Positions 1-64,000 of a stretch of 64,000 bases of DNA are shown here, piece after piece (positions within the stretch are counted from its first letter, which is position 1; every line of letters begins with the position of its first letter). This DNA comes from Pseudomonadota bacterium (GTDB lineage: Bacteria; Pseudomonadota; Alphaproteobacteria; Rhodospirillales; Casp-alpha2): contig JAQBYB010000007.1 of NCBI GenBank assembly GCA_027624235.1, forward strand, positions 1 to 64,000, in the 5' to 3' direction. A program made the position numbers and the translations under genes. The notes under the pieces are model-generated. The model saw only the letters and a list, made by a program, of their open reading frames with translations. It did not search any database and was not told where the DNA came from.

Positions 1-77
1 TAAGACAGTGGGTTAAAGGTAATTTGAACTAGTTATCTGGTACAGCCCCTTATTTTTTAATCTGTCCGCCCTTAATC

Positions 78-83
78 TATAAT
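78..83 (+). promoter_or_regulatory. Possible -10 element upstream of the SocA-domain gene
   Basis: A TATAAT hexamer lies about 70 bases before the first gene. The sequence at the expected -35 distance is only an AT-rich TTTTAA, so this is a weak promoter candidate. Nothing else is recognisable in the first 146 bases. Confidence 0.3.
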
Positions 84-152
84 CGTTTTATGGCGCATGG
101 GGCTTATTGCAAAGGCCCCAAACAGTTTTTTTGACCCAAGCCGAGGATGATG

Positions 153-695
153 ATGCCGGCCGATGTGGACAATGCCTTTGATATTGCGTTTTGGTTTGCC
201 GATACGGCGTTGAACGAAAACGAATACCTGCAGCCGCAAAAGCTCCAACGGCTGATGTTTATCGCTCAAGCGTATTATTCGGTCGCCTTTAACGGCGCCA
301 AGCTGATGCCGGCGACCTTTGTCGCCGACGAGATGGGGCCGATCGAGCCGAATATCTACATTGCCTTCTCAAAAGGACGACCCGAGGTCGACGCCCAGTT
401 GTTTTTGCCGCACGAGGTCGAGGCCTTCCTGGATGGTATCTGGCGTCGCTTCGGTCATCATTCCACCGATCGGTTGAATGCGATGACCAAGGAAACCAGT
501 GCCTACAAACAAGCCCATCAACGGGGCAATCGGGCCGAAATAACTATAGACGCCATGCGGCTTTCCTTTGCCCGGGCCGAGAAAACGCCCGGCGTCGCCC
601 AGGTCATCAAGCCTAAAATCCTCAGGACCCAATCGGGCAAGCCGGTGACGGTCAAGGCCTGGGTGCCCGGCGCCAAATCGGCGGCCAAGAAATAG
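153..695 (+). CDS. SocA/Panacea (DUF4065-like) domain protein
   Basis: A protein of about 180 residues resembling the SocA/GepA antitoxin-type domain (DUF4065, also called Panacea). The stretch with the LQPQKLQRLMFIAQAYY motif and the following DEMGPIEPNIY segment is typical of that family. In Caulobacter, SocA is a proteolytic adaptor that delivers the toxin SocB to ClpXP; other Panacea proteins are antitoxins for varied toxins. No toxin-like gene sits beside this one, so its role here is unknown. Three ATG codons stand in a row at 147, 150 and 153. I chose 153 because GAGG at 143-146 is then at a normal 6-base spacing. The C-terminus is basic and lysine-rich. The family call is moderately sure, the function is not. 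Confidence 0.6.
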   Translation: MPADVDNAFDIAFWFADTALNENEYLQPQKLQRLMFIAQAYYSVAFNGAKLMPATFVADEMGPIEPNIYIAFSKGRPEVDAQLFLPHEVEAFLDGIWRRFGHHSTDRLNAMTKETSAYKQAHQRGNRAEITIDAMRLSFARAEKTPGVAQVIKPKILRTQSGKPVTVKAWVPGAKSAAKK

Positions 696-703
696 GCATC
701 GAT

Positions 704-732
704 CAAGCGGGTAGCGAGCTTGTCGTTTTTTT
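704..732 (+). terminator. Candidate rho-independent terminator
   Basis: A short 5-bp stem (CAAGC at 704-708, GCTTG at 718-722) with a 9-base loop is followed three bases later by seven T residues. It lies 9 bases after the SocA-domain gene stop. The stem is weak, so confidence is modest. Confidence 0.4.
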
Positions 733-849
733 CGGAAATCAATCACATAACCATTGCAATTTTGGCTAAATCCTTTCATGGTTTCGGCTAAGGAAAACAG
801 GGCTACCATCTATAAACAGAATAAAACGAAACTAGGGAGGACAGTTACA

Positions 850-2085
850 ATGACTACGAGCACGAAATTTCTGCGCGCCTTGACGTTCGGTATCGCCGCG
901 GCCGGTTTGCTGGCGGCGGGCCCCGTTCACGCCAAGGTCGAGGGCGATACCATCGTTATCGGTTCGGCGATTTCCTTCACCGGTAAATATTCGACCGAGG
1001 GCATTCACGCCAAGAACGGCTACAACTTGTCCGTCAAGCGCATCAATGAGATGGGCGGCGTCAAGGTCGGCGGCAAAACCTATAGATTAAAAGTCGTCTA
1101 CTACGATGACGAAAGCACCCCGGCGCGTACCGCCCAGCTGCTGGAGCGCCTGATCAAGCAGGACGGCGTTAAGTACTTCCTCGGCCCCTACAGCTCGCCG
1201 ACGACCATCGCCGCGGCGCCGGTGATTGAAAAATACAAAGTGCCGATGATCGAGGCCGAGGGCGCGTCGCGTGCTTTGTTCAACAAGGGCTACAAATACA
1301 CGTTCGCGGTGTTATCGACGTCCGAGCAGTACCTCGCCAGTGCCATCGCCCTCGCCGCCGAGCTGGCTGAAAAGAGCGGCAAAAAGGCGTCCGACGTTAA
1401 AGTCGCCATGGTCTTCGAGAACGACGCTTTCTCCCAAGACGTCCGCGCCGGCGTGGTCGATGACATGAAGAAATACGGCATGAAGGCGATCATCGACGAC
1501 AAGATGCCGACCGACCTCTCCGATATCTCTGCGACGCTGACCAAGGTCAAGGCCCTGAAACCCGATGTGCTGGTTATTTCCGGGCACACCAAGGGTGCGG
1601 CGACGGCGGCCCGGCAGCTCACCGAGTTGAAGATTTCGGTGCCGATGATTGCAATGACCCATTGCGAGGCGGCGAAGGTTACCAAGAATTACGGCAAAGC
1701 GGCGAACGGCTACCTGTGCCCGACCCAGTGGGCCGAAACTCTTAGCTACAGCGACAAATACTTCGGTTCCGCCGCCAATTACAACAAGCTGTATAATGCG
1801 ACCTATAATCAGAAAGGCAGTGTGCCGTATCAGGCGGCCCAGGCCTCGGCCGCGGTGCTGGTCTGGAAGGATGCCTTCGAGCGGGCAAACACTTTTGATA
1901 TCGAGAAGGTTCGCGACGCCATTTCGGCGACGGACATGAAGACATTCTATGGTGACATCAAGTTCGCCCCGGCCGGCAACAATATCGCCAAGCCGATGGT
2001 TCTTCGCCAGATCCAGGACGGAGTATACAATGTCGTCGCGCCGCTCAAGTGGGCGTCCAGCAAGATCGACTGGCCCCGCAAATAA
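850..2085 (+). CDS. Branched-chain amino acid-type ABC transporter, substrate-binding protein (LivK-like)
   Basis: A periplasmic binding protein of 411 residues that would capture the substrate for the downstream permease and ATPases. It begins with a clear signal peptide (charged start, hydrophobic core, cleavage near the VHA-K site at about residue 29). The mature part has the Leu/Ile/Val-binding (periplasmic binding fold I) layout, opening with VIGSAISFTGKYS. An in-frame ATG exists at 754, but the start at 850 is preferred because AGGGAGG at 834-840 is correctly spaced and the signal peptide begins there. The actual ligand cannot be read from sequence: the family also includes urea, amide and aromatic-acid binders. 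Confidence 0.88.
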   Translation: MTTSTKFLRALTFGIAAAGLLAAGPVHAKVEGDTIVIGSAISFTGKYSTEGIHAKNGYNLSVKRINEMGGVKVGGKTYRLKVVYYDDESTPARTAQLLERLIKQDGVKYFLGPYSSPTTIAAAPVIEKYKVPMIEAEGASRALFNKGYKYTFAVLSTSEQYLASAIALAAELAEKSGKKASDVKVAMVFENDAFSQDVRAGVVDDMKKYGMKAIIDDKMPTDLSDISATLTKVKALKPDVLVISGHTKGAATAARQLTELKISVPMIAMTHCEAAKVTKNYGKAANGYLCPTQWAETLSYSDKYFGSAANYNKLYNATYNQKGSVPYQAAQASAAVLVWKDAFERANTFDIEKVRDAISATDMKTFYGDIKFAPAGNNIAKPMVLRQIQDGVYNVVAPLKWASSKIDWPRK

Positions 2086-2131
2086 TCACGGGTGTCCAGA
2101 GCATAGAAACAATGCTCCCAATCTGAGACTT

Positions 2132-2158
2132 GCCGCTTCTGCCATTGGCAGGAGCGGC
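2132..2158 (+). terminator. Intra-operon hairpin between livK-like and livH-like genes
   Basis: A 12-bp stem (GCCGCTTCTGCC with GGCAGGAGCGGC, one T-G wobble) closes a 3-base ATT loop and is followed by a loose T-rich stretch. It sits between the binding-protein gene and the permease gene. Such hairpins usually protect the upstream mRNA from 3' decay or partly terminate transcription, so that binding protein outnumbers membrane subunits. Confidence 0.65.
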
Positions 2159-2201
2159 GGTTTCTTTGGGATTTTAAGTCAATACCGGAGATACCCTCTC
2201 G

Positions 2202-3104
2202 ATGCTGGTTAATTTTTCCCTTCTCATCCAGGCGCCGTTACTGAATGTCCAGCTTATGCTTGATGGGCTTTTTATCGGCGCCATTTTCGCGCTGGCGGCC
2301 TACGGCTTGGCCCTGGTTTGGGGGGTGATGAACGTCAAAAATCTGGCCCAGGGGGAATTCGTCATCATGGGCGGCTACATCGCGTGGTACATGGGGACCT
2401 TGGGTATCCATCCAATTCTGGCGTTGCCGGTGGCCGCCGTCCTGATGTTCGGCTTCGGCTGGGTGTTGTATGTGACGATCATCAGGCGCGTCATCGCGCG
2501 CGATCTGTTCACGTCGCTGCTGGCCACCTTCGGCATCGCCCTGGTGATCCAGCAGGCCCTCAATCTGGCCTTCGGGCCGGCGGTGCAATCGGCACATTCG
2601 GGATTTGAAATCCGTTCCTTTTTTGACGGGATGGTCACCGTCGCCGACATCAAGTTTGTTTCCTTCGGGCTCTGCGTCCTGCTGGCCGGCGCGGTCGTCC
2701 TGTTCATGAAGCGCAGCCGCATGGGCCAGGCGATCCGGGCGACGGCCCAGGACGCCCGGGCGGCCAAGGTCATGGGCATCGACACGGAGAGAGTCTACGC
2801 CTTCACCTACTCCTTGAATTGCGCCATCTGCGGCGCCGCCGGCGTATTGGTCTCGATGATTTGGGTGATTCAGCCGTTCTACGGCGTCCCGCATTCGATC
2901 CGCGCCTTCGTCATCGTCACGGCGGCCGGCCTCGGCAACCTGCCCGGGGTCATCCTTGCGGGCCTCGGGCTCGGTCTTGCCGAGCAGTATTCGGGGTTTG
3001 TCCTGGGCGCCCAATTTCAGCAGGCGACAGTCGTCGGCCTGCTGGTCATCGTCCTGATATGGCGTCAATATCTGTTGATTAAGCATCGCCAGGTGGTGCG
3101 ATGA
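2202..3104 (+). CDS. livH: Branched-chain amino acid ABC transporter permease (LivH-like)
   Basis: A 300-residue inner-membrane permease of the LivH type with about eight hydrophobic segments. The N-terminal stretch containing GLFIGAIFALAAYGLALVWG and the NLAQGEFVIMGGY motif is characteristic of the family. It pairs with the LivM-type permease, whose start codon overlaps the end of this gene by 4 bases, so the two are translationally coupled. A GGAG motif at about 2187 supports the start. Confidence 0.9.
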   Translation: MLVNFSLLIQAPLLNVQLMLDGLFIGAIFALAAYGLALVWGVMNVKNLAQGEFVIMGGYIAWYMGTLGIHPILALPVAAVLMFGFGWVLYVTIIRRVIARDLFTSLLATFGIALVIQQALNLAFGPAVQSAHSGFEIRSFFDGMVTVADIKFVSFGLCVLLAGAVVLFMKRSRMGQAIRATAQDARAAKVMGIDTERVYAFTYSLNCAICGAAGVLVSMIWVIQPFYGVPHSIRAFVIVTAAGLGNLPGVILAGLGLGLAEQYSGFVLGAQFQQATVVGLLVIVLIWRQYLLIKHRQVVR

Positions 3105-4150
3105 GGCGCGACAAGACGCCGCCTTGGGTTCTCGTCGCCCTCCTGCTAGCCGGAATTGCCGCCCCCTTCCTGTTCCCCGCGTACATCCTGCAAATCGCGA
3201 TCCTTTGGATCATGGTGATGTTCGCCGTGACCTGGGATATCATGGGCGGACAGATGGGCTACAACTCGCTCGGCAACATCACCTTTTTCGGTGTGGGAAT
3301 GTACATCACCGGCCTCGTCCAGGTCGGCCTGTTCACCGATATCGGCCCCTACACGTCGGCGCGAGGCGGCGAACAACTGGTGCTCAATCATGCCGATTAT
3401 TTTTACGGCCTGCTGCTTGGCCTCGCCGCCGCGTCCGTCGGCTGCGCCATCTTGGCCGTGCTGATTGGCCAAACGATGTTTGGCCTGCGCGGCGCCTATT
3501 TTGCGATCGGCACGTTGGGCATCGCGCTGTCGGCCCGTGAACTGTTCGGCACCTGGGAATGGGTCGGCGGCGGCAGCGGCATTGCGCTGCCGGTCTATCC
3601 GGGCTACCCGGACGAAAAGTCACAGATTTTTTATTGGTTATGCTTTGTCCTGGCGATCCTCGCTTTCATGTTCGTCCGCTGGCTTTACTCGACCCGTTTC
3701 GGCTTGGCCATCAACGCCATCCGCGACGATGAGGACAAGGCCGAAGCCATGGGCATTCATACCAACCGGCACAAGTCTTTCGCCTGGTCGGTATCGGCCT
3801 TTTTCCTTGGCATTTCCGGCGGCCTGTTCGGAAACATGACCGGCTTCGTCGAACCGGCCGAAGTCGCCTTTCCGGTTGTCACCTTCGGCATCTTCATGGT
3901 CGCCATGTCGCTGCTGGGCGGCAAGGGAACGCTGTGGGGGCCTGTCATCGGCGCGGTGCTGTTCCACGTCGTCAAGGAAACGACCTGGACCTACTTCCTC
4001 GGCTGGCAGTGGATCGCGCTCGGCGTCATCATCATCGTCAATGTGGTGTTCTTTCAACAAGGCATTATGGGTTGGCTGATCATGAAATTCCCGGAACGCT
4101 TCGGCATTGCCGTTGATCGCTCGGGTTCACGCGATGGAGGCGCTCAATGA
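3101..4150 (+). CDS. livM: Branched-chain amino acid ABC transporter permease (LivM-like)
   Basis: A 349-residue second permease subunit with about ten membrane segments. The family block TWDIMGGQMGYNSLGNITFFG near residue 45 and the cytoplasmic coupling segment containing AINAIRDDEDKAEAMGI are both present. The gene overlaps livH by 4 bases (ATGA type) and the following ATPase gene by 4 bases, showing a tight operon. Confidence 0.9.
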   Translation: MRRDKTPPWVLVALLLAGIAAPFLFPAYILQIAILWIMVMFAVTWDIMGGQMGYNSLGNITFFGVGMYITGLVQVGLFTDIGPYTSARGGEQLVLNHADYFYGLLLGLAAASVGCAILAVLIGQTMFGLRGAYFAIGTLGIALSARELFGTWEWVGGGSGIALPVYPGYPDEKSQIFYWLCFVLAILAFMFVRWLYSTRFGLAINAIRDDEDKAEAMGIHTNRHKSFAWSVSAFFLGISGGLFGNMTGFVEPAEVAFPVVTFGIFMVAMSLLGGKGTLWGPVIGAVLFHVVKETTWTYFLGWQWIALGVIIIVNVVFFQQGIMGWLIMKFPERFGIAVDRSGSRDGGAQ

Positions 4151-4893
4151 CCGTTAAATCCATTGAGGTCCGCGGCGTCTCCAAGGCCTACGGCGGCGTC
4201 ATCGCCAACCGCGAGATCTCTCTTGAGGTCGAAGAGGGGTCGATCACCGGCCTGATCGGGCCCAATGGATCGGGCAAGACGACGTTGTTTAATTCCATCG
4301 TCGGCTACCATCCCATTGACGAGGGGGAAATCCTCTTCGAAGGGCAGCCGATCCAGAAACTGAAAGTCCAGAAAATCGCCCGCCTGGGGCTGCTCCGGAC
4401 CTTCCAGCAGACCCGCATCTATTCGAAAATGAATTGCGTCGACAACATGCTGATTTCGATACCGCACCGCACCGCCGGATGGCGGGACATGCTGACGCCG
4501 TATTCGGCGGATGATCTCGATCGCGCCAAAAACCTTCTCGAATTCGTCGGTCTGTACGAGAAACGAAATCTGATCTCCGGCGAGTTGTCGTTCGGCCAGC
4601 AGAAGCTGCTGGAATTCGCCATGGCGCTGATGAACCGGCCGAAGGTTCTGTTGCTTGACGAGCCGACGGCGGGCATCAACCCGACCCTGATCAACGGCCT
4701 GATCGACCGTTTGCTGCTGGCCAATTCGGAATTCGGCATCACGCTGTTCGTCATTGAGCACAACATGCGGGTCATCATGAACTTGGCCGAGAAAGTCTAC
4801 TGTCTGGCCCATGGTGAATTGTTGGCGGCCGGTCCGCCGAATGAGATTCAGAACGACCAACGCGTCATTGACGCCTATCTGGGAGCGCACTGA
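4147..4893 (+). CDS. livG: ABC transporter ATP-binding protein (LivG-like)
   Basis: A 248-residue ATPase that powers the Liv transporter from the cytoplasmic face. It has Walker A GPNGSGKT at residues 38-45, the signature LSFGQQ, Walker B VLLLDEPTAG and the switch histidine in the VIEHNM motif. The C-terminal segment GELLAAGPPNEIQNDQRVIDAYLG is the usual LivG ending. It overlaps the permease gene before it by 4 bases. Confidence 0.9.
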   Translation: MTVKSIEVRGVSKAYGGVIANREISLEVEEGSITGLIGPNGSGKTTLFNSIVGYHPIDEGEILFEGQPIQKLKVQKIARLGLLRTFQQTRIYSKMNCVDNMLISIPHRTAGWRDMLTPYSADDLDRAKNLLEFVGLYEKRNLISGELSFGQQKLLEFAMALMNRPKVLLLDEPTAGINPTLINGLIDRLLLANSEFGITLFVIEHNMRVIMNLAEKVYCLAHGELLAAGPPNEIQNDQRVIDAYLGAH

Positions 4894-4894
4894 C

Positions 4895-5800
4895 ATGGCG
4901 GTAAAGAAGCAGCCGCCGGAAGACGAAAGCGCCGAGGCCAAGCGGCGGCGCTCCGGCGGCTATCACGTCGGCACCGTCGATACGGTTATCTCGGTCGAGG
5001 ACGTCAACCGCCAGGCCCGGGAAATGGCCGAGCCCGTGCCGATCGAAAAGATCGCCGCCCTGGCCGGCGGCAACCCCCACGTCACCATATCCAACCTGCG
5101 CGCCGGCTACGGCCAGATGGAGATTCTGCACGACTTCAACCTGCAAGTCGGCAAGGGCCAATCGCTCTGCCTGATCGGCCCCAATGGCGCCGGTAAGTCG
5201 ACGGTTCTGCACACCATCTTCGGCTTCACCAACATCTTCCATGGCGGCGTCACCGTTGGCGTCGGCGCGGACGTGCGCGACGTCACGGCGCTGACGCCGA
5301 ACCAGAAACTGAAGGAAGCCGGCATCGCCTATATTCTCCAGGACAAGTCGGTGTTTCCGGAGATGACGGTCGAGGAAAACCTGTGGATGGGGGGGTATTT
5401 GATGGAGAAGACTTCCCAGGCCAGGGAGCAGGCGGAAAAGATTTTCTCCAAGTATTCCAGGCTCGCGGCGCGCCGCACCCATCAGGCCAAGGTGTTGTCG
5501 GGCGGCGAACGGCGGCTTTTGGAAATCTCCCGCGCCCTGGTCATGGAACCGGAGATTCTTTTGGTTGATGAGCCGTCCATCGGCTTGGAGCCGCGCTTCA
5601 TCGACATGGTCTTTGAAATCCTCGACGACCTTCAAAACAACGAAGGCAAGACCATCATCATGGTCGAACAAAACGCCAAGAAGGGGCTTGAGTTCGCCGA
5701 TATCGGCTATGTCCTGGTCGCCGGCGAAACGGCGATCGCCGGGCCGGGTGACGAACTGCTGGAAAACCCCGAGGTCGGGCGTCTTTTCCTCGGCGGTTAG
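4895..5800 (+). CDS. livF: ABC transporter ATP-binding protein (LivF-like) with N-terminal extension
   Basis: The second ATPase of the liv operon, 301 residues. Walker A (GPNGAGKS) falls at residues 95-102, about 60 residues later than in ordinary LivF proteins of roughly 235 residues. The extra N-terminal segment is charged (KRRRS around 16-20), has no membrane span, and ends near VTISNLRAGYGQM, where the ordinary family begins. The signature LSGGERR and Walker B ILLVDEPSIG follow. The start at 4895 is supported by GGGAG at 4881-4885 and lies one base after the livG stop. An internal ATG at 5024 would give a shorter protein but lacks an obvious ribosome site. The gene end overlaps the convergent antiporter gene by 4 bases. 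Confidence 0.87.
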   Translation: MAVKKQPPEDESAEAKRRRSGGYHVGTVDTVISVEDVNRQAREMAEPVPIEKIAALAGGNPHVTISNLRAGYGQMEILHDFNLQVGKGQSLCLIGPNGAGKSTVLHTIFGFTNIFHGGVTVGVGADVRDVTALTPNQKLKEAGIAYILQDKSVFPEMTVEENLWMGGYLMEKTSQAREQAEKIFSKYSRLAARRTHQAKVLSGGERRLLEISRALVMEPEILLVDEPSIGLEPRFIDMVFEILDDLQNNEGKTIIMVEQNAKKGLEFADIGYVLVAGETAIAGPGDELLENPEVGRLFLGG

Positions 5801-7485
5801 GTCAGATACAACACCAGATAGATCGCCAGCGCCGCCACCGCCCAGAACACCATACCGCCGGCGGTCGTCGTGCGCGCCAGGACGCCCCGGGGGCCAGTGT
5901 ACTGAAAAGCCACTCTAACACATTTTTCCAACCACCCCACAAACCCGACCCGGATGGCCCTGTCGACTGGACCGAAAACCCGGACCAGAGCCTCGACCGC
6001 CCATGGCAGCGCGCGGCGATAGAACCAGTCCAAATCCAGGCTGATGGTCTGCGTCCGCTTCATCAGGGGCAGGCAAAGGAAGAAGGCAAGACCCGAGAAC
6101 AACAGAAGCTGCAACGTGGTCAGCACTTTCGCGGCCTTATAGGGCACAAAATCCACGGGAAAGGGCAAAAGCGCATACAACGGCCCCGGAAAGACGCCGA
6201 TCCCGATACACAGCGCGGCAAACAGCACCATCGCCAGGCGCATATTCAGTGGCGGATCCGGCGGCCTGAGTCCTGAATCCTTCTGAAAGAAAACAAACCA
6301 GGGAAACTTGATGCCGGCATGGAGGAACACGCCCGCCGACGCGGCCGCCAGTAGGAACCAGATCGTCGTCAGAGTTTCATCGGCCGCCGCCTGGGAAATC
6401 ATCGATTTGGAGATAAACCCGGACGTCAGAGGAAACGAAGAAATGGAAAGCGCGCCGATAATACCACACACCGTGGTCAGGGGCATGGACCGAAACAACC
6501 CGCCCAAGTCGCTGCACTTGCGTTTTCCCGTCATCAACAGGACGGATCCCGCCGACATCAGCAACAACGCCTTGTAGATGATATGGGTGAAGGCATGGGC
6601 CGCCGCTCCATTAATCGCCAACTCGGTGCCGATGCCGATGCCGGTGATCATGAAGCCCACCTGGTTGACGATGGAATAGGCCAAAATACGCCGCATGTCG
6701 TTTTCCAACAGCGCATAGATGATCCCGTAAAATACCATGCCAAGGCCGATGAAGACCAAAAACTCGGTCCCCGGAAAGCCCCGGATCAGGACATAGACCG
6801 CGGTCTTGGTGGTAAAGGCGCTGAGAAATACCATGCCGCCCGGCGAGGCTTCCGGATAGGCATCGGGTAACCACGCCGAGAACGGCACCGCGGCGGCATT
6901 GATCAGGAAACCGAGCAGGATCATCCAGGTGGCGAAAGAGTCCGCCTTCATGGCGGCAAACGTCATGTCTCCGGTGGAATTGAAGTGGGCGATAATGCCG
7001 ACCAGCAACAGCGAACCGCCGAGAACATGCACGCTCAGGTAACGCATGGCGGCCTTTAATGCCTGTGGGGTGCTGGCGATCAGCAGAACTGTCGTGGAGC
7101 CCAGCGCCATTGCTTCCCAGAAAAGGAACAGCGTTAGCATGTCACCGGCAAAGGCGACGCCGATGGCGCTTCCGGCATAGATAAAGGCGGCGGTGATTTC
7201 GATGGTCCCGCAGTGATTCAGGGCATACAGGCCGCCGGCAAACGCCATGATGGAAAAAATTATGGCGAACAGCCGGCTCAAGGCATCGCCGTTTACAGGT
7301 ATCAGTGTGTAGTCGAGAAACGAAACGTGTGCCGGTGCCCCGTCCGGAACACCCCACACCAGCCCCAGCACCAACAGGGGCAGCACGAGAATCCAGACTT
7401 TTTGCACCACCCCCCGCAGGAGGGGTATGGCCAAGGCCCCGGCAATGAAGGTCACGCCCGGGGGTAGGGCCTCAATCGCGATCAT
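5797..7485 (-). CDS. Third MrpD-like antiporter subunit (proton-translocating type)
   Basis: A 562-residue polytopic protein of the NuoL/M/N-MrpA/D family with about 14 membrane segments. The TM5 glutamate is present (LFLFWEAMALGS) and so is the lysine equivalent to TM8 (TTKTAVY). However, the lysine that normally precedes the PxHxWLPDA block in TM7 is asparagine (GFLINAAAVPFSAWLPDAYP). It is the last gene of the Mrp-type operon; its start overlaps the end of the small membrane-protein gene by 14 bases. It may be a structural or altered-mechanism channel unit. The family is sure, the exact role is not. Confidence 0.82.
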   Translation of the reverse strand: MIAIEALPPGVTFIAGALAIPLLRGVVQKVWILVLPLLVLGLVWGVPDGAPAHVSFLDYTLIPVNGDALSRLFAIIFSIMAFAGGLYALNHCGTIEITAAFIYAGSAIGVAFAGDMLTLFLFWEAMALGSTTVLLIASTPQALKAAMRYLSVHVLGGSLLLVGIIAHFNSTGDMTFAAMKADSFATWMILLGFLINAAAVPFSAWLPDAYPEASPGGMVFLSAFTTKTAVYVLIRGFPGTEFLVFIGLGMVFYGIIYALLENDMRRILAYSIVNQVGFMITGIGIGTELAINGAAAHAFTHIIYKALLLMSAGSVLLMTGKRKCSDLGGLFRSMPLTTVCGIIGALSISSFPLTSGFISKSMISQAAADETLTTIWFLLAAASAGVFLHAGIKFPWFVFFQKDSGLRPPDPPLNMRLAMVLFAALCIGIGVFPGPLYALLPFPVDFVPYKAAKVLTTLQLLLFSGLAFFLCLPLMKRTQTISLDLDWFYRRALPWAVEALVRVFGPVDRAIRVGFVGWLEKCVRVAFQYTGPRGVLARTTTAGGMVFWAVAALAIYLVLYLT

Positions 7486-7789
7486 AATACGTATCCTCGC
7501 GTTTCAGGAAAATCCCAAGGCCTTTTGCGCCGACGACCATCGCCACACAAACAATGAACCCGTACCAGGCATTGAAGGCGAAGGTGCCATCGAGGCCGAA
7601 ATAGCCTTGCGGCTGAACCCACAGCTCGATGGCAACCAAAAATGCCAGCAGAACACCGCCCCCGATCCAGAGCTTGCGAATTGTCTCAGGCCGGATGAGC
7701 CAGTGCACAGGCGCCTCCTTATTTTTGGCGGTCCGGGACGGTTTGGTGTTTTTTCGGACCTTATCCGTTTTTTCCGGTTTTTTAGTCAA
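7472..7789 (-). CDS. Small two-helix membrane protein in the Mrp operon, unknown function
   Basis: A 105-residue protein I do not recognise as any standard Mrp subunit. The first 25 residues are strongly basic (repeated Lys/Arg), followed by two hydrophobic segments at about 38-56 and 73-92 joined by a loop with WVQPQGYFGLDGTFAFNAWYG. It starts with TTG at 7789; GGAGG lies 7 bases upstream, which makes the start convincing. Its position between two MrpD-like genes, overlapping the downstream one, suggests an accessory subunit of the antiporter complex. Its topology and size resemble the small helper subunits seen in complex-I-related assemblies, but that is inference. Confidence 0.65.
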   Translation of the reverse strand: MTKKPEKTDKVRKNTKPSRTAKNKEAPVHWLIRPETIRKLWIGGGVLLAFLVAIELWVQPQGYFGLDGTFAFNAWYGFIVCVAMVVGAKGLGIFLKREDTYYDRD

Positions 7790-7806
7790 CCCTCGTCCTC
7801 CAATCC

Positions 7807-9327
7807 CTATGGTCCCATAACCAGACGCATCAGGTCGAAAACCGGACCCGGGTAGAAAAACAGCACCAGACAGCCGGTTGAGGAAATGGCAATGGCAATC
7901 AGGCAGGGCACGGGCGCCTCCCTGATGCCCTGGCTTTGTTCGCGGTCATGACTATGGTCGTGATCCGCATCGTGGTTATGTTTTGCGGCTGGTTCGGGGT
8001 TGTTCAAGGAGGTTGAGAAAAAACCATTAAACGGTATCTGCAACAGGTAGACAACGTTCAGCAGCGAACTGACCACCAAAACCGCGACAATGACTATTTG
8101 CCCGGCCTCCAATGCGCCCAGCATTAAGTACCATTTGCTCCATAATCCGCCCATCGGCGGCAGGCCGATGATCGAAAGGCTGCCGATCAAAAAGGCCAGT
8201 GTGGTGAACGGCATGGTTTGGCCAATACCCCGCATGTGGCTGATTTCGGTCTTGTGGGCGGTGACGATGTAGGCGCCGGCGCAGAAAAACAGCGTGATCT
8301 TGCCGAACGCATGCATGACGATATGCATGCCGCCGCCGATGACGCCGAGGTCGCTGGCCAGCATCGCGCCGATGACGATGTAGGAAAGCTGGCTGATGGT
8401 CGAATAGGCCAGCCGGGCCTTGAGGTTGTCCTGTTTCATGGCGACCAGGGATGCAATCAACACCGTCGCCGCCGCCAGGTATAGAAGCCACTGGCTGGCC
8501 TCGATGGAAGACAGGAAATCGACGCCGAAGATATAGACCGCCACCTTGAGCACCGTGAACACCCCGGCCTTGACCACCGCCACCGCGTGAAGAAGCGCCG
8601 ATACCGGCGTCGGCGCCACCATTGCGGCGGGTAGCCAGCGGTGGAACGGCATCAACGCCGCTTTGCCGATCCCAAACACATACAGCCCGAGAAGAACCGC
8701 CGCCGTCAGGCCGCCGACCTTGCCGTCGAGGATTCCGCCCTGAGTGAAATCAAGCGTCCCGACCAGGGACCAGGTCCAGATAATGGCGGTTAACTGAAAA
8801 GCGATGGAGGTGCCGAGCAGGGTTCCCAAATAAACCCGCCCGGCGCGTTTGGCCTCGGGCGTGCCGTGGTGGGTGACCAGGGGGAAAGTGGAAATTGTCA
8901 GCACTTCATAGAAGATAAACAACGTCAGCATATTTCCGGCAAAGGCAATGCCGACGGCGGCGCCGATGGCGACGGCGAAAAGCGCATAAAAACGGGTCTG
9001 GTTCCGCTCATCGTGGCCGCGCATATAGCCGATGGAATAGATCGAGGTGACGATCCACAGGAAACTGGCGATCCCGGCGAAAATCATCCCCAACGGCTCG
9101 ACCGTGAAAACGATGGCAAGGCCGGGCAGCATCTCGAACAAGGTGACCGAAGGCGTCGACCCACCGGCAACGGCGGGATAGATGCTTGCCACCAGGTAAA
9201 ACAGAACCGCACCGGTGATCAGCGCCACCGTCTCGCGGAGGTTCGGGTTGGATCCTGTCAACACGATCAGAACCGATCCCACGAAAGGGGTCAAAATGGA
9301 AAAAAAGATCGCCTGCTCAACGCTCAT
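7807..9327 (-). CDS. Second MrpD-like antiporter subunit
   Basis: A 506-residue member of the NuoL/M/N-MrpA/D family. The key membrane charges are all visible: glutamate in LFIFYEVLTIS, lysine in GIGKAALMPFHRWLPAA, and lysine in AVVKAGVF. About 14 membrane segments are predicted by eye. A cytoplasmic or periplasmic loop near the C-terminus is rich in His and Asp (HNHDADHDHSHD), which could bind metal ions. The start overlaps the end of the upstream MrpD gene by 4 bases. Confidence 0.85.
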   Translation of the reverse strand: MSVEQAIFFSILTPFVGSVLIVLTGSNPNLRETVALITGAVLFYLVASIYPAVAGGSTPSVTLFEMLPGLAIVFTVEPLGMIFAGIASFLWIVTSIYSIGYMRGHDERNQTRFYALFAVAIGAAVGIAFAGNMLTLFIFYEVLTISTFPLVTHHGTPEAKRAGRVYLGTLLGTSIAFQLTAIIWTWSLVGTLDFTQGGILDGKVGGLTAAVLLGLYVFGIGKAALMPFHRWLPAAMVAPTPVSALLHAVAVVKAGVFTVLKVAVYIFGVDFLSSIEASQWLLYLAAATVLIASLVAMKQDNLKARLAYSTISQLSYIVIGAMLASDLGVIGGGMHIVMHAFGKITLFFCAGAYIVTAHKTEISHMRGIGQTMPFTTLAFLIGSLSIIGLPPMGGLWSKWYLMLGALEAGQIVIVAVLVVSSLLNVVYLLQIPFNGFFSTSLNNPEPAAKHNHDADHDHSHDREQSQGIREAPVPCLIAIAISSTGCLVLFFYPGPVFDLMRLVMGP

Positions 9328-10814
9328 TGAACGCCACCAAGCAAGGTTTCAGCCGCCCCGGTGGCGATGTCCAATGGCAAGGTCGCATTGATGCCGAAAT
9401 AATAAGACAACCCGATCATCACCCACGTCGGCACCAGCATCGAGGCCGGTGCTTCGGTAATCTCGGCGGCGCCCTTGGGCGGCGGCTTGAAGTACGCGGC
9501 TTCGACAACGCGCCACACGTAAATGACCGCCAGCAGGGAACTGACCAGGATTGCAACCACCACCGGCCACCAGCCTTTTTCCAGGGCTCCTTGAATCAAA
9601 TACCACTTGGAGATAAATCCCGCCGTCAACGGTATCCCGATCAGACCGAAGCCGCCGGCGACGAACGCCGCCATGGTCAACGGCATGCGCTTGGCCAAGC
9701 CTTCCATGCTTTCGATCTGGACCGAGCCGAGGCGGAGAAAGACACAGCCCATGACCATAAACAGCCCGCCCTTCATCAGGGCGTGATTGAACAAATGCAC
9801 AAGGCCCGCGGTCATGCCGATGACCGAAGCCATGGAAAGGCCGAGGATCATGTAGCCGATCTGGGCAATCGACGAATACGCCAACAGCCGTTTGACGTTG
9901 CTTTGGTAGAGGGCGACCGCAGACCCCCCGATCATCGCGGCGATGGCAAGGGAGACGAGTATTTCCTGAAGCCCGAAATCGTCGAAAATTCCGCTGCCGC
10001 CAAAGATCGTGAAAAGAATGCGGGCGAAGGCATAAACCGCGACCTTAGTGCCCGTCGATGCCAGGAACGCCGACACCGCCGACGGCGCATGGGTATAAGC
10101 GTCGGGCAGCCACAGGTGCAACGGGACCAAGGCCAACTTCAAGCTCAGACCGACCAACAGGAACGCCAGCGCCACCATGATGGTCCGGTTGCCGTAAAGG
10201 TCCGGCACCAGGGTCGCCAGGTCGGCCATGTTCAGCGTTCCCGTCACCTGATACATCATGCCGACGCCGATGATGTAAAAGGTGGCGCCGATGGTGCCCA
10301 TGATTAAATAACGATAGGCGGCGATCAGCGCCTTGCGGTCGCGGCCGAGGCTGATCATCACGTAAGACGACAGCGACGAAATCTCCAGAAACACGAACAG
10401 GTTGAAAACGTCGCCGGTGATGGCGATGCCCAACAGCCCGGCAAGGTTCAATAAATACATGCAATAGAACAGGTAGATCCGGGGTTCTTCGATTTCCGCT
10501 TTGATGCTGGCCCGCGCGTACGGCATCACCACCGACCCGATCAGGGTAACGATGACCAGCATGAAGGCGTTGGCGAGGTCGATGCGGTATTCAATGCCCC
10601 AGGGCGCCGGCCAACCGCCGAGCGAATAGATGATGGTTCCGGTTTCCAGAACGCGGCCCAGCAGGGTCAGGGCAATTGCCAGCAACACCCAGGTCATCCC
10701 TGTCGCAATCAACCAGGCGGCGCCATGCCGGCGCAGAACCAGGCAAACCGGAGCCGCCAAAAGCGCCAGCACCACCTGTAACGCCGGAAGATGGCTGAAG
10801 AGGGAGGCGGTCAT
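9324..10814 (-). CDS. mrpD: MrpD/MnhD-type Na+/H+ antiporter subunit D
   Basis: A 496-residue antiporter-like channel subunit and the best candidate for the canonical MrpD. Signature residues are present: TM5 glutamate (LFVFLEISSLSSY), TM7 lysine (LKLALVPLHLWLPDAYTHAPSAV, lysine at its second position) and a TM8 lysine (GTKVAVY). The start is the ATG at 10814, overlapping the MrpC stop as TGATG. A TTG one codon earlier also exists but is less likely. It sits in the classical C-D order. Confidence 0.9.
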   Translation of the reverse strand: MTASLFSHLPALQVVLALLAAPVCLVLRRHGAAWLIATGMTWVLLAIALTLLGRVLETGTIIYSLGGWPAPWGIEYRIDLANAFMLVIVTLIGSVVMPYARASIKAEIEEPRIYLFYCMYLLNLAGLLGIAITGDVFNLFVFLEISSLSSYVMISLGRDRKALIAAYRYLIMGTIGATFYIIGVGMMYQVTGTLNMADLATLVPDLYGNRTIMVALAFLLVGLSLKLALVPLHLWLPDAYTHAPSAVSAFLASTGTKVAVYAFARILFTIFGGSGIFDDFGLQEILVSLAIAAMIGGSAVALYQSNVKRLLAYSSIAQIGYMILGLSMASVIGMTAGLVHLFNHALMKGGLFMVMGCVFLRLGSVQIESMEGLAKRMPLTMAAFVAGGFGLIGIPLTAGFISKWYLIQGALEKGWWPVVVAILVSSLLAVIYVWRVVEAAYFKPPPKGAAEITEAPASMLVPTWVMIGLSYYFGINATLPLDIATGAAETLLGGVQ

Positions 10815-11167
10815 CAAGACTCACCCTCCTGTTTCTCAATCTCGTCATCTTCGATGGTGCCGTAGGCATCGCGGATGCGAACCACCAACGCCAACCCCAA
10901 TGCCGTGGTCGCCACGCCGACGACGATGGCGGTCAGAATCAGGACGTGGGGCAGGGGGTTGGAATAGGTGGTGATGCCATCGGCTAAAATCGGCGCCGTG
11001 CCGCCCTTGACCTTGGCCATGGTGATGTAAAATACGAACACCGAAACCTGAAAGATGTTCAAGCCGACAATTTTTTTAATCAGGTTGTCATGGGAGATGA
11101 CGATATAAAACCCGGTCATCATCAACACGATGACGATCCAATAATTGATCAGGCCAATAAATTCCAT
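10814..11167 (-). CDS. mrpC: MrpC/MnhC-type antiporter subunit C (NuoK homologue)
   Basis: A 117-residue protein with three membrane helices, homologous to NuoK of complex I. The family motif is seen in KKIVGLNIFQVSVFVFYI, followed by a helix containing PHVLILTAIVVGVATTALGLAL. It ends with a short acidic tail (DDEIEKQEGES). It lies between the fused A/B subunit gene and mrpD, separated or overlapped by only a few bases, so it is co-translated with both. Confidence 0.9.
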   Translation of the reverse strand: MEFIGLINYWIVIVLMMTGFYIVISHDNLIKKIVGLNIFQVSVFVFYITMAKVKGGTAPILADGITTYSNPLPHVLILTAIVVGVATTALGLALVVRIRDAYGTIEDDEIEKQEGES

Positions 11168-11170
11168 GGC

Positions 11171-12133
11171 TCAGTGTTCCTGGCGGGCGAAGGTAAAGAA
11201 GATGGCAATCATCGCCGCCGCCACGGTTAAACCAACGCCGAATTCGACCAACAGGATGCCCACGTGCTGACCACCGACCGGATCGGCGGCCAACACCGAA
11301 TAATCAAGGAAGTTGCCCCCTAAGACCATACTGGCGACGCCGACGCCCGCGTACAAAAGAACGCCAAGGGCCAGAAACAGGCGCGTCACCCGTGCCGGGA
11401 TCAGGGAGCGGGCGGTGTCGATATCGAAAATCAGCGCGTACAGGATAAATCCCGACGCGAAGATTACCCCGGCCTGAAAGCCGCCGCCGGGACCGAAATC
11501 GCCGTGCCATTGAACATAGAGCGCAAACAATAAAATAAACGGGATCAGAAGCTTGGAGACGACGCGCAGGATGACGTTGGTTCTCATGCTGTCGCGCAGT
11601 TCCCCGACCGCCATGCGATGGGATCTCCGCCTCCCAAACTGGGGCCGCCCGATGATCAGCAGCACGCCGATGGCGGCGGTAAAGATCACGAAAACCTCAC
11701 CCAGGGTGTCATAGCCGCGATAGCTTGCCAGCACCGACGTCACCACGTTGGCCACGCCGATTTCCTGGCCCGATTTTTCCAAGTAATACGGCGCGACATG
11801 CTGATGGATGGCCGCCGTGGGATCGCCAAAGGGCGGCATGTCCAGGGTCCCGTAAATAAGGACGCAGCCTGTCACCACCACCAACACCAGTGCCCATGGC
11901 GAGCCGCCCGTCGTTTCGGTTTTTTCCTCGCTGGTCGTCAGCGCCAGGGTGCCCAGCATCAACACCGTTGAGATGCCGGCGCCGACGGCGGCTTCGGTAA
12001 AGGCAACATCAACGGCATCCAGAATGACGTACAGGACGGCCGCCGTCAGGCTGAAAATTCCGGTCAGCATGACCACGGCAAATAGATTCCGAAGTCGCGC
12101 CACGGCAAATCCGATCACCGCCATAAAACCCAT
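11171..12133 (-). CDS. Fused MrpA C-terminal (MbhD/MbhE-like) and MrpB subunit
   Basis: A 320-residue membrane protein joining three modules: an MbhD/DUF4040-like part with the motif DVAFTEAAVGAGISTVLMLGTLAL, an MbhE-like part (about 80-170, with YRGYDTLGEVFVIFTAAIGVL), and a MnhB/MrpB domain (about 185-320, with HGDFGPGGGFQAGVIFASGF). In classical Mrp operons the first two modules form the end of MrpA. The annotated ATG at 12133 cuts into the first helix and has no ribosome site. GGGAGG at 12067-12072 offset by 100 (plus-strand 12167-12172) is 6 bases before an in-frame ATC at 12160, which would add nine residues. The true start is thus uncertain. Confidence 0.82.
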   Translation of the reverse strand: MGFMAVIGFAVARLRNLFAVVMLTGIFSLTAAVLYVILDAVDVAFTEAAVGAGISTVLMLGTLALTTSEEKTETTGGSPWALVLVVVTGCVLIYGTLDMPPFGDPTAAIHQHVAPYYLEKSGQEIGVANVVTSVLASYRGYDTLGEVFVIFTAAIGVLLIIGRPQFGRRRSHRMAVGELRDSMRTNVILRVVSKLLIPFILLFALYVQWHGDFGPGGGFQAGVIFASGFILYALIFDIDTARSLIPARVTRLFLALGVLLYAGVGVASMVLGGNFLDYSVLAADPVGGQHVGILLVEFGVGLTVAAAMIAIFFTFARQEH

Positions 12134-12147
12134 CAGCGAAAAGATAA

Positions 12148-12501
12148 TCAGGTTTTCGATGACTCGCCTCCCTTGGTGGGGGCTTTGCCTTTGGGGGTTA
12201 CAGTCTGTCGGGGACGGACACCGCCATGCAACGCCGCCCGCGCCAGGGCATGGGTCGCCGTCGGGCTGGTAAACAGGATGAAAATAACGATCAGGACCAG
12301 CTTAATGGTAACGATGCTCAAGCCCCCCTGGATCATCAAGCCGGACAACACCGCGCCGGCGCCCATGGTCTCGATGATGCCGGCCCCGTGCATACGCGCG
12401 AACACATCCGGAAGCCGGATCAAACCAATGCCGCCGATAATCAGAAACACCGAACCGACGGCCAGCAGCCCCCAACTGAGGATTTCCAGAACAATATCCA
12501 T
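12148..12501 (-). CDS. mrpG: MrpG/MnhG-type antiporter subunit G
   Basis: A 117-residue protein with three membrane helices. The family motif IGLIRLPDVFARMHGAGIIETMGAG lies in the first third. The C-terminal tail is basic and proline/lysine-rich. The gene start shares its last base with the end of mrpF, and its end lies within the probable start region of the A/B fusion gene, so the operon is tightly packed. Confidence 0.9.
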   Translation of the reverse strand: MDIVLEILSWGLLAVGSVFLIIGGIGLIRLPDVFARMHGAGIIETMGAGAVLSGLMIQGGLSIVTIKLVLIVIFILFTSPTATHALARAALHGGVRPRQTVTPKGKAPTKGGESSKT

Positions 12502-12788
12502 CAGATGTCCCCCAACTCGTCGCCGCCGGTCGGACGGCCCATGTGGGAAAATTCGACATACTTGGACACCGCGATGGTGCCGATGAAGTTAATCAGCGCG
12601 TAAACCAGGGCCAGATCCAGAAAATCCGGCCGCCCGCTCAGAAAACCGTAAACGCAAATCAACACCACGGTGAGTGTGCCGAAGGCGTTGACCGCCAAAA
12701 TCCGGTCATAGACCGTCGGCCCCATGATCGACCGGAAAACCGCAAGAGCCATGGTCACTAAAACGGCCAACGCGACGGCGGCCATCAT
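12501..12788 (-). CDS. mrpF: MrpF/MnhF-type antiporter subunit F
   Basis: A 95-residue three-helix subunit. The block FRSIMGPTVYDRILAVNAFGT is the MrpF signature; the second helix contains DLALVYALINFIGTIAVSKY. It overlaps mrpE by 4 bases and mrpG by 1. Its proposed role in the Mrp complex is in the sodium/proton coupling region, based on structures of Bacillus and Dietzia complexes. Confidence 0.9.
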   Translation of the reverse strand: MMAAVALAVLVTMALAVFRSIMGPTVYDRILAVNAFGTLTVVLICVYGFLSGRPDFLDLALVYALINFIGTIAVSKYVEFSHMGRPTGGDELGDI

Positions 12789-13309
12789 TGCGCCGGTCCT
12801 CCGGGGGCGGTATTCGGGGCGCTCTTGTCGGTTTTGGGGTGGGCCTCCACTTCGGTGACATGGCGGTCCATCTCGCCGGTTTTCAGGTTTTCCGCGGCGT
12901 CCGTGGTTAACGCATGGACGCTCAGGTTGTCCTTGTCGATGTCGATCGTCACCGTGCCCGGCGTCAAGGTGATGGAATTGGCATATATCACATGCCCCAA
13001 GTCGGTTTTCTGGGTCGCGGTAACACCAAAAACGGTGGGCTGGATCGGCATTTCGCGGCTGATGATGACCCGGGCGACGGCGATATTGGCGAGGATGATT
13101 TCCTTGAGTAGCCAGGGCCAGTATAAGAACGCCCGGAAGGTCAGATGAATGGGATGGCCTTCGTGATCAATCACATCCATGCGGTGCGCGATCCAGACGA
13201 CGGCAATAACCGAAGCAACGCCGAGGCTGAGCAAGAGGGGCGTGAAGAAACCTGACAGCATTAGCCATAGACCGAGCAGAACCAGCCCTAAACTGAATGC
13301 ATGCAGCAA
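12785..13309 (-). CDS. mrpE: MrpE/MnhE-type antiporter subunit E, first gene of the operon
   Basis: A 174-residue subunit with two N-terminal membrane helices and a soluble domain. The motifs YWPWLLKEIILANIAVARVI and the ANSITLTPGTVTIDI block are typical of MrpE. A hydrophilic tail of about 35 residues, rich in Pro, Lys and Thr, follows. The operon order E-F-G-(A'B)-C-D-D-x-D differs from the classical A-B-C-D-E-F-G order. Its promoter should lie in the 177-base gap shared with the divergent DUF192 gene, where I find no clear sigma70 hexamers. Confidence 0.9.
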   Translation of the reverse strand: MLHAFSLGLVLLGLWLMLSGFFTPLLLSLGVASVIAVVWIAHRMDVIDHEGHPIHLTFRAFLYWPWLLKEIILANIAVARVIISREMPIQPTVFGVTATQKTDLGHVIYANSITLTPGTVTIDIDKDNLSVHALTTDAAENLKTGEMDRHVTEVEAHPKTDKSAPNTAPGGPAQ

Positions 13310-13486
13310 AACAAAATGCCTCCCTCAAACGGCAATCCGGTTGTTCCGAATTATTAGCCGTAAGGATAATTTCACTGCCCCTAAGAGGCTAGACAATAAT
13401 CAGTTTTTTTTATGGCCTTTTGCGAGAACTCCGGAATTTCGAAAGAAGCCTTGTCGATGTCCCTATGATTGGGCTATGGCTCTGTC

Positions 13487-13975
13487 ATGAAACGAATTTT
13501 TCATCAATTTTCGGCCCTATTGCTGGTCTTCCTTGTCGCCCCATGGCCGCAGGCGTATGCCCAGGCCCCGGAACAGGGCGCCCCGCTGAATACATTCGCA
13601 TGGGACACGCTTGAAATTGTCACCGAATCGGGGCGACGCCATCCGTTCAGAGTCGAAATGGCGATCACCCCATCCCAGCAGGCCCAGGGCCTGCAATGGC
13701 GGAAAGTCCTGGCCGACGATGCCGGGATGCTTTTTGATTTCGGCGCCTCGAAGCCGACCGCGTTTTGGATGTTGAATACCTATCTGTCCCTGGACATGAT
13801 TTTCATCGCGTCCGGCGGAAAAATCGACAAGATCGCCCGCGCCACAAAGCCATTGTCGCTGGCCGCCATCGCTTCGGATGGCCCGGTCAGGGCCGTCCTC
13901 GAAGTCCGGGCCGGGACGGCGGCGCGGCTTGGCATCCAACCCGGTGACAGGGTCGAACACCGGATATTTCACTGA
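13487..13975 (+). CDS. Secreted DUF192 family protein
   Basis: A 162-residue protein with an N-terminal signal peptide (hydrophobic core [11 protein letters not shown], likely cleavage after QAYAQA). The rest matches the DUF192 fold: [40 protein letters not shown] and the C-terminal LGIQPGDRV motif. The biochemical role of the family is not established. I chose the ATG at 13487, since the in-frame ATG at 13469 only adds six residues before the signal peptide. It stands alone and is divergent from the Mrp operon. Confidence 0.82.
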
Positions 13976-14055
13976 GTCTTGCCACAGACTTGCGCCCAGC
14001 CGGGCTAAGCCTTACCTTCCGGCTTATACCGGGACGACGGGCCTGGGCAACATGT

Positions 14056-14132
<77 letters not shown>

Positions 14133-14152
14133 TTTTCCAAGGATATGCCGTT

Positions 14153-14449
14153 ATGACCGAAGTTCGAATTTACAAGCCAGCCAAGACCGCCATGCAGTCC
14201 GGGCGCCGGAACGCCAAACGCTGGGTGCTGGAGTTCGAGCCGGCCTCGGCCAAGCAGACCGACTCCTTAATGGGTTGGATCGGATCGTCCGATACCCGCG
14301 GACAAGTCCGGCTTAGGTTCGATAGCAAGGAAGACGCCTTGGCCTTTGCCCAGACGAACAAGTTAACCGCGCGTGTCCAGAATCCAAAGCCCAGACGCAT
14401 TAAGCACAAGAATTACGCCGATAATTTCAGTTTCCATCGGACGGTTTAA
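14153..14449 (+). CDS. NDUFS4-type accessory subunit of complex I (ETC complex I subunit)
   Basis: A 98-residue protein of the NDUFS4 (18-kDa, AQDQ) family. The typical pattern is visible: [14 protein letters not shown] at the start, then WVLEFEP, the [10 protein letters not shown] motif, and a C-terminal [11 protein letters not shown]. In alphaproteobacteria such as Paracoccus the homologue is a genuine supernumerary subunit that binds at the junction of the NADH-oxidising arm. Here the gene is about 33 kb from the nuo operon and lies between tRNA-Pro and tRNA-Arg, 20 bases from each, perhaps sharing a transcript with them. Confidence 0.88.
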
Positions 14450-14469
14450 ATTCTATTCCTTGGTCATGG

Positions 14470-14546
14470 GCGCCCGTAGCTCAACCGGATAGAGCGCGGG
14501 ATTTCTAATCCCGAGGTTGCAGGTTCAAGTCCTGCCGGGCGCGCCA
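14470..14546 (+). tRNA. tRNA-Arg (UCU)
   Basis: 77 bases with encoded CCA. The acceptor stem pairs GCGCCCG with CGGGCGC. The anticodon stem CGGGA/TCCCG encloses TTTCTAA, giving anticodon TCT. The T-arm GCAGG/CCTGC is perfect. Confidence 0.96.
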
Positions 14547-14570
14547 ATCCTTTAAAATCGGAAACACCGA

Positions 14571-15218
14571 ATGGCCGATCAACAAAATTCCGAAAATGGT
14601 GTGATCGACTTGTGGCCGACCAAGATATTGCGGCGGCGCCCGGTTGATCATGAGACCTGGAATAAAGAACTCATCAAGCTGGTGCGTGAGCTGGAACGCG
14701 CCAATAAAAACCTGACCACCGATTACCTGGCGCCGGACCTGTTCAACATGGATCATCCCGCCGTCAACTGGTTGCGGGAAAGCGTCAACGCCACCGTAAT
14801 CGAATACCTCAAGCATCTCGGCATTGATTATCCGGTCAATTGGACGATTACGGGCTGGCCGAACGTCAACCGGTTCGGCGATTATCACGACCCCCATAAC
14901 CATCCGTGGTCGTATCTCAGCGGGACATATTACGTCAAAATGCCGGCGACGCGGGAAACCCTGCAAAGCCGAAGCGATGTCAGGCCCGGTAGCATTACTT
15001 TTTATGACCCCCGCCAGGGCTCTAACATGTTGGCCATCAAAGGCGACCCCTATGTTGACCCCGAACACACGGTGCTGCCGGAACCAGGGCTGATGTTATT
15101 GTGGCCGGCCTTCGTTAACCATTTCGTCCACCCGAATTTAAGCAAGGAAACCAGAATTTCCATTAGTTTCAATATCGTGCTTCAATGGTCGGACGCTTAC
15201 CTTCCGAACCAGGGCTAG
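14571..15218 (+). CDS. Putative 2OG-Fe(II) oxygenase, TIGR02466-like
   Basis: A 215-residue protein with the features of a small non-heme iron, 2-oxoglutarate-dependent oxygenase. The segment WPNVNRFGDYHDPHNHPWSYLSGTYYV carries the likely HxD-type metal ligands. A later histidine in FVHPNL, followed by an arginine in ETRISISFNIV, would complete the iron and 2OG sites. This matches the TIGR02466 group of unknown substrate, often found in phage and marine bacteria. It starts 24 bases after tRNA-Arg. The oxygenase assignment is by motif only; the substrate is unknown. Confidence 0.72.
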   Translation: MADQQNSENGVIDLWPTKILRRRPVDHETWNKELIKLVRELERANKNLTTDYLAPDLFNMDHPAVNWLRESVNATVIEYLKHLGIDYPVNWTITGWPNVNRFGDYHDPHNHPWSYLSGTYYVKMPATRETLQSRSDVRPGSITFYDPRQGSNMLAIKGDPYVDPEHTVLPEPGLMLLWPAFVNHFVHPNLSKETRISISFNIVLQWSDAYLPNQG

Positions 15219-15282
15219 CGAAAAGGGCGCGGGTTTTCTAAAATAGTTCCACGTTTGCCCAAAGACCCAAGGACGTTCCGAG

Positions 15283-15633
15283 ATGAAGATCGTCGGCACT
15301 GCGCAAGAATATAACCGCAAGGACAACCGGATAGAGGTCCCCGCCTTTATTTCCATCGAGGGAAAAATTTATCGGGCGCTCGATTTAGGCCTAGGCGGGT
15401 TCAGGATCGGTGACTACGACGGTGAATTGATGCCGGGTATGGAGTTTCTTGTTGATGGTCTCGGCCTCAACCAAGACGATATCATCGCGGTGCGCATCGA
15501 TTGCACCGTCGCCCGGCGATTGGGCAACCAGTTGGGCGCCGGGTTTGTCGAATTGGATTCACAGTCCTACGATGTGATCGACGCCTTGATGATGCGGAAA
15601 AAGAAATTCTTCGAAAAAATGAAAAACCGATAA
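15283..15633 (+). CDS. PilZ-like domain protein with degenerate motif
   Basis: A 116-residue protein resembling a single PilZ domain, a receptor fold for cyclic di-GMP. An RxxxR-like segment (RKDNR, residues 12-16) is followed by beta-strands and a DLGLGGF segment where the second binding motif (D/NxSxxG) is expected, with glycine replacing the usual serine. The C-terminus is basic. It lies 3 bases before a second PilZ-type gene and probably forms an operon with it. Cyclic di-GMP binding may be weakened by the motif change. Confidence 0.62.
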   Translation: MKIVGTAQEYNRKDNRIEVPAFISIEGKIYRALDLGLGGFRIGDYDGELMPGMEFLVDGLGLNQDDIIAVRIDCTVARRLGNQLGAGFVELDSQSYDVIDALMMRKKKFFEKMKNR

Positions 15634-15636
15634 GGC

Positions 15637-16023
15637 GTGGGATACGGGATCGTGGCGAAGAACAAAACTCAATCGGAACGCCGCCTCAATAAGCGGTCGA
15701 AAGCCCAGGAATTGGAGCTTTCCATCGAAGGCAATTCGTATGCGACCACTAACTTGAGCATCGGCGGTTCCATGGTCGAAGGCTATGACGGCGCGTTGTC
15801 GGCGGGGGCGTTGTTGAGTGTCAAGGGAATCGGTTCATCGGGGGGCAAGCTGACGAAAGTCGACATTCGCGCCAGGGTCAACCGCGCCAATCCTGAGGCC
15901 AGGCAATTGGCACTGACGTTTCTGGAACTCGACACCGGCGCCTACGAAATCCTTCAAAACTTCATGGCGATAAGGATCCAAGGCCTGAAGCCACCGAAAA
16001 AACCGGAACCGGACTCCGATTAA
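15637..16023 (+). CDS. PilZ domain protein
   Basis: A 128-residue protein with an RRLNKR segment near residue 16 and a canonical NLSIGGSMV motif (NxSxxG) about 25 residues later, as in cyclic di-GMP-binding PilZ domains. The reading frame opens with GTG at 15637, 3 bases after the preceding PilZ gene; a second GTG at 15652 (giving MAKNKTQ) is an equally plausible start. The similar layout suggests the two genes are an old tandem duplication. The end is 3 bases from the convergent hisI. Confidence 0.7.
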   Translation: MGYGIVAKNKTQSERRLNKRSKAQELELSIEGNSYATTNLSIGGSMVEGYDGALSAGALLSVKGIGSSGGKLTKVDIRARVNRANPEARQLALTFLELDTGAYEILQNFMAIRIQGLKPPKKPEPDSD

Positions 16024-16026
16024 GGG

Positions 16027-16452
16027 TCAGCCGTAGAGGTCGTCCGGGTCGGTTTCGACATCGGCGATCACCGCCGCGTCGCCGTCGCGAACGGCATTGA
16101 AAAAACAGTTTCTTCGCCCGGTGTGACAGGCGACGCCGACTTGGTCGACCAGCAACAGTACCGTGTCTGCGTCACAATCCCAGCGGAAATCCTTCAACGC
16201 CTGGGTCTGGCCGGAGGTTTCACCCTTGCGCCACAGCTTTCCCCGCGACCTGGAAAAATAACAGACTTGTCCGGTTTTGAGGGTTTCGGTGATGGCATCG
16301 CGGTTCATCCACGCCATCATCAAGACTTCCTGGGTGTCGAACTGCTGCGCGATGGCCGCCACCAAGCCGTCATCGTTAAAGGTGATGGCGTCGAGAACCT
16401 GATCCGTGGCCGCGATGGCATTTCCCATGTCGCCGCTGGTTTTTTTGCTCAT
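16027..16452 (-). CDS. hisI: Phosphoribosyl-AMP cyclohydrolase
   Basis: A 141-residue enzyme that opens the purine ring of phosphoribosyl-AMP in the third step of histidine synthesis. The family blocks MMAWMNRDAI, CYFSRSRGKLWRKGE and DCDADTVLLLVDQ are present, and the zinc/metal site is visible in GVACHTGRRNCFF. It is a stand-alone HisI without the HisE pyrophosphohydrolase domain, the usual state in alphaproteobacteria. No other his gene is adjacent. Confidence 0.93.
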   Translation of the reverse strand: MSKKTSGDMGNAIAATDQVLDAITFNDDGLVAAIAQQFDTQEVLMMAWMNRDAITETLKTGQVCYFSRSRGKLWRKGETSGQTQALKDFRWDCDADTVLLLVDQVGVACHTGRRNCFFNAVRDGDAAVIADVETDPDDLYG

Positions 16453-16534
16453 GGAGGCAGGCGTCCTTCCGTTTCAATAATCCCTACATCGTCTTTTCAA
16501 AGATATCTGTCAACAGGAGGGCCGATGGCTATAA

Positions 16535-16549
16535 TGTTATAGTATAACA
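16535..16549 (+). promoter_or_regulatory. Probable Zur operator
   Basis: A perfect 15-base palindrome, TGTTATA-G-TATAACA, lies 26 bases before the zur start codon. It matches the pattern of proteobacterial Zur boxes (ATGTTATANTATAACAT-like). It would allow zinc-loaded Zur to repress its own operon. Confidence 0.82.
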
Positions 16550-16574
16550 CTTAAAAGATTCCTGGTGGACGAAG

Positions 16575-17069
16575 ATGCGGCAAGCGGCCCCAACGACGAC
16601 TTTCATGGATACCGGCCATGACCACGCCCATTGCCTGGATGAGGCGCTGGATCGGGCGGCGGCGTTGTGCGCGGACCGTGGCGTCAGGCTAACGGCGCTC
16701 AGGCGGCGGGTATTGGAATTGGTATGGGGCGGGCACAAGCCGCTTGGCGCCTATGATATTTTGGAAACCCTCAAGGCTGAACGGCGCGGCGCGGCGCCGC
16801 CAACCGTCTACCGGGCGCTGGACTTTCTGCGCACGCACGGGCTTGTGCATCGCATCGAAAGCCAGAATTCCTTCGTCGGCTGCCCCGACCCGAATAAACC
16901 CCACGGCGGCCAGTTTTTGATCTGCCGGACCTGCGGCTTGGCGGCGGAACTGAACGATTCAGGCGTCGATCAGGCCATCCGCAAAAGCGCCGCCAAGGCC
17001 GGGTTTTCGGTTGGGCGGCCGATTATCGAAATTCAAGGGCTTTGCCCGCATTGCCGAAAGAAGGGGTGA
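16575..17069 (+). CDS. zur: Zinc uptake regulator Zur (Fur family)
   Basis: A 164-residue Fur-family repressor. An N-terminal winged-helix part (LTALRRRVLELVW, LGAYDILETL, PPTVYRALDFL) is followed by a dimerisation domain with two CxxC pairs (ICRTCG and LCPHC), the structural zinc site. The Zur-box palindrome directly upstream and the zinc transporter genes directly downstream identify it as Zur and not Fur. The stop codon abuts the znuC ATG. Confidence 0.9.
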   Translation: MRQAAPTTTFMDTGHDHAHCLDEALDRAAALCADRGVRLTALRRRVLELVWGGHKPLGAYDILETLKAERRGAAPPTVYRALDFLRTHGLVHRIESQNSFVGCPDPNKPHGGQFLICRTCGLAAELNDSGVDQAIRKSAAKAGFSVGRPIIEIQGLCPHCRKKG

Positions 17070-17873
17070 ATGATGGCTCCTTCTGATCCTTTCGCGGCGG
17101 CCGATATACTGCTCGAAGCCAGCGATTTAACCGTTGTTCGTGGCGGTAAGGAAATCCTTGCCGGGGCCGGGCTCAAGGTGCGGGGTGGTGAAATTGTCAC
17201 CCTGATCGGCCCCAACGGCGCCGGCAAGACGACGATCATTAAAGTCGTCCTGGGCTTGATGAAGGCTGACCAGGGCAAGGTCATGCGCCGTCCCGGTCTG
17301 GTCATCGGTTATATGCCCCAGCGCCTGCACATCGACCCGACCTTGCCGTTGACGGTCGGGCGGTTTCTGGCCCTTGGCGGCAGCCGCGGCAATGGAAAGG
17401 GGCGGGCCCGTGCCGCCGAAGTGCTGGGCGAGGTCGGCGCCGGGGCGGTCATGGACACGCCGTTGCAGGCGGTTTCCGGTGGTGAGTTTCAGCGTGTCGT
17501 GCTGGCCAGGGCCTTGCTCAGAGAGCCGGACCTGCTGGTCTTGGACGAGCCCTCGCAAGGCATTGACGTTAACGGGCAGGCCGAATTGTACCGGCTGATC
17601 GCCCGCATTCGTGACCGCCGTGGTTGCGGCGTTCTGATGGTGTCGCACGATCTTCATTTGGTGATGGCGGATACGGACGAGGTCGTTTGCCTTAACCACC
17701 ATGTCTGCTGCGCCGGGCGCCCGGAAATGGTGACCAACGATCCCAGTTATATCCAATTGTTCGGGCGTCAGGTCGCCGGCACGCTTGCCGTCTATCACCA
17801 TCATCACGACCATGACCACGATGCCGGCGGCAATGTGATTTCCCATGGCGAGGGGGAGGACCATCATGGATGA
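17070..17873 (+). CDS. znuC: Zinc ABC transporter ATP-binding protein
   Basis: A 267-residue ATPase for zinc import. Walker A GPNGAGKT at about residue 48, the signature VSGGEFQR, Walker [11 protein letters not shown] and the switch histidine in MVSHDLH are present. The C-terminal tail is His/Asp-rich ([10 protein letters not shown] and a final EDHHG), as in many ZnuC proteins. Two adjacent ATG codons (17070, 17073) follow the zur stop. The gene overlaps znuB by 8 bases. Confidence 0.92.
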
Positions 17874-18657
17874 ATTCCTGATCCGCGCCCTGATCGGCGG
17901 CTTCGGCGTGGCCGTGGTGGCGGGGCCGCTGGGTGCTTTCGTGGTATGGAGGCGGATGGCGTTTTTCGGCGGCACGCTGTCGCATTCCGCCTTGTTGGGG
18001 GTGGCGATGGGCATTTTGCTCGGCATCAACATCAACATTGGCATCTTTGCCGTTTGTGCCGTTGTCGCCGTGTTGCTGGTGATCCTGGCCCGACCGACGC
18101 AACTGGCCAACGATACCCTGCTCGGCATTCTTGCCCATGCCAGCCTGGCGTTCGGCCTGATCGGGCTATCGTTCATGGAGGCCAGGCGCATCGACCTGAT
18201 GTCTTATTTGTTCGGCGACGTGCTGGCGACGACGGAACAGGACATTGCCTTGATCCTGATCGGCGGCGGTTTGGTGATCGCCGCATTGGTATTTTTGTGG
18301 CGGCCGCTTCTGGCGGCGACCGTCGACGAAGAACTGGCGATGGTCGAAGGGGTGCCGGTCAAGGCCGTCAACCTCGCCTTCATGTTATTGCTGGCGGTGA
18401 TTGTGGCGCTGGCCATGAAGGTGGTCGGAATCCTGCTGGTGACGTCGCTGATTATTATCCCGGCGGCCACCGCCCGGCGGTTTTCGACAACCCCGGAACA
18501 AATGGCGGTATATGCGGCATTCGGCGGCTGCGCCGCCGTCGCCGGGGGGTTGTGGGGGTCGATGTCCTTCGACACGCCGTCGGGGCCGTCCATCGTCGCC
18601 GCCGCCTTTGCCTTGTTCGCGGTGTCGTTACTGGTCCCGGCCTTCAGGCAGCGGTAA
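17866..18657 (+). CDS. znuB: Zinc ABC transporter permease
   Basis: A 263-residue permease with about eight membrane segments. The motif [22 protein letters not shown] is characteristic of metal ABC-3 permeases, and a second conserved stretch lies near [22 protein letters not shown] chose the ATG at 17866, which overlaps the znuC end, over the upstream in-frame ATG at 17845. The 3' end overlaps the convergent metC gene by 14 bases. No binding protein gene (znuA) is present in the window. Confidence 0.92.
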
Positions 18658-19807
18658 GGCGGGCAAAACCCTTTTCCAGGTCCTCCATCAAATCGTCCGG
18701 ATCTTCGAGGCCGATGTGAAGGCGTAGGCCCGGTCCGGCCGCCGACCATTCGGTGGTGGTGCGGATTTTCGCCAGTTCGATGGGAATAATCAGGCTTTCA
18801 TAACCGCCCCAACTGGCGCCCATGGCGAACAATTCCAGCCCATCCAGCATCAAAGCCATCGCATCCTTGGAAACCTCGTTCAGGATCACCCCGAACAACC
18901 CCGACGCACCGCTGAAATCGCGCTTCCAAAGGGCATGACCGGGGTCGTCTTTCAGCGCCGGGTAGAGGACACGGGAAACCTCCGGGCGGCCTTGAAGCCA
19001 GGTCGCCACCTTGATGGCGTTTTTCTGGTGTCGTTCGAGGCGGACCGACAGTGTCCTGAGCCCCCTAAGCCCTAAATAACAGTCGTCCGGGCCGGGGCAG
19101 TTGCCCATGGCGTTGGCGGTATATTTGACCCGCTGGAATTGTTCCTCGGTCGAAACCGTAATGACCCCGAGCATGACATCGGAATGGCCGCCGATATATT
19201 TTGTCGCCGCCTCGATGACGATATCGACGCCATGGTCCAACGGCCGGAACAAAAACGGCGTCGCCCAGGTATTGTCCATCAGAACCAACGCACCGGCGGC
19301 CTTGGCCTCGGCGGCGACGGCGGCGACGTCGATGATCTCAAAGGTTAACGAGCCGGGGGACTCGATATAGACAACCTTTGTTTCGGGTTTGAGGTGTTCG
19401 GTAATGGGCTTGAGCGGATCGAAATAGGTGACATCGACACCGGAGCGTTTGAGCAGGGTATCGCAGGTTCTTTGCCGGGTCGGCCCGTAGACGTTATCGG
19501 CGACCAGGGCATGATCGCCGGCCTGTAAAAATGCCATCATGCTGATCGAAATCGCGGCCAGGCCGGACGATACGGCAACGGTATCGTGGCCGCCGTAGAG
19601 CGCGTTAACGGCATCTTCAAGGGCGAAGGTGGTCGGCGTGCCGGTGCGGCCATACTGGACACCATCAAAGGGCCTTTTCGGCTTGGCCTCATACGCGGCC
19701 AAGGTCGGGAATGTTACCGTCGACGCGTGATAAACCGGCGGATTGACGATACCGAAGTTTTCATCCGGCTTGCGCCCACGGTGAACGAGAAGGGTGTCCT
19801 TTTTCAT
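18644..19807 (-). CDS. metC: Cystathionine beta-lyase (PLP enzyme)
   Basis: A 387-residue Cys/Met-metabolism PLP enzyme. The lysine that should bind PLP is in EAATKYIGGHSDVMLG near residue 208. Other family blocks are QYGRTGTPTTFALE and VSSGLAAIS. The length and the phenylalanine/tyrosine-rich start fit the proteobacterial beta-lyase, which makes homocysteine from cystathionine in methionine synthesis. A gamma-lyase or sulfhydrylase function cannot be excluded from sequence. Confidence 0.85.
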   Translation of the reverse strand: MKKDTLLVHRGRKPDENFGIVNPPVYHASTVTFPTLAAYEAKPKRPFDGVQYGRTGTPTTFALEDAVNALYGGHDTVAVSSGLAAISISMMAFLQAGDHALVADNVYGPTRQRTCDTLLKRSGVDVTYFDPLKPITEHLKPETKVVYIESPGSLTFEIIDVAAVAAEAKAAGALVLMDNTWATPFLFRPLDHGVDIVIEAATKYIGGHSDVMLGVITVSTEEQFQRVKYTANAMGNCPGPDDCYLGLRGLRTLSVRLERHQKNAIKVATWLQGRPEVSRVLYPALKDDPGHALWKRDFSGASGLFGVILNEVSKDAMALMLDGLELFAMGASWGGYESLIIPIELAKIRTTTEWSAAGPGLRLHIGLEDPDDLMEDLEKGFARLTAA

Positions 19808-19929
19808 CGGCCTTCGATCCAGCTTATTAGAATTTAAAGATAAAGTCCTGTTCCAGTGTCCAAAGATACTATGGCAAGGATGAGATGGCGATAACGATTA
19901 CCGCTGGATAACCTGAACCCTTTATAAAA

Positions 19930-19972
19930 TTTACGTTTTTCGCTTGAGCGTGTTTCGTAAACTCTGTTACCT
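19930..19972 (+). promoter_or_regulatory. Candidate promoter and inverted repeat upstream of aapJ
   Basis: An imperfect inverted repeat (TTTACG at 19930-19935 and CGTAAA at 19956-19961, with inner CGC/GCG) lies across a possible promoter, TTGAGC at 19944-19949 and TTACCT at 19967-19972 with a 17-base spacer. The position, 92 bases before the aapJ start, suits a regulator site. No specific regulator is implied by the sequence. Confidence 0.35.
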
Positions 19973-20063
19973 TCATTGCATGGCCTTGTATTTAACACCG
20001 TCTGTCTGTGGTCTGGGGTCTAAATAATTTTCAAAAATGACAATAATCAGGGAGTAGTTACTT

Positions 20064-21080
20064 ATGAAGAAGCTTACCATTGCCCTTGCCGCTTGCGCGG
20101 TGACGGCTTTCACTCTTAGCCCGCTGGCCGCCAACGCCGCCACCCTCGACAACGTCAAGAAACGCGGCATGCTCGTTTGCGGCGTCAGCACCGGCCTGCC
20201 GGGCTTTTCCAACCCCGACAGCAAGAACAACTGGTCCGGCATTGATGTCGATACCTGCCGCGCCGTCGCCGCCGCCGTGCTCGGCGACGCCCAAAAGGTC
20301 AAGTTCACACCGCTGACCGCCAAGGAACGTTTCACCGCCTTGCAATCCGGCGAAATCGACATGTTGTCGCGTAACACCACATGGACCCATACCCGCGACA
20401 CCTCGCTGGGCATCAACTTCGCCGGCGTCAACTACTACGACGGTCAGGGCTTCATGGTGATGAAGAAGCTGGGCGTGAAAAGCGCCAAGGAACTGAACGG
20501 CGCCTCGGTCTGCCTGCAGGCCGGCACCACCACCGAACTGAACCTGGCTGATTACTTCCGCGAACACGGCATGAAGTATTCTCCGATCACTGTCGATACC
20601 TCCGACCAAACGATCAAGGGTTTCGAAGCCGGTCGTTGCGACATTCTGACCTCGGACCAGTCGCAGCTATATTCTCTGCGGACCAAGCTGCCCGATCCCA
20701 ACGCCGCCATGGTTCTGCCGGAAATCATTTCCAAGGAGCCCCTCGGCCCGGTCGTCAGGCAGGGTGATGATCAGTGGTTCAACATCGTCAAATGGGTGCT
20801 GTATGCCCAGATCAATGCCGAAGAAATGGGCGTCACGTCCAAGAACGCCGAAGAAATGAAATCGTCGAAGAACCCAAGTATTGCCCGCCTTCTCGGCGGT
20901 GATGCCGGCGCCAAGATGGGCATCGGCGCCGATTGGGCCTTACAGGCGATCAAGCAGGTCGGCAACTACGGCGAAATGTTCGAACGCAATGTCGGCTTGA
21001 ATACGCCGATGAAGATTGCCCGCGGCGTCAACGCGCTGTGGAACAAGGGCGGCATTCAGTACGCTCCGCCGGTCCGTTAA
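20064..21080 (+). CDS. aapJ: General L-amino acid ABC transporter, substrate-binding protein
   Basis: A 338-residue periplasmic protein with a signal peptide ending near ANA-A (residue 24). It shows the AapJ-type family 3 solute-binding layout: LDNVKKRGMLVCGVSTGLPGFS, the WSGIDVDTCRAVAAAVLGD block, and SRNTTWTHTRDTSLG. Two further genes encode permeases and one an ATPase, completing an Aap system as in Rhizobium. GGGAG at 20050-20054 supports the start. Confidence 0.93.
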   Translation: MKKLTIALAACAVTAFTLSPLAANAATLDNVKKRGMLVCGVSTGLPGFSNPDSKNNWSGIDVDTCRAVAAAVLGDAQKVKFTPLTAKERFTALQSGEIDMLSRNTTWTHTRDTSLGINFAGVNYYDGQGFMVMKKLGVKSAKELNGASVCLQAGTTTELNLADYFREHGMKYSPITVDTSDQTIKGFEAGRCDILTSDQSQLYSLRTKLPDPNAAMVLPEIISKEPLGPVVRQGDDQWFNIVKWVLYAQINAEEMGVTSKNAEEMKSSKNPSIARLLGGDAGAKMGIGADWALQAIKQVGNYGEMFERNVGLNTPMKIARGVNALWNKGGIQYAPPVR

Positions 21081-21099
21081 TCGGTAATAATTTGTCCGA

Positions 21100-21129
21100 C
21101 CCGGCCACGCGCAACCTTGCGTGGCCGGG
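21100..21129 (+). terminator. Intra-operon hairpin between aapJ and aapQ
   Basis: A perfect 11-bp GC-rich stem (CCCGGCCACGC with GCGTGGCCGGG) with an 8-base loop lies 19 bases after aapJ. No T-run follows directly. It probably stabilises the aapJ message or lowers transcription of the downstream permease genes. Confidence 0.7.
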
Positions 21130-21179
21130 AAGGGCATTTTCCGTATTCTCGAGTTAACGTTTTCGGGGGGGGGCGTCGA

Positions 21180-22367
21180 ATGGCCGAAAAAGAAGGACCG
21201 CTGACGCCGTCGAAACCGGCGCCGTGGAACAATCCGGCGGTCCGCTCCATCGCCTTTCAGGCGCTCGCCATTCTTGCCGTCGGCTATTTCTTCTACGTCA
21301 TTTTCCAAAATACCCTGACCAATATGGAGAAGCGGGGCATTTCGACCGGTTTCGGCTTCCTGACAGAGCCGTCCGGCTTCGGCATCCTGATGAGCCTGGT
21401 CGATTACTCCGAGGCCAGTTCCTACGGCCGGACATTCGTCGTTGGCCTGTTGAACACCCTTCTGATTAGCGTCCTCGGTATTTTCTTCGCGACGCTGATT
21501 GGGTTCACCGTCGGCGTCGCGCGGTTGTCGTCCAACTGGCTGTTGGCAAAAATCGCCACTGTCTATATCGAGACCCTGCGCAACATCCCGTTGTTGCTGC
21601 AAATGTTTTTTTGGTATTTCGCCGTTCTTGCGGCCTTACCATCTCCGAATAAGAGCATAGAGTGGGGCGGCAACTTTTTCCTGAACAATCGCGGTCTCTA
21701 TTTTCCAAGGCCGATTTTCGAGGATGGCAGCGGGTTCGTCGGCGCGGCTGTCGTGATCGCCATCGCCGCCATCGTCTTGATGGCCAAGTGGGCGCACCGG
21801 CGCCAGGAAACCACGGGTCAACAGTTCCATACGGTTTATGTCTCCATCGGCATCCTGATCGGGTTGCCGGTGCTGGCTTATTTCGCCGCCGGTATGCCCA
21901 TCAGCCTCGAATATGCGGCGTTGAAGGGATTCAACTTCCAGGGCGGCATGCGGATTATCCCGGAATTGATGGCGTTGTTGTGGGCGATTTCGTTCTATAC
22001 GGCGGCCTTTATCGCCGAAATCGTCCGCGCCGGCATCCTTGCGGTCAGTCATGGCCAGACCGAAGCGGCCAATGCCCTTGGCCTGCGCCCGGCGCCAACA
22101 TTGCGCCTGGTGGTTGTTCCGCAAGCGCTGCGCGTCATCATTCCGCCGTTGACCAGCCAGTTCCTGAATTTGGCCAAGAACTCGTCGCTGGCGACGGCCA
22201 TCGGCTATCCGGATCTTGTCGCCGTGTTCATGGGCACGACCCTGAACCAGACCGGCCAAGCGGTCGAGATCGTCGCCATGACCATGGCTGTCTACCTGGC
22301 TATCAGCCTAACCATTTCGGCGTTCATGAACTGGTACAACAAGCGCAAGGCGCTGGTGGAGAGATAA
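21180..22367 (+). CDS. aapQ: General L-amino acid ABC transporter permease
   Basis: A 395-residue inner-membrane permease. The signature EAANALGLRPAPTLRLVVVPQALRVIIPPLTSQF is the EAA loop that docks on the ATPase. AapQ proteins are longer than ordinary His/Glu-type permeases because of an inserted loop, which is visible here between about residues 150 and 250. The ATG at 21180 was chosen over 21117, as a G-rich ribosome site lies at about 21165-21174 and the cytoplasmic N-terminus then has normal length. Confidence 0.92.
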   Translation: MAEKEGPLTPSKPAPWNNPAVRSIAFQALAILAVGYFFYVIFQNTLTNMEKRGISTGFGFLTEPSGFGILMSLVDYSEASSYGRTFVVGLLNTLLISVLGIFFATLIGFTVGVARLSSNWLLAKIATVYIETLRNIPLLLQMFFWYFAVLAALPSPNKSIEWGGNFFLNNRGLYFPRPIFEDGSGFVGAAVVIAIAAIVLMAKWAHRRQETTGQQFHTVYVSIGILIGLPVLAYFAAGMPISLEYAALKGFNFQGGMRIIPELMALLWAISFYTAAFIAEIVRAGILAVSHGQTEAANALGLRPAPTLRLVVVPQALRVIIPPLTSQFLNLAKNSSLATAIGYPDLVAVFMGTTLNQTGQAVEIVAMTMAVYLAISLTISAFMNWYNKRKALVER

Positions 22368-22370
22368 ACC

Positions 22371-23471
22371 ATGAGGGGCGAATTTAAGGAAATCGTGGCT
22401 TTTGCGCCGCCGGCCAGCACCACCGGCGCCATCGGCTGGCTGCGCCAGAACCTGCTGTCGTCACCGTTCAATGTCCTGATGACCATCTTCAGCGCCTATT
22501 TGATTTTAAAACTGGTGCCGCCGGTTCTCGATTGGGCTGTGTTTAGCGCCGACTTTATCGGTAAAGACCAATCAGCATGTACATCGGGCGGGGCGTGTTG
22601 GGTGTTTATCGGGGCCCGCCTCGACCTGTTCATTTACGGCTTTTATCCCTTCGACCAATATTGGCGCGTTAATTGGATGTTCGCCCTGCTGGCGTTCACC
22701 TTCGTGCCGCAGTTCTTCGATGCCTTTCCGTACAAGAAACTGTTCGGCCTGATTGCACTGATCGTGGTTCCCGTCGTCGCCTATGTGCTGTTGCTGGGTG
22801 GCTCGTTCGGGTTGCAGCCGGTGGACACCAACAAATGGGGCGGCCTGATGCTGACCCTGGTGCTGGCCTATGTCGGCATCGTGGCGGCGTTGCCGATCGG
22901 CGTAATACTGGCGCTGGGCCGGCAGTCCAAAATGCCGGTGATCCGCACCATCTGTATCTGTTTTATTGAGCTGTGGCGCGGCGTGCCGTTGATTTCGGTG
23001 CTGTTCATGGCCTCGGTCATGCTGCCGCTGTTCCTGCCCGAAGGAATGAATTTCAATAAGTTGCTGCGCGCCCTGATCGGCATCGTCATGTTCCAGTCGG
23101 CCTATATGGCCGAGGTCGTCCGCGGTGGCCTGCAGGCGATTCCCAGGGGCCAGTCCGAGGCGGCCAGCGCGCTCGGCCTCAGCTATTGGAAAAGCATGGG
23201 GCTGGTCGTCCTGCCGCAAGCCCTGAAGCTGGTCATCCCCGGCATCGTCAATACCTTCATCGCCCTGTTCAAAGACACCACGCTGGTGCTGATCATCGGC
23301 CTGCTCGATATTCTGGCGTCGGTGCAATCGGCCATTGTCGACCCGGCCTGGCGTCAGGTTTCGACCGAAGGCTATGTGTTCGCGGCATTTAGTTTCTGGG
23401 TCTTCTGTTTTGGTATTTCCAGGTACAGCCAGGCCCTGGAACGCAAACTGCACACCGGCCACAAACGTTGA
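22371..23471 (+). CDS. aapM: General L-amino acid ABC transporter permease
   Basis: A 366-residue permease paired with AapQ. The EAA loop reads SEAASALGLSYWKSMGLVVLPQALKLVIPGIVNTF. A long segment between the first helix and the core, with a CTSGGACW sequence, is typical of AapM. It begins 3 bases after aapQ, and 30 bases separate it from aapP. Confidence 0.92.
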   Translation: MRGEFKEIVAFAPPASTTGAIGWLRQNLLSSPFNVLMTIFSAYLILKLVPPVLDWAVFSADFIGKDQSACTSGGACWVFIGARLDLFIYGFYPFDQYWRVNWMFALLAFTFVPQFFDAFPYKKLFGLIALIVVPVVAYVLLLGGSFGLQPVDTNKWGGLMLTLVLAYVGIVAALPIGVILALGRQSKMPVIRTICICFIELWRGVPLISVLFMASVMLPLFLPEGMNFNKLLRALIGIVMFQSAYMAEVVRGGLQAIPRGQSEAASALGLSYWKSMGLVVLPQALKLVIPGIVNTFIALFKDTTLVLIIGLLDILASVQSAIVDPAWRQVSTEGYVFAAFSFWVFCFGISRYSQALERKLHTGHKR

Positions 23472-23501
23472 TCATTTAGGTTCCCGTACAAGGAAAACAA
23501 C

Positions 23502-24272
<771 letters not shown>

Positions 24273-24286
24273 CAGATGAGGGTGAA

Positions 24287-24550
24287 ATGACTAAAAGCCT
24301 CAGAGACCGCGCCGAAGCCACCACCAAAGAGGTTCAGGATATTCTAGGGATATCGGCGGACACGCATCCGAAGGAAATTGCCGACGCCGTTGAACAGGCG
24401 ATCATCAAGGCGCTGCTTGAGGAACGGCAACGCTGCGCCGATGTCGCCTTTAAGTGCTGCGAGGAAGACCGCGACAAGGCGCATAAGGTTTCCGAGGAAA
24501 TCAACCGCATCAACACGGCCCTGGTGGCCAACCTGTCGGCGTTGCGCTAA
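24287..24550 (+). CDS. Small hypothetical protein downstream of aapP
   Basis: An 87-residue soluble, mostly helical protein I do not recognise. It contains ADAVEQAIIKALLEERQRCADVAFKCCEEDRDKAHKV, a charged helix with a CC pair. It follows aapP by 14 bases and likely shares its transcript; it ends 3 bases before the convergent sseA. Similar short genes occur in alphaproteobacteria, but I cannot state a function. Confidence 0.55.
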   Translation: MTKSLRDRAEATTKEVQDILGISADTHPKEIADAVEQAIIKALLEERQRCADVAFKCCEEDRDKAHKVSEEINRINTALVANLSALR

Positions 24551-24553
24551 CAC

Positions 24554-25411
24554 CTAAGTTTCGATCGGCGTGTCCCGGCGCATCCCCCATTCCGACCACG
24601 AGCCGTCGTAAACGGCGACATCCGTCTTGCCGATTAAATAAAACCCGAATGCCAACATGGATGCGGTGACGCCGGACCCGCAGGTGGCCGTGATCGGGTC
24701 CTCCAGATCAAGCCCGGCCTTGGCGATGGCGGCGGCGATTTCATCGGCATCGCGCATGACAAAATTATTGTCTTTGTCTTGAAATTGACCGAAGGGCAGG
24801 CTGAGGCTGCCTGGAATATGGCCGGCGCGCGATCCTTCGCGGGGTTCCGGCGCGGTGCCTTCATAGCGTTCCTTGGTCCGCGCATCGACCACCTGTTCGG
24901 CGCGGTTGTCGACGTTGGTCAGCATTTGTTCGATATCACGCACCAGGGCATTGTTTTTGCGGGCCGTGAACGTGGCCGGGGCAGGGGCGGGGGGCTCGTC
25001 CGTCGTCGGCCGCCCTTCGGCCAGCCACTTTGGCAGGCTGCCATTGAGCAATGCGGCATCGTCATGCCCGAACACCCTGAACGTCCACCAAACCCTGGCC
25101 GCCGCCATACCACCGCCATTGGGATCATAAACAATGACCTTGTCGCCATCGCCGATGCCCAGCGCCCCGACCTTGGCCGAGAATGTTTCTTCGTCTGGCA
25201 GCATATGGGGCAGGTCGGTGCCAGCAAGGCAAATGTCATCGATGTTGAACCACACCGCGCCGGGAATGTGCCTGGCGGCATATTCCGTCTTGGCGTCGAG
25301 TTTGACGCCGGGCAGGAAATAACTGGCATCGACAACGCGCACGCCCTTGGCGTTCAGGTTATCGGCCAGCCATTCGGTGCTGACCAGGGCTTCCGGGTGG
25401 GCGTACTCCAT
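24554..25411 (-). CDS. sseA: 3-mercaptopyruvate/thiosulfate sulfurtransferase
   Basis: A 285-residue protein with two rhodanese domains. The catalytic cysteine is in the C-terminal domain loop TCGSGVTA, a CGSGVTA loop typical of mercaptopyruvate sulfurtransferases; classical thiosulfate rhodaneses have CRxGxT. The N-terminal domain (STEWLADNL to about 150) is inactive, as usual. It likely forms an operon with cysK 5 bases upstream. Confidence 0.9.
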   Translation of the reverse strand: MEYAHPEALVSTEWLADNLNAKGVRVVDASYFLPGVKLDAKTEYAARHIPGAVWFNIDDICLAGTDLPHMLPDEETFSAKVGALGIGDGDKVIVYDPNGGGMAAARVWWTFRVFGHDDAALLNGSLPKWLAEGRPTTDEPPAPAPATFTARKNNALVRDIEQMLTNVDNRAEQVVDARTKERYEGTAPEPREGSRAGHIPGSLSLPFGQFQDKDNNFVMRDADEIAAAIAKAGLDLEDPITATCGSGVTASMLAFGFYLIGKTDVAVYDGSWSEWGMRRDTPIET

Positions 25412-25416
25412 AGCGT

Positions 25417-26418
25417 CTATTCCAGCCAGTCGGGGAAAGGCAGGCCTTTCTCTTTCAAAAATGTCGGGTTGAACAGCTTGCTTTGATAGCGGGTGCCGCC
25501 ATCGGCCAGGATGGTGACGATGGTGTGCCCCGGTCCCATTTTCTTGGCCATGCGGACGGCGCCGGCGATGTTGATGGCGCTGGAGCCGCCGAGGCAGAGG
25601 CCTTCAAACTTCAACAGGTCGAAGATATAGGGCAGGGCTTCCACATCGGGAATCTGAAAAGGTTCATCGACGATCATGTCTTTCAGGTTGCCGGTAATGC
25701 GCCCCTGGCCGATGCCTTCGGTGATGGAGCTGCCTTCGCCTTTTAATTCGCCGGTGGTGAAATAATTGAACAACGCGGCGCCCATGGGGTCGGCGAGGCC
25801 GATTTTAACGTGGGGTGCGTTTTCCTTCATGAACATGGAAATTCCGGCCAGGGTGCCGCCGGTGCCGACGGCGCAGATAAACCCGTCCAGCTTGCCGCCG
25901 GTCTGTTCCAAAATCTCAGGCCCGGTGCCTTCCTGGTGGGCGCGGCGGTTGGCGGTGTTGTCCCATTGATTGGCGTAGAGCACGCCGTTGATCTCGGTTT
26001 TCGCCATCTCAGCCGCCAGGCGTTCCGAAACATGGACATAGTTGTCGGGGTTCTTGTATGGCACGGCGGGGACTTCCCTAAGCTCGGCGCCGCACAGCCG
26101 GAGCATGTCCTTCTTTTCCTGGCTTTGGGTTTCCGGAATGACGATCAACGATCGATAGCCAAGGGCATTTCCGCACAACGCTAGGCCGATGCCGGTGTTG
26201 CCGGCGGTTCCCTCGACAATCAGGCCGCCGGGTTGTAACGCGCCACGGGCCTCGGCGTCCCGGATGATCGACAGCGCGGCGCGGTCCTTGACCGAACCAC
26301 CGGGATTAAGAAATTCCGCCTTGCCCAGAATTTCGCAGCCGGTTTTCTCCGACGCCCTGCGCAAGCGGATCAACGGGGTATTTCCGATGGCGTCAACGAA
26401 GCTTTTCAATATAGTCAT
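25417..26418 (-). CDS. cysK: Cysteine synthase A-type PLP enzyme
   Basis: A 333-residue fold-type II PLP enzyme that makes cysteine from O-acetylserine and sulfide. The PLP lysine lies in LNPGGSVKDRAAL near residue 44, the phosphate-binding loop in EGTAGNTGIGLAL, and the substrate-binding site near GTGGTLAGIS. Its length fits the alphaproteobacterial cysteine synthase group. The neighbouring sseA supports a role in sulfur metabolism; a cystathionine beta-synthase activity is less likely without a CBS domain. Confidence 0.88.
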   Translation of the reverse strand: MTILKSFVDAIGNTPLIRLRRASEKTGCEILGKAEFLNPGGSVKDRAALSIIRDAEARGALQPGGLIVEGTAGNTGIGLALCGNALGYRSLIVIPETQSQEKKDMLRLCGAELREVPAVPYKNPDNYVHVSERLAAEMAKTEINGVLYANQWDNTANRRAHQEGTGPEILEQTGGKLDGFICAVGTGGTLAGISMFMKENAPHVKIGLADPMGAALFNYFTTGELKGEGSSITEGIGQGRITGNLKDMIVDEPFQIPDVEALPYIFDLLKFEGLCLGGSSAINIAGAVRMAKKMGPGHTIVTILADGGTRYQSKLFNPTFLKEKGLPFPDWLE

Positions 26419-26474
26419 GGAACGGTATTTTCCTGCCGGGTTTTATTTGAAGATAAAGGCGGCGGTGATGGTGT

Positions 26475-27128
26475 TCAAGCGCCCCATTCGTCTCTGACCC
26501 GCCCAAGGTTGGTGCGCAGCCATTGCAGCGCGATGATGGTCATGGCGTTGTTGATCCGGCCCCGGTCAAGCATTTCGAAGGCCTCAATGCTGGAAATGCT
26601 AAAGACGCGGATATTTTCGTGTTCTTCGGTGATGCCGAATACGCCTTCGGCGCGGCTGGCGTCGACCCGGCCGCAGAATGCAAAGACCGATTCCGAGGTT
26701 CCGCCGGGACTGACCAGATAGTGGCAAATGGACATGATTTGGCTAACTTCTAGGCCGGTTTCCTCGACCATTTCACGTCGGGCGACGTCTTCGGGGCGTT
26801 CCCCTTTTTCGATAATGCCGGCGACACATTCGACCAGCCACGGTGAGGTGTCGTCGTCAAACCAACCCGAGGCCAGCGCCGCATAGGCACCGGGCCGGAA
26901 TTGTTCGATCAGCACAATCCGATCAAGGTCTGGATCATATGGCAGCACAGATACGGCATGACCACGCTCGAAAATTTCGCGCGACATCTCGCCGCTCCAG
27001 CCGCCTTCGAACAGGCGGTGTTTCAGGCTGTATTGATCAAGCCGGAAGTAGCCTTCGAAACGAATCGTCTTTTCAATGACGGCAACATCGTTGGTTTTCA
27101 ATGTGGGGGTTTTAAAGGTGGTGATCAT
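26475..27128 (-). CDS. NUDIX hydrolase, ADP-ribose pyrophosphatase type
   Basis: A 217-residue enzyme that most likely splits ADP-ribose into AMP and ribose 5-phosphate. The Nudix box is complete: GIIEKGERPEDVARREMVEETGL, carrying the G-x5-E-x7-REU-x-EE-x-GU pattern. The following LVSPGGTSESVFAFCG segment is typical of ADP-ribose pyrophosphatases (NudF). I chose the ATG at 27128, preceded by GAGAG; an upstream in-frame ATG at 27170 would add 14 residues. Confidence 0.85.
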   Translation of the reverse strand: MITTFKTPTLKTNDVAVIEKTIRFEGYFRLDQYSLKHRLFEGGWSGEMSREIFERGHAVSVLPYDPDLDRIVLIEQFRPGAYAALASGWFDDDTSPWLVECVAGIIEKGERPEDVARREMVEETGLEVSQIMSICHYLVSPGGTSESVFAFCGRVDASRAEGVFGITEEHENIRVFSISSIEAFEMLDRGRINNAMTIIALQWLRTNLGRVRDEWGA

Positions 27129-27268
27129 GGGCTCTCGTACGGGAATTGGTGAGACTTCTTTGTCGAACATGTGGGGGCGTTTGTCCAGCCGTCATGCCGA
27201 AGATGTTATTGGCGTGGAAAGTTGTCTTCTTTCATACTGAACGGCAATGCAATCAATGGAGATATGAG

Positions 27269-28495
27269 ATGGCTGCACGCAGCGAAAAAGTGACGTTTGC
27301 CGGTGCCCATGGTGACATGCTGGCGGCGCGGTTGGATTTGCCAGAAGGTCATCCGACCGCTTATGCGCTTTGGGCCCATTGTTTCAGTTGTACCAAGGAT
27401 ATCTTCGCCGCATCCAGGGTGGCCAGGGGGTTGACCGATCACGGCATCGGGGTTCTCAGGTTCGATTTTACCGGCCTTGGCGCCAGTGACGGGAATTTCG
27501 CCAACACAAATTTTTCATCTAATATTGGCGACCTGTTGGCGGCGGTGGATTTTATGCGAGATACCCTGGAAGCGCCCAAAATCTTAATCGGCCATTCCCT
27601 CGGCGGCGCCGCCGTCTTGGCCGCCGCCGGAAAGGTCCCCGAAGCCAAAGCGGTCTGTACCATCGGCGCACCGGCGGACCCTGCCCATGTCGCTGAGCTT
27701 TTCCAGGAGAAACGCGAAGAAATTGACGCCAAGGGCGAGGCCGAAGTGTTATTGAGCGGGCGTCCGTTCCGGATCCAAAAGCAATTTCTGGAAGATATCG
27801 AAAGCCACAAGCTCGCAAACGATATTGCGTCCATGAAAAAGGCACTGCTGGTCTTTCATTCCCCCATCGATAACACGGTTGGAATCGAAAACGCGGGCCA
27901 AATATTCGCTGCGGCGAAACACCCGAAAAGCTTCGTCTCCCTGGATGACGCCGACCATTTATTGAGCCGCAAGGCCGACGCCGTTTATGTCGCCAATGTC
28001 ATCGATGCCTGGGTTGACCGTTATCTGGGAGGCGACCAGCCTAGATCGGCGGGTATTGGGGTTGATCCCGGCACGGTGGTCGTCACGGAGACCGGTGCCG
28101 GAAAATTCACCAACACGGTTTCCATCGGCGGCAAGCATACACTCTATGCCGACGAGCCGGCATCCTACGGCGGTAACGACACCGGCCCGACCCCTTATGA
28201 CTTGTTGTTGTCGGCCCTGGGTGCGTGCAAAAGCATGACCATGCGCATGTACGCCGACCACAAGGGCTATCCCATGGACCGCGCCATTGTCACCCTCAAG
28301 CATGATAAAATTCACGCCGAAGATTGCCTTGATTGTGAAACCAAGGGCGGCAAGGTAGATCGCATTGAAACGGAGATCGAAATTATCGGCGATATGGACG
28401 AGGACACCCGGCAAAAAATCGCCGCCATCGCCGAGAAATGCCCCGTCCACAAGACCCTTAAATCGGAAGTTCTGATTGAAAGTCGCTTGAAATAA
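27269..28495 (+). CDS. Alpha/beta hydrolase fused to OsmC-like domain
   Basis: A 408-residue two-domain protein. Residues 1-255 are a serine alpha/beta hydrolase with nucleophile Ser110 in GHSLGGAA, an aspartate in SPIDNTVG and a histidine in DDADHLL. Residues 270-408 are an OsmC/Ohr-like domain with the two redox cysteines, in GACKSMTMRMYAD and KCPVHKTL. OsmC proteins reduce organic hydroperoxides. This fusion is known in many proteobacteria, but its substrate is not. The start at 27269 has GGAG at 27258-27261; in-frame codons up to 27146 look non-coding. Confidence 0.87.
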   Translation: MAARSEKVTFAGAHGDMLAARLDLPEGHPTAYALWAHCFSCTKDIFAASRVARGLTDHGIGVLRFDFTGLGASDGNFANTNFSSNIGDLLAAVDFMRDTLEAPKILIGHSLGGAAVLAAAGKVPEAKAVCTIGAPADPAHVAELFQEKREEIDAKGEAEVLLSGRPFRIQKQFLEDIESHKLANDIASMKKALLVFHSPIDNTVGIENAGQIFAAAKHPKSFVSLDDADHLLSRKADAVYVANVIDAWVDRYLGGDQPRSAGIGVDPGTVVVTETGAGKFTNTVSIGGKHTLYADEPASYGGNDTGPTPYDLLLSALGACKSMTMRMYADHKGYPMDRAIVTLKHDKIHAEDCLDCETKGGKVDRIETEIEIIGDMDEDTRQKIAAIAEKCPVHKTLKSEVLIESRLK

Positions 28496-28515
28496 CAATT
28501 AAACGACAATCTATC

Positions 28516-28551
28516 CCACCGCGGCGTTCTATTTTTTTAACGCCGCGGTGG
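28516..28551. terminator. Bidirectional terminator-like hairpin between convergent genes
   Basis: A perfect 13-bp stem (CCACCGCGGCGTT with AACGCCGCGGTGG) with a 10-base loop lies between the hydrolase-OsmC gene and the DUF302 gene. The loop contains seven T residues, and the minus-strand stop TAG of the DUF302 gene is inside it. The T-run is in the loop, not after the stem, so the structure may work mostly as an mRNA 3' barrier. Confidence 0.6.
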
Positions 28552-28996
28552 TCAATTTATCCAGCGCCACGGCCATGCCTTCGAAGGCCGTATCACGGTT
28601 CTTGATGTGGTGGCGTTCGGCCAAAAACTTGGGGTCGTTGTAAGCGATCATGACCTGGCCCTTTTCGTCCATCCAGGCCAAAATCTTCAACGGCAGATCG
28701 ATGCCAATGTGCTGGTCGCTTTGCATCAAGGGGGTGCCGATTTTGGGGGTGCCAAAAATGAGGGTTTCGGTCGGGCGAAGCTCGGCGCCGATCTTCTTGG
28801 CACCGGCGGCGTGGTTGACGCGGGCAAAAACCGTCACGCCTTTTTCCTTGAACACCTTTTCCAGGCGATCCATGGTTTCCTTAACGCCGTAGGGGCTTTT
28901 TTTGTAGATCATGCCCTGATCAGACGCCTGGGCGAGCGGCGAGATCGCAAACAAAGAGAATAAGGCCAAAACGGCGACCTTCAATAATTTCCGCAT
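28529..28996 (-). CDS. Secreted DUF302 family protein
   Basis: A 155-residue protein with an N-terminal signal peptide (VAVLALFSLFAISPLAQAS). The mature part shows the DUF302 pattern: KSPYGVKETMDRLEKVFKEKGVTVFARVNHAAGA, then LIFGTPKIGTPLMQ and LPLKILAWMDEKG. The fold is known, a role is not; some members sit near sulfur or redox genes. Its stop codon lies in the loop of a strong hairpin. Confidence 0.85.
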   Translation of the reverse strand: MRKLLKVAVLALFSLFAISPLAQASDQGMIYKKSPYGVKETMDRLEKVFKEKGVTVFARVNHAAGAKKIGAELRPTETLIFGTPKIGTPLMQSDQHIGIDLPLKILAWMDEKGQVMIAYNDPKFLAERHHIKNRDTAFEGMAVALDKLTTAALKK

Positions 28997-29118
28997 TTTT
29001 TAACTCCCCGAAATAAATAAAAATTGTCCGGACATTTTACTAAAAAGACCCTTGGGTGAAATGGCTTAAGTCAGCATTGGTCATCACGTATTGGTGAATG
29101 GGCCGGGCCGGATAAAAT

Positions 29119-31848
29119 TTAGGGTGCGTCCTGGACCGTGCGTTCCTTCGGAAACAGGACCGATACCGTGGTGCCGATACCGGGCTCGCTTTCCATAAAC
29201 AATTCGGCGCCGTGGGCCTCGGCCAGCTTCTTGCTTAACGGCAGGCCCAGGCCTGTGCCTTCGTACTTGCGGCTTAATGTCCCATCGACCTGGCCGAAAT
29301 CGGAAAGCGCCGTTTTAATATTTTTGGCTTCGATCCCGATCCCTGTGTCGGTGACGGACAATTCAAAACGCCCTTCGGCGTCGATTTTCGCCCGCAGGGT
29401 CACCGAGCCGCCTTTGTGGGTAAATTTGATGGCGTTGGACAACAGGTTAAGTAAAATTTGCTTGATCCTCAGTTCATCGGCAAAAAGCGCCGGAAGGGTC
29501 TTGGCGACGTCAATCTTAAATTCCACCCCGGCTTCATAGGCACGATCCGTGATCAGGCGCTGGCACGAGCCCACCAGCAAGGGCACATCCAAGTCTTTCT
29601 CCTCCAGCTCCAGGGCGCCGCGTTCGATGCGAGAGATGTCGAGGATATCGTTGATCAAATTCAATAAGTGTTTTCCCGAGTCATTGATGTCGGTCAGGTA
29701 TTCCAAGAGTTTCGGTGGCGGGGCGGTGTCCGTGGCTTGATCCATCAAAAGGCTGGAAAACCCGATCACCGAATTCAACGGGGTTCTGAGTTCATGACTC
29801 ATGTTGGCCAGAAATTCGCTCTTGGCGCGGTTGGCGTATTCGGCCTCTTCCTTGGCCGCCCTGAGTGCCGCTTCGGCTTGCTTGATTTCGGTAATATCAA
29901 TGAACGACAAGGCGATGCCGCCTTCGGGCGTGCGGACCTCGCTAAGCATAAACCAATTGCCATCCGTGAATTGGCGGAGGAACGGACCACTGGGGTTTTG
30001 GTGCTGTTGAAGTCGCTCTTGGATGAATTCTTCCTCCCGGCCAATCGCCTCAACCATCACACCGCGTTCCACATTGGCGCGGAAAATATCCTCGAAGGTG
30101 CCGCCCGATTCGAAGAATTTTTGGGCGGCGGGATTGTTTCTGCGGTATTCGTCGTTAAGCGCCACCAGGCGGTCCTCGGCATCGAAAAGGGCGAAGCCTT
30201 CCTGCAGGCTTTCGATGGCGCCACGCAGCCGTTCTTCGCTTCGGCGCAAGGCCACTTCGTCGCGCTTGCGTTCGGTAATATCGGTCGAAATGGTTGCCGT
30301 TGAGCCGTCTGGAAACCGTTGCTCGTTGACCAGAAGGCAGCGACCGTTACGGTTTATTTCAAAAAGCCCACGCGGGTTTTTGTGTCGCTCGATACGCTCT
30401 TTGAGCCACTCCTCTTCCCGGCCTTCGATATTTTCATACACTCCATGTTCAATGAGGGCACGTTGGCGCTCGTTAAAATGCACGCCTGGGGCGATGGATT
30501 CAGGAACGTCCTTGTTTAGGTCTCGATATCTTTCGTTGGCGATGACCAGTCTGTCGTCGGGGTCATAAAGCACGAACAATTCCGACATCGCCTCGATGGC
30601 CCCGGCCAGGCGTTGGGTGCCTTCCTCTGCCCGTTGGCGCTCGGCGATTTCCTGGGTCAGCTCTTGGGTGCGCTCCTCGACCCGGCGTTCCAACTCATCA
30701 TGAGCATGGCGAAGCTCACCCTCGACCCGTTCACGTTGAACCATGACGGTGGCGATATCGCGGGCCATGGCGTTAAACGCGGCCCCCAATTCGTGAAATT
30801 CCCGAGGTACCAGGCCCTGCAGTTTGGGAACCCGGGATTCAAGGTTGCCATCCTCGATTCGTTTCGCCGTAAGGACCACGGCTTCGACCGGCCTGACCAA
30901 CATCCCCGACAGCAGCCAACTGAGCACCGCGGCGATGATGAAGCCCAAAATGATGAGCCCCATGGCGACACGGGTTACCTCGCTGGCGTGTTTTTCCAGT
31001 TCATTCAATGGCTGCGGGACCATCACCCCCCAGCCGGTCCGGGGTACCGTCGAGAACCCCGATATCATGTCGCTTTTAATCGCCGGGGAATAAAAAGTAG
31101 CGACCCCGGTTTCACCGGCCATCATTTTTGCGACCGGCGCCAGGTTGGCGATATTCTTCAACTGCTCCTGCCATTCAGGCTTTGGGTGGGCGATGATATT
31201 CCCGGCGTGATCAACAATCGCGGAATGGCCCCTTTCACCGAAAGCAACGGACTTTTGAAGCCTTCGGATATATTGGAGTTCCAAGGCCCCGATGGCGATC
31301 TGGTTAGCGCCGAGGCGCTGGATTAAAAAAATGGTCGGCCGTCCTTTGGCGTCTTTCATGACTGGGCTGAATGCCGGCGCGGCGGCGGTCATGATGGGGC
31401 GTAGTTTAGCCAGTAATTTTTCCGGAATTCGGGCGGGCGCTGCATCGGTAACATTTAGAAATGAGGTTATCCGGCCCTCATTATCAGAAATACAGACATG
31501 CCGGAAACCGGTGCTTTTGGCCAAAATAATGGCGGCATTTGTAGGCTTTCCGGCGAGAAGGGATTCGGAAAAAAAAGAAAACGACGCCTCTACTTCAAGG
31601 GCATAGCGGTCCAAGGCCGCCGTAATATTTTCAGCCAACAGCAAATGCTTTTCCGAAACGATGCCCAATTCCCTCTTCATCGCCGTATCCTCGACCCAAA
31701 CCCCGAGGATCACCAAGGGCACGGTGGCGACCGCAATAAAGGCAATGGCCAAAAGGTGGCGAAGGCGTGGTTTCAAGCCGGGAACTCTCAAAAAAAGGTA
31801 ATTTACAGCGCCGCAAACATACCATTTAGTATTAGAGCGCGACAACAA
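29119..31848 (-). CDS. Membrane-bound PAS sensor histidine kinase (orphan)
   Basis: A 909-residue sensor kinase. Order: a first membrane helix (about 32-50), a Cache-like periplasmic sensor domain (about 55-285), a second helix (about 290-315), HAMP (LVRPVEAVVLTAKRI onward), coiled coil, two PAS domains (about 415-530 and 545-660), HisKA with the phosphorylated His685 in ANMSHELRTPLN, and a HATPase domain with N box NLLSNAIKF and DTGIGI. No receiver domain and no response regulator gene are adjacent. The first in-frame codon is TTG at 31848; no ATG precedes the first helix, so the exact start is uncertain. Confidence 0.85.
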   Translation of the reverse strand: MLSRSNTKWYVCGAVNYLFLRVPGLKPRLRHLLAIAFIAVATVPLVILGVWVEDTAMKRELGIVSEKHLLLAENITAALDRYALEVEASFSFFSESLLAGKPTNAAIILAKSTGFRHVCISDNEGRITSFLNVTDAAPARIPEKLLAKLRPIMTAAAPAFSPVMKDAKGRPTIFLIQRLGANQIAIGALELQYIRRLQKSVAFGERGHSAIVDHAGNIIAHPKPEWQEQLKNIANLAPVAKMMAGETGVATFYSPAIKSDMISGFSTVPRTGWGVMVPQPLNELEKHASEVTRVAMGLIILGFIIAAVLSWLLSGMLVRPVEAVVLTAKRIEDGNLESRVPKLQGLVPREFHELGAAFNAMARDIATVMVQRERVEGELRHAHDELERRVEERTQELTQEIAERQRAEEGTQRLAGAIEAMSELFVLYDPDDRLVIANERYRDLNKDVPESIAPGVHFNERQRALIEHGVYENIEGREEEWLKERIERHKNPRGLFEINRNGRCLLVNEQRFPDGSTATISTDITERKRDEVALRRSEERLRGAIESLQEGFALFDAEDRLVALNDEYRRNNPAAQKFFESGGTFEDIFRANVERGVMVEAIGREEEFIQERLQQHQNPSGPFLRQFTDGNWFMLSEVRTPEGGIALSFIDITEIKQAEAALRAAKEEAEYANRAKSEFLANMSHELRTPLNSVIGFSSLLMDQATDTAPPPKLLEYLTDINDSGKHLLNLINDILDISRIERGALELEEKDLDVPLLVGSCQRLITDRAYEAGVEFKIDVAKTLPALFADELRIKQILLNLLSNAIKFTHKGGSVTLRAKIDAEGRFELSVTDTGIGIEAKNIKTALSDFGQVDGTLSRKYEGTGLGLPLSKKLAEAHGAELFMESEPGIGTTVSVLFPKERTVQDAP

Positions 31849-31999
31849 TCGGGACTCTTGCCAAATTTATTGAAGGCCCGTTATTTCGCGGTACACTATT
31901 GTATGGTTTGCCACAAACTTAACCCACGTCAAGGCATGTTCTAAATCTGCCGTTAAAGTCATAACCATTAAAAACTGCTTTGACGTACTGAATAAAGAA

Positions 32000-32021
32000 C
32001 CGCCCGATTAATAATCGGCGG
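32000..32021 (+). promoter_or_regulatory. Inverted repeat upstream of the cytochrome cluster
   Basis: An imperfect palindrome, CCGCCCGATTA followed by A and TAATCGGCGG (one unpaired C), lies 20 bases before the first cytochrome gene start and 8 bases before its GGAGAAGGA ribosome site. It could be an operator or an mRNA hairpin. A TTGACG lies at 31980-31985 without a convincing -10. Confidence 0.4.
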
Positions 32022-32041
32022 CTCATATGAGGAGAAGGAAG

Positions 32042-32785
32042 ATGCTATTTCGAGCCTTGAAGACATCTCTCACACTTTTGGCCGCCGCCGCCGTAATGAC
32101 AGGTGGTATCATGACAGCATCGCCGCCGGTAGCCGCCGACGAAACCGCGTCAAGTATTGTTAGGGGCGCCAAGCTCTATGATAAGTGGTACAAGGTCGTC
32201 GGCCAAAAAAAGCCGACGAAGTCCCATGCGGCCTATCCAACCGATAAGAAGTACGCCAAGGACCCCGGCTCCAACTGGCGCTGTAAGGAATGCCATGGTT
32301 GGGATTACAAGGGTACGGACGGTGCCTATAAAACCGGCAGCCACAGCACCGGAATCAAAGGCATCAACGGCATGGCCGGCGCCGACACGGCCAAGATTGT
32401 TGCCGTCCTTAAGGACAAAACCCACGACTTAAATGGAAAATTGGGAGAAGACGACTTCCAGGACTTGGCCATGTTCGTCAGTAAGGGGCAAGTCGATTCG
32501 AGCAAATACATCGACGCCAAGAAAAATATCATTGGCGGCAACGCGGAAAAGGGCGCTGCCTATTACAACACCGTTTGCTCCAACTGCCACGAAAAAGACG
32601 GCGCCAAGCCGAAGGAAATGGGTAAATCGCTCGGCTCGCAGATGGGTAATCCGTGGGAGGTCATGCATAAGATCGTCAACGGCCAACCCGACGAAAAGAT
32701 GCCGGCCCTTCGTGAATTCGGCATGCAGCCGGTTCTCGATATCATGGCGCACATCGCCACCCTTCCAAAGAAAAAGCTGAAGTAG
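32042..32785 (+). CDS. Periplasmic diheme cytochrome c, first gene of the electron-transfer cluster
   Basis: A 247-residue secreted protein with two c-type heme sites, CKECH at residues 81-85 and CSNCH at 179-183. A signal peptide ends near VAADE (residue 33). The first site sits in a block WRCKECHGWDYKGTDGAY shared with the fifth gene of the cluster, while the second half looks like a class I cytochrome c. The start at 32042 follows GGAGAAGGA; an ATG at 32027 is also in frame. The family is not one I can name. Its likely role is soluble electron carrier. Confidence 0.82.
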   Translation: MLFRALKTSLTLLAAAAVMTGGIMTASPPVAADETASSIVRGAKLYDKWYKVVGQKKPTKSHAAYPTDKKYAKDPGSNWRCKECHGWDYKGTDGAYKTGSHSTGIKGINGMAGADTAKIVAVLKDKTHDLNGKLGEDDFQDLAMFVSKGQVDSSKYIDAKKNIIGGNAEKGAAYYNTVCSNCHEKDGAKPKEMGKSLGSQMGNPWEVMHKIVNGQPDEKMPALREFGMQPVLDIMAHIATLPKKKLK

Positions 32786-32804
32786 AGGAGGATTAGGTAG
32801 ATTT

Positions 32805-32835
32805 GGCTCCCGCCCCAACCCCTGGGACGGGAGCC
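32805..32835 (+). terminator. Hairpin between the first cytochrome gene and the rest of the cluster
   Basis: An 8-bp stem GGCTCCCG/CGGGAGCC extended by CCC/GGG past one mismatch, loop of about 7 bases. It is 20 bases after the first cytochrome stop and has no T-run. As with the liv and aap hairpins, it may favour expression of the first, soluble protein. Confidence 0.65.
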
Positions 32836-32880
32836 TGTTCTGCCGACTGACCGGTGACCCTCATCTGAAAGGAAGCTGCC

Positions 32881-33378
32881 ATGTCCGGGCCATCTTCAAC
32901 TTCACATCTTTATCGATTAGGGATCGTTCTTGTTGCTTTTTTCGTCGCCGCCGTATTGGTCGGATGGTGGGCGGTGCCGTCGAGCTGGAACTTTGACGTT
33001 GACCACTGGTACCGCAAGGACGCACTGATCGATAATGCCCAAAAGCCGATGGTGTATGGCGGCAATGAATCCTGCAAGGACTGCCACGAGCCGGCGATGA
33101 AGAAGCTGGCCAAATTCAAACACCGGGCGCTGTCCTGCGAATCCTGCCATGGCCCGGTTGCCGATCACGTCCGCGGGAACAAAAAGTTCGCCGCCGCCAA
33201 GGTCGATAAGTCACGCTGGCAGTGTGAGAACTGTCACCAGGAACAAATCAACAGGCCGAAAGATTTCCCGCAATTTTCAAAGACCGGAGATATCGGAAAG
33301 TTCGTCAAGAAGCACAATCTTCTCGAAAAGAAGACTCTGTGTTTGGAATGCCACAACGCTCACGACCCGACTAACTGA
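32881..33378 (+). CDS. Membrane-anchored tetraheme cytochrome c
   Basis: A 165-residue protein with one N-terminal membrane helix (about 12-30) and four CxxCH heme sites: CKDCH 65-69, CESCH 86-90, CENCH 115-119 and CLECH 154-158. It is smaller than NapC/NrfH-type cytochromes and has the look of a small multiheme electron carrier on the periplasmic side. The gene is followed 17 bases later by the ferredoxin-type gene. A family name is not assigned. Confidence 0.85.
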   Translation: MSGPSSTSHLYRLGIVLVAFFVAAVLVGWWAVPSSWNFDVDHWYRKDALIDNAQKPMVYGGNESCKDCHEPAMKKLAKFKHRALSCESCHGPVADHVRGNKKFAAAKVDKSRWQCENCHQEQINRPKDFPQFSKTGDIGKFVKKHNLLEKKTLCLECHNAHDPTN

Positions 33379-33395
33379 ACGACGGAGCGACTGAT

Positions 33396-34181
33396 ATGAT
33401 GCCGATACCATCTCCAATAGAAGCAGACACTGATTCCCGGCGTGAATTCTTGAGAAATATTCTTGCCGGCACCGCGACGGCCACGGTCCTGATGGTGTTC
33501 GGCCCCGGTGCGATGGCGCTGAGCGATCCCACCCGGCGCACCAAAAATAAGGCCAAGCATCAGTTCGCCTATGTCATCAACATCAACAACTGTATCGGTT
33601 GCGGCAATTGCGTGCGCGCCTGCAATAAGGAAAATAATGTGCCCGCATCGGTTTTTAGGACCTGGGTCGAACGCTACGTCGTCACCGACGAAGGGGTCTA
33701 CGTCGAATCACCAAACGGCGGCCTCAAAGGTTTTGAGGCCGTCAACAAGAAGCTCCGCCAAAATTTCAAGAAATCCTTCACGGTGCCGAAGATGTGCAAC
33801 CACTGCGAAGACCCGCCCTGCGTTCAGGTTTGCCCCGTCGGCGCCACCTTCAAGACCGAGGAAGGCTTCGTTCTGGTTGACCACGCCCATTGCCTCGGCT
33901 GTGCGTATTGTGTGCAGGCCTGCCCCTATGCGGCCCGCTACATCGACCCGATCAAGCATGTGTCGGACAAGTGCGATTGGTGCTATCACCGGGTCAAGAA
34001 CGGCAAGCTGCCGGCCTGCGTCACGGTCTGCCCCAACAAGGCAAGGCTGTTCGGTGATTTGAAGGACCCGGAAAGCGAGGTCACTAAAATCTTCAAGGAG
34101 GACCAATGGATGGTTCTCAAGCCCCACATGCACACGGACCCGACGTGCTTTTATATCGGCTTGCCCAGGGAGGTGGTGTGA
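33396..34181 (+). CDS. Tat-exported ferredoxin-type electron transfer subunit (NrfC/DmsB/PsrB-like)
   Basis: A 261-residue iron-sulfur protein with four [4Fe-4S] cysteine groups. The first is C66, C69, C72 and C76 (NNCIGCGNCVRAC); others are CNHCEDPPCVQVCP, HCLGCAYCVQACP, and CDWCYHRVKNGKLPACVTVCP. An N-terminal twin-arginine signal is seen (SRREFL, residues 14-19). Such subunits carry electrons between a quinone-reactive NrfD-type membrane protein and a partner enzyme. The stop overlaps the NrfD start as TGATG. Confidence 0.88.
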   Translation: MMPIPSPIEADTDSRREFLRNILAGTATATVLMVFGPGAMALSDPTRRTKNKAKHQFAYVININNCIGCGNCVRACNKENNVPASVFRTWVERYVVTDEGVYVESPNGGLKGFEAVNKKLRQNFKKSFTVPKMCNHCEDPPCVQVCPVGATFKTEEGFVLVDHAHCLGCAYCVQACPYAARYIDPIKHVSDKCDWCYHRVKNGKLPACVTVCPNKARLFGDLKDPESEVTKIFKEDQWMVLKPHMHTDPTCFYIGLPREVV

Positions 34182-35362
34182 TGGAATTGCCCGGCGACGC
34201 CCTGGTCAACTTTATCTTTCCCAACAACGCCAAGGTGTGGTGGTCGGTCATGATCGTCCTCTACCCCTACCTGACCGGGTTGATGGCCGGTGCCTTCGTG
34301 GTTTCGGCGCTCAGCCACGTCTTCAAGATCAAGGAATTCAAGCCGATCGCCAACTTCGCCCTGATCGCCGCCTTCTGCTTCGGACTGTTCGCGGCGACAC
34401 CTTTGTTGGTGCATCTCGGCCAACCGCAGCGGGCCTATGAGATCTACGTCACCCCGCACCTGACATCGGCGATGAGCATCTTCGGGTATTTCTACAGCGG
34501 CTATCTGGTGTTGCTGATGATCGAGATTTGGTTGATCTACCGGCCCTATTTCACCCGCATGGCCAACCAAACGAAAGGGTTCATGGGCTTCATCTGGTAC
34601 CTGCTGACGCTCGGCCAGTTGGAATACAACCCCGCCTCCGCCAAGGTCGACCAAAAGATCATCGCCGTTCTCGCCGGGATCGGCATCCCCTGGGCCAGTG
34701 TTCTGCACGGGTACGTCGGTTTCGTGTTCGGATCGGTGAAGGCCGTGGCCTGGTGGGCGACGGCGCTGCAACCCTTCATCTTCCTGTCATCGGCCATCGT
34801 CAGCGGCATGGCGGTTCTGTTCCTGATGTACACCTTTATCCGTTGGCGTCAGCGCCAGGCATACGACTTTGCCATGGTCCGCAAATACATGGCCTTCCTG
34901 TGGGGCATCTTCATCCTCGATTACGCGCTGGAGGTGATCGAACTGGCTTTCGTCGTTTACGAACGAGGCTATCACTGGTCGCTCATCGAGCCGTTGTTAA
35001 AGGGACCGCTGTTCGATTCCTACGCCATCATGCAGATGGGCATCCTTTCCGTGACACCGCTCCTGATTCTCGGCTATGTCGTGTTGTCCAACATTTCGGG
35101 GCGGATGATGATCCACATGGCCAACTTCGGCAGCCTGATATTGCTTTTGCAGGTGTTATTCATGCGCTTCAACGTCGTCGTCGGCGGCCAGCTGATTTCA
35201 AAATCCGAACGCGGTTTCGTCGACTTCGAATGGGAAATCCTCGCCAAGGAAGGGATTTTAACCGCCATCGTTCTGTTCGTGGCGCCATTCGTCACCTACT
35301 ACATCATCAGCCGCTTCATCCCGATTTTCGATGACCCGGCTGCGGGGAAAGAGGGAAGCTAA
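34181..35362 (+). CDS. NrfD/PsrC-type membrane quinol-reactive subunit
   Basis: A 393-residue integral membrane protein with about eight to nine hydrophobic helices, resembling NrfD, PsrC and the ActC/ActF subunits of alternative complex III. Early motifs include YPYLTGLMAGAFVVSALSHVF and the ATPLLVHLGQPQRAYEIY segment. It would exchange electrons between the quinone pool and the ferredoxin-type subunit. The ATG at 34181 overlaps the upstream stop; an in-frame ATG at 34106 lies inside the previous gene and is not used. Confidence 0.88.
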   Translation: MELPGDALVNFIFPNNAKVWWSVMIVLYPYLTGLMAGAFVVSALSHVFKIKEFKPIANFALIAAFCFGLFAATPLLVHLGQPQRAYEIYVTPHLTSAMSIFGYFYSGYLVLLMIEIWLIYRPYFTRMANQTKGFMGFIWYLLTLGQLEYNPASAKVDQKIIAVLAGIGIPWASVLHGYVGFVFGSVKAVAWWATALQPFIFLSSAIVSGMAVLFLMYTFIRWRQRQAYDFAMVRKYMAFLWGIFILDYALEVIELAFVVYERGYHWSLIEPLLKGPLFDSYAIMQMGILSVTPLLILGYVVLSNISGRMMIHMANFGSLILLLQVLFMRFNVVVGGQLISKSERGFVDFEWEILAKEGILTAIVLFVAPFVTYYIISRFIPIFDDPAAGKEGS

Positions 35363-35433
35363 ACATTTAAAACAATCGTCTGGGGGTCGTTTTGACAGAA
35401 TTACATCACAGATAAACCTTCGGGAGGTGCGGC

Positions 35434-36270
35434 ATGAGACCCATACATCAACTACCAAGTGCCTTTCGCCTGGCCGCCAAATTGATTGTTGCCGTCTCCG
35501 TCCTTGTCGCGGCGGCTGTTGTCGTTCCGCGACTGGTGGCGGCAGGGCCAAGCAATACGACGGAAGTGGCCCAGTCGACGGCAAAATACGACAAAGACCT
35601 CTGGGATATCGCCCGGGGCGGCCAACTGTATGATAACTGGGCCGTTGCCCTGGACAAGGAACTGCCAAAGAAAAACCATCCCTCCTATCCCACCATCGGC
35701 AAGAAAAAAGGCGGCATCACCTGGCGCTGCAAGGAATGTCATGGCTGGGACTACATGGGCGAGGACGGCAGCTACGGCCGGGGCGGACACTATACCGGCG
35801 TCAAGGGATTGCGCCGCATGACCGGGGCGCGCATTGAGGATATCATCGGGATCATCACCGACAAAACCCATCAATACACCGAAGACATGATCCCGCCGTT
35901 GGCAATGAAAAAAATTGCGTTGTTCATCAGCAAGGGCCAGATCGGTATGGACCAGTACATTGATCGTTCGACCAAACGGGCACGCGGCGACGTTAAACGC
36001 GGCGCCTCGTTCTTCCAAACCGTATGCGCCATTTGTCACGGTTTTGACGGCGCCGAAATGGTTTCCAAAAGCCAGACTGAAATGGCGGCTTTCGGTGACC
36101 GTGGCCTGCTTGGAACCATGGCCATCGAAGACCCTTGGGAAAGCCTGCATAAGATTCGCAATGGCCAACCGGGTGTCGGCATGGTGGCGTTGCGGGTGTT
36201 GAGTGTCCGCGATCAGGTCGATGTGCTTAGCTATATTCAGACCCTGACTAAACGCCGCTTGGAAGATTAA
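35434..36270 (+). CDS. Second periplasmic diheme cytochrome c, paralogue of the first
   Basis: A 278-residue protein with an N-terminal hydrophobic signal or anchor (about 18-36) and two heme sites, CKECH 99-103 and CAICH 198-202. The segments GGQLYDNW, HPSYPT, WRCKECHGWDYMGEDGSYG and HYTGVKGLRRM match the first gene of the cluster, so the two arose by duplication. The region after 200 also matches its class I-like half. It may serve as the soluble partner of the complex, or as one of its subunits. Confidence 0.82.
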   Translation: MRPIHQLPSAFRLAAKLIVAVSVLVAAAVVVPRLVAAGPSNTTEVAQSTAKYDKDLWDIARGGQLYDNWAVALDKELPKKNHPSYPTIGKKKGGITWRCKECHGWDYMGEDGSYGRGGHYTGVKGLRRMTGARIEDIIGIITDKTHQYTEDMIPPLAMKKIALFISKGQIGMDQYIDRSTKRARGDVKRGASFFQTVCAICHGFDGAEMVSKSQTEMAAFGDRGLLGTMAIEDPWESLHKIRNGQPGVGMVALRVLSVRDQVDVLSYIQTLTKRRLED

Positions 36271-36345
36271 ACCTCGGTGGAGAGCGACGCCTTCCGCGCC
36301 GGGAATAACCGGACGGATAAAACGGCTTTTTCGCGTTTCAAAACC

Positions 36346-36400
36346 CGCCATACTGCCACCGCTTGCCGATTAATCCCGTTTCCGGGAAGGCAGCATGGCG
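36346..36400 (+). promoter_or_regulatory. Structured leader upstream of the NapC-like gene
   Basis: A 12-base arm CGCCATACTGCC at 36346-36357 pairs with GGCAGCATGGCG at 36389-36400 with one mismatch, enclosing an inner stem-loop TCCCG-TTTC-CGGGA. A ribosome site (AAGGAGAAAA) follows at about 36411-36420. The fold could act as an mRNA processing or translation control element. Confidence 0.4.
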
Positions 36401-36425
36401 TTGACTTCTCAAGGAGAAAAGAAAA

Positions 36426-36995
36426 GTGATTAAACGTCTGTGGAAATGGTTCTGGCGTCCGAACTCGAAATTCGGCTTGGGGGTCATCCTGATCGTCGGC
36501 GGTATCGGCGGCGTTATTTTATGGGGCGGGTTCAATACCTATATGGAACACACCAACAGTCTGGAATTTTGCATCTCCTGCCACGAGATGGAGGATTACG
36601 TCTATCAGGAATATAAAAAAACCGTCCACTATAAAAATGCTTCCGGTGTCAGGGTCATTTGTTCGGACTGCCACGTGCCGAAGGAATGGACGGCGAAGCT
36701 GGTTCGTAAAATCCAGGCTTCAAACGAACTGCTCCACAAGGTTTTGGGGACCATCAACACACGCGAGAAATTTGAGTCCAAGCGCCTGGAATTGGCGCAA
36801 CATGTCTGGGCATCCATGGAAGCTACCGATTCCCGCGAATGTCGTAACTGCCACTCCTATGAGGCCATGGATTTCCACAAACAATCCCGCCGCGGTCAGG
36901 ATAAAATGGAAAAGGCCTTCAAGAAGGGCGAGACTTGTATCGAATGCCATAAGGGAATTGCCCATAAACTCCCCGATGGATTCGAAAAGGACTAA
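36426..36995 (+). CDS. NapC/NirT-family membrane tetraheme cytochrome c
   Basis: A 189-residue tetraheme quinol dehydrogenase of the NapC/NirT type. One N-terminal membrane helix (about 17-37) is followed by CISCH 49-53, CSDCH 79-83, CRNCH 139-143 and CIECH 171-175. The HEMEDYVYQEY and MDFHKQSRRGQDKM segments are typical of NapC. The gene starts with GTG at 36426. NapC normally feeds electrons from quinol to a periplasmic reductase, but no reductase gene is beside it. Six genes of this cluster share direction with gaps of 0 to 155 bases. Confidence 0.9.
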   Translation: MIKRLWKWFWRPNSKFGLGVILIVGGIGGVILWGGFNTYMEHTNSLEFCISCHEMEDYVYQEYKKTVHYKNASGVRVICSDCHVPKEWTAKLVRKIQASNELLHKVLGTINTREKFESKRLELAQHVWASMEATDSRECRNCHSYEAMDFHKQSRRGQDKMEKAFKKGETCIECHKGIAHKLPDGFEKD

Positions 36996-37023
36996 CGATC
37001 CTGATCGGGCCTATACTGAACCC

Positions 37024-38517
37024 ATGGCCGATACCATCCTTCTCAGTGTCGAGGAAATGTACCAAGCCGACGCCCTGGCCGTCGCCGCGGGCGTGGCCTC
37101 CCTTGATCTGATGGAAGCGGCGGGGGCCGCCATCGCCGCTGAAATTCAAGACCGCTGGCAGCCGCGTCCGGTGTGCGTGCTGGCCGGGCCGGGCAATAAC
37201 GGCGGCGATGGTTTTGTCGTCGCCCGCCTTTTGACCGAGGCCGGATGGCCGGTGCGGTTGGCGTTCCTAGGCAGCCCGGACTCCTTAAAAGCCGACGCCG
37301 CCGTCAACGCCGGACGCTGGCACGGCGCAATCGAAGAGCTAACGCCTGCCATGCTGGACGGCCGACCCCTGGTCGTCGACGCCCTGTTCGGGGCCGGGTT
37401 GACCCGGCCACTGGACGGCGCCGCACTTTCTTGTGTTCACCGGATCAACCAGGACGGACTGGATTGCCTTGCCGTCGATATCCCCAGCGGCGTTGATGGC
37501 GACAGCGGCGAGATTCTGGGTGGCGACGGCGGCGCGCCTCGGGCCGCCGTGACGGTGACCTTCTTCCGGGCCAAGCCCGGCCATTACCTGATGCCTGGGC
37601 GTGCCCTTTGTGGCGATTTGATCGTTACCGATATCGGTATTCCGGCAAGCGTTCTCGACCAGATCGCCGCCGCCACGCGCCTTAACGGTCCAGGCCTTTG
37701 GTTGGATCGGTTCCCCTGGCCGGACACCGAGGATCATAAATACAGCCGGGGCCATGCCGTCGTCGCCGGCGGCGCCGAAATGACCGGCGCCGCCCGGCTG
37801 GCGGCAATGGGGGCGAGAAGGATGGGGGCCGGGCTTGTCACCATCGCAACGCCGCCCGAGGCTTTCGCCGCTTATGCCCGGGAGGAACCCGGTACCCTGG
37901 TCAAAAAGGTCGAAAACGATGACGCGTTCCGTGTGCTTTTAGGTGACCCAAAAAAGAACGCCATCCTTGTCGGGCCGGGTCTGGGCGTTTCAGAGGGTAC
38001 CCGTGCGAAGGTGCTGGCGGCGCTGGAGACAGGCAAGCCGGCGGTCATTGACGCCGACGGGCTGAGCGCCTTCGCCGAAAACCCGCAACAATTATTTAAG
38101 GCGATCACCGGGCCGTGTCTGCTGACTCCCCATGAGGGAGAGTTCAATCGGTTGTTTTCCTTGTCCGGCGGCAAGGTTCCAAGGGTGCGGGCGGCGGCGC
38201 GGCTGTCCGGCGCGGTGGTTCTGCTCAAGGGCGCCGACACGGTCATCGCCGCGCCGGGCGAACAGGAAACCGCCATTGTCGTCATCAACGCCACCGGTAC
38301 GGCCGATCTGGCCACGGCCGGCACCGGAGATGTGCTGGCGGGAATGGCTTTGGGCTTGATGACCCAGGGGCTGAACCCGTTTGATGCCGCCGCTTGCGCC
38401 GTCTGGCTGCATGGCCGCGCCGCCGAGCAAATCGGCCCCGGCCTGATTGCCGAAGATTTACCCTCTGCACTGCCCGGTGTATTGCGTACTTTGAAAGAAA
38501 ACGCTTCCAAGACTTGA
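37024..38517 (+). CDS. nnr: Bifunctional NAD(P)HX epimerase/dehydratase
   Basis: A 497-residue repair enzyme for hydrated NAD(P)H. The N-terminal half (to about 210) is the YjeF epimerase domain with VLAGPGNNGGDGFVVARLL. The C-terminal half is the ADP-dependent dehydratase with the glycine-rich motif ATAGTGDVLAGMALGL and the YSRGHAVVAGGAEMTGA block. Its upstream in-frame extension to 36637 runs antiphase through the NapC-like gene and is spurious; the ATG at 37024 is chosen. Confidence 0.93.
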   Translation: MADTILLSVEEMYQADALAVAAGVASLDLMEAAGAAIAAEIQDRWQPRPVCVLAGPGNNGGDGFVVARLLTEAGWPVRLAFLGSPDSLKADAAVNAGRWHGAIEELTPAMLDGRPLVVDALFGAGLTRPLDGAALSCVHRINQDGLDCLAVDIPSGVDGDSGEILGGDGGAPRAAVTVTFFRAKPGHYLMPGRALCGDLIVTDIGIPASVLDQIAAATRLNGPGLWLDRFPWPDTEDHKYSRGHAVVAGGAEMTGAARLAAMGARRMGAGLVTIATPPEAFAAYAREEPGTLVKKVENDDAFRVLLGDPKKNAILVGPGLGVSEGTRAKVLAALETGKPAVIDADGLSAFAENPQQLFKAITGPCLLTPHEGEFNRLFSLSGGKVPRVRAAARLSGAVVLLKGADTVIAAPGEQETAIVVINATGTADLATAGTGDVLAGMALGLMTQGLNPFDAAACAVWLHGRAAEQIGPGLIAEDLPSALPGVLRTLKENASKT

Positions 38518-38548
38518 ATTGGCCCCCCCATTGGCTGATCTTTGAACA

Positions 38549-40012
38549 ATGAACGATCAAGTTAAAACCAAAGGCCCTGCACCGGAGATCGAAGATCGCC
38601 GGACCGGCATCTTCGATAGGACGCTGAGAAATTTAAAAAGCGCCTGGCGGGGAATCGCCGGATCGTCCTATGACGCGACGCAGGCTGGTTCACGCCCCGA
38701 CCTTCCCGATGCCGATATCGGCAAGCTCAAGGAGCAGATGCGGGCCTGCCTTGAAACCCGAGGCGGCGAAGTTTCGGCACGGGGCAGGGCGGCGGCGCTG
38801 GGCCATGTCTATCTTGCCCTCGACAAAACCGGGCGGGAACGCTTTTTGTCCGTTCTCGCCAATGAATTCGACATTGACGAGGCGGCCGTCGAGGCGGCGA
38901 CCGAGGGCTTTCGCCTGGCCGAGGGCAGGAACGCCCGCCGATTAGCCCTGGCGGTATTAAAAAAGGCCCTCGATGCCCCGCGGATCAAATTACTGACCCA
39001 ATTCAATGCGCTTCCTGACGGGGTTAAGTTTCTTGTCGATATGCGGGCCGATCTGCTGGCCATGAATTCCGATGACCCGGCCCTGAACGGGCTGGAACAG
39101 GAATTAAAATACCTGCTGGGCACCTGGTTCGATGTCGACTTTTTGGAGTTGCGCCGGATTACCTGGGATAACGCGTCGGCCGCCTTGCTGGAGAAATTGA
39201 TCGCCTATGAAGCCGTTCACGCCATTGACGGCTGGGATGATCTGAAGAACCGACTCGATTCCGACCGCCGGTGTTTTGCTTATTTCCATCCCAGAATGCC
39301 CGATGAGCCGCTGATTTTCGTCGAAGTCGCCCTGGTCCACGGGCTTGCCGATAATATTCAGACGTTGTTGGACGATACCATGCCGGTACTGGACCCTGAG
39401 ACAGCCAATACCGCCATTTTTTATTCGATCTCCAACGCCCAAAAGGGCCTTGCTGGAATCAGTTTCGGCAACTTTCTGATTAAACGGGTTGCCGAAAACC
39501 TGAGCGCCGAATTCAAGGGTCTGAAAAATTTCGCCACCCTGTCACCGGTCCCCGGTTTCATGAAGTGGTTGAATGCCACTTTCGCCAACGGCGACCCCGA
39601 TTTACTCACCGCCGGCGAACGCAAGGCACTCACCGCCGTCGCCGGGCGCTCAAGCGGCGCCAAGGGAATCTTTAAAGCGCTCCTGGAAAACCCGGAATGG
39701 CCGAATGATGTAACCGTTTCAGAAGCCCTGTACGGCCCCCTGATGCGGCTTTGCGGCCGCTATTTAATCAAGGAAAAGGGACGCAATATGCGCGCCCTCG
39801 ACCCGGTCGCCCATTTTCATCTAACCAACGGCGCCAGCATGGAAAATCTGAATTGGCGGGCCGACCTTTCTCGCCGTGGGATCAGGAATTCCGCCGGCAT
39901 AATGATCAATTACCTGTATGACCTGGGCCGGGTCGAAGACAACCATGAAGACTATACTGCAAGCGGGAAGATCAAGGCATCGTCATCCGTTCGCGGCTTT
40001 TTGAAAGGCTGA
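38549..40012 (+). CDS. Malonyl-CoA decarboxylase
   Basis: A 487-residue enzyme that converts malonyl-CoA into acetyl-CoA. An N-terminal helical part is followed by the acyltransferase-like domain with GISFGNFLIKRVAENL, FATLSPVPGFMKWL, and the conserved active-site segment VAHFHLTNGASMENLNWRAD. The ending, with NYLYDLGRVEDNHEDY, is also characteristic. No malonyl-CoA synthetase gene is adjacent. It may serve degradation of malonate or balance of malonyl-CoA pools. Confidence 0.9.
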   Translation: MNDQVKTKGPAPEIEDRRTGIFDRTLRNLKSAWRGIAGSSYDATQAGSRPDLPDADIGKLKEQMRACLETRGGEVSARGRAAALGHVYLALDKTGRERFLSVLANEFDIDEAAVEAATEGFRLAEGRNARRLALAVLKKALDAPRIKLLTQFNALPDGVKFLVDMRADLLAMNSDDPALNGLEQELKYLLGTWFDVDFLELRRITWDNASAALLEKLIAYEAVHAIDGWDDLKNRLDSDRRCFAYFHPRMPDEPLIFVEVALVHGLADNIQTLLDDTMPVLDPETANTAIFYSISNAQKGLAGISFGNFLIKRVAENLSAEFKGLKNFATLSPVPGFMKWLNATFANGDPDLLTAGERKALTAVAGRSSGAKGIFKALLENPEWPNDVTVSEALYGPLMRLCGRYLIKEKGRNMRALDPVAHFHLTNGASMENLNWRADLSRRGIRNSAGIMINYLYDLGRVEDNHEDYTASGKIKASSSVRGFLKG

Positions 40013-40032
40013 ATCCGCCGACCGGAGATGCA

Positions 40033-40060
40033 TTGACAACCGGTATTCATTGGTTAGATT
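40033..40060 (+). promoter_or_regulatory. Sigma70-type promoter for tRNA-Leu
   Basis: TTGACA at 40033-40038 and TAGATT at 40055-40060 are 16 bases apart. The -10 is 42 bases before the mature 5' end of tRNA-Leu. Confidence 0.65.
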
Positions 40061-40101
40061 TGCGACCCCAGGGCCGATGCACCCCTGTTTATCAAATCTC
40101 C

Positions 40102-40186
40102 GCGGGCGTGGTGGAATTGGTAGACACGCAGGCTTTAGGTGTCTGTGACGTAAGTCGTGGGGGTTCGAGTCCCTCCGCCCGCACCA
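40102..40186 (+). tRNA. tRNA-Leu (UAG)
   Basis: 85 bases with encoded CCA and a class II long variable arm. The acceptor stem pairs GCGGGCG with CGCCCGC. The anticodon stem CAGGC/GTCTG encloses TTTAGGT, giving anticodon TAG. Confidence 0.96.
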
Positions 40187-40220
40187 ATTTGTTAATTCGC
40201 TCAATGAAATCGAGAATTTT

Positions 40221-41645
40221 ATGCAGGTTACCGAAACCAAATCCGAAGGCCTTCGCCACGAATTAAAGATCGCGCTACCGGCTGCCGAAATAGAAGAAAA
40301 AATCAGCCACCGCCTTAAGGAACTGGCGCGAACCGCCAAGTTGCCCGGATTTCGCCCAGGCAAGGTTCCGGTATCCGTGTTGCGCAAAAAATACGGACCC
40401 TCGGTGATGGGCGAAGTGCTTGAACGCGCTGTCAACGATTCATCCCAACAGGCCCTAGCTGAAAAAGGCCTGCGACCGGCCATGCAGCCGGAAATAGAAA
40501 TTACTGAATTCAAAGACGGCAAAGACCTCGAATACACCATTGCGGTCGAGGTTCTGCCCGAAATCAAGCCGATCGATTTTTCCACCATCAGGCTCGAACG
40601 CCTGGTTTCCAACACGAACAAGGGCGAAATCGAAATCGTTCTTGAGCGGCTGGCGAAAATTCACGGCGCCGCGGAACCGGTTAAGGAGGACCGAAAAAGC
40701 AAGGATGGCGACGTTCTGGTGATTGATTTCCTGGGCCGGGTCGACGGCGTTGAGTTCGCCGGCGGCAAGGCCGAAAACTATGAGCTGACCCTGGGGTCTG
40801 GAACATTTATCCCCGGCTTCGAAGAACAACTGACCGGAATCAAGGCCGGCGCCAAGACAGGGGTTAACGTTACGTTCCCTGATAACTACGGCGCCGCCGA
40901 ATTGTCCGGCAAGGATGCGGTTTTCGATGTCACCGTCCACGAACTAAAGGCTGTGGTTCCGGCAGCCATCGACGACGAATTGGCTAAAAAACTGGGCGGT
41001 GAGAATCTTGATGCATTGCGGGCGTCCATCCAGGAAGAGCACGAACGCGAATTCAACACAATGTCGCGCATGATCCTCAAGCGTGGGCTTCTCGACAAGC
41101 TTGCCGATAGCCATGATTTCAAGGTACCTGGAAAACTTTTGGAACGTGAATTCGAAGCGATCTGGGCTCAATACCTGGAACAGAAAAACAAAGACGGGGA
41201 CGACGCCAAAGCCGCCGCGCCGAAGGACCAGAAACCCGACGCCGAGCAGGAAAAAGAGTTTCGGGAAATCGCCGAACGCCGCGTCAGACTTGGGCTGTTG
41301 ATGTCCGAGGTCGGGCGGGTCAATGAAGTAAAAATCAATCAGGAAGATGTTAACCGTCAATTGATGGAAGAGGCTCGGCGCCACCCCGGTCACGAACAGG
41401 AAGTCATGGAGTATTTTCGCAAGACCCCCGAAGCCATGGAACAACTCAGCGCCCCCATCTATGAAGAAAAGGTCGTTGATTTCATTCTAGAACAGGCGAC
41501 GGTGACCGATAGAAAATCGACCATGGATGATTTACTCAAAGCCATCGATACCGACGCCGGTGATCAGGAAAAACCTAAGGCCAAAGGCGCGAGCAAGGCC
41601 AAATCCGACAAGAAACCGGCGAAAAAACCCGCCAAGAAAAAATAA
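40221..41645 (+). CDS. tig: Trigger factor (ribosome-associated chaperone, PPIase)
   Basis: A 474-residue chaperone that meets nascent chains at the ribosome exit. The ribosome-binding signature [13 protein letters not shown] lies near residue 42. The middle FKBP-like peptidyl-prolyl isomerase domain has [36 protein letters not shown]. The C-terminal arm domain is followed by a lysine-rich tail ([11 protein letters not shown]), unlike E. coli but common in alphaproteobacteria. The 13-base gap to clpP and the order tig-clpP-clpX-lon are conserved. Confidence 0.95.
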
Positions 41646-41658
41646 GAAAGTCAAAGAG

Positions 41659-42330
41659 ATGAATGATCCCCATGCGACCTATATGAACAACCTGGTCCCC
41701 ATGGTTGTCGAGACCACCAACCGGGGCGAACGCGCCTACGACATTTATTCCCGGTTGTTGAAGGAACGCATCATTTTTTTGACCGGCGGCATTGATGACG
41801 GTGTCGCCAGCCTGATCTGTGCACAGTTGTTGTTTTTGGAATCCGAAAACCCGACCAAGGATATCTCGTTTTATATCAATTCACCGGGCGGGATTGTCAC
41901 CTCCGGCATGGCGATTTACGACACCATGCGTTATATCCGCCCCGACGTTTCCACGGTCTGCATCGGACAGGCCGCGTCCATGGCGTCGCTGCTTCTGTGC
42001 AGTGGCGCCAAGGGTAAGCGGTATTCGCTTCCCAATGCGCGCGTCATGATGCACCAACCGTCCGGCGGCGCCCAGGGGCAAGCCACGGATATCGCAATCC
42101 AGGCCAAAGAAATTCTGTCGATGCGAGAACGGCTCAATCAGATTTACGTTGAAAATACCGGCCAAAAACTTTCCGTCATCGAACAAACCGTCGAAAGGGA
42201 CAGTTTTATGAACCCGGAGGAATCGAAGAAATTCGGGCTTATTGACGAAGTCGTCTCATCGCGTCCGACCGTTGAGGACGAAAAGGATGACAAATCGAAG
42301 AAAAACGGCAAGAAATCGGACGACGATTAA
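41659..42330 (+). CDS. clpP: ATP-dependent Clp protease proteolytic subunit
   Basis: A 223-residue serine protease subunit. The catalytic serine is in [11 protein letters not shown], the histidine in [10 protein letters not shown], and the aspartate in the later segment. The chain is lengthened by a charged tail ([18 protein letters not shown]). I chose the ATG at 41659 over an in-frame ATG at 41683; either gives a propeptide before the mature start. The long in-frame extension to 41527 overlaps tig and is not coding. Confidence 0.94.
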
Positions 42331-42544
42331 GGAATAAACAACATTTTTTGGGCATTGTGCAGGTGAAAATCGGTCCAGAAAGCCCGCTTGATAGGCATAA
42401 ATAAGTCGGGATTATACAAAAAAAATACACCGGAGTCTCTCTAACTTACTCTAACCATTTGTTTTTTGTGTATTGTATGCGCGGACGCCAAGTGGGTAAG
42501 ATATAGAGAATAAGGGAGGGGCCGGCTTAGCGAGCGGAGTTTTT

Positions 42545-43810
42545 ATGAGCAAATCCACCGGTGGCGATTCAAAAAATACCCTCTATTGTTCTTTTTGCGG
42601 AAAAAGCCAGCATGAGGTTCGCAAGCTAATTGCGGGTCCGACCGTGTTCATCTGTGATGAATGCGTCGAGTTATGCATGGACATTATCCGCGAGGAACAC
42701 AAAACCGACCTGGTTAAATCCGGTGATGGCGTTCCCACCCCCAGCGATATCTGTGACGTTCTCAATGATTATGTGATCGGTCAATCCCACGCCAAGCGGG
42801 TTCTATCGGTGGCGGTGCACAATCATTACAAGCGCCTCAATCATATTTCCAAGAACAATGACGTCGAACTGTCCAAATCCAACATTCTGCTGCTCGGCCC
42901 AACCGGTTGCGGCAAGACCCTGTTGGCCCAAACCCTGGCCCGCATCCTCGACGTGCCGTTCACCATGGCTGATGCAACGACATTGACCGAAGCCGGCTAC
43001 GTTGGCGAAGATGTTGAAAATATCATCCTGAAATTACTGCAATCCGCCGATTATAATGTTGAGCGCGCGCAGCGGGGCATCGTCTACATTGACGAGGTCG
43101 ATAAGATTTCCCGCAAGTCCGATAACCCGTCGATCACCCGTGATGTGTCCGGCGAAGGCGTGCAACAGGCGCTATTGAAGATTATGGAAGGCACCATCGC
43201 CAGCGTTCCCCCGCAAGGTGGCCGCAAACACCCGCAACAGGAATTCCTGCAGGTCGATACCACCAACATCCTGTTCATCTGTGGCGGCGCCTTTTCGGGG
43301 CTGGATAAGATCATCTCATCGCGCGGGAAGGGCACGACCATCGGCTTTGGCGCCGATGTGCGCTCCGCCGACGACCGCAACACTGGTGAAATCCTTCACG
43401 ACGTAGAACCCGAGGACCTTCTTAAATTTGGTCTTATTCCCGAATTCGTCGGCCGCCTACCGGTTCTGGCGACGTTGGAGGATCTGGACGAAGAGTCGCT
43501 GATCGAAATTCTTACTCGACCGAAAAACGCCCTGGTCAAACAGTATCAACGTCTGTTCGAAATGGAAAACGTCAGCCTGACCTTTGCCGAAGATGCCCTT
43601 ACCTCCATTGCCCATGCCGCCGTCGAACGCAAGACCGGCGCCAGAGGGTTGCGTTCAATCATGGAAAATATCCTCCTGGATACCATGTTTGAACTACCGG
43701 ATTTGGTAGGAGTCGAGGAAGTCGTCATCAGCCGCGAGGTTGCCGATGATTCCGCCAAGCCACTCTACATCTATTCCGACCGCCAAAAAGACGTTGAAAG
43801 CAGCGCCTAA
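42545..43810 (+). CDS. clpX: ATP-dependent Clp protease ATP-binding subunit ClpX
   Basis: A 421-residue AAA+ unfoldase that feeds ClpP. An N-terminal zinc-binding domain has two CxxC pairs (CSFCGKSQ and CDECVELC). Walker A GPTGCGKT, Walker B VYIDEVDK and the sensor segments follow. The IGF loop that docks with ClpP appears as TIGFGADV near residue 265. A 214-base gap separates it from clpP and probably holds its own promoter, though I see no clear hexamers. Confidence 0.95.
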
Positions 43811-43988
43811 TAATTGTTTCGGTGATTTATCGCCGGTCGCGCCCTGGTGTTTTTTTCGGTGGTCTTGAAATCGCGTTCAATGTAACCAACTATGACCCTA
43901 TGATTTAGCCGCGCCGGTAAAAGACATACAGTTAACGAACTCCTTACTGGGAACGCCCCCAACACTGTATTTAAAAGGTGGAAAAATA

Positions 43989-46400
43989 GTGACCAATCAA
44001 GTTGACACGTATCCCGTTCTTCCGCTCCGTGACATCGTTGTTTTCCCACACATGATCGTGCCGTTGTTCGTTGGCCGGGACAAATCCGTCCGCGCCCTTG
44101 AAGACGTCATGAAGGACGACAAGCAAATCCTGCTGGTGGCGCAGAAAGATGCCGCGCAGGACGACCCTACGGCGGAAGACATTTATGATGTCGGCACGGT
44201 TTCCACCGTCCTGCAGCTCTTAAAGCTGCCCGACGGCACGGTGAAGGTTCTGGTTGAAGGTGTTCGCAGGGCGAAGGTCAGAAGCTACAAAGACCACAAG
44301 GATTTTTTCCTCGTCGAGGCCGTGTTGATCCCTGAGGAAGAAGGCTCCCCCGAAGACATGGAGGCGCTTTCGCGCACGGTCATCTCCCAGTTCGAGCAAT
44401 ATATAAAGCTCAACAAGAAAATTCCACCCGAGGTTTTAGTCTCCATCAACCAGATTGAGGACCCCGGAAAACTTGCCGATACGGTAGCGTCGCATCTGGC
44501 CCTGAAGATTTCCGAGAAGCAGGAGCTTTTGGAAACAGAGGGAATCACGGAGCGACTCGAACAGGTGTATTCCTATATGGAGGCCGAAATGGGCGTCCTT
44601 CAGGTCGAAAAGAAAATCCGCAGCCGGGTCAAGCGGCAGATGGAGAAGACCCAGCGCGAGTACTATTTGAACGAACAGCTCAAGGCCATTCAAAGGGAAT
44701 TGGGCGAAACCGATGACGGTCGCGACGAAACCAGCGAAATCGAAGAAAAAATCGCCAAGACAAAATTCACCAAGGAGGCCAAGGAAAAGGCCCTGGCTGA
44801 GTTGAAAAAACTTAAGTCGATGTCGCCGATGTCGGCTGAGGCTACGGTCGTTCGCAACTATCTGGATTGGATGGTATCCATTCCGTGGAAAAAACGAACC
44901 CGCGTTAAAAAAGACATCCAGAAGGCCGAAGACGTCCTCAACGCCGATCACTACGGCCTTAAAAAGGTTAAGGAACGGATCGTCGAATATCTTGCCGTTC
45001 AACAGCGTACCAACTCGGTTTCCGGCCCTATTCTTTGCCTGGTTGGCCCCCCCGGTGTCGGCAAAACCTCCCTCGGCCAATCCATTGGCCGGGCGACGGG
45101 ACGCAATTTTGTTCGCATGTCCTTAGGCGGCGTCCGCGATGAATCTGAGATTCGCGGCCATCGGCGTACCTATATCGGCTCAATGCCGGGCAAGATCGTC
45201 CAGGGCATGAAAAAGGCTAAGTCGTCTAACCCGCTGTTCCTGTTGGACGAAGTTGATAAGATGGGCCAAGATTGGCGCGGCGACCCGGCTTCGGCCCTGC
45301 TTGAGGTCCTGGACCCTGAACAGAACAAAGCCTTCAACGACCATTATCTTGAGGTCGATTACGATTTATCGGACGTCTTCTTCGTGACCACCGCTAACAC
45401 CCTCAACATGCCGTCCGCGTTGCTGGACAGGATGGAGATCATCCGCCTTTCCGGTTACACCGAAGACGAAAAGGTTGAAATCGCCAAACGCCACCTGATT
45501 TCCAAACAGATCGAAAAGCATGGTTTAAAGAAGGGGGAATGGTCTATTTCCGATGCCGGCCTTCGCGATTTGGTTCGTTATTACACCCGTGAATCCGGGG
45601 TCCGCAACCTGGAACGCGAACTCGCCAATCTTGCGCGTAAAGCAATCAAGGAAATCCTGGTTGCTAAGAAAAAGGGCATGACCGTGACCGTGACCCCCCG
45701 CAACCTTGGCAAATGGGCCGGCATTCACAAATTCCGCTTCGGCGAAATCGAAACCGACGATTTGGTCGGCGTTACAACCGGGCTGGCCTGGACCGAGGTC
45801 GGTGGCGTGTTGCTTTCAATTGAAGCCGTCATGGTTCCCGGCAAGGGCAAGATGACGATTACCGGGAAATTGGGTGAGGTGATGACCGAATCCATTCAGG
45901 CGGCGCGGTCTTTCGTTCAATCCCGCGCGTCGCAGTTCGGCATCCACCCGACGATGTTTACGAAAAAGGACATCCATGTCCACGTGCCCGAGGGCGCGAC
46001 GCCTAAGGACGGTCCTTCGGCGGGCGTCGGCATGGTTACCTCCATCGTTTCCGTGTTAACCGGCATCAAGGTCAAAAAATCCGTCGCCATGACCGGCGAG
46101 GTGACGTTGCGCGGACGCGTGCTTCCCATCGGTGGCCTCAAGGAAAAGCTGTTGGCGGCGCTGCAGGGCGGTATCAAGACGGTGTTGATCCCTAAGGACA
46201 ATGAAAAAGACCTGGCCGAAATCCCCGACAATGTGAAACGGGGACTGGAGATTATTCCGGTGACGATGGTCGATGAGGTTTTGGCACATGCTCTGGATAA
46301 ACCGCTGACGCCTCAGGATTGGGACGAAGACGCGGAACTGGCAGCCAGCCAGATTTCGTCTGATGCCGACGATGAGGTGCCCGGAGTCGTCAAACACTAA
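43989..46400 (+). CDS. lon: ATP-dependent protease Lon
   Basis: An 803-residue AAA+ protease that removes misfolded and regulatory proteins. The N-terminal substrate domain opens with YPVLPLRDIVVFPHMIVPLFVGRDKS. The AAA module has Walker A GPPGVGKTS. The catalytic serine is in KDGPSAGVGMVTS and the lysine in IGGLKEKLLAA. The start codon is GTG at 43989, preceded by AAAAGGTGGAAA. Confidence 0.95.
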   Translation: MTNQVDTYPVLPLRDIVVFPHMIVPLFVGRDKSVRALEDVMKDDKQILLVAQKDAAQDDPTAEDIYDVGTVSTVLQLLKLPDGTVKVLVEGVRRAKVRSYKDHKDFFLVEAVLIPEEEGSPEDMEALSRTVISQFEQYIKLNKKIPPEVLVSINQIEDPGKLADTVASHLALKISEKQELLETEGITERLEQVYSYMEAEMGVLQVEKKIRSRVKRQMEKTQREYYLNEQLKAIQRELGETDDGRDETSEIEEKIAKTKFTKEAKEKALAELKKLKSMSPMSAEATVVRNYLDWMVSIPWKKRTRVKKDIQKAEDVLNADHYGLKKVKERIVEYLAVQQRTNSVSGPILCLVGPPGVGKTSLGQSIGRATGRNFVRMSLGGVRDESEIRGHRRTYIGSMPGKIVQGMKKAKSSNPLFLLDEVDKMGQDWRGDPASALLEVLDPEQNKAFNDHYLEVDYDLSDVFFVTTANTLNMPSALLDRMEIIRLSGYTEDEKVEIAKRHLISKQIEKHGLKKGEWSISDAGLRDLVRYYTRESGVRNLERELANLARKAIKEILVAKKKGMTVTVTPRNLGKWAGIHKFRFGEIETDDLVGVTTGLAWTEVGGVLLSIEAVMVPGKGKMTITGKLGEVMTESIQAARSFVQSRASQFGIHPTMFTKKDIHVHVPEGATPKDGPSAGVGMVTSIVSVLTGIKVKKSVAMTGEVTLRGRVLPIGGLKEKLLAALQGGIKTVLIPKDNEKDLAEIPDNVKRGLEIIPVTMVDEVLAHALDKPLTPQDWDEDAELAASQISSDADDEVPGVVKH

Positions 46401-46763
46401 GCCCCGAAAGCCGTTGTTTCCACATGCCGCCATGGCGCAATGGTGCTGTGCGTGCGAATCCTATTTGCTGGAATCAGTCGAAAATTCGGCAGACTCCTTG
46501 TTTTTTGGCCCTTTTTTCGCGGCTAAAATTATATTTCCGGATTTAGGAAGCAGAAAAATCCTTCCTGTTATCAATGACTAACCGGGTTTCGCCCCGAAAA
46601 ACCCCAAAAAACTGTGGAAAACTGGGGTTCTTGATTGACGCCGTCAACTAACAACATTTAAAATTTGCGCCATCAAAAGGGTTTCGCGGATATTGCCAAT
46701 GAAGGGAATGTCCGATTAAACGACCCTCCAAAACCACACTTTTATATAGAGGGGGCCTTTCCA
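46401..46763 (+). other. Intergenic region between lon and hupB
   Basis: 363 bases with no convincing gene. Short reading frames cross it but lack family features. Near the end is a good promoter for hupB (46635-46664). An AT-rich stretch with a T-run at about 46499-46517 follows lon without a clear stem. Confidence 0.5.
46635..46664 (+). promoter_or_regulatory. Sigma70-type promoter for hupB
   Basis: TTGACG at 46635-46640 and TAAAAT at 46659-46664 are separated by 18 bases, about 100 bases before the HU start codon. Alternative -10 registers of one or two bases are possible in this AT-rich segment. Confidence 0.6.
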
Positions 46764-47036
46764 TTGAATAAAAATGATCTAGTCGCCGCTGTTGCAAGCA
46801 GCACCGGTTTGTCCAAGGCTGATGCAGCCAAGGCTATTGATGGCACGGTTGATGCCATCACTGCCGCACTTAAAGGGGGCAGCGAAGTCCGTCTTGTCGG
46901 TTTCGGCACCTTTAGTGTTTCTCAGCGTAAGGCGACCACAGGCCGCAATCCTAGGACCGGAGAAAAAATTAACATTAAAGCGACCAAAGTGCCGAAGTTC
47001 AAATCGGGCAAGGCATTGAAGTCTGCCGTCAACTAA
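46764..47036 (+). CDS. hupB: DNA-binding protein HU
   Basis: A 90-residue histone-like protein. It begins MNKNDLVAAVA when read from TTG at 46764, with AGAGGGGG at 46748-46755, 8 bases upstream. The DNA-binding arm is RKATTGRNPRTGEKI, and the C-terminus VPKFKSGKALKSAVN is canonical. The in-frame ATG at 46665 would add 33 residues unlike HU and is rejected. HU behind lon is the common alphaproteobacterial arrangement. Confidence 0.95.
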   Translation: MNKNDLVAAVASSTGLSKADAAKAIDGTVDAITAALKGGSEVRLVGFGTFSVSQRKATTGRNPRTGEKINIKATKVPKFKSGKALKSAVN

Positions 47037-47061
47037 GACGTTTTCTATTCGAAATCTGGTG

Positions 47062-47098
47062 CCGGCGGCGTCTTTTTGGCGCCGCCGGAATCATTTTT
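47062..47098 (+). terminator. Terminator of hupB
   Basis: A perfect 9-bp GC-rich stem (CCGGCGGCG with CGCCGCCGG) and 9-base loop are followed by AATCATTTTT. It stands 25 bases after the HU stop and 24 bases before tRNA-Val. Confidence 0.78.
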
Positions 47099-47122
47099 GG
47101 GCTATAGTCATGGCTCTTTTGG

Positions 47123-47198
47123 GGGCGGTTAGCTCAGCTGGAAGAGCATTCGGTTTACATCCGAACGGTCGGCGGTTCGATCCCGTCACCGCCCACCA
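47123..47198 (+). tRNA. tRNA-Val (UAC)
   Basis: 76 bases with encoded CCA. The acceptor stem pairs GGGCGGT with ACCGCCC. The anticodon stem TTCGG/CCGAA encloses TTTACAT, giving anticodon TAC. Confidence 0.96.
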
Positions 47199-47209
47199 AA
47201 ATCTACGTA

Positions 47210-47237
47210 TTGACACTTATACTTTGGTGGATACGAT
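47210..47237 (+). promoter_or_regulatory. Sigma70-type promoter for tRNA-Asp
   Basis: TTGACA at 47210-47215 and TACGAT at 47232-47237 with a 16-base spacer lie between the two tRNA genes, 48 bases before tRNA-Asp. Confidence 0.6.
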
Positions 47238-47285
47238 GCACCGCGGTTCAGCAAATTCCCCGTTCGAGCCGGGTTATTAAATTTA

Positions 47286-47363
<78 letters not shown>

Positions 47364-47515
47364 TTTCTTTCGCAATACCTATTTTTTTGTCAAGCCCTGA
47401 GAAAGGTTGATAAAACAGGCCTCTTCGGGCATTTTATATCTATATAAATAGCCATCGGCCGAGGAAACGCGGAAGTTCCCGAATTCCTGGCTAAAAGCCC
47501 GTTTGGAAGGCTGCC

Positions 47516-47881
47516 GTGGATCAGCTGCTCGCCGAATATCTGCCCATCCTTATTTTCCTCGGCATCGCCGTGGCGATTTCCGTTATCGCTGTCGGCGCCT
47601 CCTATGTCATCGTTCCCCAACACCCGGATGTGGCCAAGACATCCCAGTACGAATGCGGGTTTGAACCCTTCGGTGATGCGAGACGTAAATTCGATGTCCG
47701 TTTTTACCTGGTCGCTATTCTTTTCATCATTTTTGATCTTGAGGTCGCCTTCCTGTTTCCGTGGGCGGTCACGCTGGGCAAGATCGGTATTTTCGGATTC
47801 TGGTCGATGGTCCTGTTCCTAGGGATTCTCACCATCGGCTTCATCTACGAATGGAGAAAGGGAGCCTTGGAATGGGAGTAG
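47516..47881 (+). CDS. nuoA: NADH-quinone oxidoreductase subunit A
   Basis: A 121-residue membrane subunit with three helices. The conserved loop [43 protein letters not shown] contains the ND3 cysteine and the DLE motif. It opens with GTG at 47516 and is the first gene of the 14-gene nuo operon. The 152-base gap upstream is AT-rich (TTTTATATCTATATAAATA at about 47432-47450) and probably holds the operon promoter. Confidence 0.94.
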
Positions 47882-48420
47882 ACCCGACAGCCGCTTCCAC
47901 CAAACAACTACCGTCCGGGCCGGCGCACGATGCGCTGCTCAAACAAATCACCGGGGAACTGCACGACAAAGGATTCGTCGTTGCCAACATCGACAAGCTG
48001 GCCAATTGGGCGCGCACCGGATCGCTGTGGCCGATGACCTTCGGCCTTGCCTGCTGCGCCGTCGAAATGATCCACGCGTATATGAGCCGGTATGACCTTG
48101 ATCGCTTCGGTGTCGTGCCCAGGCCCAGCCCGCGCCAGTCCGATGTCATCATCGTTGCCGGCACGCTGACCAACAAAATGGCGCCGGCGTTCCGTAAGGT
48201 CTACGACCAGATGGCCGAACCGCGCTATGTGATTTCCATGGGGTCGTGCGCCAACGGCGGCGGCTATTATCATTATTCTTATTCCGTGGTCCGTGGCTGC
48301 GACCGGGTGGTGCCGGTTGATGTGTATGTGCCTGGTTGCCCGCCGACCGCCGAAGCGCTGATCTACGGTATTCTTCAACTGAAGAAAAAAATTAACAGGA
48401 CAGGGGTTCTTTGGCGTTGA
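47872..48420 (+). CDS. nuoB: NADH-quinone oxidoreductase subunit B
   Basis: A 182-residue peripheral subunit carrying iron-sulfur cluster N2, which passes electrons to quinone. Its cysteine ligands are in [20 protein letters not shown] and [11 protein letters not shown]. The ATG at 47872 overlaps the nuoA end by 10 bases; the upstream in-frame ATG at 47761 falls inside nuoA and is rejected. Confidence 0.95.
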
Positions 48421-48467
48421 TGACTAACAGTCATTTTGTCGCCACGGTATGCCCGTAACGGAAAACT

Positions 48468-49100
48468 ATGGATTTGGCCCTTAAAGAACTCGGCAATTAT
48501 ATTGCCGGCCAGTTGCCCAAAGACGTCAGCGGAACGACCGTCAAACTGGGTGAACTCCTGGTTTTCGCCAAGGCGGAAAGTATCACCAGGGTGCTGGCAT
48601 TCCTGCGCGACGATGTTAACTGTCGTTTCAAGCAGCTTGTCGATGTTTGCGGCGTTGATTACCCGGAACGCACGCCACGCTTCGATGTCGTCTATAATCT
48701 GCTCAGCCTGATCAACAACAACCGCATCCGGGTCAAGGTGGAAACCGACGAAGCAACACCAGTGCCGACCGTCACCGGTGTTTTCAGTTCCGCCAACTGG
48801 TGGGAACGTGAGGCCTGGGATCTTTTCGGCATTTCTTTCTCGGGCCATCCCGACCTACGCCGGATTCTGACCGATTACGGGTTTGATGGTCACCCGCTGC
48901 GCAAGGATTTTCCGCTGACCGGTTATGTTGAAGTCCGGTACAATGATGAATTAAAGCGCGTCGTCTACGAACCGGTGAAACTGACCCAGGAATTCCGCAG
49001 CTTCGATTTCCTCAGCCCCTGGGAAGGCGTTCAAGGACTTCTTCCTGGTGATGAGAAGGTCGAGGCCGACGATGATGACGTTGCCAAAGGCGGCGCCTGA
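48468..49100 (+). CDS. nuoC: NADH-quinone oxidoreductase subunit C
   Basis: A 210-residue peripheral subunit (30-kDa homologue). Its signature reads [43 protein letters not shown]. It is separate from NuoD, as in most alphaproteobacteria, not fused as in E. coli. The stop overlaps the nuoD ATG by 1 base. Confidence 0.94.
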
Positions 49101-50278
49101 TGGCCGAGACGCAGATCAGGAATTTCAACCTCAATTTCGGCCCTCAGCATCCGTCGGCGCACGGCGTGCTGCGCATGGTCCTGGAAATGGACGGCGAAGT
49201 GATCACCCGCGCCGATCCCCACATCGGCCTTTTGCACCGGGGTACTGAAAAGCTGATCGAATATAAGAATTACGTCCAGGCGCTGCCGTATTTCGACCGC
49301 CTGGATTACGTTTCGCCACAGAACCAGGAACACGCCTTTGCCCTGGCGGTCGAAAAACTCTTAGGGCTTGAGGTGCCGCCGCGGGGGCAATACATCCGGG
49401 TGCTGTTTGCCGAAATCGGTCGGGTGTTGAACCATATTTTCACGGTCTGTGCGTACGCCATGGACACCGGCGCGATGACGCCGATGCTGTGGATGTTCGA
49501 AGATCGTGAAACCCTGATGGAATTCTGCGAACGCGCATCGGGGGCCCGTATGCACATGAACTATTTCCGCCCCGGCGGCGTCAGCCACGACCTGCCGCCG
49601 GCCCTGCTGGAAGATATCGATGCCTGGGCCGACACCTTCCCGAAGATGATCGACGACTGCGAAACCCTGTTGACGGAAAATCGCATCTTCAAGCAACGCA
49701 CCGTCGATATCGGCGCGATTACGGCGGAACAGTGTTTCGATTGGGGCTTTACCGGCCCCAACCTGCGCGCCGCCGGGGTCGCCTGGGATTTGCGTAAGTC
49801 ACAACCCTATGACGCGTATGCGAAGATGGACTTCGACGTCGTCATCGCCAAACATGGTGATTGTTATGACCGCTATCTGGTGCGCATTCATGAAATGCGC
49901 CAGAGCCTCCGCATCATTAAGCAGTGCCTCGCCGACATGCCCGGTGGCCGGTGCAAGTCCGATGATCGGAAGATTTCACCGCCGTCCCGCGCCGAGATGA
50001 AAAATTCCATGGAAGCCATGATCCATCATTTCAAGCTCTATACCGAGGGCTATCATGTCCCCGCCGGCGAAACCTATACCGCCGTCGAAGCCCCGAAAGG
50101 CGAGTTCGGTGTCTATCTGGTTTCCGACGGCACCAACAAGCCGTACCGCTGCAAAATTCGCGCCCCCGGCTTCGCCCACCTGCAGGCCATGGACCTGTTG
50201 TCGAACGGGCATATGCTGGCTGATTTGGTCGCCAACATCGGCTCGCTTGATATCGTATTCGGGGAAATCGACCGATGA
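49100..50278 (+). CDS. nuoD: NADH-quinone oxidoreductase subunit D
   Basis: A 392-residue 49-kDa subunit forming the quinone pocket with NuoB. The conserved start is [18 protein letters not shown], and the end is [12 protein letters not shown]. The histidines near HPSAHGV and the conserved tyrosine region are in place. It overlaps nuoE by 4 bases. Confidence 0.95.
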
Positions 50279-50895
50279 GCGGGCAATCCAACTCCACCGT
50301 CATCCAACCCGATGATTTCGCTTTCACCGCTGAGAATGCGGAGGCGGCCCTGGCGGTAATCGCCATGTATCCGGAAGGCTGGCAGGAAAGCGCGGTGATG
50401 CCGTTGCTTGATTTGGCGCAACGTCAACACGATGGCTGGTTGTCGCGCGCCGCCATGGACACGGTCGCCGGCATGTTGGGGATGGCGCCGATCCGGGTCT
50501 ATGAGGTAGCCACCTTCTACACCATGTACAACTTGGCGCCGGTCGGTAAAAACCACGTCCAGGTGTGCACCAATCTGCCTTGCTGGCTCAGGGGGTCGGA
50601 CGCCATTGTCGGCGCCTGCAAAAAAAGCCTTGGCGTTACTTTTGGTGAAACCACCGAGGACGGTCAATTTACCCTGTCGGAGGCCGAATGCCTGGGGGCC
50701 TGCGTAAACGCACCGATGATGCAGATCGGCGACGATTATTTCGAAGACCTGGATGCCGACAGCGCCCAGGCGATTCTTGAAAAACTGAAAGCCGGCCAAA
50801 CCCCGAAACCCGGATCACAAATCGGGCGGCATACGTCGGAACCGGTCGGCGGCCCGACGTGCCTTAAAGACCTGGATAACGGGGTGGGGAAGTAG
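50275..50895 (+). CDS. nuoE: NADH-quinone oxidoreductase subunit E
   Basis: A 206-residue 24-kDa subunit holding [2Fe-2S] cluster N1a. Four cysteine ligands are visible in [11 protein letters not shown] and [13 protein letters not shown]-terminal tail of about 30 residues ([16 protein letters not shown]) is typical of alphaproteobacterial and mitochondrial versions. Confidence 0.94.
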
Positions 50896-50897
50896 CC

Positions 50898-52187
50898 ATG
50901 CTTAAGGACAAGGACCGCATTTTCACCAATATCTACGGGCTCGGGGACACCAGTCTCAAGGCCGCCAAGACACGCGGTGATTGGTCGCGGACCAAGGCGA
51001 TCATGGCCAAGGGTCGCGAAAAGATTATCGCGGAAATAAAGGATTCAGGATTGCGCGGGCGCGGCGGCGCCGGTTTTGGGACCGGCATGAAATGGTCGTT
51101 CATGCCCAAGGAGCCTTCCGTACGGCCGCATTATCTGGTCATCAACGCCGACGAGGGCGAACCCGGCACCTGCAAGGACCGTGAAATTCTCCGCAACGAG
51201 CCGCACAAATTAATCGAAGGGGCGCTGCTGGCTTCCTTCGCCATGGGCGCCAACACGGCCTATTGCTACGTGCGCGGTGAATTCTTCCGCGAAACCGAAG
51301 CCTTGCAGCGTGCCGTGGATGAAGCCTATGCCGCCGGCCTGATCGGCGAGGATGCGTGCAAGTCCGGATACAAATTCGATTTTTATATCCACCGCGGCAT
51401 GGGCGCGTATATCTGCGGCGAGGAATCGGCGCTGATCGAAAGCCTGGAGGGCAAGAAGGGGCAGCCGCGTATGAAACCGCCGTTCCCGGCCAACTGCGGC
51501 CTCTATGGCTGTCCGACGACGGTTAATAATGTCGAATCCATTGCCGTCGCATCGACCATTCTCAGGCGCGGCGCCGCGTGGTTCGCAGGAATAGGTAAAC
51601 CCAACAATACCGGCACCAAGCTTTTCAACATTTCCGGCCACGTCAACAATCCGTGCACGGTCGAAGAGGAAATGGGCGTGCCGTTGAAGGAACTGATCGA
51701 GAAACATGCCGGCGGCGTTCGCGGCGGCTGGGATAATCTCAAGGCGGTCATTCCCGGCGGGTCGTCGGTGCCGGTGGTGCCCAAGTCCCAGTGCAATACC
51801 TTGTGCATGGATTTTGATTCCTGCCGGGAGGTGCGATCGGGCCTGGGCACGGCGGCGGTCATCGTCATGGATCAGTCCACCGATATCGTTGCCGCCATCG
51901 CCCGCCTGTCCCGCTTTTACATGCACGAGAGTTGCGGCCAGTGCACGCCGTGCCGCGAGGGAACCGGCTGGATGTCGCGGATGATGCAGCGCCTGGTTCA
52001 AGGCAACGCCTCGGTAGCGGAAATAGATCTGTTGGAAGAAGTCACCCGCCAGGTCGAAGGCCACACCATTTGCGCGCTCGGCGATGCGGCGGCGTGGCCG
52101 ATCCAGGGTCTGATCCGACATTTCCGCCCGGAAATCGAACAACGCATTGCCGATCGTCAGTCATCCGGCGAAACCGCGGCTGCCTAG
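50898..52187 (+). CDS. nuoF: NADH-quinone oxidoreductase subunit F
   Basis: A 429-residue 51-kDa subunit that binds NADH and FMN. The NADH glycine-rich loop is [13 protein letters not shown], the FMN segment is [15 protein letters not shown], and the [4Fe-4S] N3 ligands start in [12 protein letters not shown]. It lies 2 bases after nuoE and 12 bases before nuoG. Confidence 0.95.
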
Positions 52188-52199
52188 GGAAGTAGAAAG

Positions 52200-54269
52200 A
52201 TGCCAAAGCTCACCATCGACGGCATTGAGATCGAAGTCGAGCCCGGACTCACCGTCTTGCAGGCGTGTGAACAGGCGGGCATTGAAATTCCGCGTTTTTG
52301 TTTCCATGAACGGCTTTCCATTGCCGGTAATTGCCGCATGTGCCTGGTCCACATGGAACGCGCCCCGAAGCCGATCGCGTCGTGCGCGATGCCGGTCGGC
52401 GAGGGCATGGTAATCTCAACCGACACGCCGGAAGTGCGGAAAATGCGCAAGGGGGTGATGGAATTCCTGCTCATCAACCACCCCCTGGATTGCCCGATCT
52501 GCGACCAGGGCGGCGAATGCGACCTTCAGGATCAAGCCATGGGCTACGGCGGCGACCGCTCGCGCTATCAGGAAAACAAGCGCGCGGTGAAGGACAAGGA
52601 CCTGGGGCCGCTTATCAAAACCATCATGACCCGGTGCATCCATTGCACCCGGTGTATCCGCTTCGCCACGGAAATCGCCGGGGTGCAGGAAATGGGGGCA
52701 ACCGGGCGCGGCGAAAATATGGAGGTCGGCACCTATGTCGAGAAGGCGCTGACGTCGGAGCTGTCCGGCAACATGATCGACCTGTGCCCGGTCGGCGCGT
52801 TGACGTCAAAGCCCTATGCCTTTACCGCGCGTTCGTGGGAATTGGTGAAAACAGAATCCATCGACGTCTTGGACGCCGTTGGCTCCAACATCCGCGTCGA
52901 TACCCGCGGCGCCGAAGTCATGCGCATCCTGCCGCGCCTCCACGAGGACGTGAACGAGGAATGGATTTCAGATAAAACCCGCTTCGCCTGTGACGGGCTC
53001 AAGCGCCAGCGCCTGGATCAGCCCTATGTTAAGCGCGACGGCAAACTGAGCCCGGCGACCTGGGATGAAGCCTTCGCCGCCATCGCCGAGCGCCTCAAGG
53101 GCGTTGACGGCAAGAAGGTCGCCGCCCTCGCCGGTGATTTGGCCGATTGTGAAGCGATGATGGCGCTGAAGGACCTGATGGCGGCCATCGGTTCACCCCA
53201 TATTGATTGCCGCCAGGACGGGGCGAAACTGGACCCGGCCGCCCGCGCCGGCTACCTGTTCAATACCACCATCGCCGGGATCGAACACGCCGACGCCTGC
53301 CTGTTGATCGGCACCAACCCCCGGCTTGAAGCCCCGGTGTTGAATGCCCGCCTGCGCAAGCGTTTTTTGATGGGAAAATTCCCTATTGCCGCTGTCGGTC
53401 CCCATCAAGACCTGACCTATGATTACGATCACTTAGGCGATGGCGTTGAAATCTTGAAATCCATTGCCAACGGTCGCCATGATTTTGCCAAGGTCCTGAA
53501 AAGCGCCGGAAAGGCGATGCTGATCCTCGGCCAAGGCGCCCTGGCTCGGCGCGACGGGGCGGAGATTCTCGGTCTGGCGCGCGAAATCGCCGAAAGCCGC
53601 GGCATGATCAATGACAAAATCGGCTGGAACGGCTTTAACGTCCTGCACACGGCAGCCGCCCGCGTCGGCGGCATGGATTTGGGGTTCGTGCCGGGAAATG
53701 GCGGACGCGATACCGAAGCCATCGTTGCGGGCGCCGGCGACGGGGCGATTGATGTTCTCTATCTGCTCGGCGCCGATGAAATCGATATGGCGGGGCTGGG
53801 CGAGGCCTTTGTCATCTATCAAGGTCATCATGGCGATGCCGGCGCGCACCGGGCCGATGTTATCCTGCCCGGCGCCGCCTATACGGAAAAGAACGCCACC
53901 TACGTTAACACCGAAGGCCGGGTTCAACGGACACGCCTGGCCGCGTTTCCGCCCGGCGAAGCGCGGGAGGACTGGACCATCATCCGGGCGCTGTCGGCGG
54001 TTTTGGGCCATACCTTGGCGTTCGATGACGCCAGAATGCTACGCGCCCGTATGGTCGGGGCCAATTCGGCGTTTATTAAGGTTGATGGGATCACCCCTGC
54101 AACCTGGAAGCCATTCGGTCGTAATGGCGAGACCGGGACATCGGCGCTGACGTCGCCGATCAATAATTTTTACATGACCGACCCGATTAGCCGGGCATCG
54201 GAAACCATGGCCCGATGCAGCGATGTGCGCCTTGGCGCTAAAAAGGACAAGACCGGAACCGATGGTTGA
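52200..54269 (+). CDS. nuoG: NADH-quinone oxidoreductase subunit G
   Basis: A 689-residue 75-kDa subunit with several iron-sulfur clusters. The N-terminal [2Fe-2S] site is in [23 protein letters not shown], the His-ligated N5 site in [19 protein letters not shown], and a further [4Fe-4S] site in [10 protein letters not shown]. The rest is a molybdopterin oxidoreductase-like domain without its cofactor. Length matches the short, mitochondrial-like form. The end overlaps nuoH by 8 bases. Confidence 0.94.
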
Positions 54270-55272
54270 GTTTTGGTATAATTATCTTTGGCCGGTGGTC
54301 TGGATCGTCATCAAGATCGTCGCCATCGTCGCCCCGGTGTTGGTGTCGGTGGCCTACCTGACCTATGCCGAGCGCAAAGTCATCGGCGCCATGCAATTGC
54401 GGCGCGGGCCGAACGTGGTCGGGCCGTTCGGATTGCTGCAACCGATCGCCGATGGCCTCAAGCTGTTCTTGAAGGAAACCATCATTCCCGCCGGCGCCAA
54501 CCGTGGCGTGTTTATCGCCGCCCCGTGCATCACCTTTTTCCTGGCGTTGGTCGCCTGGGCGGTAATCCCGTTCGACGAGGGCATGGTGTTGGCCAATATC
54601 AACGTCGGCATTCTGTACCTGTTCGCGATATCGTCGTTGGGCGTCTATGGCATCCTGATGGCCGGGTGGGCGTCCAATTCTCGCTATGCGTTCCTGGGCG
54701 GGCTTCGCTCCGCCGCCCAGATGGTGTCTTACGAAGTGTCGATGGGGTTCGTCATCGTGACCGTGCTGCTGTTGGCGGGATCGCTGAATTTGTCCGATAT
54801 CGTCAACGCGCAACGGAAACTCTGGTTCGTCGTGCCGCTGTTTCCGTTGGCGGTGATCTTTTTCATCTCGACCCTGGCCGAAACCAACCGCCATCCGTTC
54901 GACTTGCCCGAAGCCGAGGCCGAACTGGTGACCGGCTACAACGTCGAATATTCGGCGATGCCGTTCGCGCTGTTTTTCCTCGGCGAATACGCCAACATGA
55001 TCCTGATGGCCGGCATGACAACGATCCTGTTCCTGGGCGGCTGGTTGCCGCCGATGGATATCGTGCCCTTTAATCTGGTGCCGGGACCGATATGGTTCGC
55101 CTTTAAAATCGCCGCCGTGTTGTTCGTTTTCCTGTGGGTACGCGCCACATTTCCGCGCTATCGTTATGACCAATTGATGCGGCTTGGCTGGAAAGTGTTT
55201 CTGCCGATCTCGCTGGCGGCGGTGGTGATTGTCGCCGGGATCTTGGTGGCATTTGATCTGGCCCCGGTATAG
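54262..55272 (+). CDS. nuoH: NADH-quinone oxidoreductase subunit H
   Basis: A 336-residue membrane subunit that forms the quinone tunnel entry. The conserved loop [22 protein letters not shown] and the acidic loop [27 protein letters not shown] are present. I chose the ATG at 54262; an upstream in-frame ATG at 54223 lies in nuoG. Confidence 0.95.
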
Positions 55273-55291
55273 GGCTGAGGGGAGAAAGAGC

Positions 55292-55780
55292 ATGGGATTC
55301 ATCAGACGCAACATCAAAACCATCTTCCTCACCGAACTGGTATCCGGCATGGCGCTGACGTTGTGCTATATGTTCCGCAAAAAAATCACCATCAACTATC
55401 CATTCGAAAAAGGCCCGCTGTCGCCCCGGTTTCGCGGCGAACACGCGCTCCGGCGCTATGCCAACGGCGAGGAACGCTGCATCGCCTGCAAACTATGCGA
55501 AGCCATCTGCCCGGCCCAGGCGATCACCATCGAGGCCGAGCCCCGCCCCGACGGATCACGCCGCACCACGCGCTACGATATCGACATGGTCAAATGCATT
55601 TATTGCGGACTGTGCGAGGAAGCATGCCCCGTCGACGCCATCGTCGAAGGGCCAAACTTTGAATATTCCACCGAAAACCGCGAGGAACTCCTCTACGACA
55701 AAGACAAACTGCTGGCCAACGGCGACCGTTGGGAAACCGAACTGGCCGAACGGCTGCGCGTTGACGCGCCGTACCGCTAA
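55292..55780 (+). CDS. nuoI: NADH-quinone oxidoreductase subunit I
   Basis: A 162-residue subunit with two [4Fe-4S] clusters (N6a and N6b), ligands in [14 protein letters not shown] and [15 protein letters not shown]. The helical N-terminus [20 protein letters not shown] rests on the membrane. The ATG at 55292 follows GGGGAGAAAGAG. Confidence 0.95.
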
Positions 55781-55789
55781 GGACGAGCA

Positions 55790-56401
55790 ATGATCGAAGC
55801 GCTGACATTCTACATTTTCGCCTTTTTCACCGTTGTTTCAGCGGTGTTGGTGATCTCGGCCCGCAATCCGGTTCATTCGGTGCTGTTCCTGATCCTGGCG
55901 TTCTTCAGCTCAGCCGGACTGTTTGTGCTGATGGGGGCGGAATTCCTGGCGATGATCCTGGTCGTCGTCTATGTCGGCGCGGTGGCGGTGTTGTTCCTGT
56001 TCGTTGTCATGATGTTGGACATTAATTTTGTTGAGCTGCGCCAGGGATTCTTACAGTACCTGCCGGCCGGGGCCATGGTTGGGCTGGTGTTATTGATTGA
56101 GCTGGTCGTCATCGTCGCCGGCCACGCGATGGCGCCCGCTGCGGGCACGCCCGTGGCGCAACCGATCCCGCCCGTTGATAAGATTAGTAACACCCAGGCC
56201 CTGGGTGAGTTGTTCTACACCCATTACGTCTACCTGTTCCAGGCGGCGGGATTGATCCTGCTGGTCGCCATGATCGGCGCCATCGTGCTGACCCACCGCA
56301 AACGAGGCGGCGTGCGTAAACAACGCATCGCCGATCAAGTCGCGCGCCGCGCCGAAGACTCGATCCAAATCGTCAAAGTCAAATCAGGGAAGGGCATCTG
56401 A
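55790..56401 (+). CDS. nuoJ: NADH-quinone oxidoreductase subunit J
   Basis: A 203-residue membrane subunit (ND6 homologue) with five helices. The conserved helix [27 protein letters not shown] contains the pi-bulge region near the start of proton-pumping linkage. The stop overlaps the nuoK ATG by 1 base. Confidence 0.94.
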
Positions 56402-56712
56402 TGTTTGAAATCGGCCTTTCCCATTATATGACCGTTTCCGCCCTCCTGTTCACGCTGGGCATTCTGGGCATCTTCCTCAATCGCAAGAACGTCATCATCA
56501 TCATGATGTCGGTGGAATTGATGCTGTTGGCGGTGAATATCAATCTGGTCGCGTTCTCCGCCGAACTGGGCGACCTGGTCGGTCAGGTCTTCGCCATGTT
56601 CGTGCTCACCGTCGCCGCCGCCGAGGCCGCCATTGGGCTGGCCATCCTGGTGGTCTATTTCCGTAATCGCGGCTCCATCGCCGTCGAAGACATCAACATG
56701 ATGAAGGGCTAG
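56401..56712 (+). CDS. nuoK: NADH-quinone oxidoreductase subunit K
   Basis: A 103-residue three-helix subunit (ND4L homologue). The two membrane glutamates used in proton transfer are in [18 protein letters not shown] and [13 protein letters not shown]. It is related to MrpC of the antiporter encoded at 10814-11167. Confidence 0.95.
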
Positions 56713-56722
56713 GGCGGACATC

Positions 56723-58681
56723 ATGGAATTATTCGCCGTCTTCCTGCCGTTGTTCGGGGCGCTGTGCGCCGGGTTTCTGGTCTTTGTCCGCGCGCCGGAG
56801 ACCGGCACCCCTAACCGGATCGACACCACCGCCCAGTGGGTGACGTCGAGCGCCATGATCCTGGCCGCCGTCGCCGCCGGGGCGGTGTTCTGGGATGTGG
56901 TGTTGGGAAATAACCCGCACACGGTCGAGCTGTTCACCTGGATCGATTCCGGCGCCATGGAAGTATCCTGGGCGATCAAGCTGGATACGCTGTCGTCGGT
57001 GATGCTGTTGATGGTGACCACCGTGGCCGCCGTGATCCATGTCTATTCCATTGGCTATATGAGCCACGATCATTCGATCCCGCGCTTCATGTCTTACCTG
57101 AGCCTGTTTACCTTCTTTATGCTGATGCTGGTCAGCGCCGACAACCTGGTGCAGTTGTTCTTCGGCTGGGAAGGGGTGGGGCTGTGCTCCTACCTGTTGA
57201 TCGGGTTCTGGTACGACCGCCCGGCGGCCAACGCCGCCGCCATCAAGGCCTTCGTCGTCAACCGGGTCGGTGACTTCGGTTTCGCGCTCGGCATTTTCGC
57301 CATCTTCGTGCTGTTCCAGACGGTCGATTACGACACCATCTTCGCCGCCGTTGCGGGCAAGGCCACTGCGACGATGGTTGTCTTCGGCATCGAATTCCAC
57401 GCCATCACGGTGTGCGCCGTGCTGCTGTTTATCGGCGCCATGGGCAAATCGGCGCAATTGGGCCTGCACACCTGGCTGCCCGACGCCATGGAAGGCCCGA
57501 CGCCGGTATCCGCCTTGATCCATGCCGCCACCATGGTCACCGCCGGGGTGTTCATGGTCGTCCGGATGTCGCCCTTGTTTGAATATTCCGACACGGCGCT
57601 GACCCTGGTCACCGTGGTCGGCGCCTCGACCGCCATATTCGCGGCCACCGTTGCCTGCGTGCAGAACGACATCAAACGGGTGATCGCCTATTCGACATGC
57701 TCGCAATTGGGTTACATGTTCTTCGCCGCCGGCGTGTCGGCGTATTCGGCGGGCGTCTTCCATCTTGTCGGTCATGCGTTCTTTAAGGCGCTTTTGTTCC
57801 TCGGCGCCGGTTCGATCATTCACGCCATGTCCGACGAACAGGACATGCGCAAAATGGGTGGTTTGTGGAAATTGATCCCGGTCACCTATGCCTTGATGCT
57901 GATCGGCTCGCTGGCGCTGGCGGGAATTTGGCCGTTCGCCGGCTACTATTCCAAGGACGTCATTTTGGAAGCCGCCTACGCCGCCAACACGCTGGCCGGT
58001 GGTTATGCGTTCTGGATGGGGATCGCGGCGGCGTTCCTGACCGCGTTCTATTCCTGGCGGCTGTTGATCATGACCTTCCACGGCACCTCCCGGGCCAGCG
58101 CCAAGGCTCTCGCCCATGTCCATGAAAGTCCGAAGGTGATGATCGTGCCGCTGTTTGTGCTGGCGGCGGGCGCCATGTTCATGGGCTATCTGGGGTTCGA
58201 GAGTTTCGTCGGCCACAATGCCGAACAGTTCTGGGGCCAAGCCATCCTGGTGTTGCCGAGCCACCCGGCCCTGGAGGCCTCTCACGGCGTTCCGTTGTGG
58301 GTTAAATACCTGCCGTTGGCGGTTGGCGTCGCCGGTATTGCCCTGGCCTACGTGTTGTACATGGGGTTGCCGTCGCTGCCGGGCGTCCTCGCCGGACGCA
58401 TGCGGTGGCTATACCAGTTCCTGTTGAACAAATGGTACTTCGACGAGTTGTATGATCTGATTTTCGTCCGTCCGGCGTTTTATCTGGGCCGCGGCTTCTG
58501 GAAAGCCGGCGACGGGGCGCTGATCGACGGCGTCGGGCCGGACGGCATATCCGCCGCCGTTAAACATCTTGCCAAGCGCGCCGGCGCCCTTCAATCCGGA
58601 TACCTGTATCACTACGCCTTCGCCATGCTGACCGGCGTCGTCGTCTTGGTGACGTGGTATCTGTTCGGGCATGGAAGCTAG
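56723..58681 (+). CDS. nuoL: NADH-quinone oxidoreductase subunit L
   Basis: A 652-residue antiporter-like pump subunit with a long lateral helix at its C-terminus. TM5 glutamate is in [17 protein letters not shown], and TM7 lysine in [30 protein letters not shown]. It is 10 bases after nuoK and precedes nuoM by 4 bases. Confidence 0.95.
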
Positions 58682-58685
58682 GGCG

Positions 58686-60200
58686 ATGACACAGCTTCCC
58701 ATCCTGTCGTTATTGACGTTCCTGCCGCTGGTCGGCGCCGTCTTCATTCTGACCATTCGCGGCGATGAAGCCATCGTCAAACGCAACGCCCGGCATGTGG
58801 CGTTGTGGACGTCGGTGATCAACTTCGCGCTGTCGATGTTCATCTGGGTTCACTTCGACACCACCACCGCCGATTTCCAGTTTGTCGAATCCAAACCCTG
58901 GATGCCCGCCTTTAATATCGGCTACAAGATGGGAATCGACGGTATCTCCATGCTGTTCGTGTTGTTGACGACGCTGTTGACGCCGATCTGCATTCTCGCC
59001 AGTTGGGAAAACATCAATGACCGGGTCAAGGAATACATGATCTCGTTCCTGGTGCTGGAAACCTTCATGATCGGCATGTTCTGCGCCTTGGACCTGGTGG
59101 TGTTCTATATCTTCTTCGAGGCCGTGCTGATCCCGATGTTCCTGATTATCGGTGTCTGGGGCGGGCCGAGACGGGTGTATGCGTCGTTCAAGTTCTTCCT
59201 CTACACCCTGGCCGGTTCGGTGCTGATGCTGCTGGCGATCATGGCGATGTATTTCGATGCCGGCACCACCGACATTCCGGGCCTGATGGTCCACCGCTTC
59301 CCACCCGAACGGCAAACCTGGTTGTGGCTGGCGTTTTTCGCCTCTTTCGCGGTCAAAATTCCGATGTGGCCGGTGCATACATGGCTTCCCGACGCCCATG
59401 TTGAGGCGCCGACGGCGGGCTCGGTGATCCTGGCCGCGGTGCTGTTGAAATTCGGCGGTTATGGATTGCTACGGTTCTCGTTACCGATGTTCCCCGACGC
59501 CTCGGTGATGTTCACGCCTTTGATCTACACACTGTCCATCATCGCCGTGATCTATACCTCTCTGGTCGCCTTGGCCCAGGAGGATATGAAAAAGCTGATT
59601 GCCTATTCCTCGGTCGCGCACATGGGGTTCGTGACCATCGGCGCGTTTACGCTGACGGTGCAGGGCATTGAAGGGGCGATCTATCAAATGCTCGCCCACG
59701 GCGTCATTTCGGCGGCCTTGTTCCTGATTGTCGGCGTCGTTTATGACCGCATACATTCCCGCGAAATTGCCGCCTATGGCGGCCTCGTCCACCGGATGCC
59801 GGGCTATTCGCTGATCTTCATGGTGTTTATGTTGGGGTCCGTCGGGTTGCCGGGTACGGCAGGCTTTGTCGGCGAATTTCTGGTCCTGGTCGGCGCCTTC
59901 AAGGCCAACACCTGGGTCGCGGCATTTGCCGCTACCGGCCTGATCCTGGGCGCCGCGTATATGCTCTACCTCTATCGCCGGGTCATTTTCGGAAGCCTGA
60001 CCAAAGACAGCCTCGCCGCCATCAAGGATTTAAGCCTGCGCGAGTTCGCCATCTTCGCGCCGCTGCTGGTGCTGGTTATTTGGATGGGGATATACCCGGC
60101 GCCGTTCCTCGACATCATGCATGTGTCGGTCGCCAACATGATCACCCAGATTGATTCCGCCCTCAACGCCAGTACGGCGATCAGCGTGGCTGGGCAATAG
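58686..60200 (+). CDS. nuoM: NADH-quinone oxidoreductase subunit M
   Basis: A 504-residue antiporter-like subunit. TM5 glutamate is in [19 protein letters not shown], and lysine is in [30 protein letters not shown]. The ATG at 58686 is chosen; an in-frame ATG at 58671 overlaps the nuoL end. Confidence 0.95.
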
Positions 60201-60218
60201 GGGAAAGATAGAAAAGCC

Positions 60219-61685
60219 ATGGCTGAAATCCCCAACATTATCCCGGCGCTGCCGGAATTGTTCCTGGCCTCGGTCGGCATGGCGCTGCTGATGCTCGGCG
60301 TCTTCCATAAAACCGGCGGCGTCGAAGACATCAAGGCATCGCGCCTTATTTCCCTGCTCAGCATCGTCGCCCTGTTGCTGGCCGTGCTGCTGGTTTCAAC
60401 GCTGTCCGGTGGCCGCCTGCCGACGTTCGCCAATATGTTCGTCAGCGATACCTTCGCCGTCTATTGCAAGGTTCTGGTGCTGGTCGGGTCGGCCTTGGCG
60501 ATCATCATTTCGCAAGGGTTCCTGGAACGCCACGATATGGCCCGGTTTGAATATTCGATCCTCATTCTTTTCGCCACGCTCGGCATGATGATGATGATTT
60601 CCGCGAACGACCTGATCTCGCTGTACATCGGGCTGGAACTGCAGTCCCTGTCCCTTTACGTGATCGCCGCGTTTCAGCGTGACGATACGCGCTCGACCGA
60701 GGCCGGGCTGAAATACTTTGTCCTCGGCGCGGTCGCGTCGGGGATGCTGCTGTACGGCTCATCCCTGGTCTACGGCTTCACCGGAACGACGAATTTCGAT
60801 CAGCTTGCCGCCGTTCTCCGTGGCCATGGCGGCGAGACCAGCATCGGCGTTATCTTCGGCATCGTCTTTATCATGGCCGGGCTGGCCTTCAAGGTTTCCG
60901 CGGTGCCGTTTCATATGTGGACGCCCGACGTTTACGAAGGCGCGCCGACTCCGGTCACCGCCTTTTTTTCGGTCGCCCCAAAGATCGCGGCGCTGGCGTT
61001 GTTTATCCGCGTCATGGTCGGGCCGTTCGGCGGGCTGGTCGCCGACTGGCAACAAATTGTCATCTTCATCTCAATGGCGTCGATGGCGCTGGGCGCGCTC
61101 GCCGCCATCAATCAAACCAATATCAAACGCATGATGGCCTACAGCTCCATCGGTCATGTCGGCTACGCGCTGATCGGGTTGGCGGTCGGCACCGAAGCCG
61201 GAATCCAGAGCGTTCTGATTTACCTGGCCATTTATCTGTTGATGAATATCGGCGTCTTTACCTGCATCCTCAGCATGCGCCGCGACGGCCACATGGTTGA
61301 AAACATCAAGGATCTGGCCGGGATGAGCCGAACCCATCCGATGTTGGCGCTGGCGCTGGCGATTTTGATGTTTTCCATGGCCGGCATTCCACCGTTCGCG
61401 GGCTTCTTCGGAAAGTTTTATGTCTTTGTTGCCGCCATCGAGGCCCACCTGTACATGTTGGCCATCTTCGGTGTTTTATCCAGCGTTGTTGCCGCGTTTT
61501 ATTACCTGCGCATCGTGCAACTGGTTTATTTCGAAGACCTTGATGAGGCCCTGGATAAATCGGTGGCGCCGGAACTGGGCGTCGTCATCACCGGGGCCGG
61601 GTTGTTTGTTGCCTTCTTCTTCATTTATCCGACCCCCGTCCTGTCGGCGGCGGCCGCGGCGGCGGCGGCCCTGTTCGCCGGATAA
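60219..61685 (+). CDS. nuoN: NADH-quinone oxidoreductase subunit N
   Basis: A 488-residue antiporter-like subunit and the last nuo gene. TM5 glutamate is in [19 protein letters not shown] and TM7 lysine in [30 protein letters not shown]. The C-terminus ends in an alanine run ([13 protein letters not shown]). It is followed after 19 bases by birA in the conserved order. Confidence 0.95.
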
Positions 61686-61704
61686 TAAATATCTAGGACT
61701 CATC

Positions 61705-62469
61705 ATGCGCCAACCTGACCTTCCGTCGGCTTACCATCTGGTAAGCCTGGAGACCGTTGATAGCACCAACGCCGAGGCCCGGAGACTGGCCGCCCTGGGT
61801 GAAGATGAAACCCCGGACGGCACCCTTGTCTGGGCCAGGGAACAAACCGCCGGGCGCGGGCGGCGGGGCCGTGCATGGGTGAGCCCGCCGGGAAACCTGT
61901 ATTGTTCCTTGGTGCTGCGTCCCGATGTCGGCGTTGCCAGGGCCGCCGAATTCAGCTTCATCGCGGCGCTGTCGGTATTTGATACCCTCGGCACCGTCGG
62001 CGAGGCCGGTCACAACGTCCATTGCAAATGGCCCAACGACATCCTGCTCAATGACAAAAAGGTCGCCGGTATCCTGCTGGAAACGGAAACCGGCGCCGAT
62101 GGCATGCCCGACTGGGTGATCTTGGGCCTCGGCCTTAACGTCGAAACGTTCCCCGCCGACACGGATTTCCCGGCGACGTCGCTAAAGGCGGAGAATTTTG
62201 CCGTCACCGAGGTTGATTGCCTGGACTCCTTTTGCCGCCATTTCCTCAAGTGGACCAACACCTGGCGGGAAGAAGGGTTTGCGCCGATCCGCAAGAACTG
62301 GCTGTGGCGTTGTTACGGTCAGGGTGAAGAAATCGAGGTCCGGCTTGAAGGCGAAACCCTGACCGGCGTGTTCACCGATCTGGACGAAGACGGCGCATTA
62401 TTGCTAAAAACCGGCGACGGTGAACGTAGGATTACCGCCGGCGACGTCTTTTTTGCGTCCACGGACTGA
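61705..62469 (+). CDS. birA: Biotin--[acetyl-CoA-carboxylase] ligase
   Basis: A 254-residue enzyme that attaches biotin to carboxylases. The catalytic loop GRGRRGRAWVSPPGNLYCSLVL and the segment CKWPNDILLNDKKVAGILLE are present. There is no N-terminal DNA-binding domain, so this is the non-regulatory type. The ATG at 61705 follows nuoN; the frame extension to 61420 is antiphase over nuoN. Confidence 0.93.
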   Translation: MRQPDLPSAYHLVSLETVDSTNAEARRLAALGEDETPDGTLVWAREQTAGRGRRGRAWVSPPGNLYCSLVLRPDVGVARAAEFSFIAALSVFDTLGTVGEAGHNVHCKWPNDILLNDKKVAGILLETETGADGMPDWVILGLGLNVETFPADTDFPATSLKAENFAVTEVDCLDSFCRHFLKWTNTWREEGFAPIRKNWLWRCYGQGEEIEVRLEGETLTGVFTDLDEDGALLLKTGDGERRITAGDVFFASTD

Positions 62470-62477
62470 GGTCTTCC

Positions 62478-63245
62478 ATGTTATTGGCCATCGATTCAGG
62501 CAATACCAACATCGTTTTCACCGTCTTCGATGACGCCGATACGATCAAAGGCGAATGGCGTTCGTCGTCCCATACGGACACACCCGATCAGTTCAACATC
62601 TGGCTGGGCCCATTAATGGCGGAGGCCGGCCTCACCGCCGCCGACATTACCGCCGCCATTATCGCCTCGGTGGTTCCGGCTTCACTGCCTACGCTGAAAT
62701 CCCTGTGCCGGGATTTTTTCGGCTGCCCACCATTGGTGATCGGCGAGGAGGGGGTTGCTCTGGGGCTTGAGGTCTTGGTTGACCGGCCCCAAGAGGTCGG
62801 CGCCGACCGGCTGGTTAACGCGGTTTCCGCGCATCAGCTCTACGGCGGCCCCTTGATCGTCGTCGATTTCGGCACCGCCACCACCTTCGATATCATTGAT
62901 ACCGACGGCAATTACATCGGCGGCGTCATCGCTCCGGGGGTTAACCTGTCGTTGGAGGCGCTATACAGGGCCGCCGCCCAACTTCCCCTCATCGCTATTC
63001 AGCGCACCGATAAAGTCACCGGCAAAAACACCATCGACGCCATGCAGTCTGGCATTTACTGGGGCTATGTCGGGCTGATCGAAGGTTTGGTCAAACGGTT
63101 GCAGGATGAACACGGAACCGGGTTGCCGGTCATCGCCACCGGCGGATTGGCGGGGCTGTTTTTAGAAGCCACGGATTGCATCAAACATTCGGACCCGGAA
63201 CTGACCATGCGCGGCCTTCTCGCCATCTACCGTAAAAATTCATGA
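62478..63245 (+). CDS. coaX: Type III pantothenate kinase
   Basis: A 255-residue enzyme for the first step of coenzyme A synthesis. ATP-binding and catalytic blocks are LLAIDSGNTNIVFTVFD, the GADRLVNAVSA segment, and VVDFGTATTFDIID. A glycine-rich ATGGLAGLF lies near the end. It is 8 bases after birA and overlaps the next gene by 4 bases (ATGA). Confidence 0.94.
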   Translation: MLLAIDSGNTNIVFTVFDDADTIKGEWRSSSHTDTPDQFNIWLGPLMAEAGLTAADITAAIIASVVPASLPTLKSLCRDFFGCPPLVIGEEGVALGLEVLVDRPQEVGADRLVNAVSAHQLYGGPLIVVDFGTATTFDIIDTDGNYIGGVIAPGVNLSLEALYRAAAQLPLIAIQRTDKVTGKNTIDAMQSGIYWGYVGLIEGLVKRLQDEHGTGLPVIATGGLAGLFLEATDCIKHSDPELTMRGLLAIYRKNS

Positions 63246-64000
63246 CCGCTGAAAATCCCGATGAATTGATCTTCCTGCCGCTGGGCGGCGCCGGGGAAAT
63301 CGGCATGAATCTCAACCTCTACGGCCTCGGCCCACGCGGCCGGGAAACCTGGGTGATGGTTGATTTGGGGATCACCTTCGCCAACGCCTCCCAGCCCGGC
63401 CTTGATGTTCTGATGCCGGACCCAGCCTTTATCGTCGAGCGCCGTGAACAACTGGCGGGATTGGTTCTCACCCATGCCCACGAAGACCACCTGGGCGCGG
63501 TGCCGTATTTGTGGGAACGCCTGCAATGCCCCATTTACGCGACACCGTTTACGCTTTCGGTCCTGAAACGAAAACTGGCGGAAACCGATTTCGCCGACAA
63601 GGTCGAAATCATCGAGGTTCCCCTGGGCGGGCGGTTCCAAGTCGGCCCCTTCGACATGGAATTGATCACGCTGACCCATTCGATCCCCGAGCCCAACGCC
63701 ATCGCCATCCGCACCAGCCTCGGCACCATCCTGCATACCGGCGACTGGAAATTCGATCCCAGCCCGGTGATCGGCGATACGGCGGACGTGGCGGCGCTGC
63801 AAAAACTCGGTGAGGAAGGGGTGTTGGCGATCGTTTGCGATTCCACCAATGTCTTTACGCCCGGCGATTCCGGCTCGGAAGGCGACCTGCTGGAGAGCCT
63901 GACCGGGATCATCGCAGGCTGTTCGAAAAAGGTCGCGGTGGCCTGCTTCGCATCCAACGTGGCGCGCCTGGAAACCATCTCCAAGGCCGCCCTGGCCAAT
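63242..64000 (+). CDS. rnjA: Ribonuclease J, partial at the window end
   Basis: The first 253 codons of an RNase J-type metallo-beta-lactamase nuclease, still open at 64000. The metal-binding motif HAHEDH (in LVLTHAHEDHLGAVPYLW) near residue 79 and the later THSIPEPNAIAIRT and LHTGDWKFDPSPVIG segments are family features. The start overlaps the coaX stop as ATGA. The beta-CASP domain is only partly seen. RNase J processes and degrades RNA from the 5' end. Confidence 0.92.
   Translation, partial: MTAENPDELIFLPLGGAGEIGMNLNLYGLGPRGRETWVMVDLGITFANASQPGLDVLMPDPAFIVERREQLAGLVLTHAHEDHLGAVPYLWERLQCPIYATPFTLSVLKRKLAETDFADKVEIIEVPLGGRFQVGPFDMELITLTHSIPEPNAIAIRTSLGTILHTGDWKFDPSPVIGDTADVAALQKLGEEGVLAIVCDSTNVFTPGDSGSEGDLLESLTGIIAGCSKKVAVACFASNVARLETISKAALAN

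Follow-up and report, generated by a model that had tools for sequence, protein, structure and literature searches.

The closest described counterparts of the gene cluster reported here combine an NrfD-type membrane protein with a multiheme cytochrome c and a four-cluster ferredoxin. One of them, Nhc, is presented in the excerpts of PMC8076601 as a TpIc3:quinone oxidoreductase formed by a multiheme cytochrome, NhcB (4 clusters) and the NrfD-like NhcC; sets of this kind, free of a catalytic gene, had thus been described before, which qualifies the statement of an earlier, sequence-only reading of this DNA that NrfC/NrfD pairs normally serve a reductase gene next door. Qrc, from sulfate reducers, likewise joins an anchored multiheme cytochrome c, a four-cluster ferredoxin and an NrfD-type protein, with no active catalytic center, and exchanges electrons between a periplasmic cytochrome and quinone (excerpts of PMC6303296 and PMC13059093). 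Two further points of reference are NrfB, a bis-His multiheme shuttle (excerpts of PMC12285233), and NirTB, described for the nirSTB region in Stutzerimonas (excerpts of PMC13086519).

The window analyzed here is a stretch of 64,000 nucleotides from a bacterium of the order Rhodospirillales, and it holds a six-gene cluster which resembles Nhc in architecture only (a multiheme cytochrome c, an iron-sulfur (FeS) protein and an NrfD protein, with no separate catalytic subunit). The cluster is an undescribed variation and not a new kind of enzyme; a literature search, with most subscription journals outside its scope, found no description of it.

Gene content and surroundings of the cluster

Six open reading frames, all on the plus strand, were confirmed at 32042-36995, and together with their neighbors they are arranged as follows:

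29119..31848, minus strand: histidine kinase, divergent upstream neighbor (Cache/HAMP/PAS regions; dCache_1 just under its cut-off)
32042..32785, plus strand: c1, exported diheme cytochrome c, 247 aa, putative carrier of the NapC module (Pfam Cytochrome_CBB3, 3.2e-10)
32805..32835, plus strand: hairpin 3' of c1, without a T-run, possible attenuator or mRNA stabilizer
32881..33378, plus strand: membrane-anchored tetraheme cytochrome c, 165 aa (Pfam Cytochrom_c3_2, 1.2e-7)
33396..34181, plus strand: FeS protein, Tat-exported ferredoxin with four [4Fe-4S] cysteine groups, 261 aa (Fer4_11, 7.8e-26)
34181..35362, plus strand: NrfD, quinone-site membrane protein of the NrfD/PsrC family, 393 aa (Pfam NrfD, 3.5e-31)
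35434..36270, plus strand: c2, second exported diheme cytochrome c, 278 aa (Pfam Cytochrom_C, 6e-8)
36426..36995, plus strand: NapC-type, membrane-anchored tetraheme quinol dehydrogenase of the NapC/NirT family, GTG start, 189 aa (Cytochrom_NNT, 1.8e-75)
37024..38517, plus strand: downstream neighbor, marking the conserved site, outside the system

The CxxCH sites (2+4+0+0+2+4 per gene, those of c2 and the NapC-type gene counted by eye in the translations) add up to 12, and open reading frames, Pfam matches well above chance level and motif counts bear out the six multiheme/NrfD genes, 12 CxxCH sites and four cysteine groups of the sequence-only reading. The NrfD protein, with nine helices by hydropathy, belongs to the NrfD/PsrC family (NrfD domain, 109.4 bits). 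The NapC-type protein, with an N-terminal anchor, four CxxCH sites and a Cytochrom_NNT score of 252.9 bits (cut-off 24.1), belongs to NapC/NirT, and its score against the NCBIfam subfamily TIGR02161 (284.2 bits) falls just short of the cut-off of 310.6.

Across the six genes the intergenic gaps are 95, 17, -1, 71 and 155 bases. For c1, a longer reading frame opens at 32027, and a purine-rich, ribosome-site-like stretch lies ahead of 32042 (by eye). A strong hairpin follows all 13 diheme genes of c1 type examined, with differing stem sequences; given this hairpin c1 may be its own transcription unit, so that the unity of the six genes as one system is not assured. A scan for promoters and terminators performed no better than on shuffles, and the 300 bases ahead of the window's c1 contain no FNR-like box, even with 2 mismatches allowed.

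As the sequence-only reading had stated, no molybdopterin or multiheme reductase gene stands beside the cluster, which is flanked by the histidine kinase and by the gene at 37024..38517, taken by us from its sequence to be NAD(P)H-hydrate epimerase. In two genomes (G003 and G006) the cluster is absent, its site being empty, and the histidine kinase gene adjoins the epimerase gene; since it persists where the cluster is missing, the kinase is not evidently a cluster member.

Conservation and modularity in related genomes

The cluster's NrfD protein represents a discrete orthologue family, present in at least 11 of 199 genomes from the order (NrfD censuses used a threshold of E 1e-30, in part with up to 4 candidates scored for each genome, and a further census E 1e-25 with up to 13, all counts being lower bounds; many short loci and L093 were left out of the tabulation). 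The trio of tetraheme, FeS and NrfD genes is kept in all 14 complete loci, from 13 genomes, with NrfD proteins 61-71% identical to the window's. Flanking genes of the relatives were read by eye, with Pfam/NCBIfam scans for chosen genes only, and a catalytic gene adjoins the trio in none of the 14 loci; the lack of a catalytic subunit, as noted in the sequence-only reading, is thus a trait of the family and not just of the host genome. The carrier beside the trio varies (a c1-type diheme cytochrome in five loci, a mono-heme cytochrome in seven, a concatenated diheme in one, none in one), and the identical six-gene order is found in three of the 14 loci: that of the window, L039 and L045. In L018 the trio is succeeded by a chaperone-like gene (PF02613). 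G454 and G007 hold decayed remnants of the trio at the conserved site, and a divergent copy in G791 has an in-frame stop. A porin-like gene belongs to the G005 cluster and turns up at the corresponding site in G002 and G007; it suggested an outer-membrane conduit, but its copy in L013 has no Pfam match and the window lacks the gene.

In the genome collection, the matches to the cluster NrfD were one orthologue (63%) and two distant relatives (25% and 26%), and plasmids yielded only remote haloarchaeal NrfD proteins. In sequence searches of solved structures, NrfD gave no match, whether as a single sequence (E 1) or as a profile (E 10), the best match of the FeS protein was 2vpw_B (named NRFC PROTEIN), the NapC-type protein matched NrfH 2j7a_C only, and the tetraheme and diheme matches were weak or partial.

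The cofactor ligands are conserved. All 16 cluster cysteines of the FeS protein, as well as its RRxFL Tat motif, are invariant in the six aligned orthologues, and an alignment of 14 tetraheme rows (13 of the 14 trio loci, L042 being left out, plus the divergent L047) contains the four heme sites (the first being CxxxCH in L016) and exactly four further invariant His residues. This suggests that all four hemes are bis-His ligated, in which case the tetraheme cytochrome would be a wire and not an enzyme. In NrfD, H78 is kept in the same 14 rows, with Asp in its place in two DsrP-like proteins, and S96 is found in 16/16. Both residues appear to match the TMH2/TMH3 quinone-site residues of the NrfD/PsrC family; for DsrP2, the excerpts of PMC8076601 name Asp110 and Ser128 (also 18 apart) as such. 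Structure predictions from two-row alignments reached a mean pLDDT of just 46 (NrfD) and 37 (c2), so the putative quinone site is taken from the alignment alone.

A NapC gene paired with a diheme cytochrome also exists without the trio, in 8 of the 13 other loci read, and adjoins a cytochrome D1 nitrite reductase gene (nirS) in L107 and L108. In a tree, c1 pairs with the diheme cytochrome of one such trio-less NapC pair (L101; support 93/90), and c2 falls in a clade of five (support 95/91), with its type, in a comparison of 23, confined to trio clusters. In two genera, the cassette stands between c1 and NapC in one genome, and c1 and NapC are adjacent in a sister genome: G587 against G544 (identities of 89% for UbiD, 75% for NapC and 74% for c1) and, by gene order, G482 against G565, whose c1 proteins are just 59% identical and unpaired in the tree. 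Judged by gene order and relationship, the cluster is two separate, partly known modules, NapC/NirT with c1 and the trio with c2. The two quinone entry points (NrfD and NapC) noticed earlier can be explained by this make-up: the cassette sits inside a NapC-diheme pair that also exists alone.

Comparison with described systems

QrcA is a hexaheme cytochrome, whereas that of the cluster is a tetraheme; additionally, a QrcB-like gene is absent, the scores against the Qrc models exclude QrcABCD membership (FeS 102.9 against a cut-off of 400, NrfD 21.8 against 570 bits), and the host has bc1. The cluster is set apart from Nhc by description: NhcA carries nine hemes instead of four, an NhcD-like extra small membrane gene is absent, and the NhcC carriers named in the excerpts of PMC8076601 include no Alphaproteobacteria. 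The NapC-type gene and c1 resemble NirT-NirB by gene make-up (a NapC/NirT tetraheme with a diheme cytochrome, D1-linked in the two loci mentioned above), but here the pair flanks an NrfD cassette, and no cytochrome cd1 is linked, the host genome (95% complete) having no PF02239 match at E 1e-80.

With DsrJOP, the trio shares a small anchored multiheme cytochrome c, a four-cluster ferredoxin and an NrfD protein in identical order, and its FeS and NrfD proteins find some of their best curated matches in the DsrO and DsrP models. Nevertheless, membership in DsrMKJOP was rejected, the FeS protein scoring 185.9 against the DsrO cut-off of 200 and NrfD 33.7 against the DsrP cut-off of 350 bits. The host's own DsrO passes at 324.4 (the DsrP score calls for caution, as the host's own DsrP-like protein likewise has no NCBIfam match at E 1e-20), and no DsrM or DsrK was found among the reading frames around the cluster; contig C82 holds a DsrM match of 163 of 300 bits, together with DsrO. 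The host's DsrJ-like gene, moreover, has three heme sites against four, and the cluster NrfD shares 18% identity with two proteins taken to be DsrP.

The likeness to NrfBCD lies in a bis-His multiheme shuttle on an NrfCD pair, but NrfB is pentaheme, no NrfA or pentaheme reading frame stands beside the cluster, and NrfABCD membership fails on scores (NrfC 162.7/377.6, NrfD 30.9/347.6, NrfB 23.1/166.6 bits). Alternative complex III is similar in purpose, as had been proposed (electrons passing from quinol to cytochrome c by way of an NrfD-type site); membership is excluded by the single NrfD, the separate 261-aa FeS protein and the lack of a fused ActB, and the pentaheme ActA is absent as well. 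Of that proposal, the quinone/cytochrome c path fits and the role as a stand-in for complex III does not, since bc1 coexists: cytochrome c1 (PF02167) was found in the host genome and in all 14 same-class genomes with a trio or remnant (19 of the 21 genomes searched, the misses being G006, which has no trio, and G847, with a divergent trio and 69% complete). With bc1, oxidases and a DsrMKJOP-type cluster all present in the host, the six genes replace neither bc1 nor DsrMKJOP.

A putative quinone-cytochrome route and its alternatives

The six-gene set most likely moves electrons between the membrane quinone pool and small periplasmic cytochromes. In the reading we prefer, to which we give a probability of about 0.62, it would be a Qrc/Nhc-like quinone:diheme-cytochrome oxidoreductase sharing a cytochrome pool with NapC, so as to form two quinone-linked outlets. 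NrfD would bind (ubi)quinone at the periplasmic face, and electrons would travel from there along the four clusters of the Tat-exported FeS protein before reaching the anchored tetraheme cytochrome with its four predicted bis-His hemes; that cytochrome would interact and exchange electrons with c2 (and c1), and this module may be electrogenic. The NapC/NirT tetraheme would oxidize quinol and reduce c1, as is thought of NirT-NirB for NirS. The diheme cytochromes would then carry electrons to or from enzymes encoded elsewhere, possibly oxidases in the host and, in relatives, nitrite reductase, flavocytochrome c or Sox. Since these cytochromes are diffusible, a partner enzyme at a distant locus, the other proposal of the sequence-only reading, may be served through them. 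The direction from quinol to cytochrome c is modestly favored, if not better, over the reverse, and quinol oxidation would probably take place at low oxygen. Cytochrome D1 genes occur in 9 of 11 trio genomes against 66 of 188 others (Fisher p 0.003, kinship uncorrected), and FNR-like boxes (up to 1 mismatch) precede 5 of 14 clusters, against a background of 0.03 per 300 bases across these loci; the host having neither a PF02239 match nor such a box, the support for low oxygen and nitrite comes from relatives only.

The same proteins could run in the opposite direction, as a Qrc-like cytochrome c:quinone oxidoreductase, which we regard as unlikely. Periplasmic sulfur or formate oxidation would feed the diheme cytochromes and, through tetraheme, FeS and NrfD, ubiquinone, with ubiquinol then feeding a reversed complex I, or energy being conserved as in Qrc, an electrogenic cytochrome c3:menaquinone oxidoreductase (excerpts of PMC13059093). 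By gene content the host does look like a sulfur oxidizer (soxB, an FCSD-type flavoprotein, dsrA and a DsrO over the cut-off on contig C82), and a formate-dehydrogenase-like enzyme encoded on contig C4 has, by eye, a Tat-like leader. In relatives, a NapC-like protein and a tandem diheme cytochrome adjoin flavocytochrome c genes (L090-L092, with a Pfam check of the flavoprotein for L090 and L091), and at least five genomes have tandem copies at a distance of 3.2-3.6 kb from soxB. Nevertheless, the reduction of ubiquinone by a class I-type cytochrome is uphill, whereas that of menaquinone by c3 is not, and soxB is no commoner among trio genomes (6/11 against 79/188, p 0.53; dsrA is weakly associated, 8/11 against 69/188, p 0.024). 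The relatives' FNR-like boxes and cytochrome D1 co-occurrence favor quinol oxidation, and the missing QrcB gene and the Qrc scores far under cut-off also speak against reverse flow.

It is more improbable still that the cluster is the dedicated redox partner of one unlinked enzyme (a molybdoenzyme, or the C554-like pentaheme protein of contig C4), in the manner of NrfBCD and NrfA. NrfCD/PsrBC modules mostly serve an enzyme (excerpts of PMC6303296), and both the chaperone-like gene of L018 and a tandem diheme cytochrome adjoining a PhsA-like enzyme in G478 would fit such a role. Yet the host's four molybdopterin (PF00384) genes are one read as nuoG, at 53010 in the window, and, on other contigs, a formate dehydrogenase over its model's cut-off, a formate-dehydrogenase-like gene (with an adjacent beta-like gene, at a contig end, by eye) and a PhsA-like gene accompanied by its own FeS- and NrfD-like genes (by eye); the absence of a catalytic gene beside all 14 trios and the changing carrier also weigh against a single partner. 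A degenerate DsrJOP/NrfBCD relic, functionless today, we hold to be very improbable: the patchy presence, remnants, empty sites and interrupted G791 copy are what it would leave, but the six genes are open, the cofactor ligands are kept among orthologues as divergent as 61-71% in NrfD, and the host has a separate DsrO over cut-off.

Beyond the quinone:diheme-cytochrome oxidoreductase preferred above, we tentatively suggest, at less than even odds, that the trio could form, in Pseudomonadota, a self-contained and swappable quinone:cytochrome c oxidoreductase that is distinct from bc1, alternative complex III, Qrc, Nhc and NapC. It would work beside bc1, sharing a diheme/mono-heme pool with NapC, so that three parallel quinone outlets could be balanced under low oxygen. 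If the trio is such an oxidoreductase, it would add a third route between quinone and periplasmic cytochromes to those of bc1 and NapC, would help explain how electrons are rerouted among Sox, nitrite reductase and oxidases in sulfur-oxidizing and denitrifying relatives, and would offer, in just three proteins and with no catalytic subunit, a minimal NrfD system for testing the electrogenicity of NrfD modules.

The six genes and their conserved residues

The open reading frames of all six genes lie where the sequence-only reading had placed them (32042-36995, forward strand), and its counts were borne out as well: 12 CxxCH motifs are present in the cytochromes, and the ferredoxin contains 16 cysteines in the four groups proposed as [4Fe-4S] sites. 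The features of the region are:

29119..31848 (-), histidine kinase (Cache/HAMP/PAS regions), divergent from the cluster
32042..32785 (+), first exported diheme cytochrome c (c1)
32805-32835, hairpin after c1
35434..36270 (+), second exported diheme cytochrome c (c2)
37024..38517 (+), read as NAD(P)H-hydrate epimerase

Between c1 and c2 lie the genes for a tetraheme cytochrome, a four-cluster ferredoxin and an NrfD-type membrane protein (together the trio and, with c2, the cassette), and a NapC-type gene closes the cluster. The ferredoxin and NrfD genes overlap by one base, the remaining gaps being 95, 17, 71 and 155 bases long. In the ferredoxin, which has a Tat signal in front, the 16 cluster cysteines are identical across all six aligned orthologues.

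The tetraheme alignment (14 rows: 13 of the 14 complete loci, with L042 left out, and the divergent, partial L047) has, besides the four heme-site histidines, exactly four more that are invariant, H81, H96, H145 and H161; in L016 the first heme site reads CxxxCH. From this conservation we infer that every heme may be bis-histidine ligated, with none open to substrate. In NrfD, H78 is identical in 14 rows and replaced by Asp in two DsrP-like proteins, while S96 is found in all 16; nine hydropathy segments are seen in 13 of the 14 rows, while L015 and the two DsrP-like proteins have ten. In the review by Calisto and Pereira, these two positions of the quinone site are taken by a residue that can be protonated and by a conserved serine, the former being His in ActC, NrfD, DmsC and SoeC and Asp in QrcD, HybB and DsrP, and DsrP2 (Asp110/Ser128) has the same spacing of 18 as H78/S96 (PMC8076601). 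The plain reading of these residues is that the trio would be a quinone:cytochrome c oxidoreductase; the structure models were unusable.

Distribution and neighbourhoods of the trio

An alignment of six NrfD sequences used as query detected the family, at E 1e-30 or better, in 3 of the 385 class genomes, 11 of the 199 from the order (in G454 as a fragment) and 3 of the 398 from the phylum, the window genome being counted each time. Apart from the window, the two phylum-level matches belong to a branch of their own and are divergent, scoring 364 and 221 bits where full orthologues reach 687-749; in the trio of one of them (L048, genome G791) NrfD has an in-frame stop and the ferredoxin gene is apparently shortened at its start, either a broken copy or an assembly error. 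The family is well separated: a single-sequence search gave 572-613 bits for full orthologues but 22-34 for the remaining NrfD proteins encoded in those genomes.

Fourteen complete loci from 13 genomes were compared (the window, L013-L016, L018, L038-L045); L037 duplicates L018 and is not counted again, and L017 (contig end), L046 (remnant) and the divergent L047 and L048 were left out. The order tetraheme-ferredoxin-NrfD is constant in all 14, and none has a catalytic gene adjoining the trio, several loci being cut by contig ends; for the window, this agrees with the earlier claim that no reductase is encoded next door. The gene before the trio varies: a c1-type diheme cytochrome in five loci (window, L016, L038, L039, L045), a mono-heme cytochrome in seven (L013, L015, L040-L044), concatenated diheme units in L014 and no carrier in L018. 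One genome, G044, has two trio copies (L015 on contig C29, L016 on C33), which differ in carrier (mono-heme versus diheme) and whose NrfD proteins are 61 and 64% identical to that of the window. In L014 (genome G045), 9430-12165 encodes four c1-type units (911 aa, 8 hemes) and 7931-9367 two (478 aa, 4 hemes), and L094 (contig C228) has a further 785-aa reading frame with two such units; this looks like a growing periplasmic heme chain.

NapC and a c2-type diheme gene accompany five trios (window, L013, L039, L045 and, a short way upstream, L040), and the exact six-gene order recurs in three (window, L039, L045). Other neighbours are bc1 genes in L040-L042 (Pfam-checked in L040), with what we take to be an alternative complex III-like operon several kb further away (one NrfD Pfam match in L040), a COX1 operon (L039) and a metallo-beta-lactamase/rhodanese protein (L038). 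In L018 one neighbour of the trio is a chaperone-like gene (PF02613, nitrate-reductase-delta/TorD type), with no molybdoenzyme seen near it, and another is a CRP-type regulator, divergent from the trio (L018:11669-12472 and 7386-8198); the stretches upstream of these two genes appear similar in translation.

The cassette and the diheme-NapC pair

A diheme-cytochrome alignment detected relatives of c1 and c2 in at least 66 of the 199 order genomes, which makes these cytochromes more frequent than the trio. Among 13 loci with single diheme units outside trio clusters, chosen from these relatives, NapC is the immediate neighbour of the cytochrome in seven (L098, L101-L104, L106, L107), and in L108 a further diheme gene separates the two. 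A cytochrome D1 nitrite reductase gene adjoins these pairs in L107 and L108, and in L099 it adjoins a cytochrome that has no NapC; neither gene stands beside the diheme gene in L097, L100, L105 (close to a contig end) or L109. Of six tabulated tandem diheme loci, L090-L092 have a NapC-like gene and flavocytochrome c (sulfide dehydrogenase) genes adjoining, L095 has a PhsA-like enzyme, and L094 and L096 have none of the three. Tandem copies also lie 3.2-3.6 kb from soxB, by coordinates, in five genomes (G052, G443, G453, G468, G480). These arrangements, like those of L090-L092, may link sulfide oxidation to the quinone pool.

In a tree of 23 diheme units (the tool's support mark being 95/80), the c2 sequences from the window, L039 and L045 group together with 100/99 support and then join the L013 and L040 cytochromes (95/91), all five being from trio clusters. 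The c1 genes of the window and L045 pair instead with those of loci lacking the trio, L101 (93/90) and L102 (92/94) respectively, both supports being just under the mark; among the NapC genes, L039 goes with L101 (94/95) and L045 with L102 (88/80). L045 and L102, of one genus, share flanks (UbiD 89%, NapC 75%, c1 74% identical), and between L045 and L101 the genes in common are those of a two-component pair (89% and 84%), NapC (77%) and c1 (63%). L039 and L101, also of one genus, share NapC (85%) and a downstream gene (60%); their c1 genes are only 59% identical and unpaired in the tree. Taken together, the trees and flank identities make it well supported that the cassette lies within, or was lost from inside, a c1-NapC pair in G587/G544; for G482/G565 the same nesting is suggested mainly by gene order.

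A strong hairpin follows within 80 bases of the stop in all 13 of the diheme genes analysed outside the c2 clade, trio or not, in the window and 12 other loci (z -2.4 to -6.3 against mononucleotide shuffles; the L097, L099, L100, L105 and L109 genes were left out), versus z +2.0 to -2.0 at 13 other gene ends. The best hairpins of L045 c2 (-26.0 kcal/mol) and the L044 mono-heme gene (-22.2) are as stable as, or near, the weakest of the c1-type group (-23.5). The stem sequences differ, so it is the position that is conserved. Such a hairpin would be consistent with c1, as a diffusible carrier, being made in excess over the membrane complex, and weakens the assumption of one simple operon.

At the window's site in other genomes of its genus, the histidine kinase directly adjoins the epimerase in G003 and G006 and is thus kept where the cluster is missing; in G004 the kinase start lies beside the epimerase. 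The site holds a trio cluster with NapC, a diheme gene and a porin-like gene in G005, a porin-like gene together with a broken diheme gene in G007, and a porin-like gene in G002; G008 shows NapC and the last part of NrfD at a contig end, the contig of G009 ends there, and no epimerase match was obtained in G001. In G454, from another family, the same epimerase gene is preceded by c1, the final third of NrfD and what is left of a broken c2. The site is accordingly old, and loss of the cluster is frequent. The porin-like protein (374-383 aa, by eye; L013:11486-12610, L120:2194-3345, L124:1457-2608) occupies this site with or without cytochromes in three genomes of the genus, its L013 copy having no Pfam match.

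Direction of electron flow, partners and known systems

Cytochrome c1 is present in all 14 same-class genomes with a trio or remnant, so the trio runs beside bc1. Cytochrome D1 genes occur in 9 of the 11 trio genomes, G454 included, against 66 of the 188 others (p 0.003, kinship ignored). Of the 14 clusters, 5 have an upstream FNR-like box with no more than one mismatch, the background being 0.03 per 300 bases (binomial probability near 3e-5 in a test picked post hoc; such a box occurs in 9 of the 29 upstream stretches scanned overall). Both suggest quinol oxidation at low oxygen; the window genome counts against it, having no D1 match and no FNR-like box within 300 bases before c1. Among sulfur genes, dsrA is found in 8 of 11 trio genomes versus 69 of 188 others (p 0.024) and soxB in 6 of 11 versus 79 of 188 (p 0.53), kinship being ignored in all of these tests.

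The window genome (3.03 Mb, 159 contigs, 94.7% complete), taken to be alphaproteobacterial, has four PF00384 genes: one inside the window, read as nuoG; a formate dehydrogenase above its model's cut-off; a formate-dehydrogenase-like gene that has a beta-like neighbour and lies where a contig ends; and a PhsA-like gene (353 of 694 bits) with its own ferredoxin- and NrfD-like genes, the partners of the last two being assigned by eye. It also carries cytochrome c1 (C67) and three COX1-family genes. Contig C82 (L059, L058) brings together Sox genes (soxB), an FCSD-type flavoprotein and a Dsr cluster (dsrA, DsrO above its cut-off, and a weaker match read as dsrB). On contig C4, L056:11153-12598 encodes five CxxCH motifs and a cytochrome c554 domain, with a formate-dehydrogenase-like enzyme on the same contig.

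Nhc, Hmc, Qrc and DsrJOP are known multiheme-FeS-NrfD arrangements. Our literature searches found no published description of this six-gene cluster, and among the NCBIfam matches listed none of the six proteins reaches a cut-off (ferredoxin: best 25 of 77). A NapC-type/diheme pair is known in NirT-NirB, as an excerpt of one report describes (PMC13086519). The principle itself is not new; what we regard as new is the tetraheme partner, the nesting in a c1-NapC pair and the swappable carriers.
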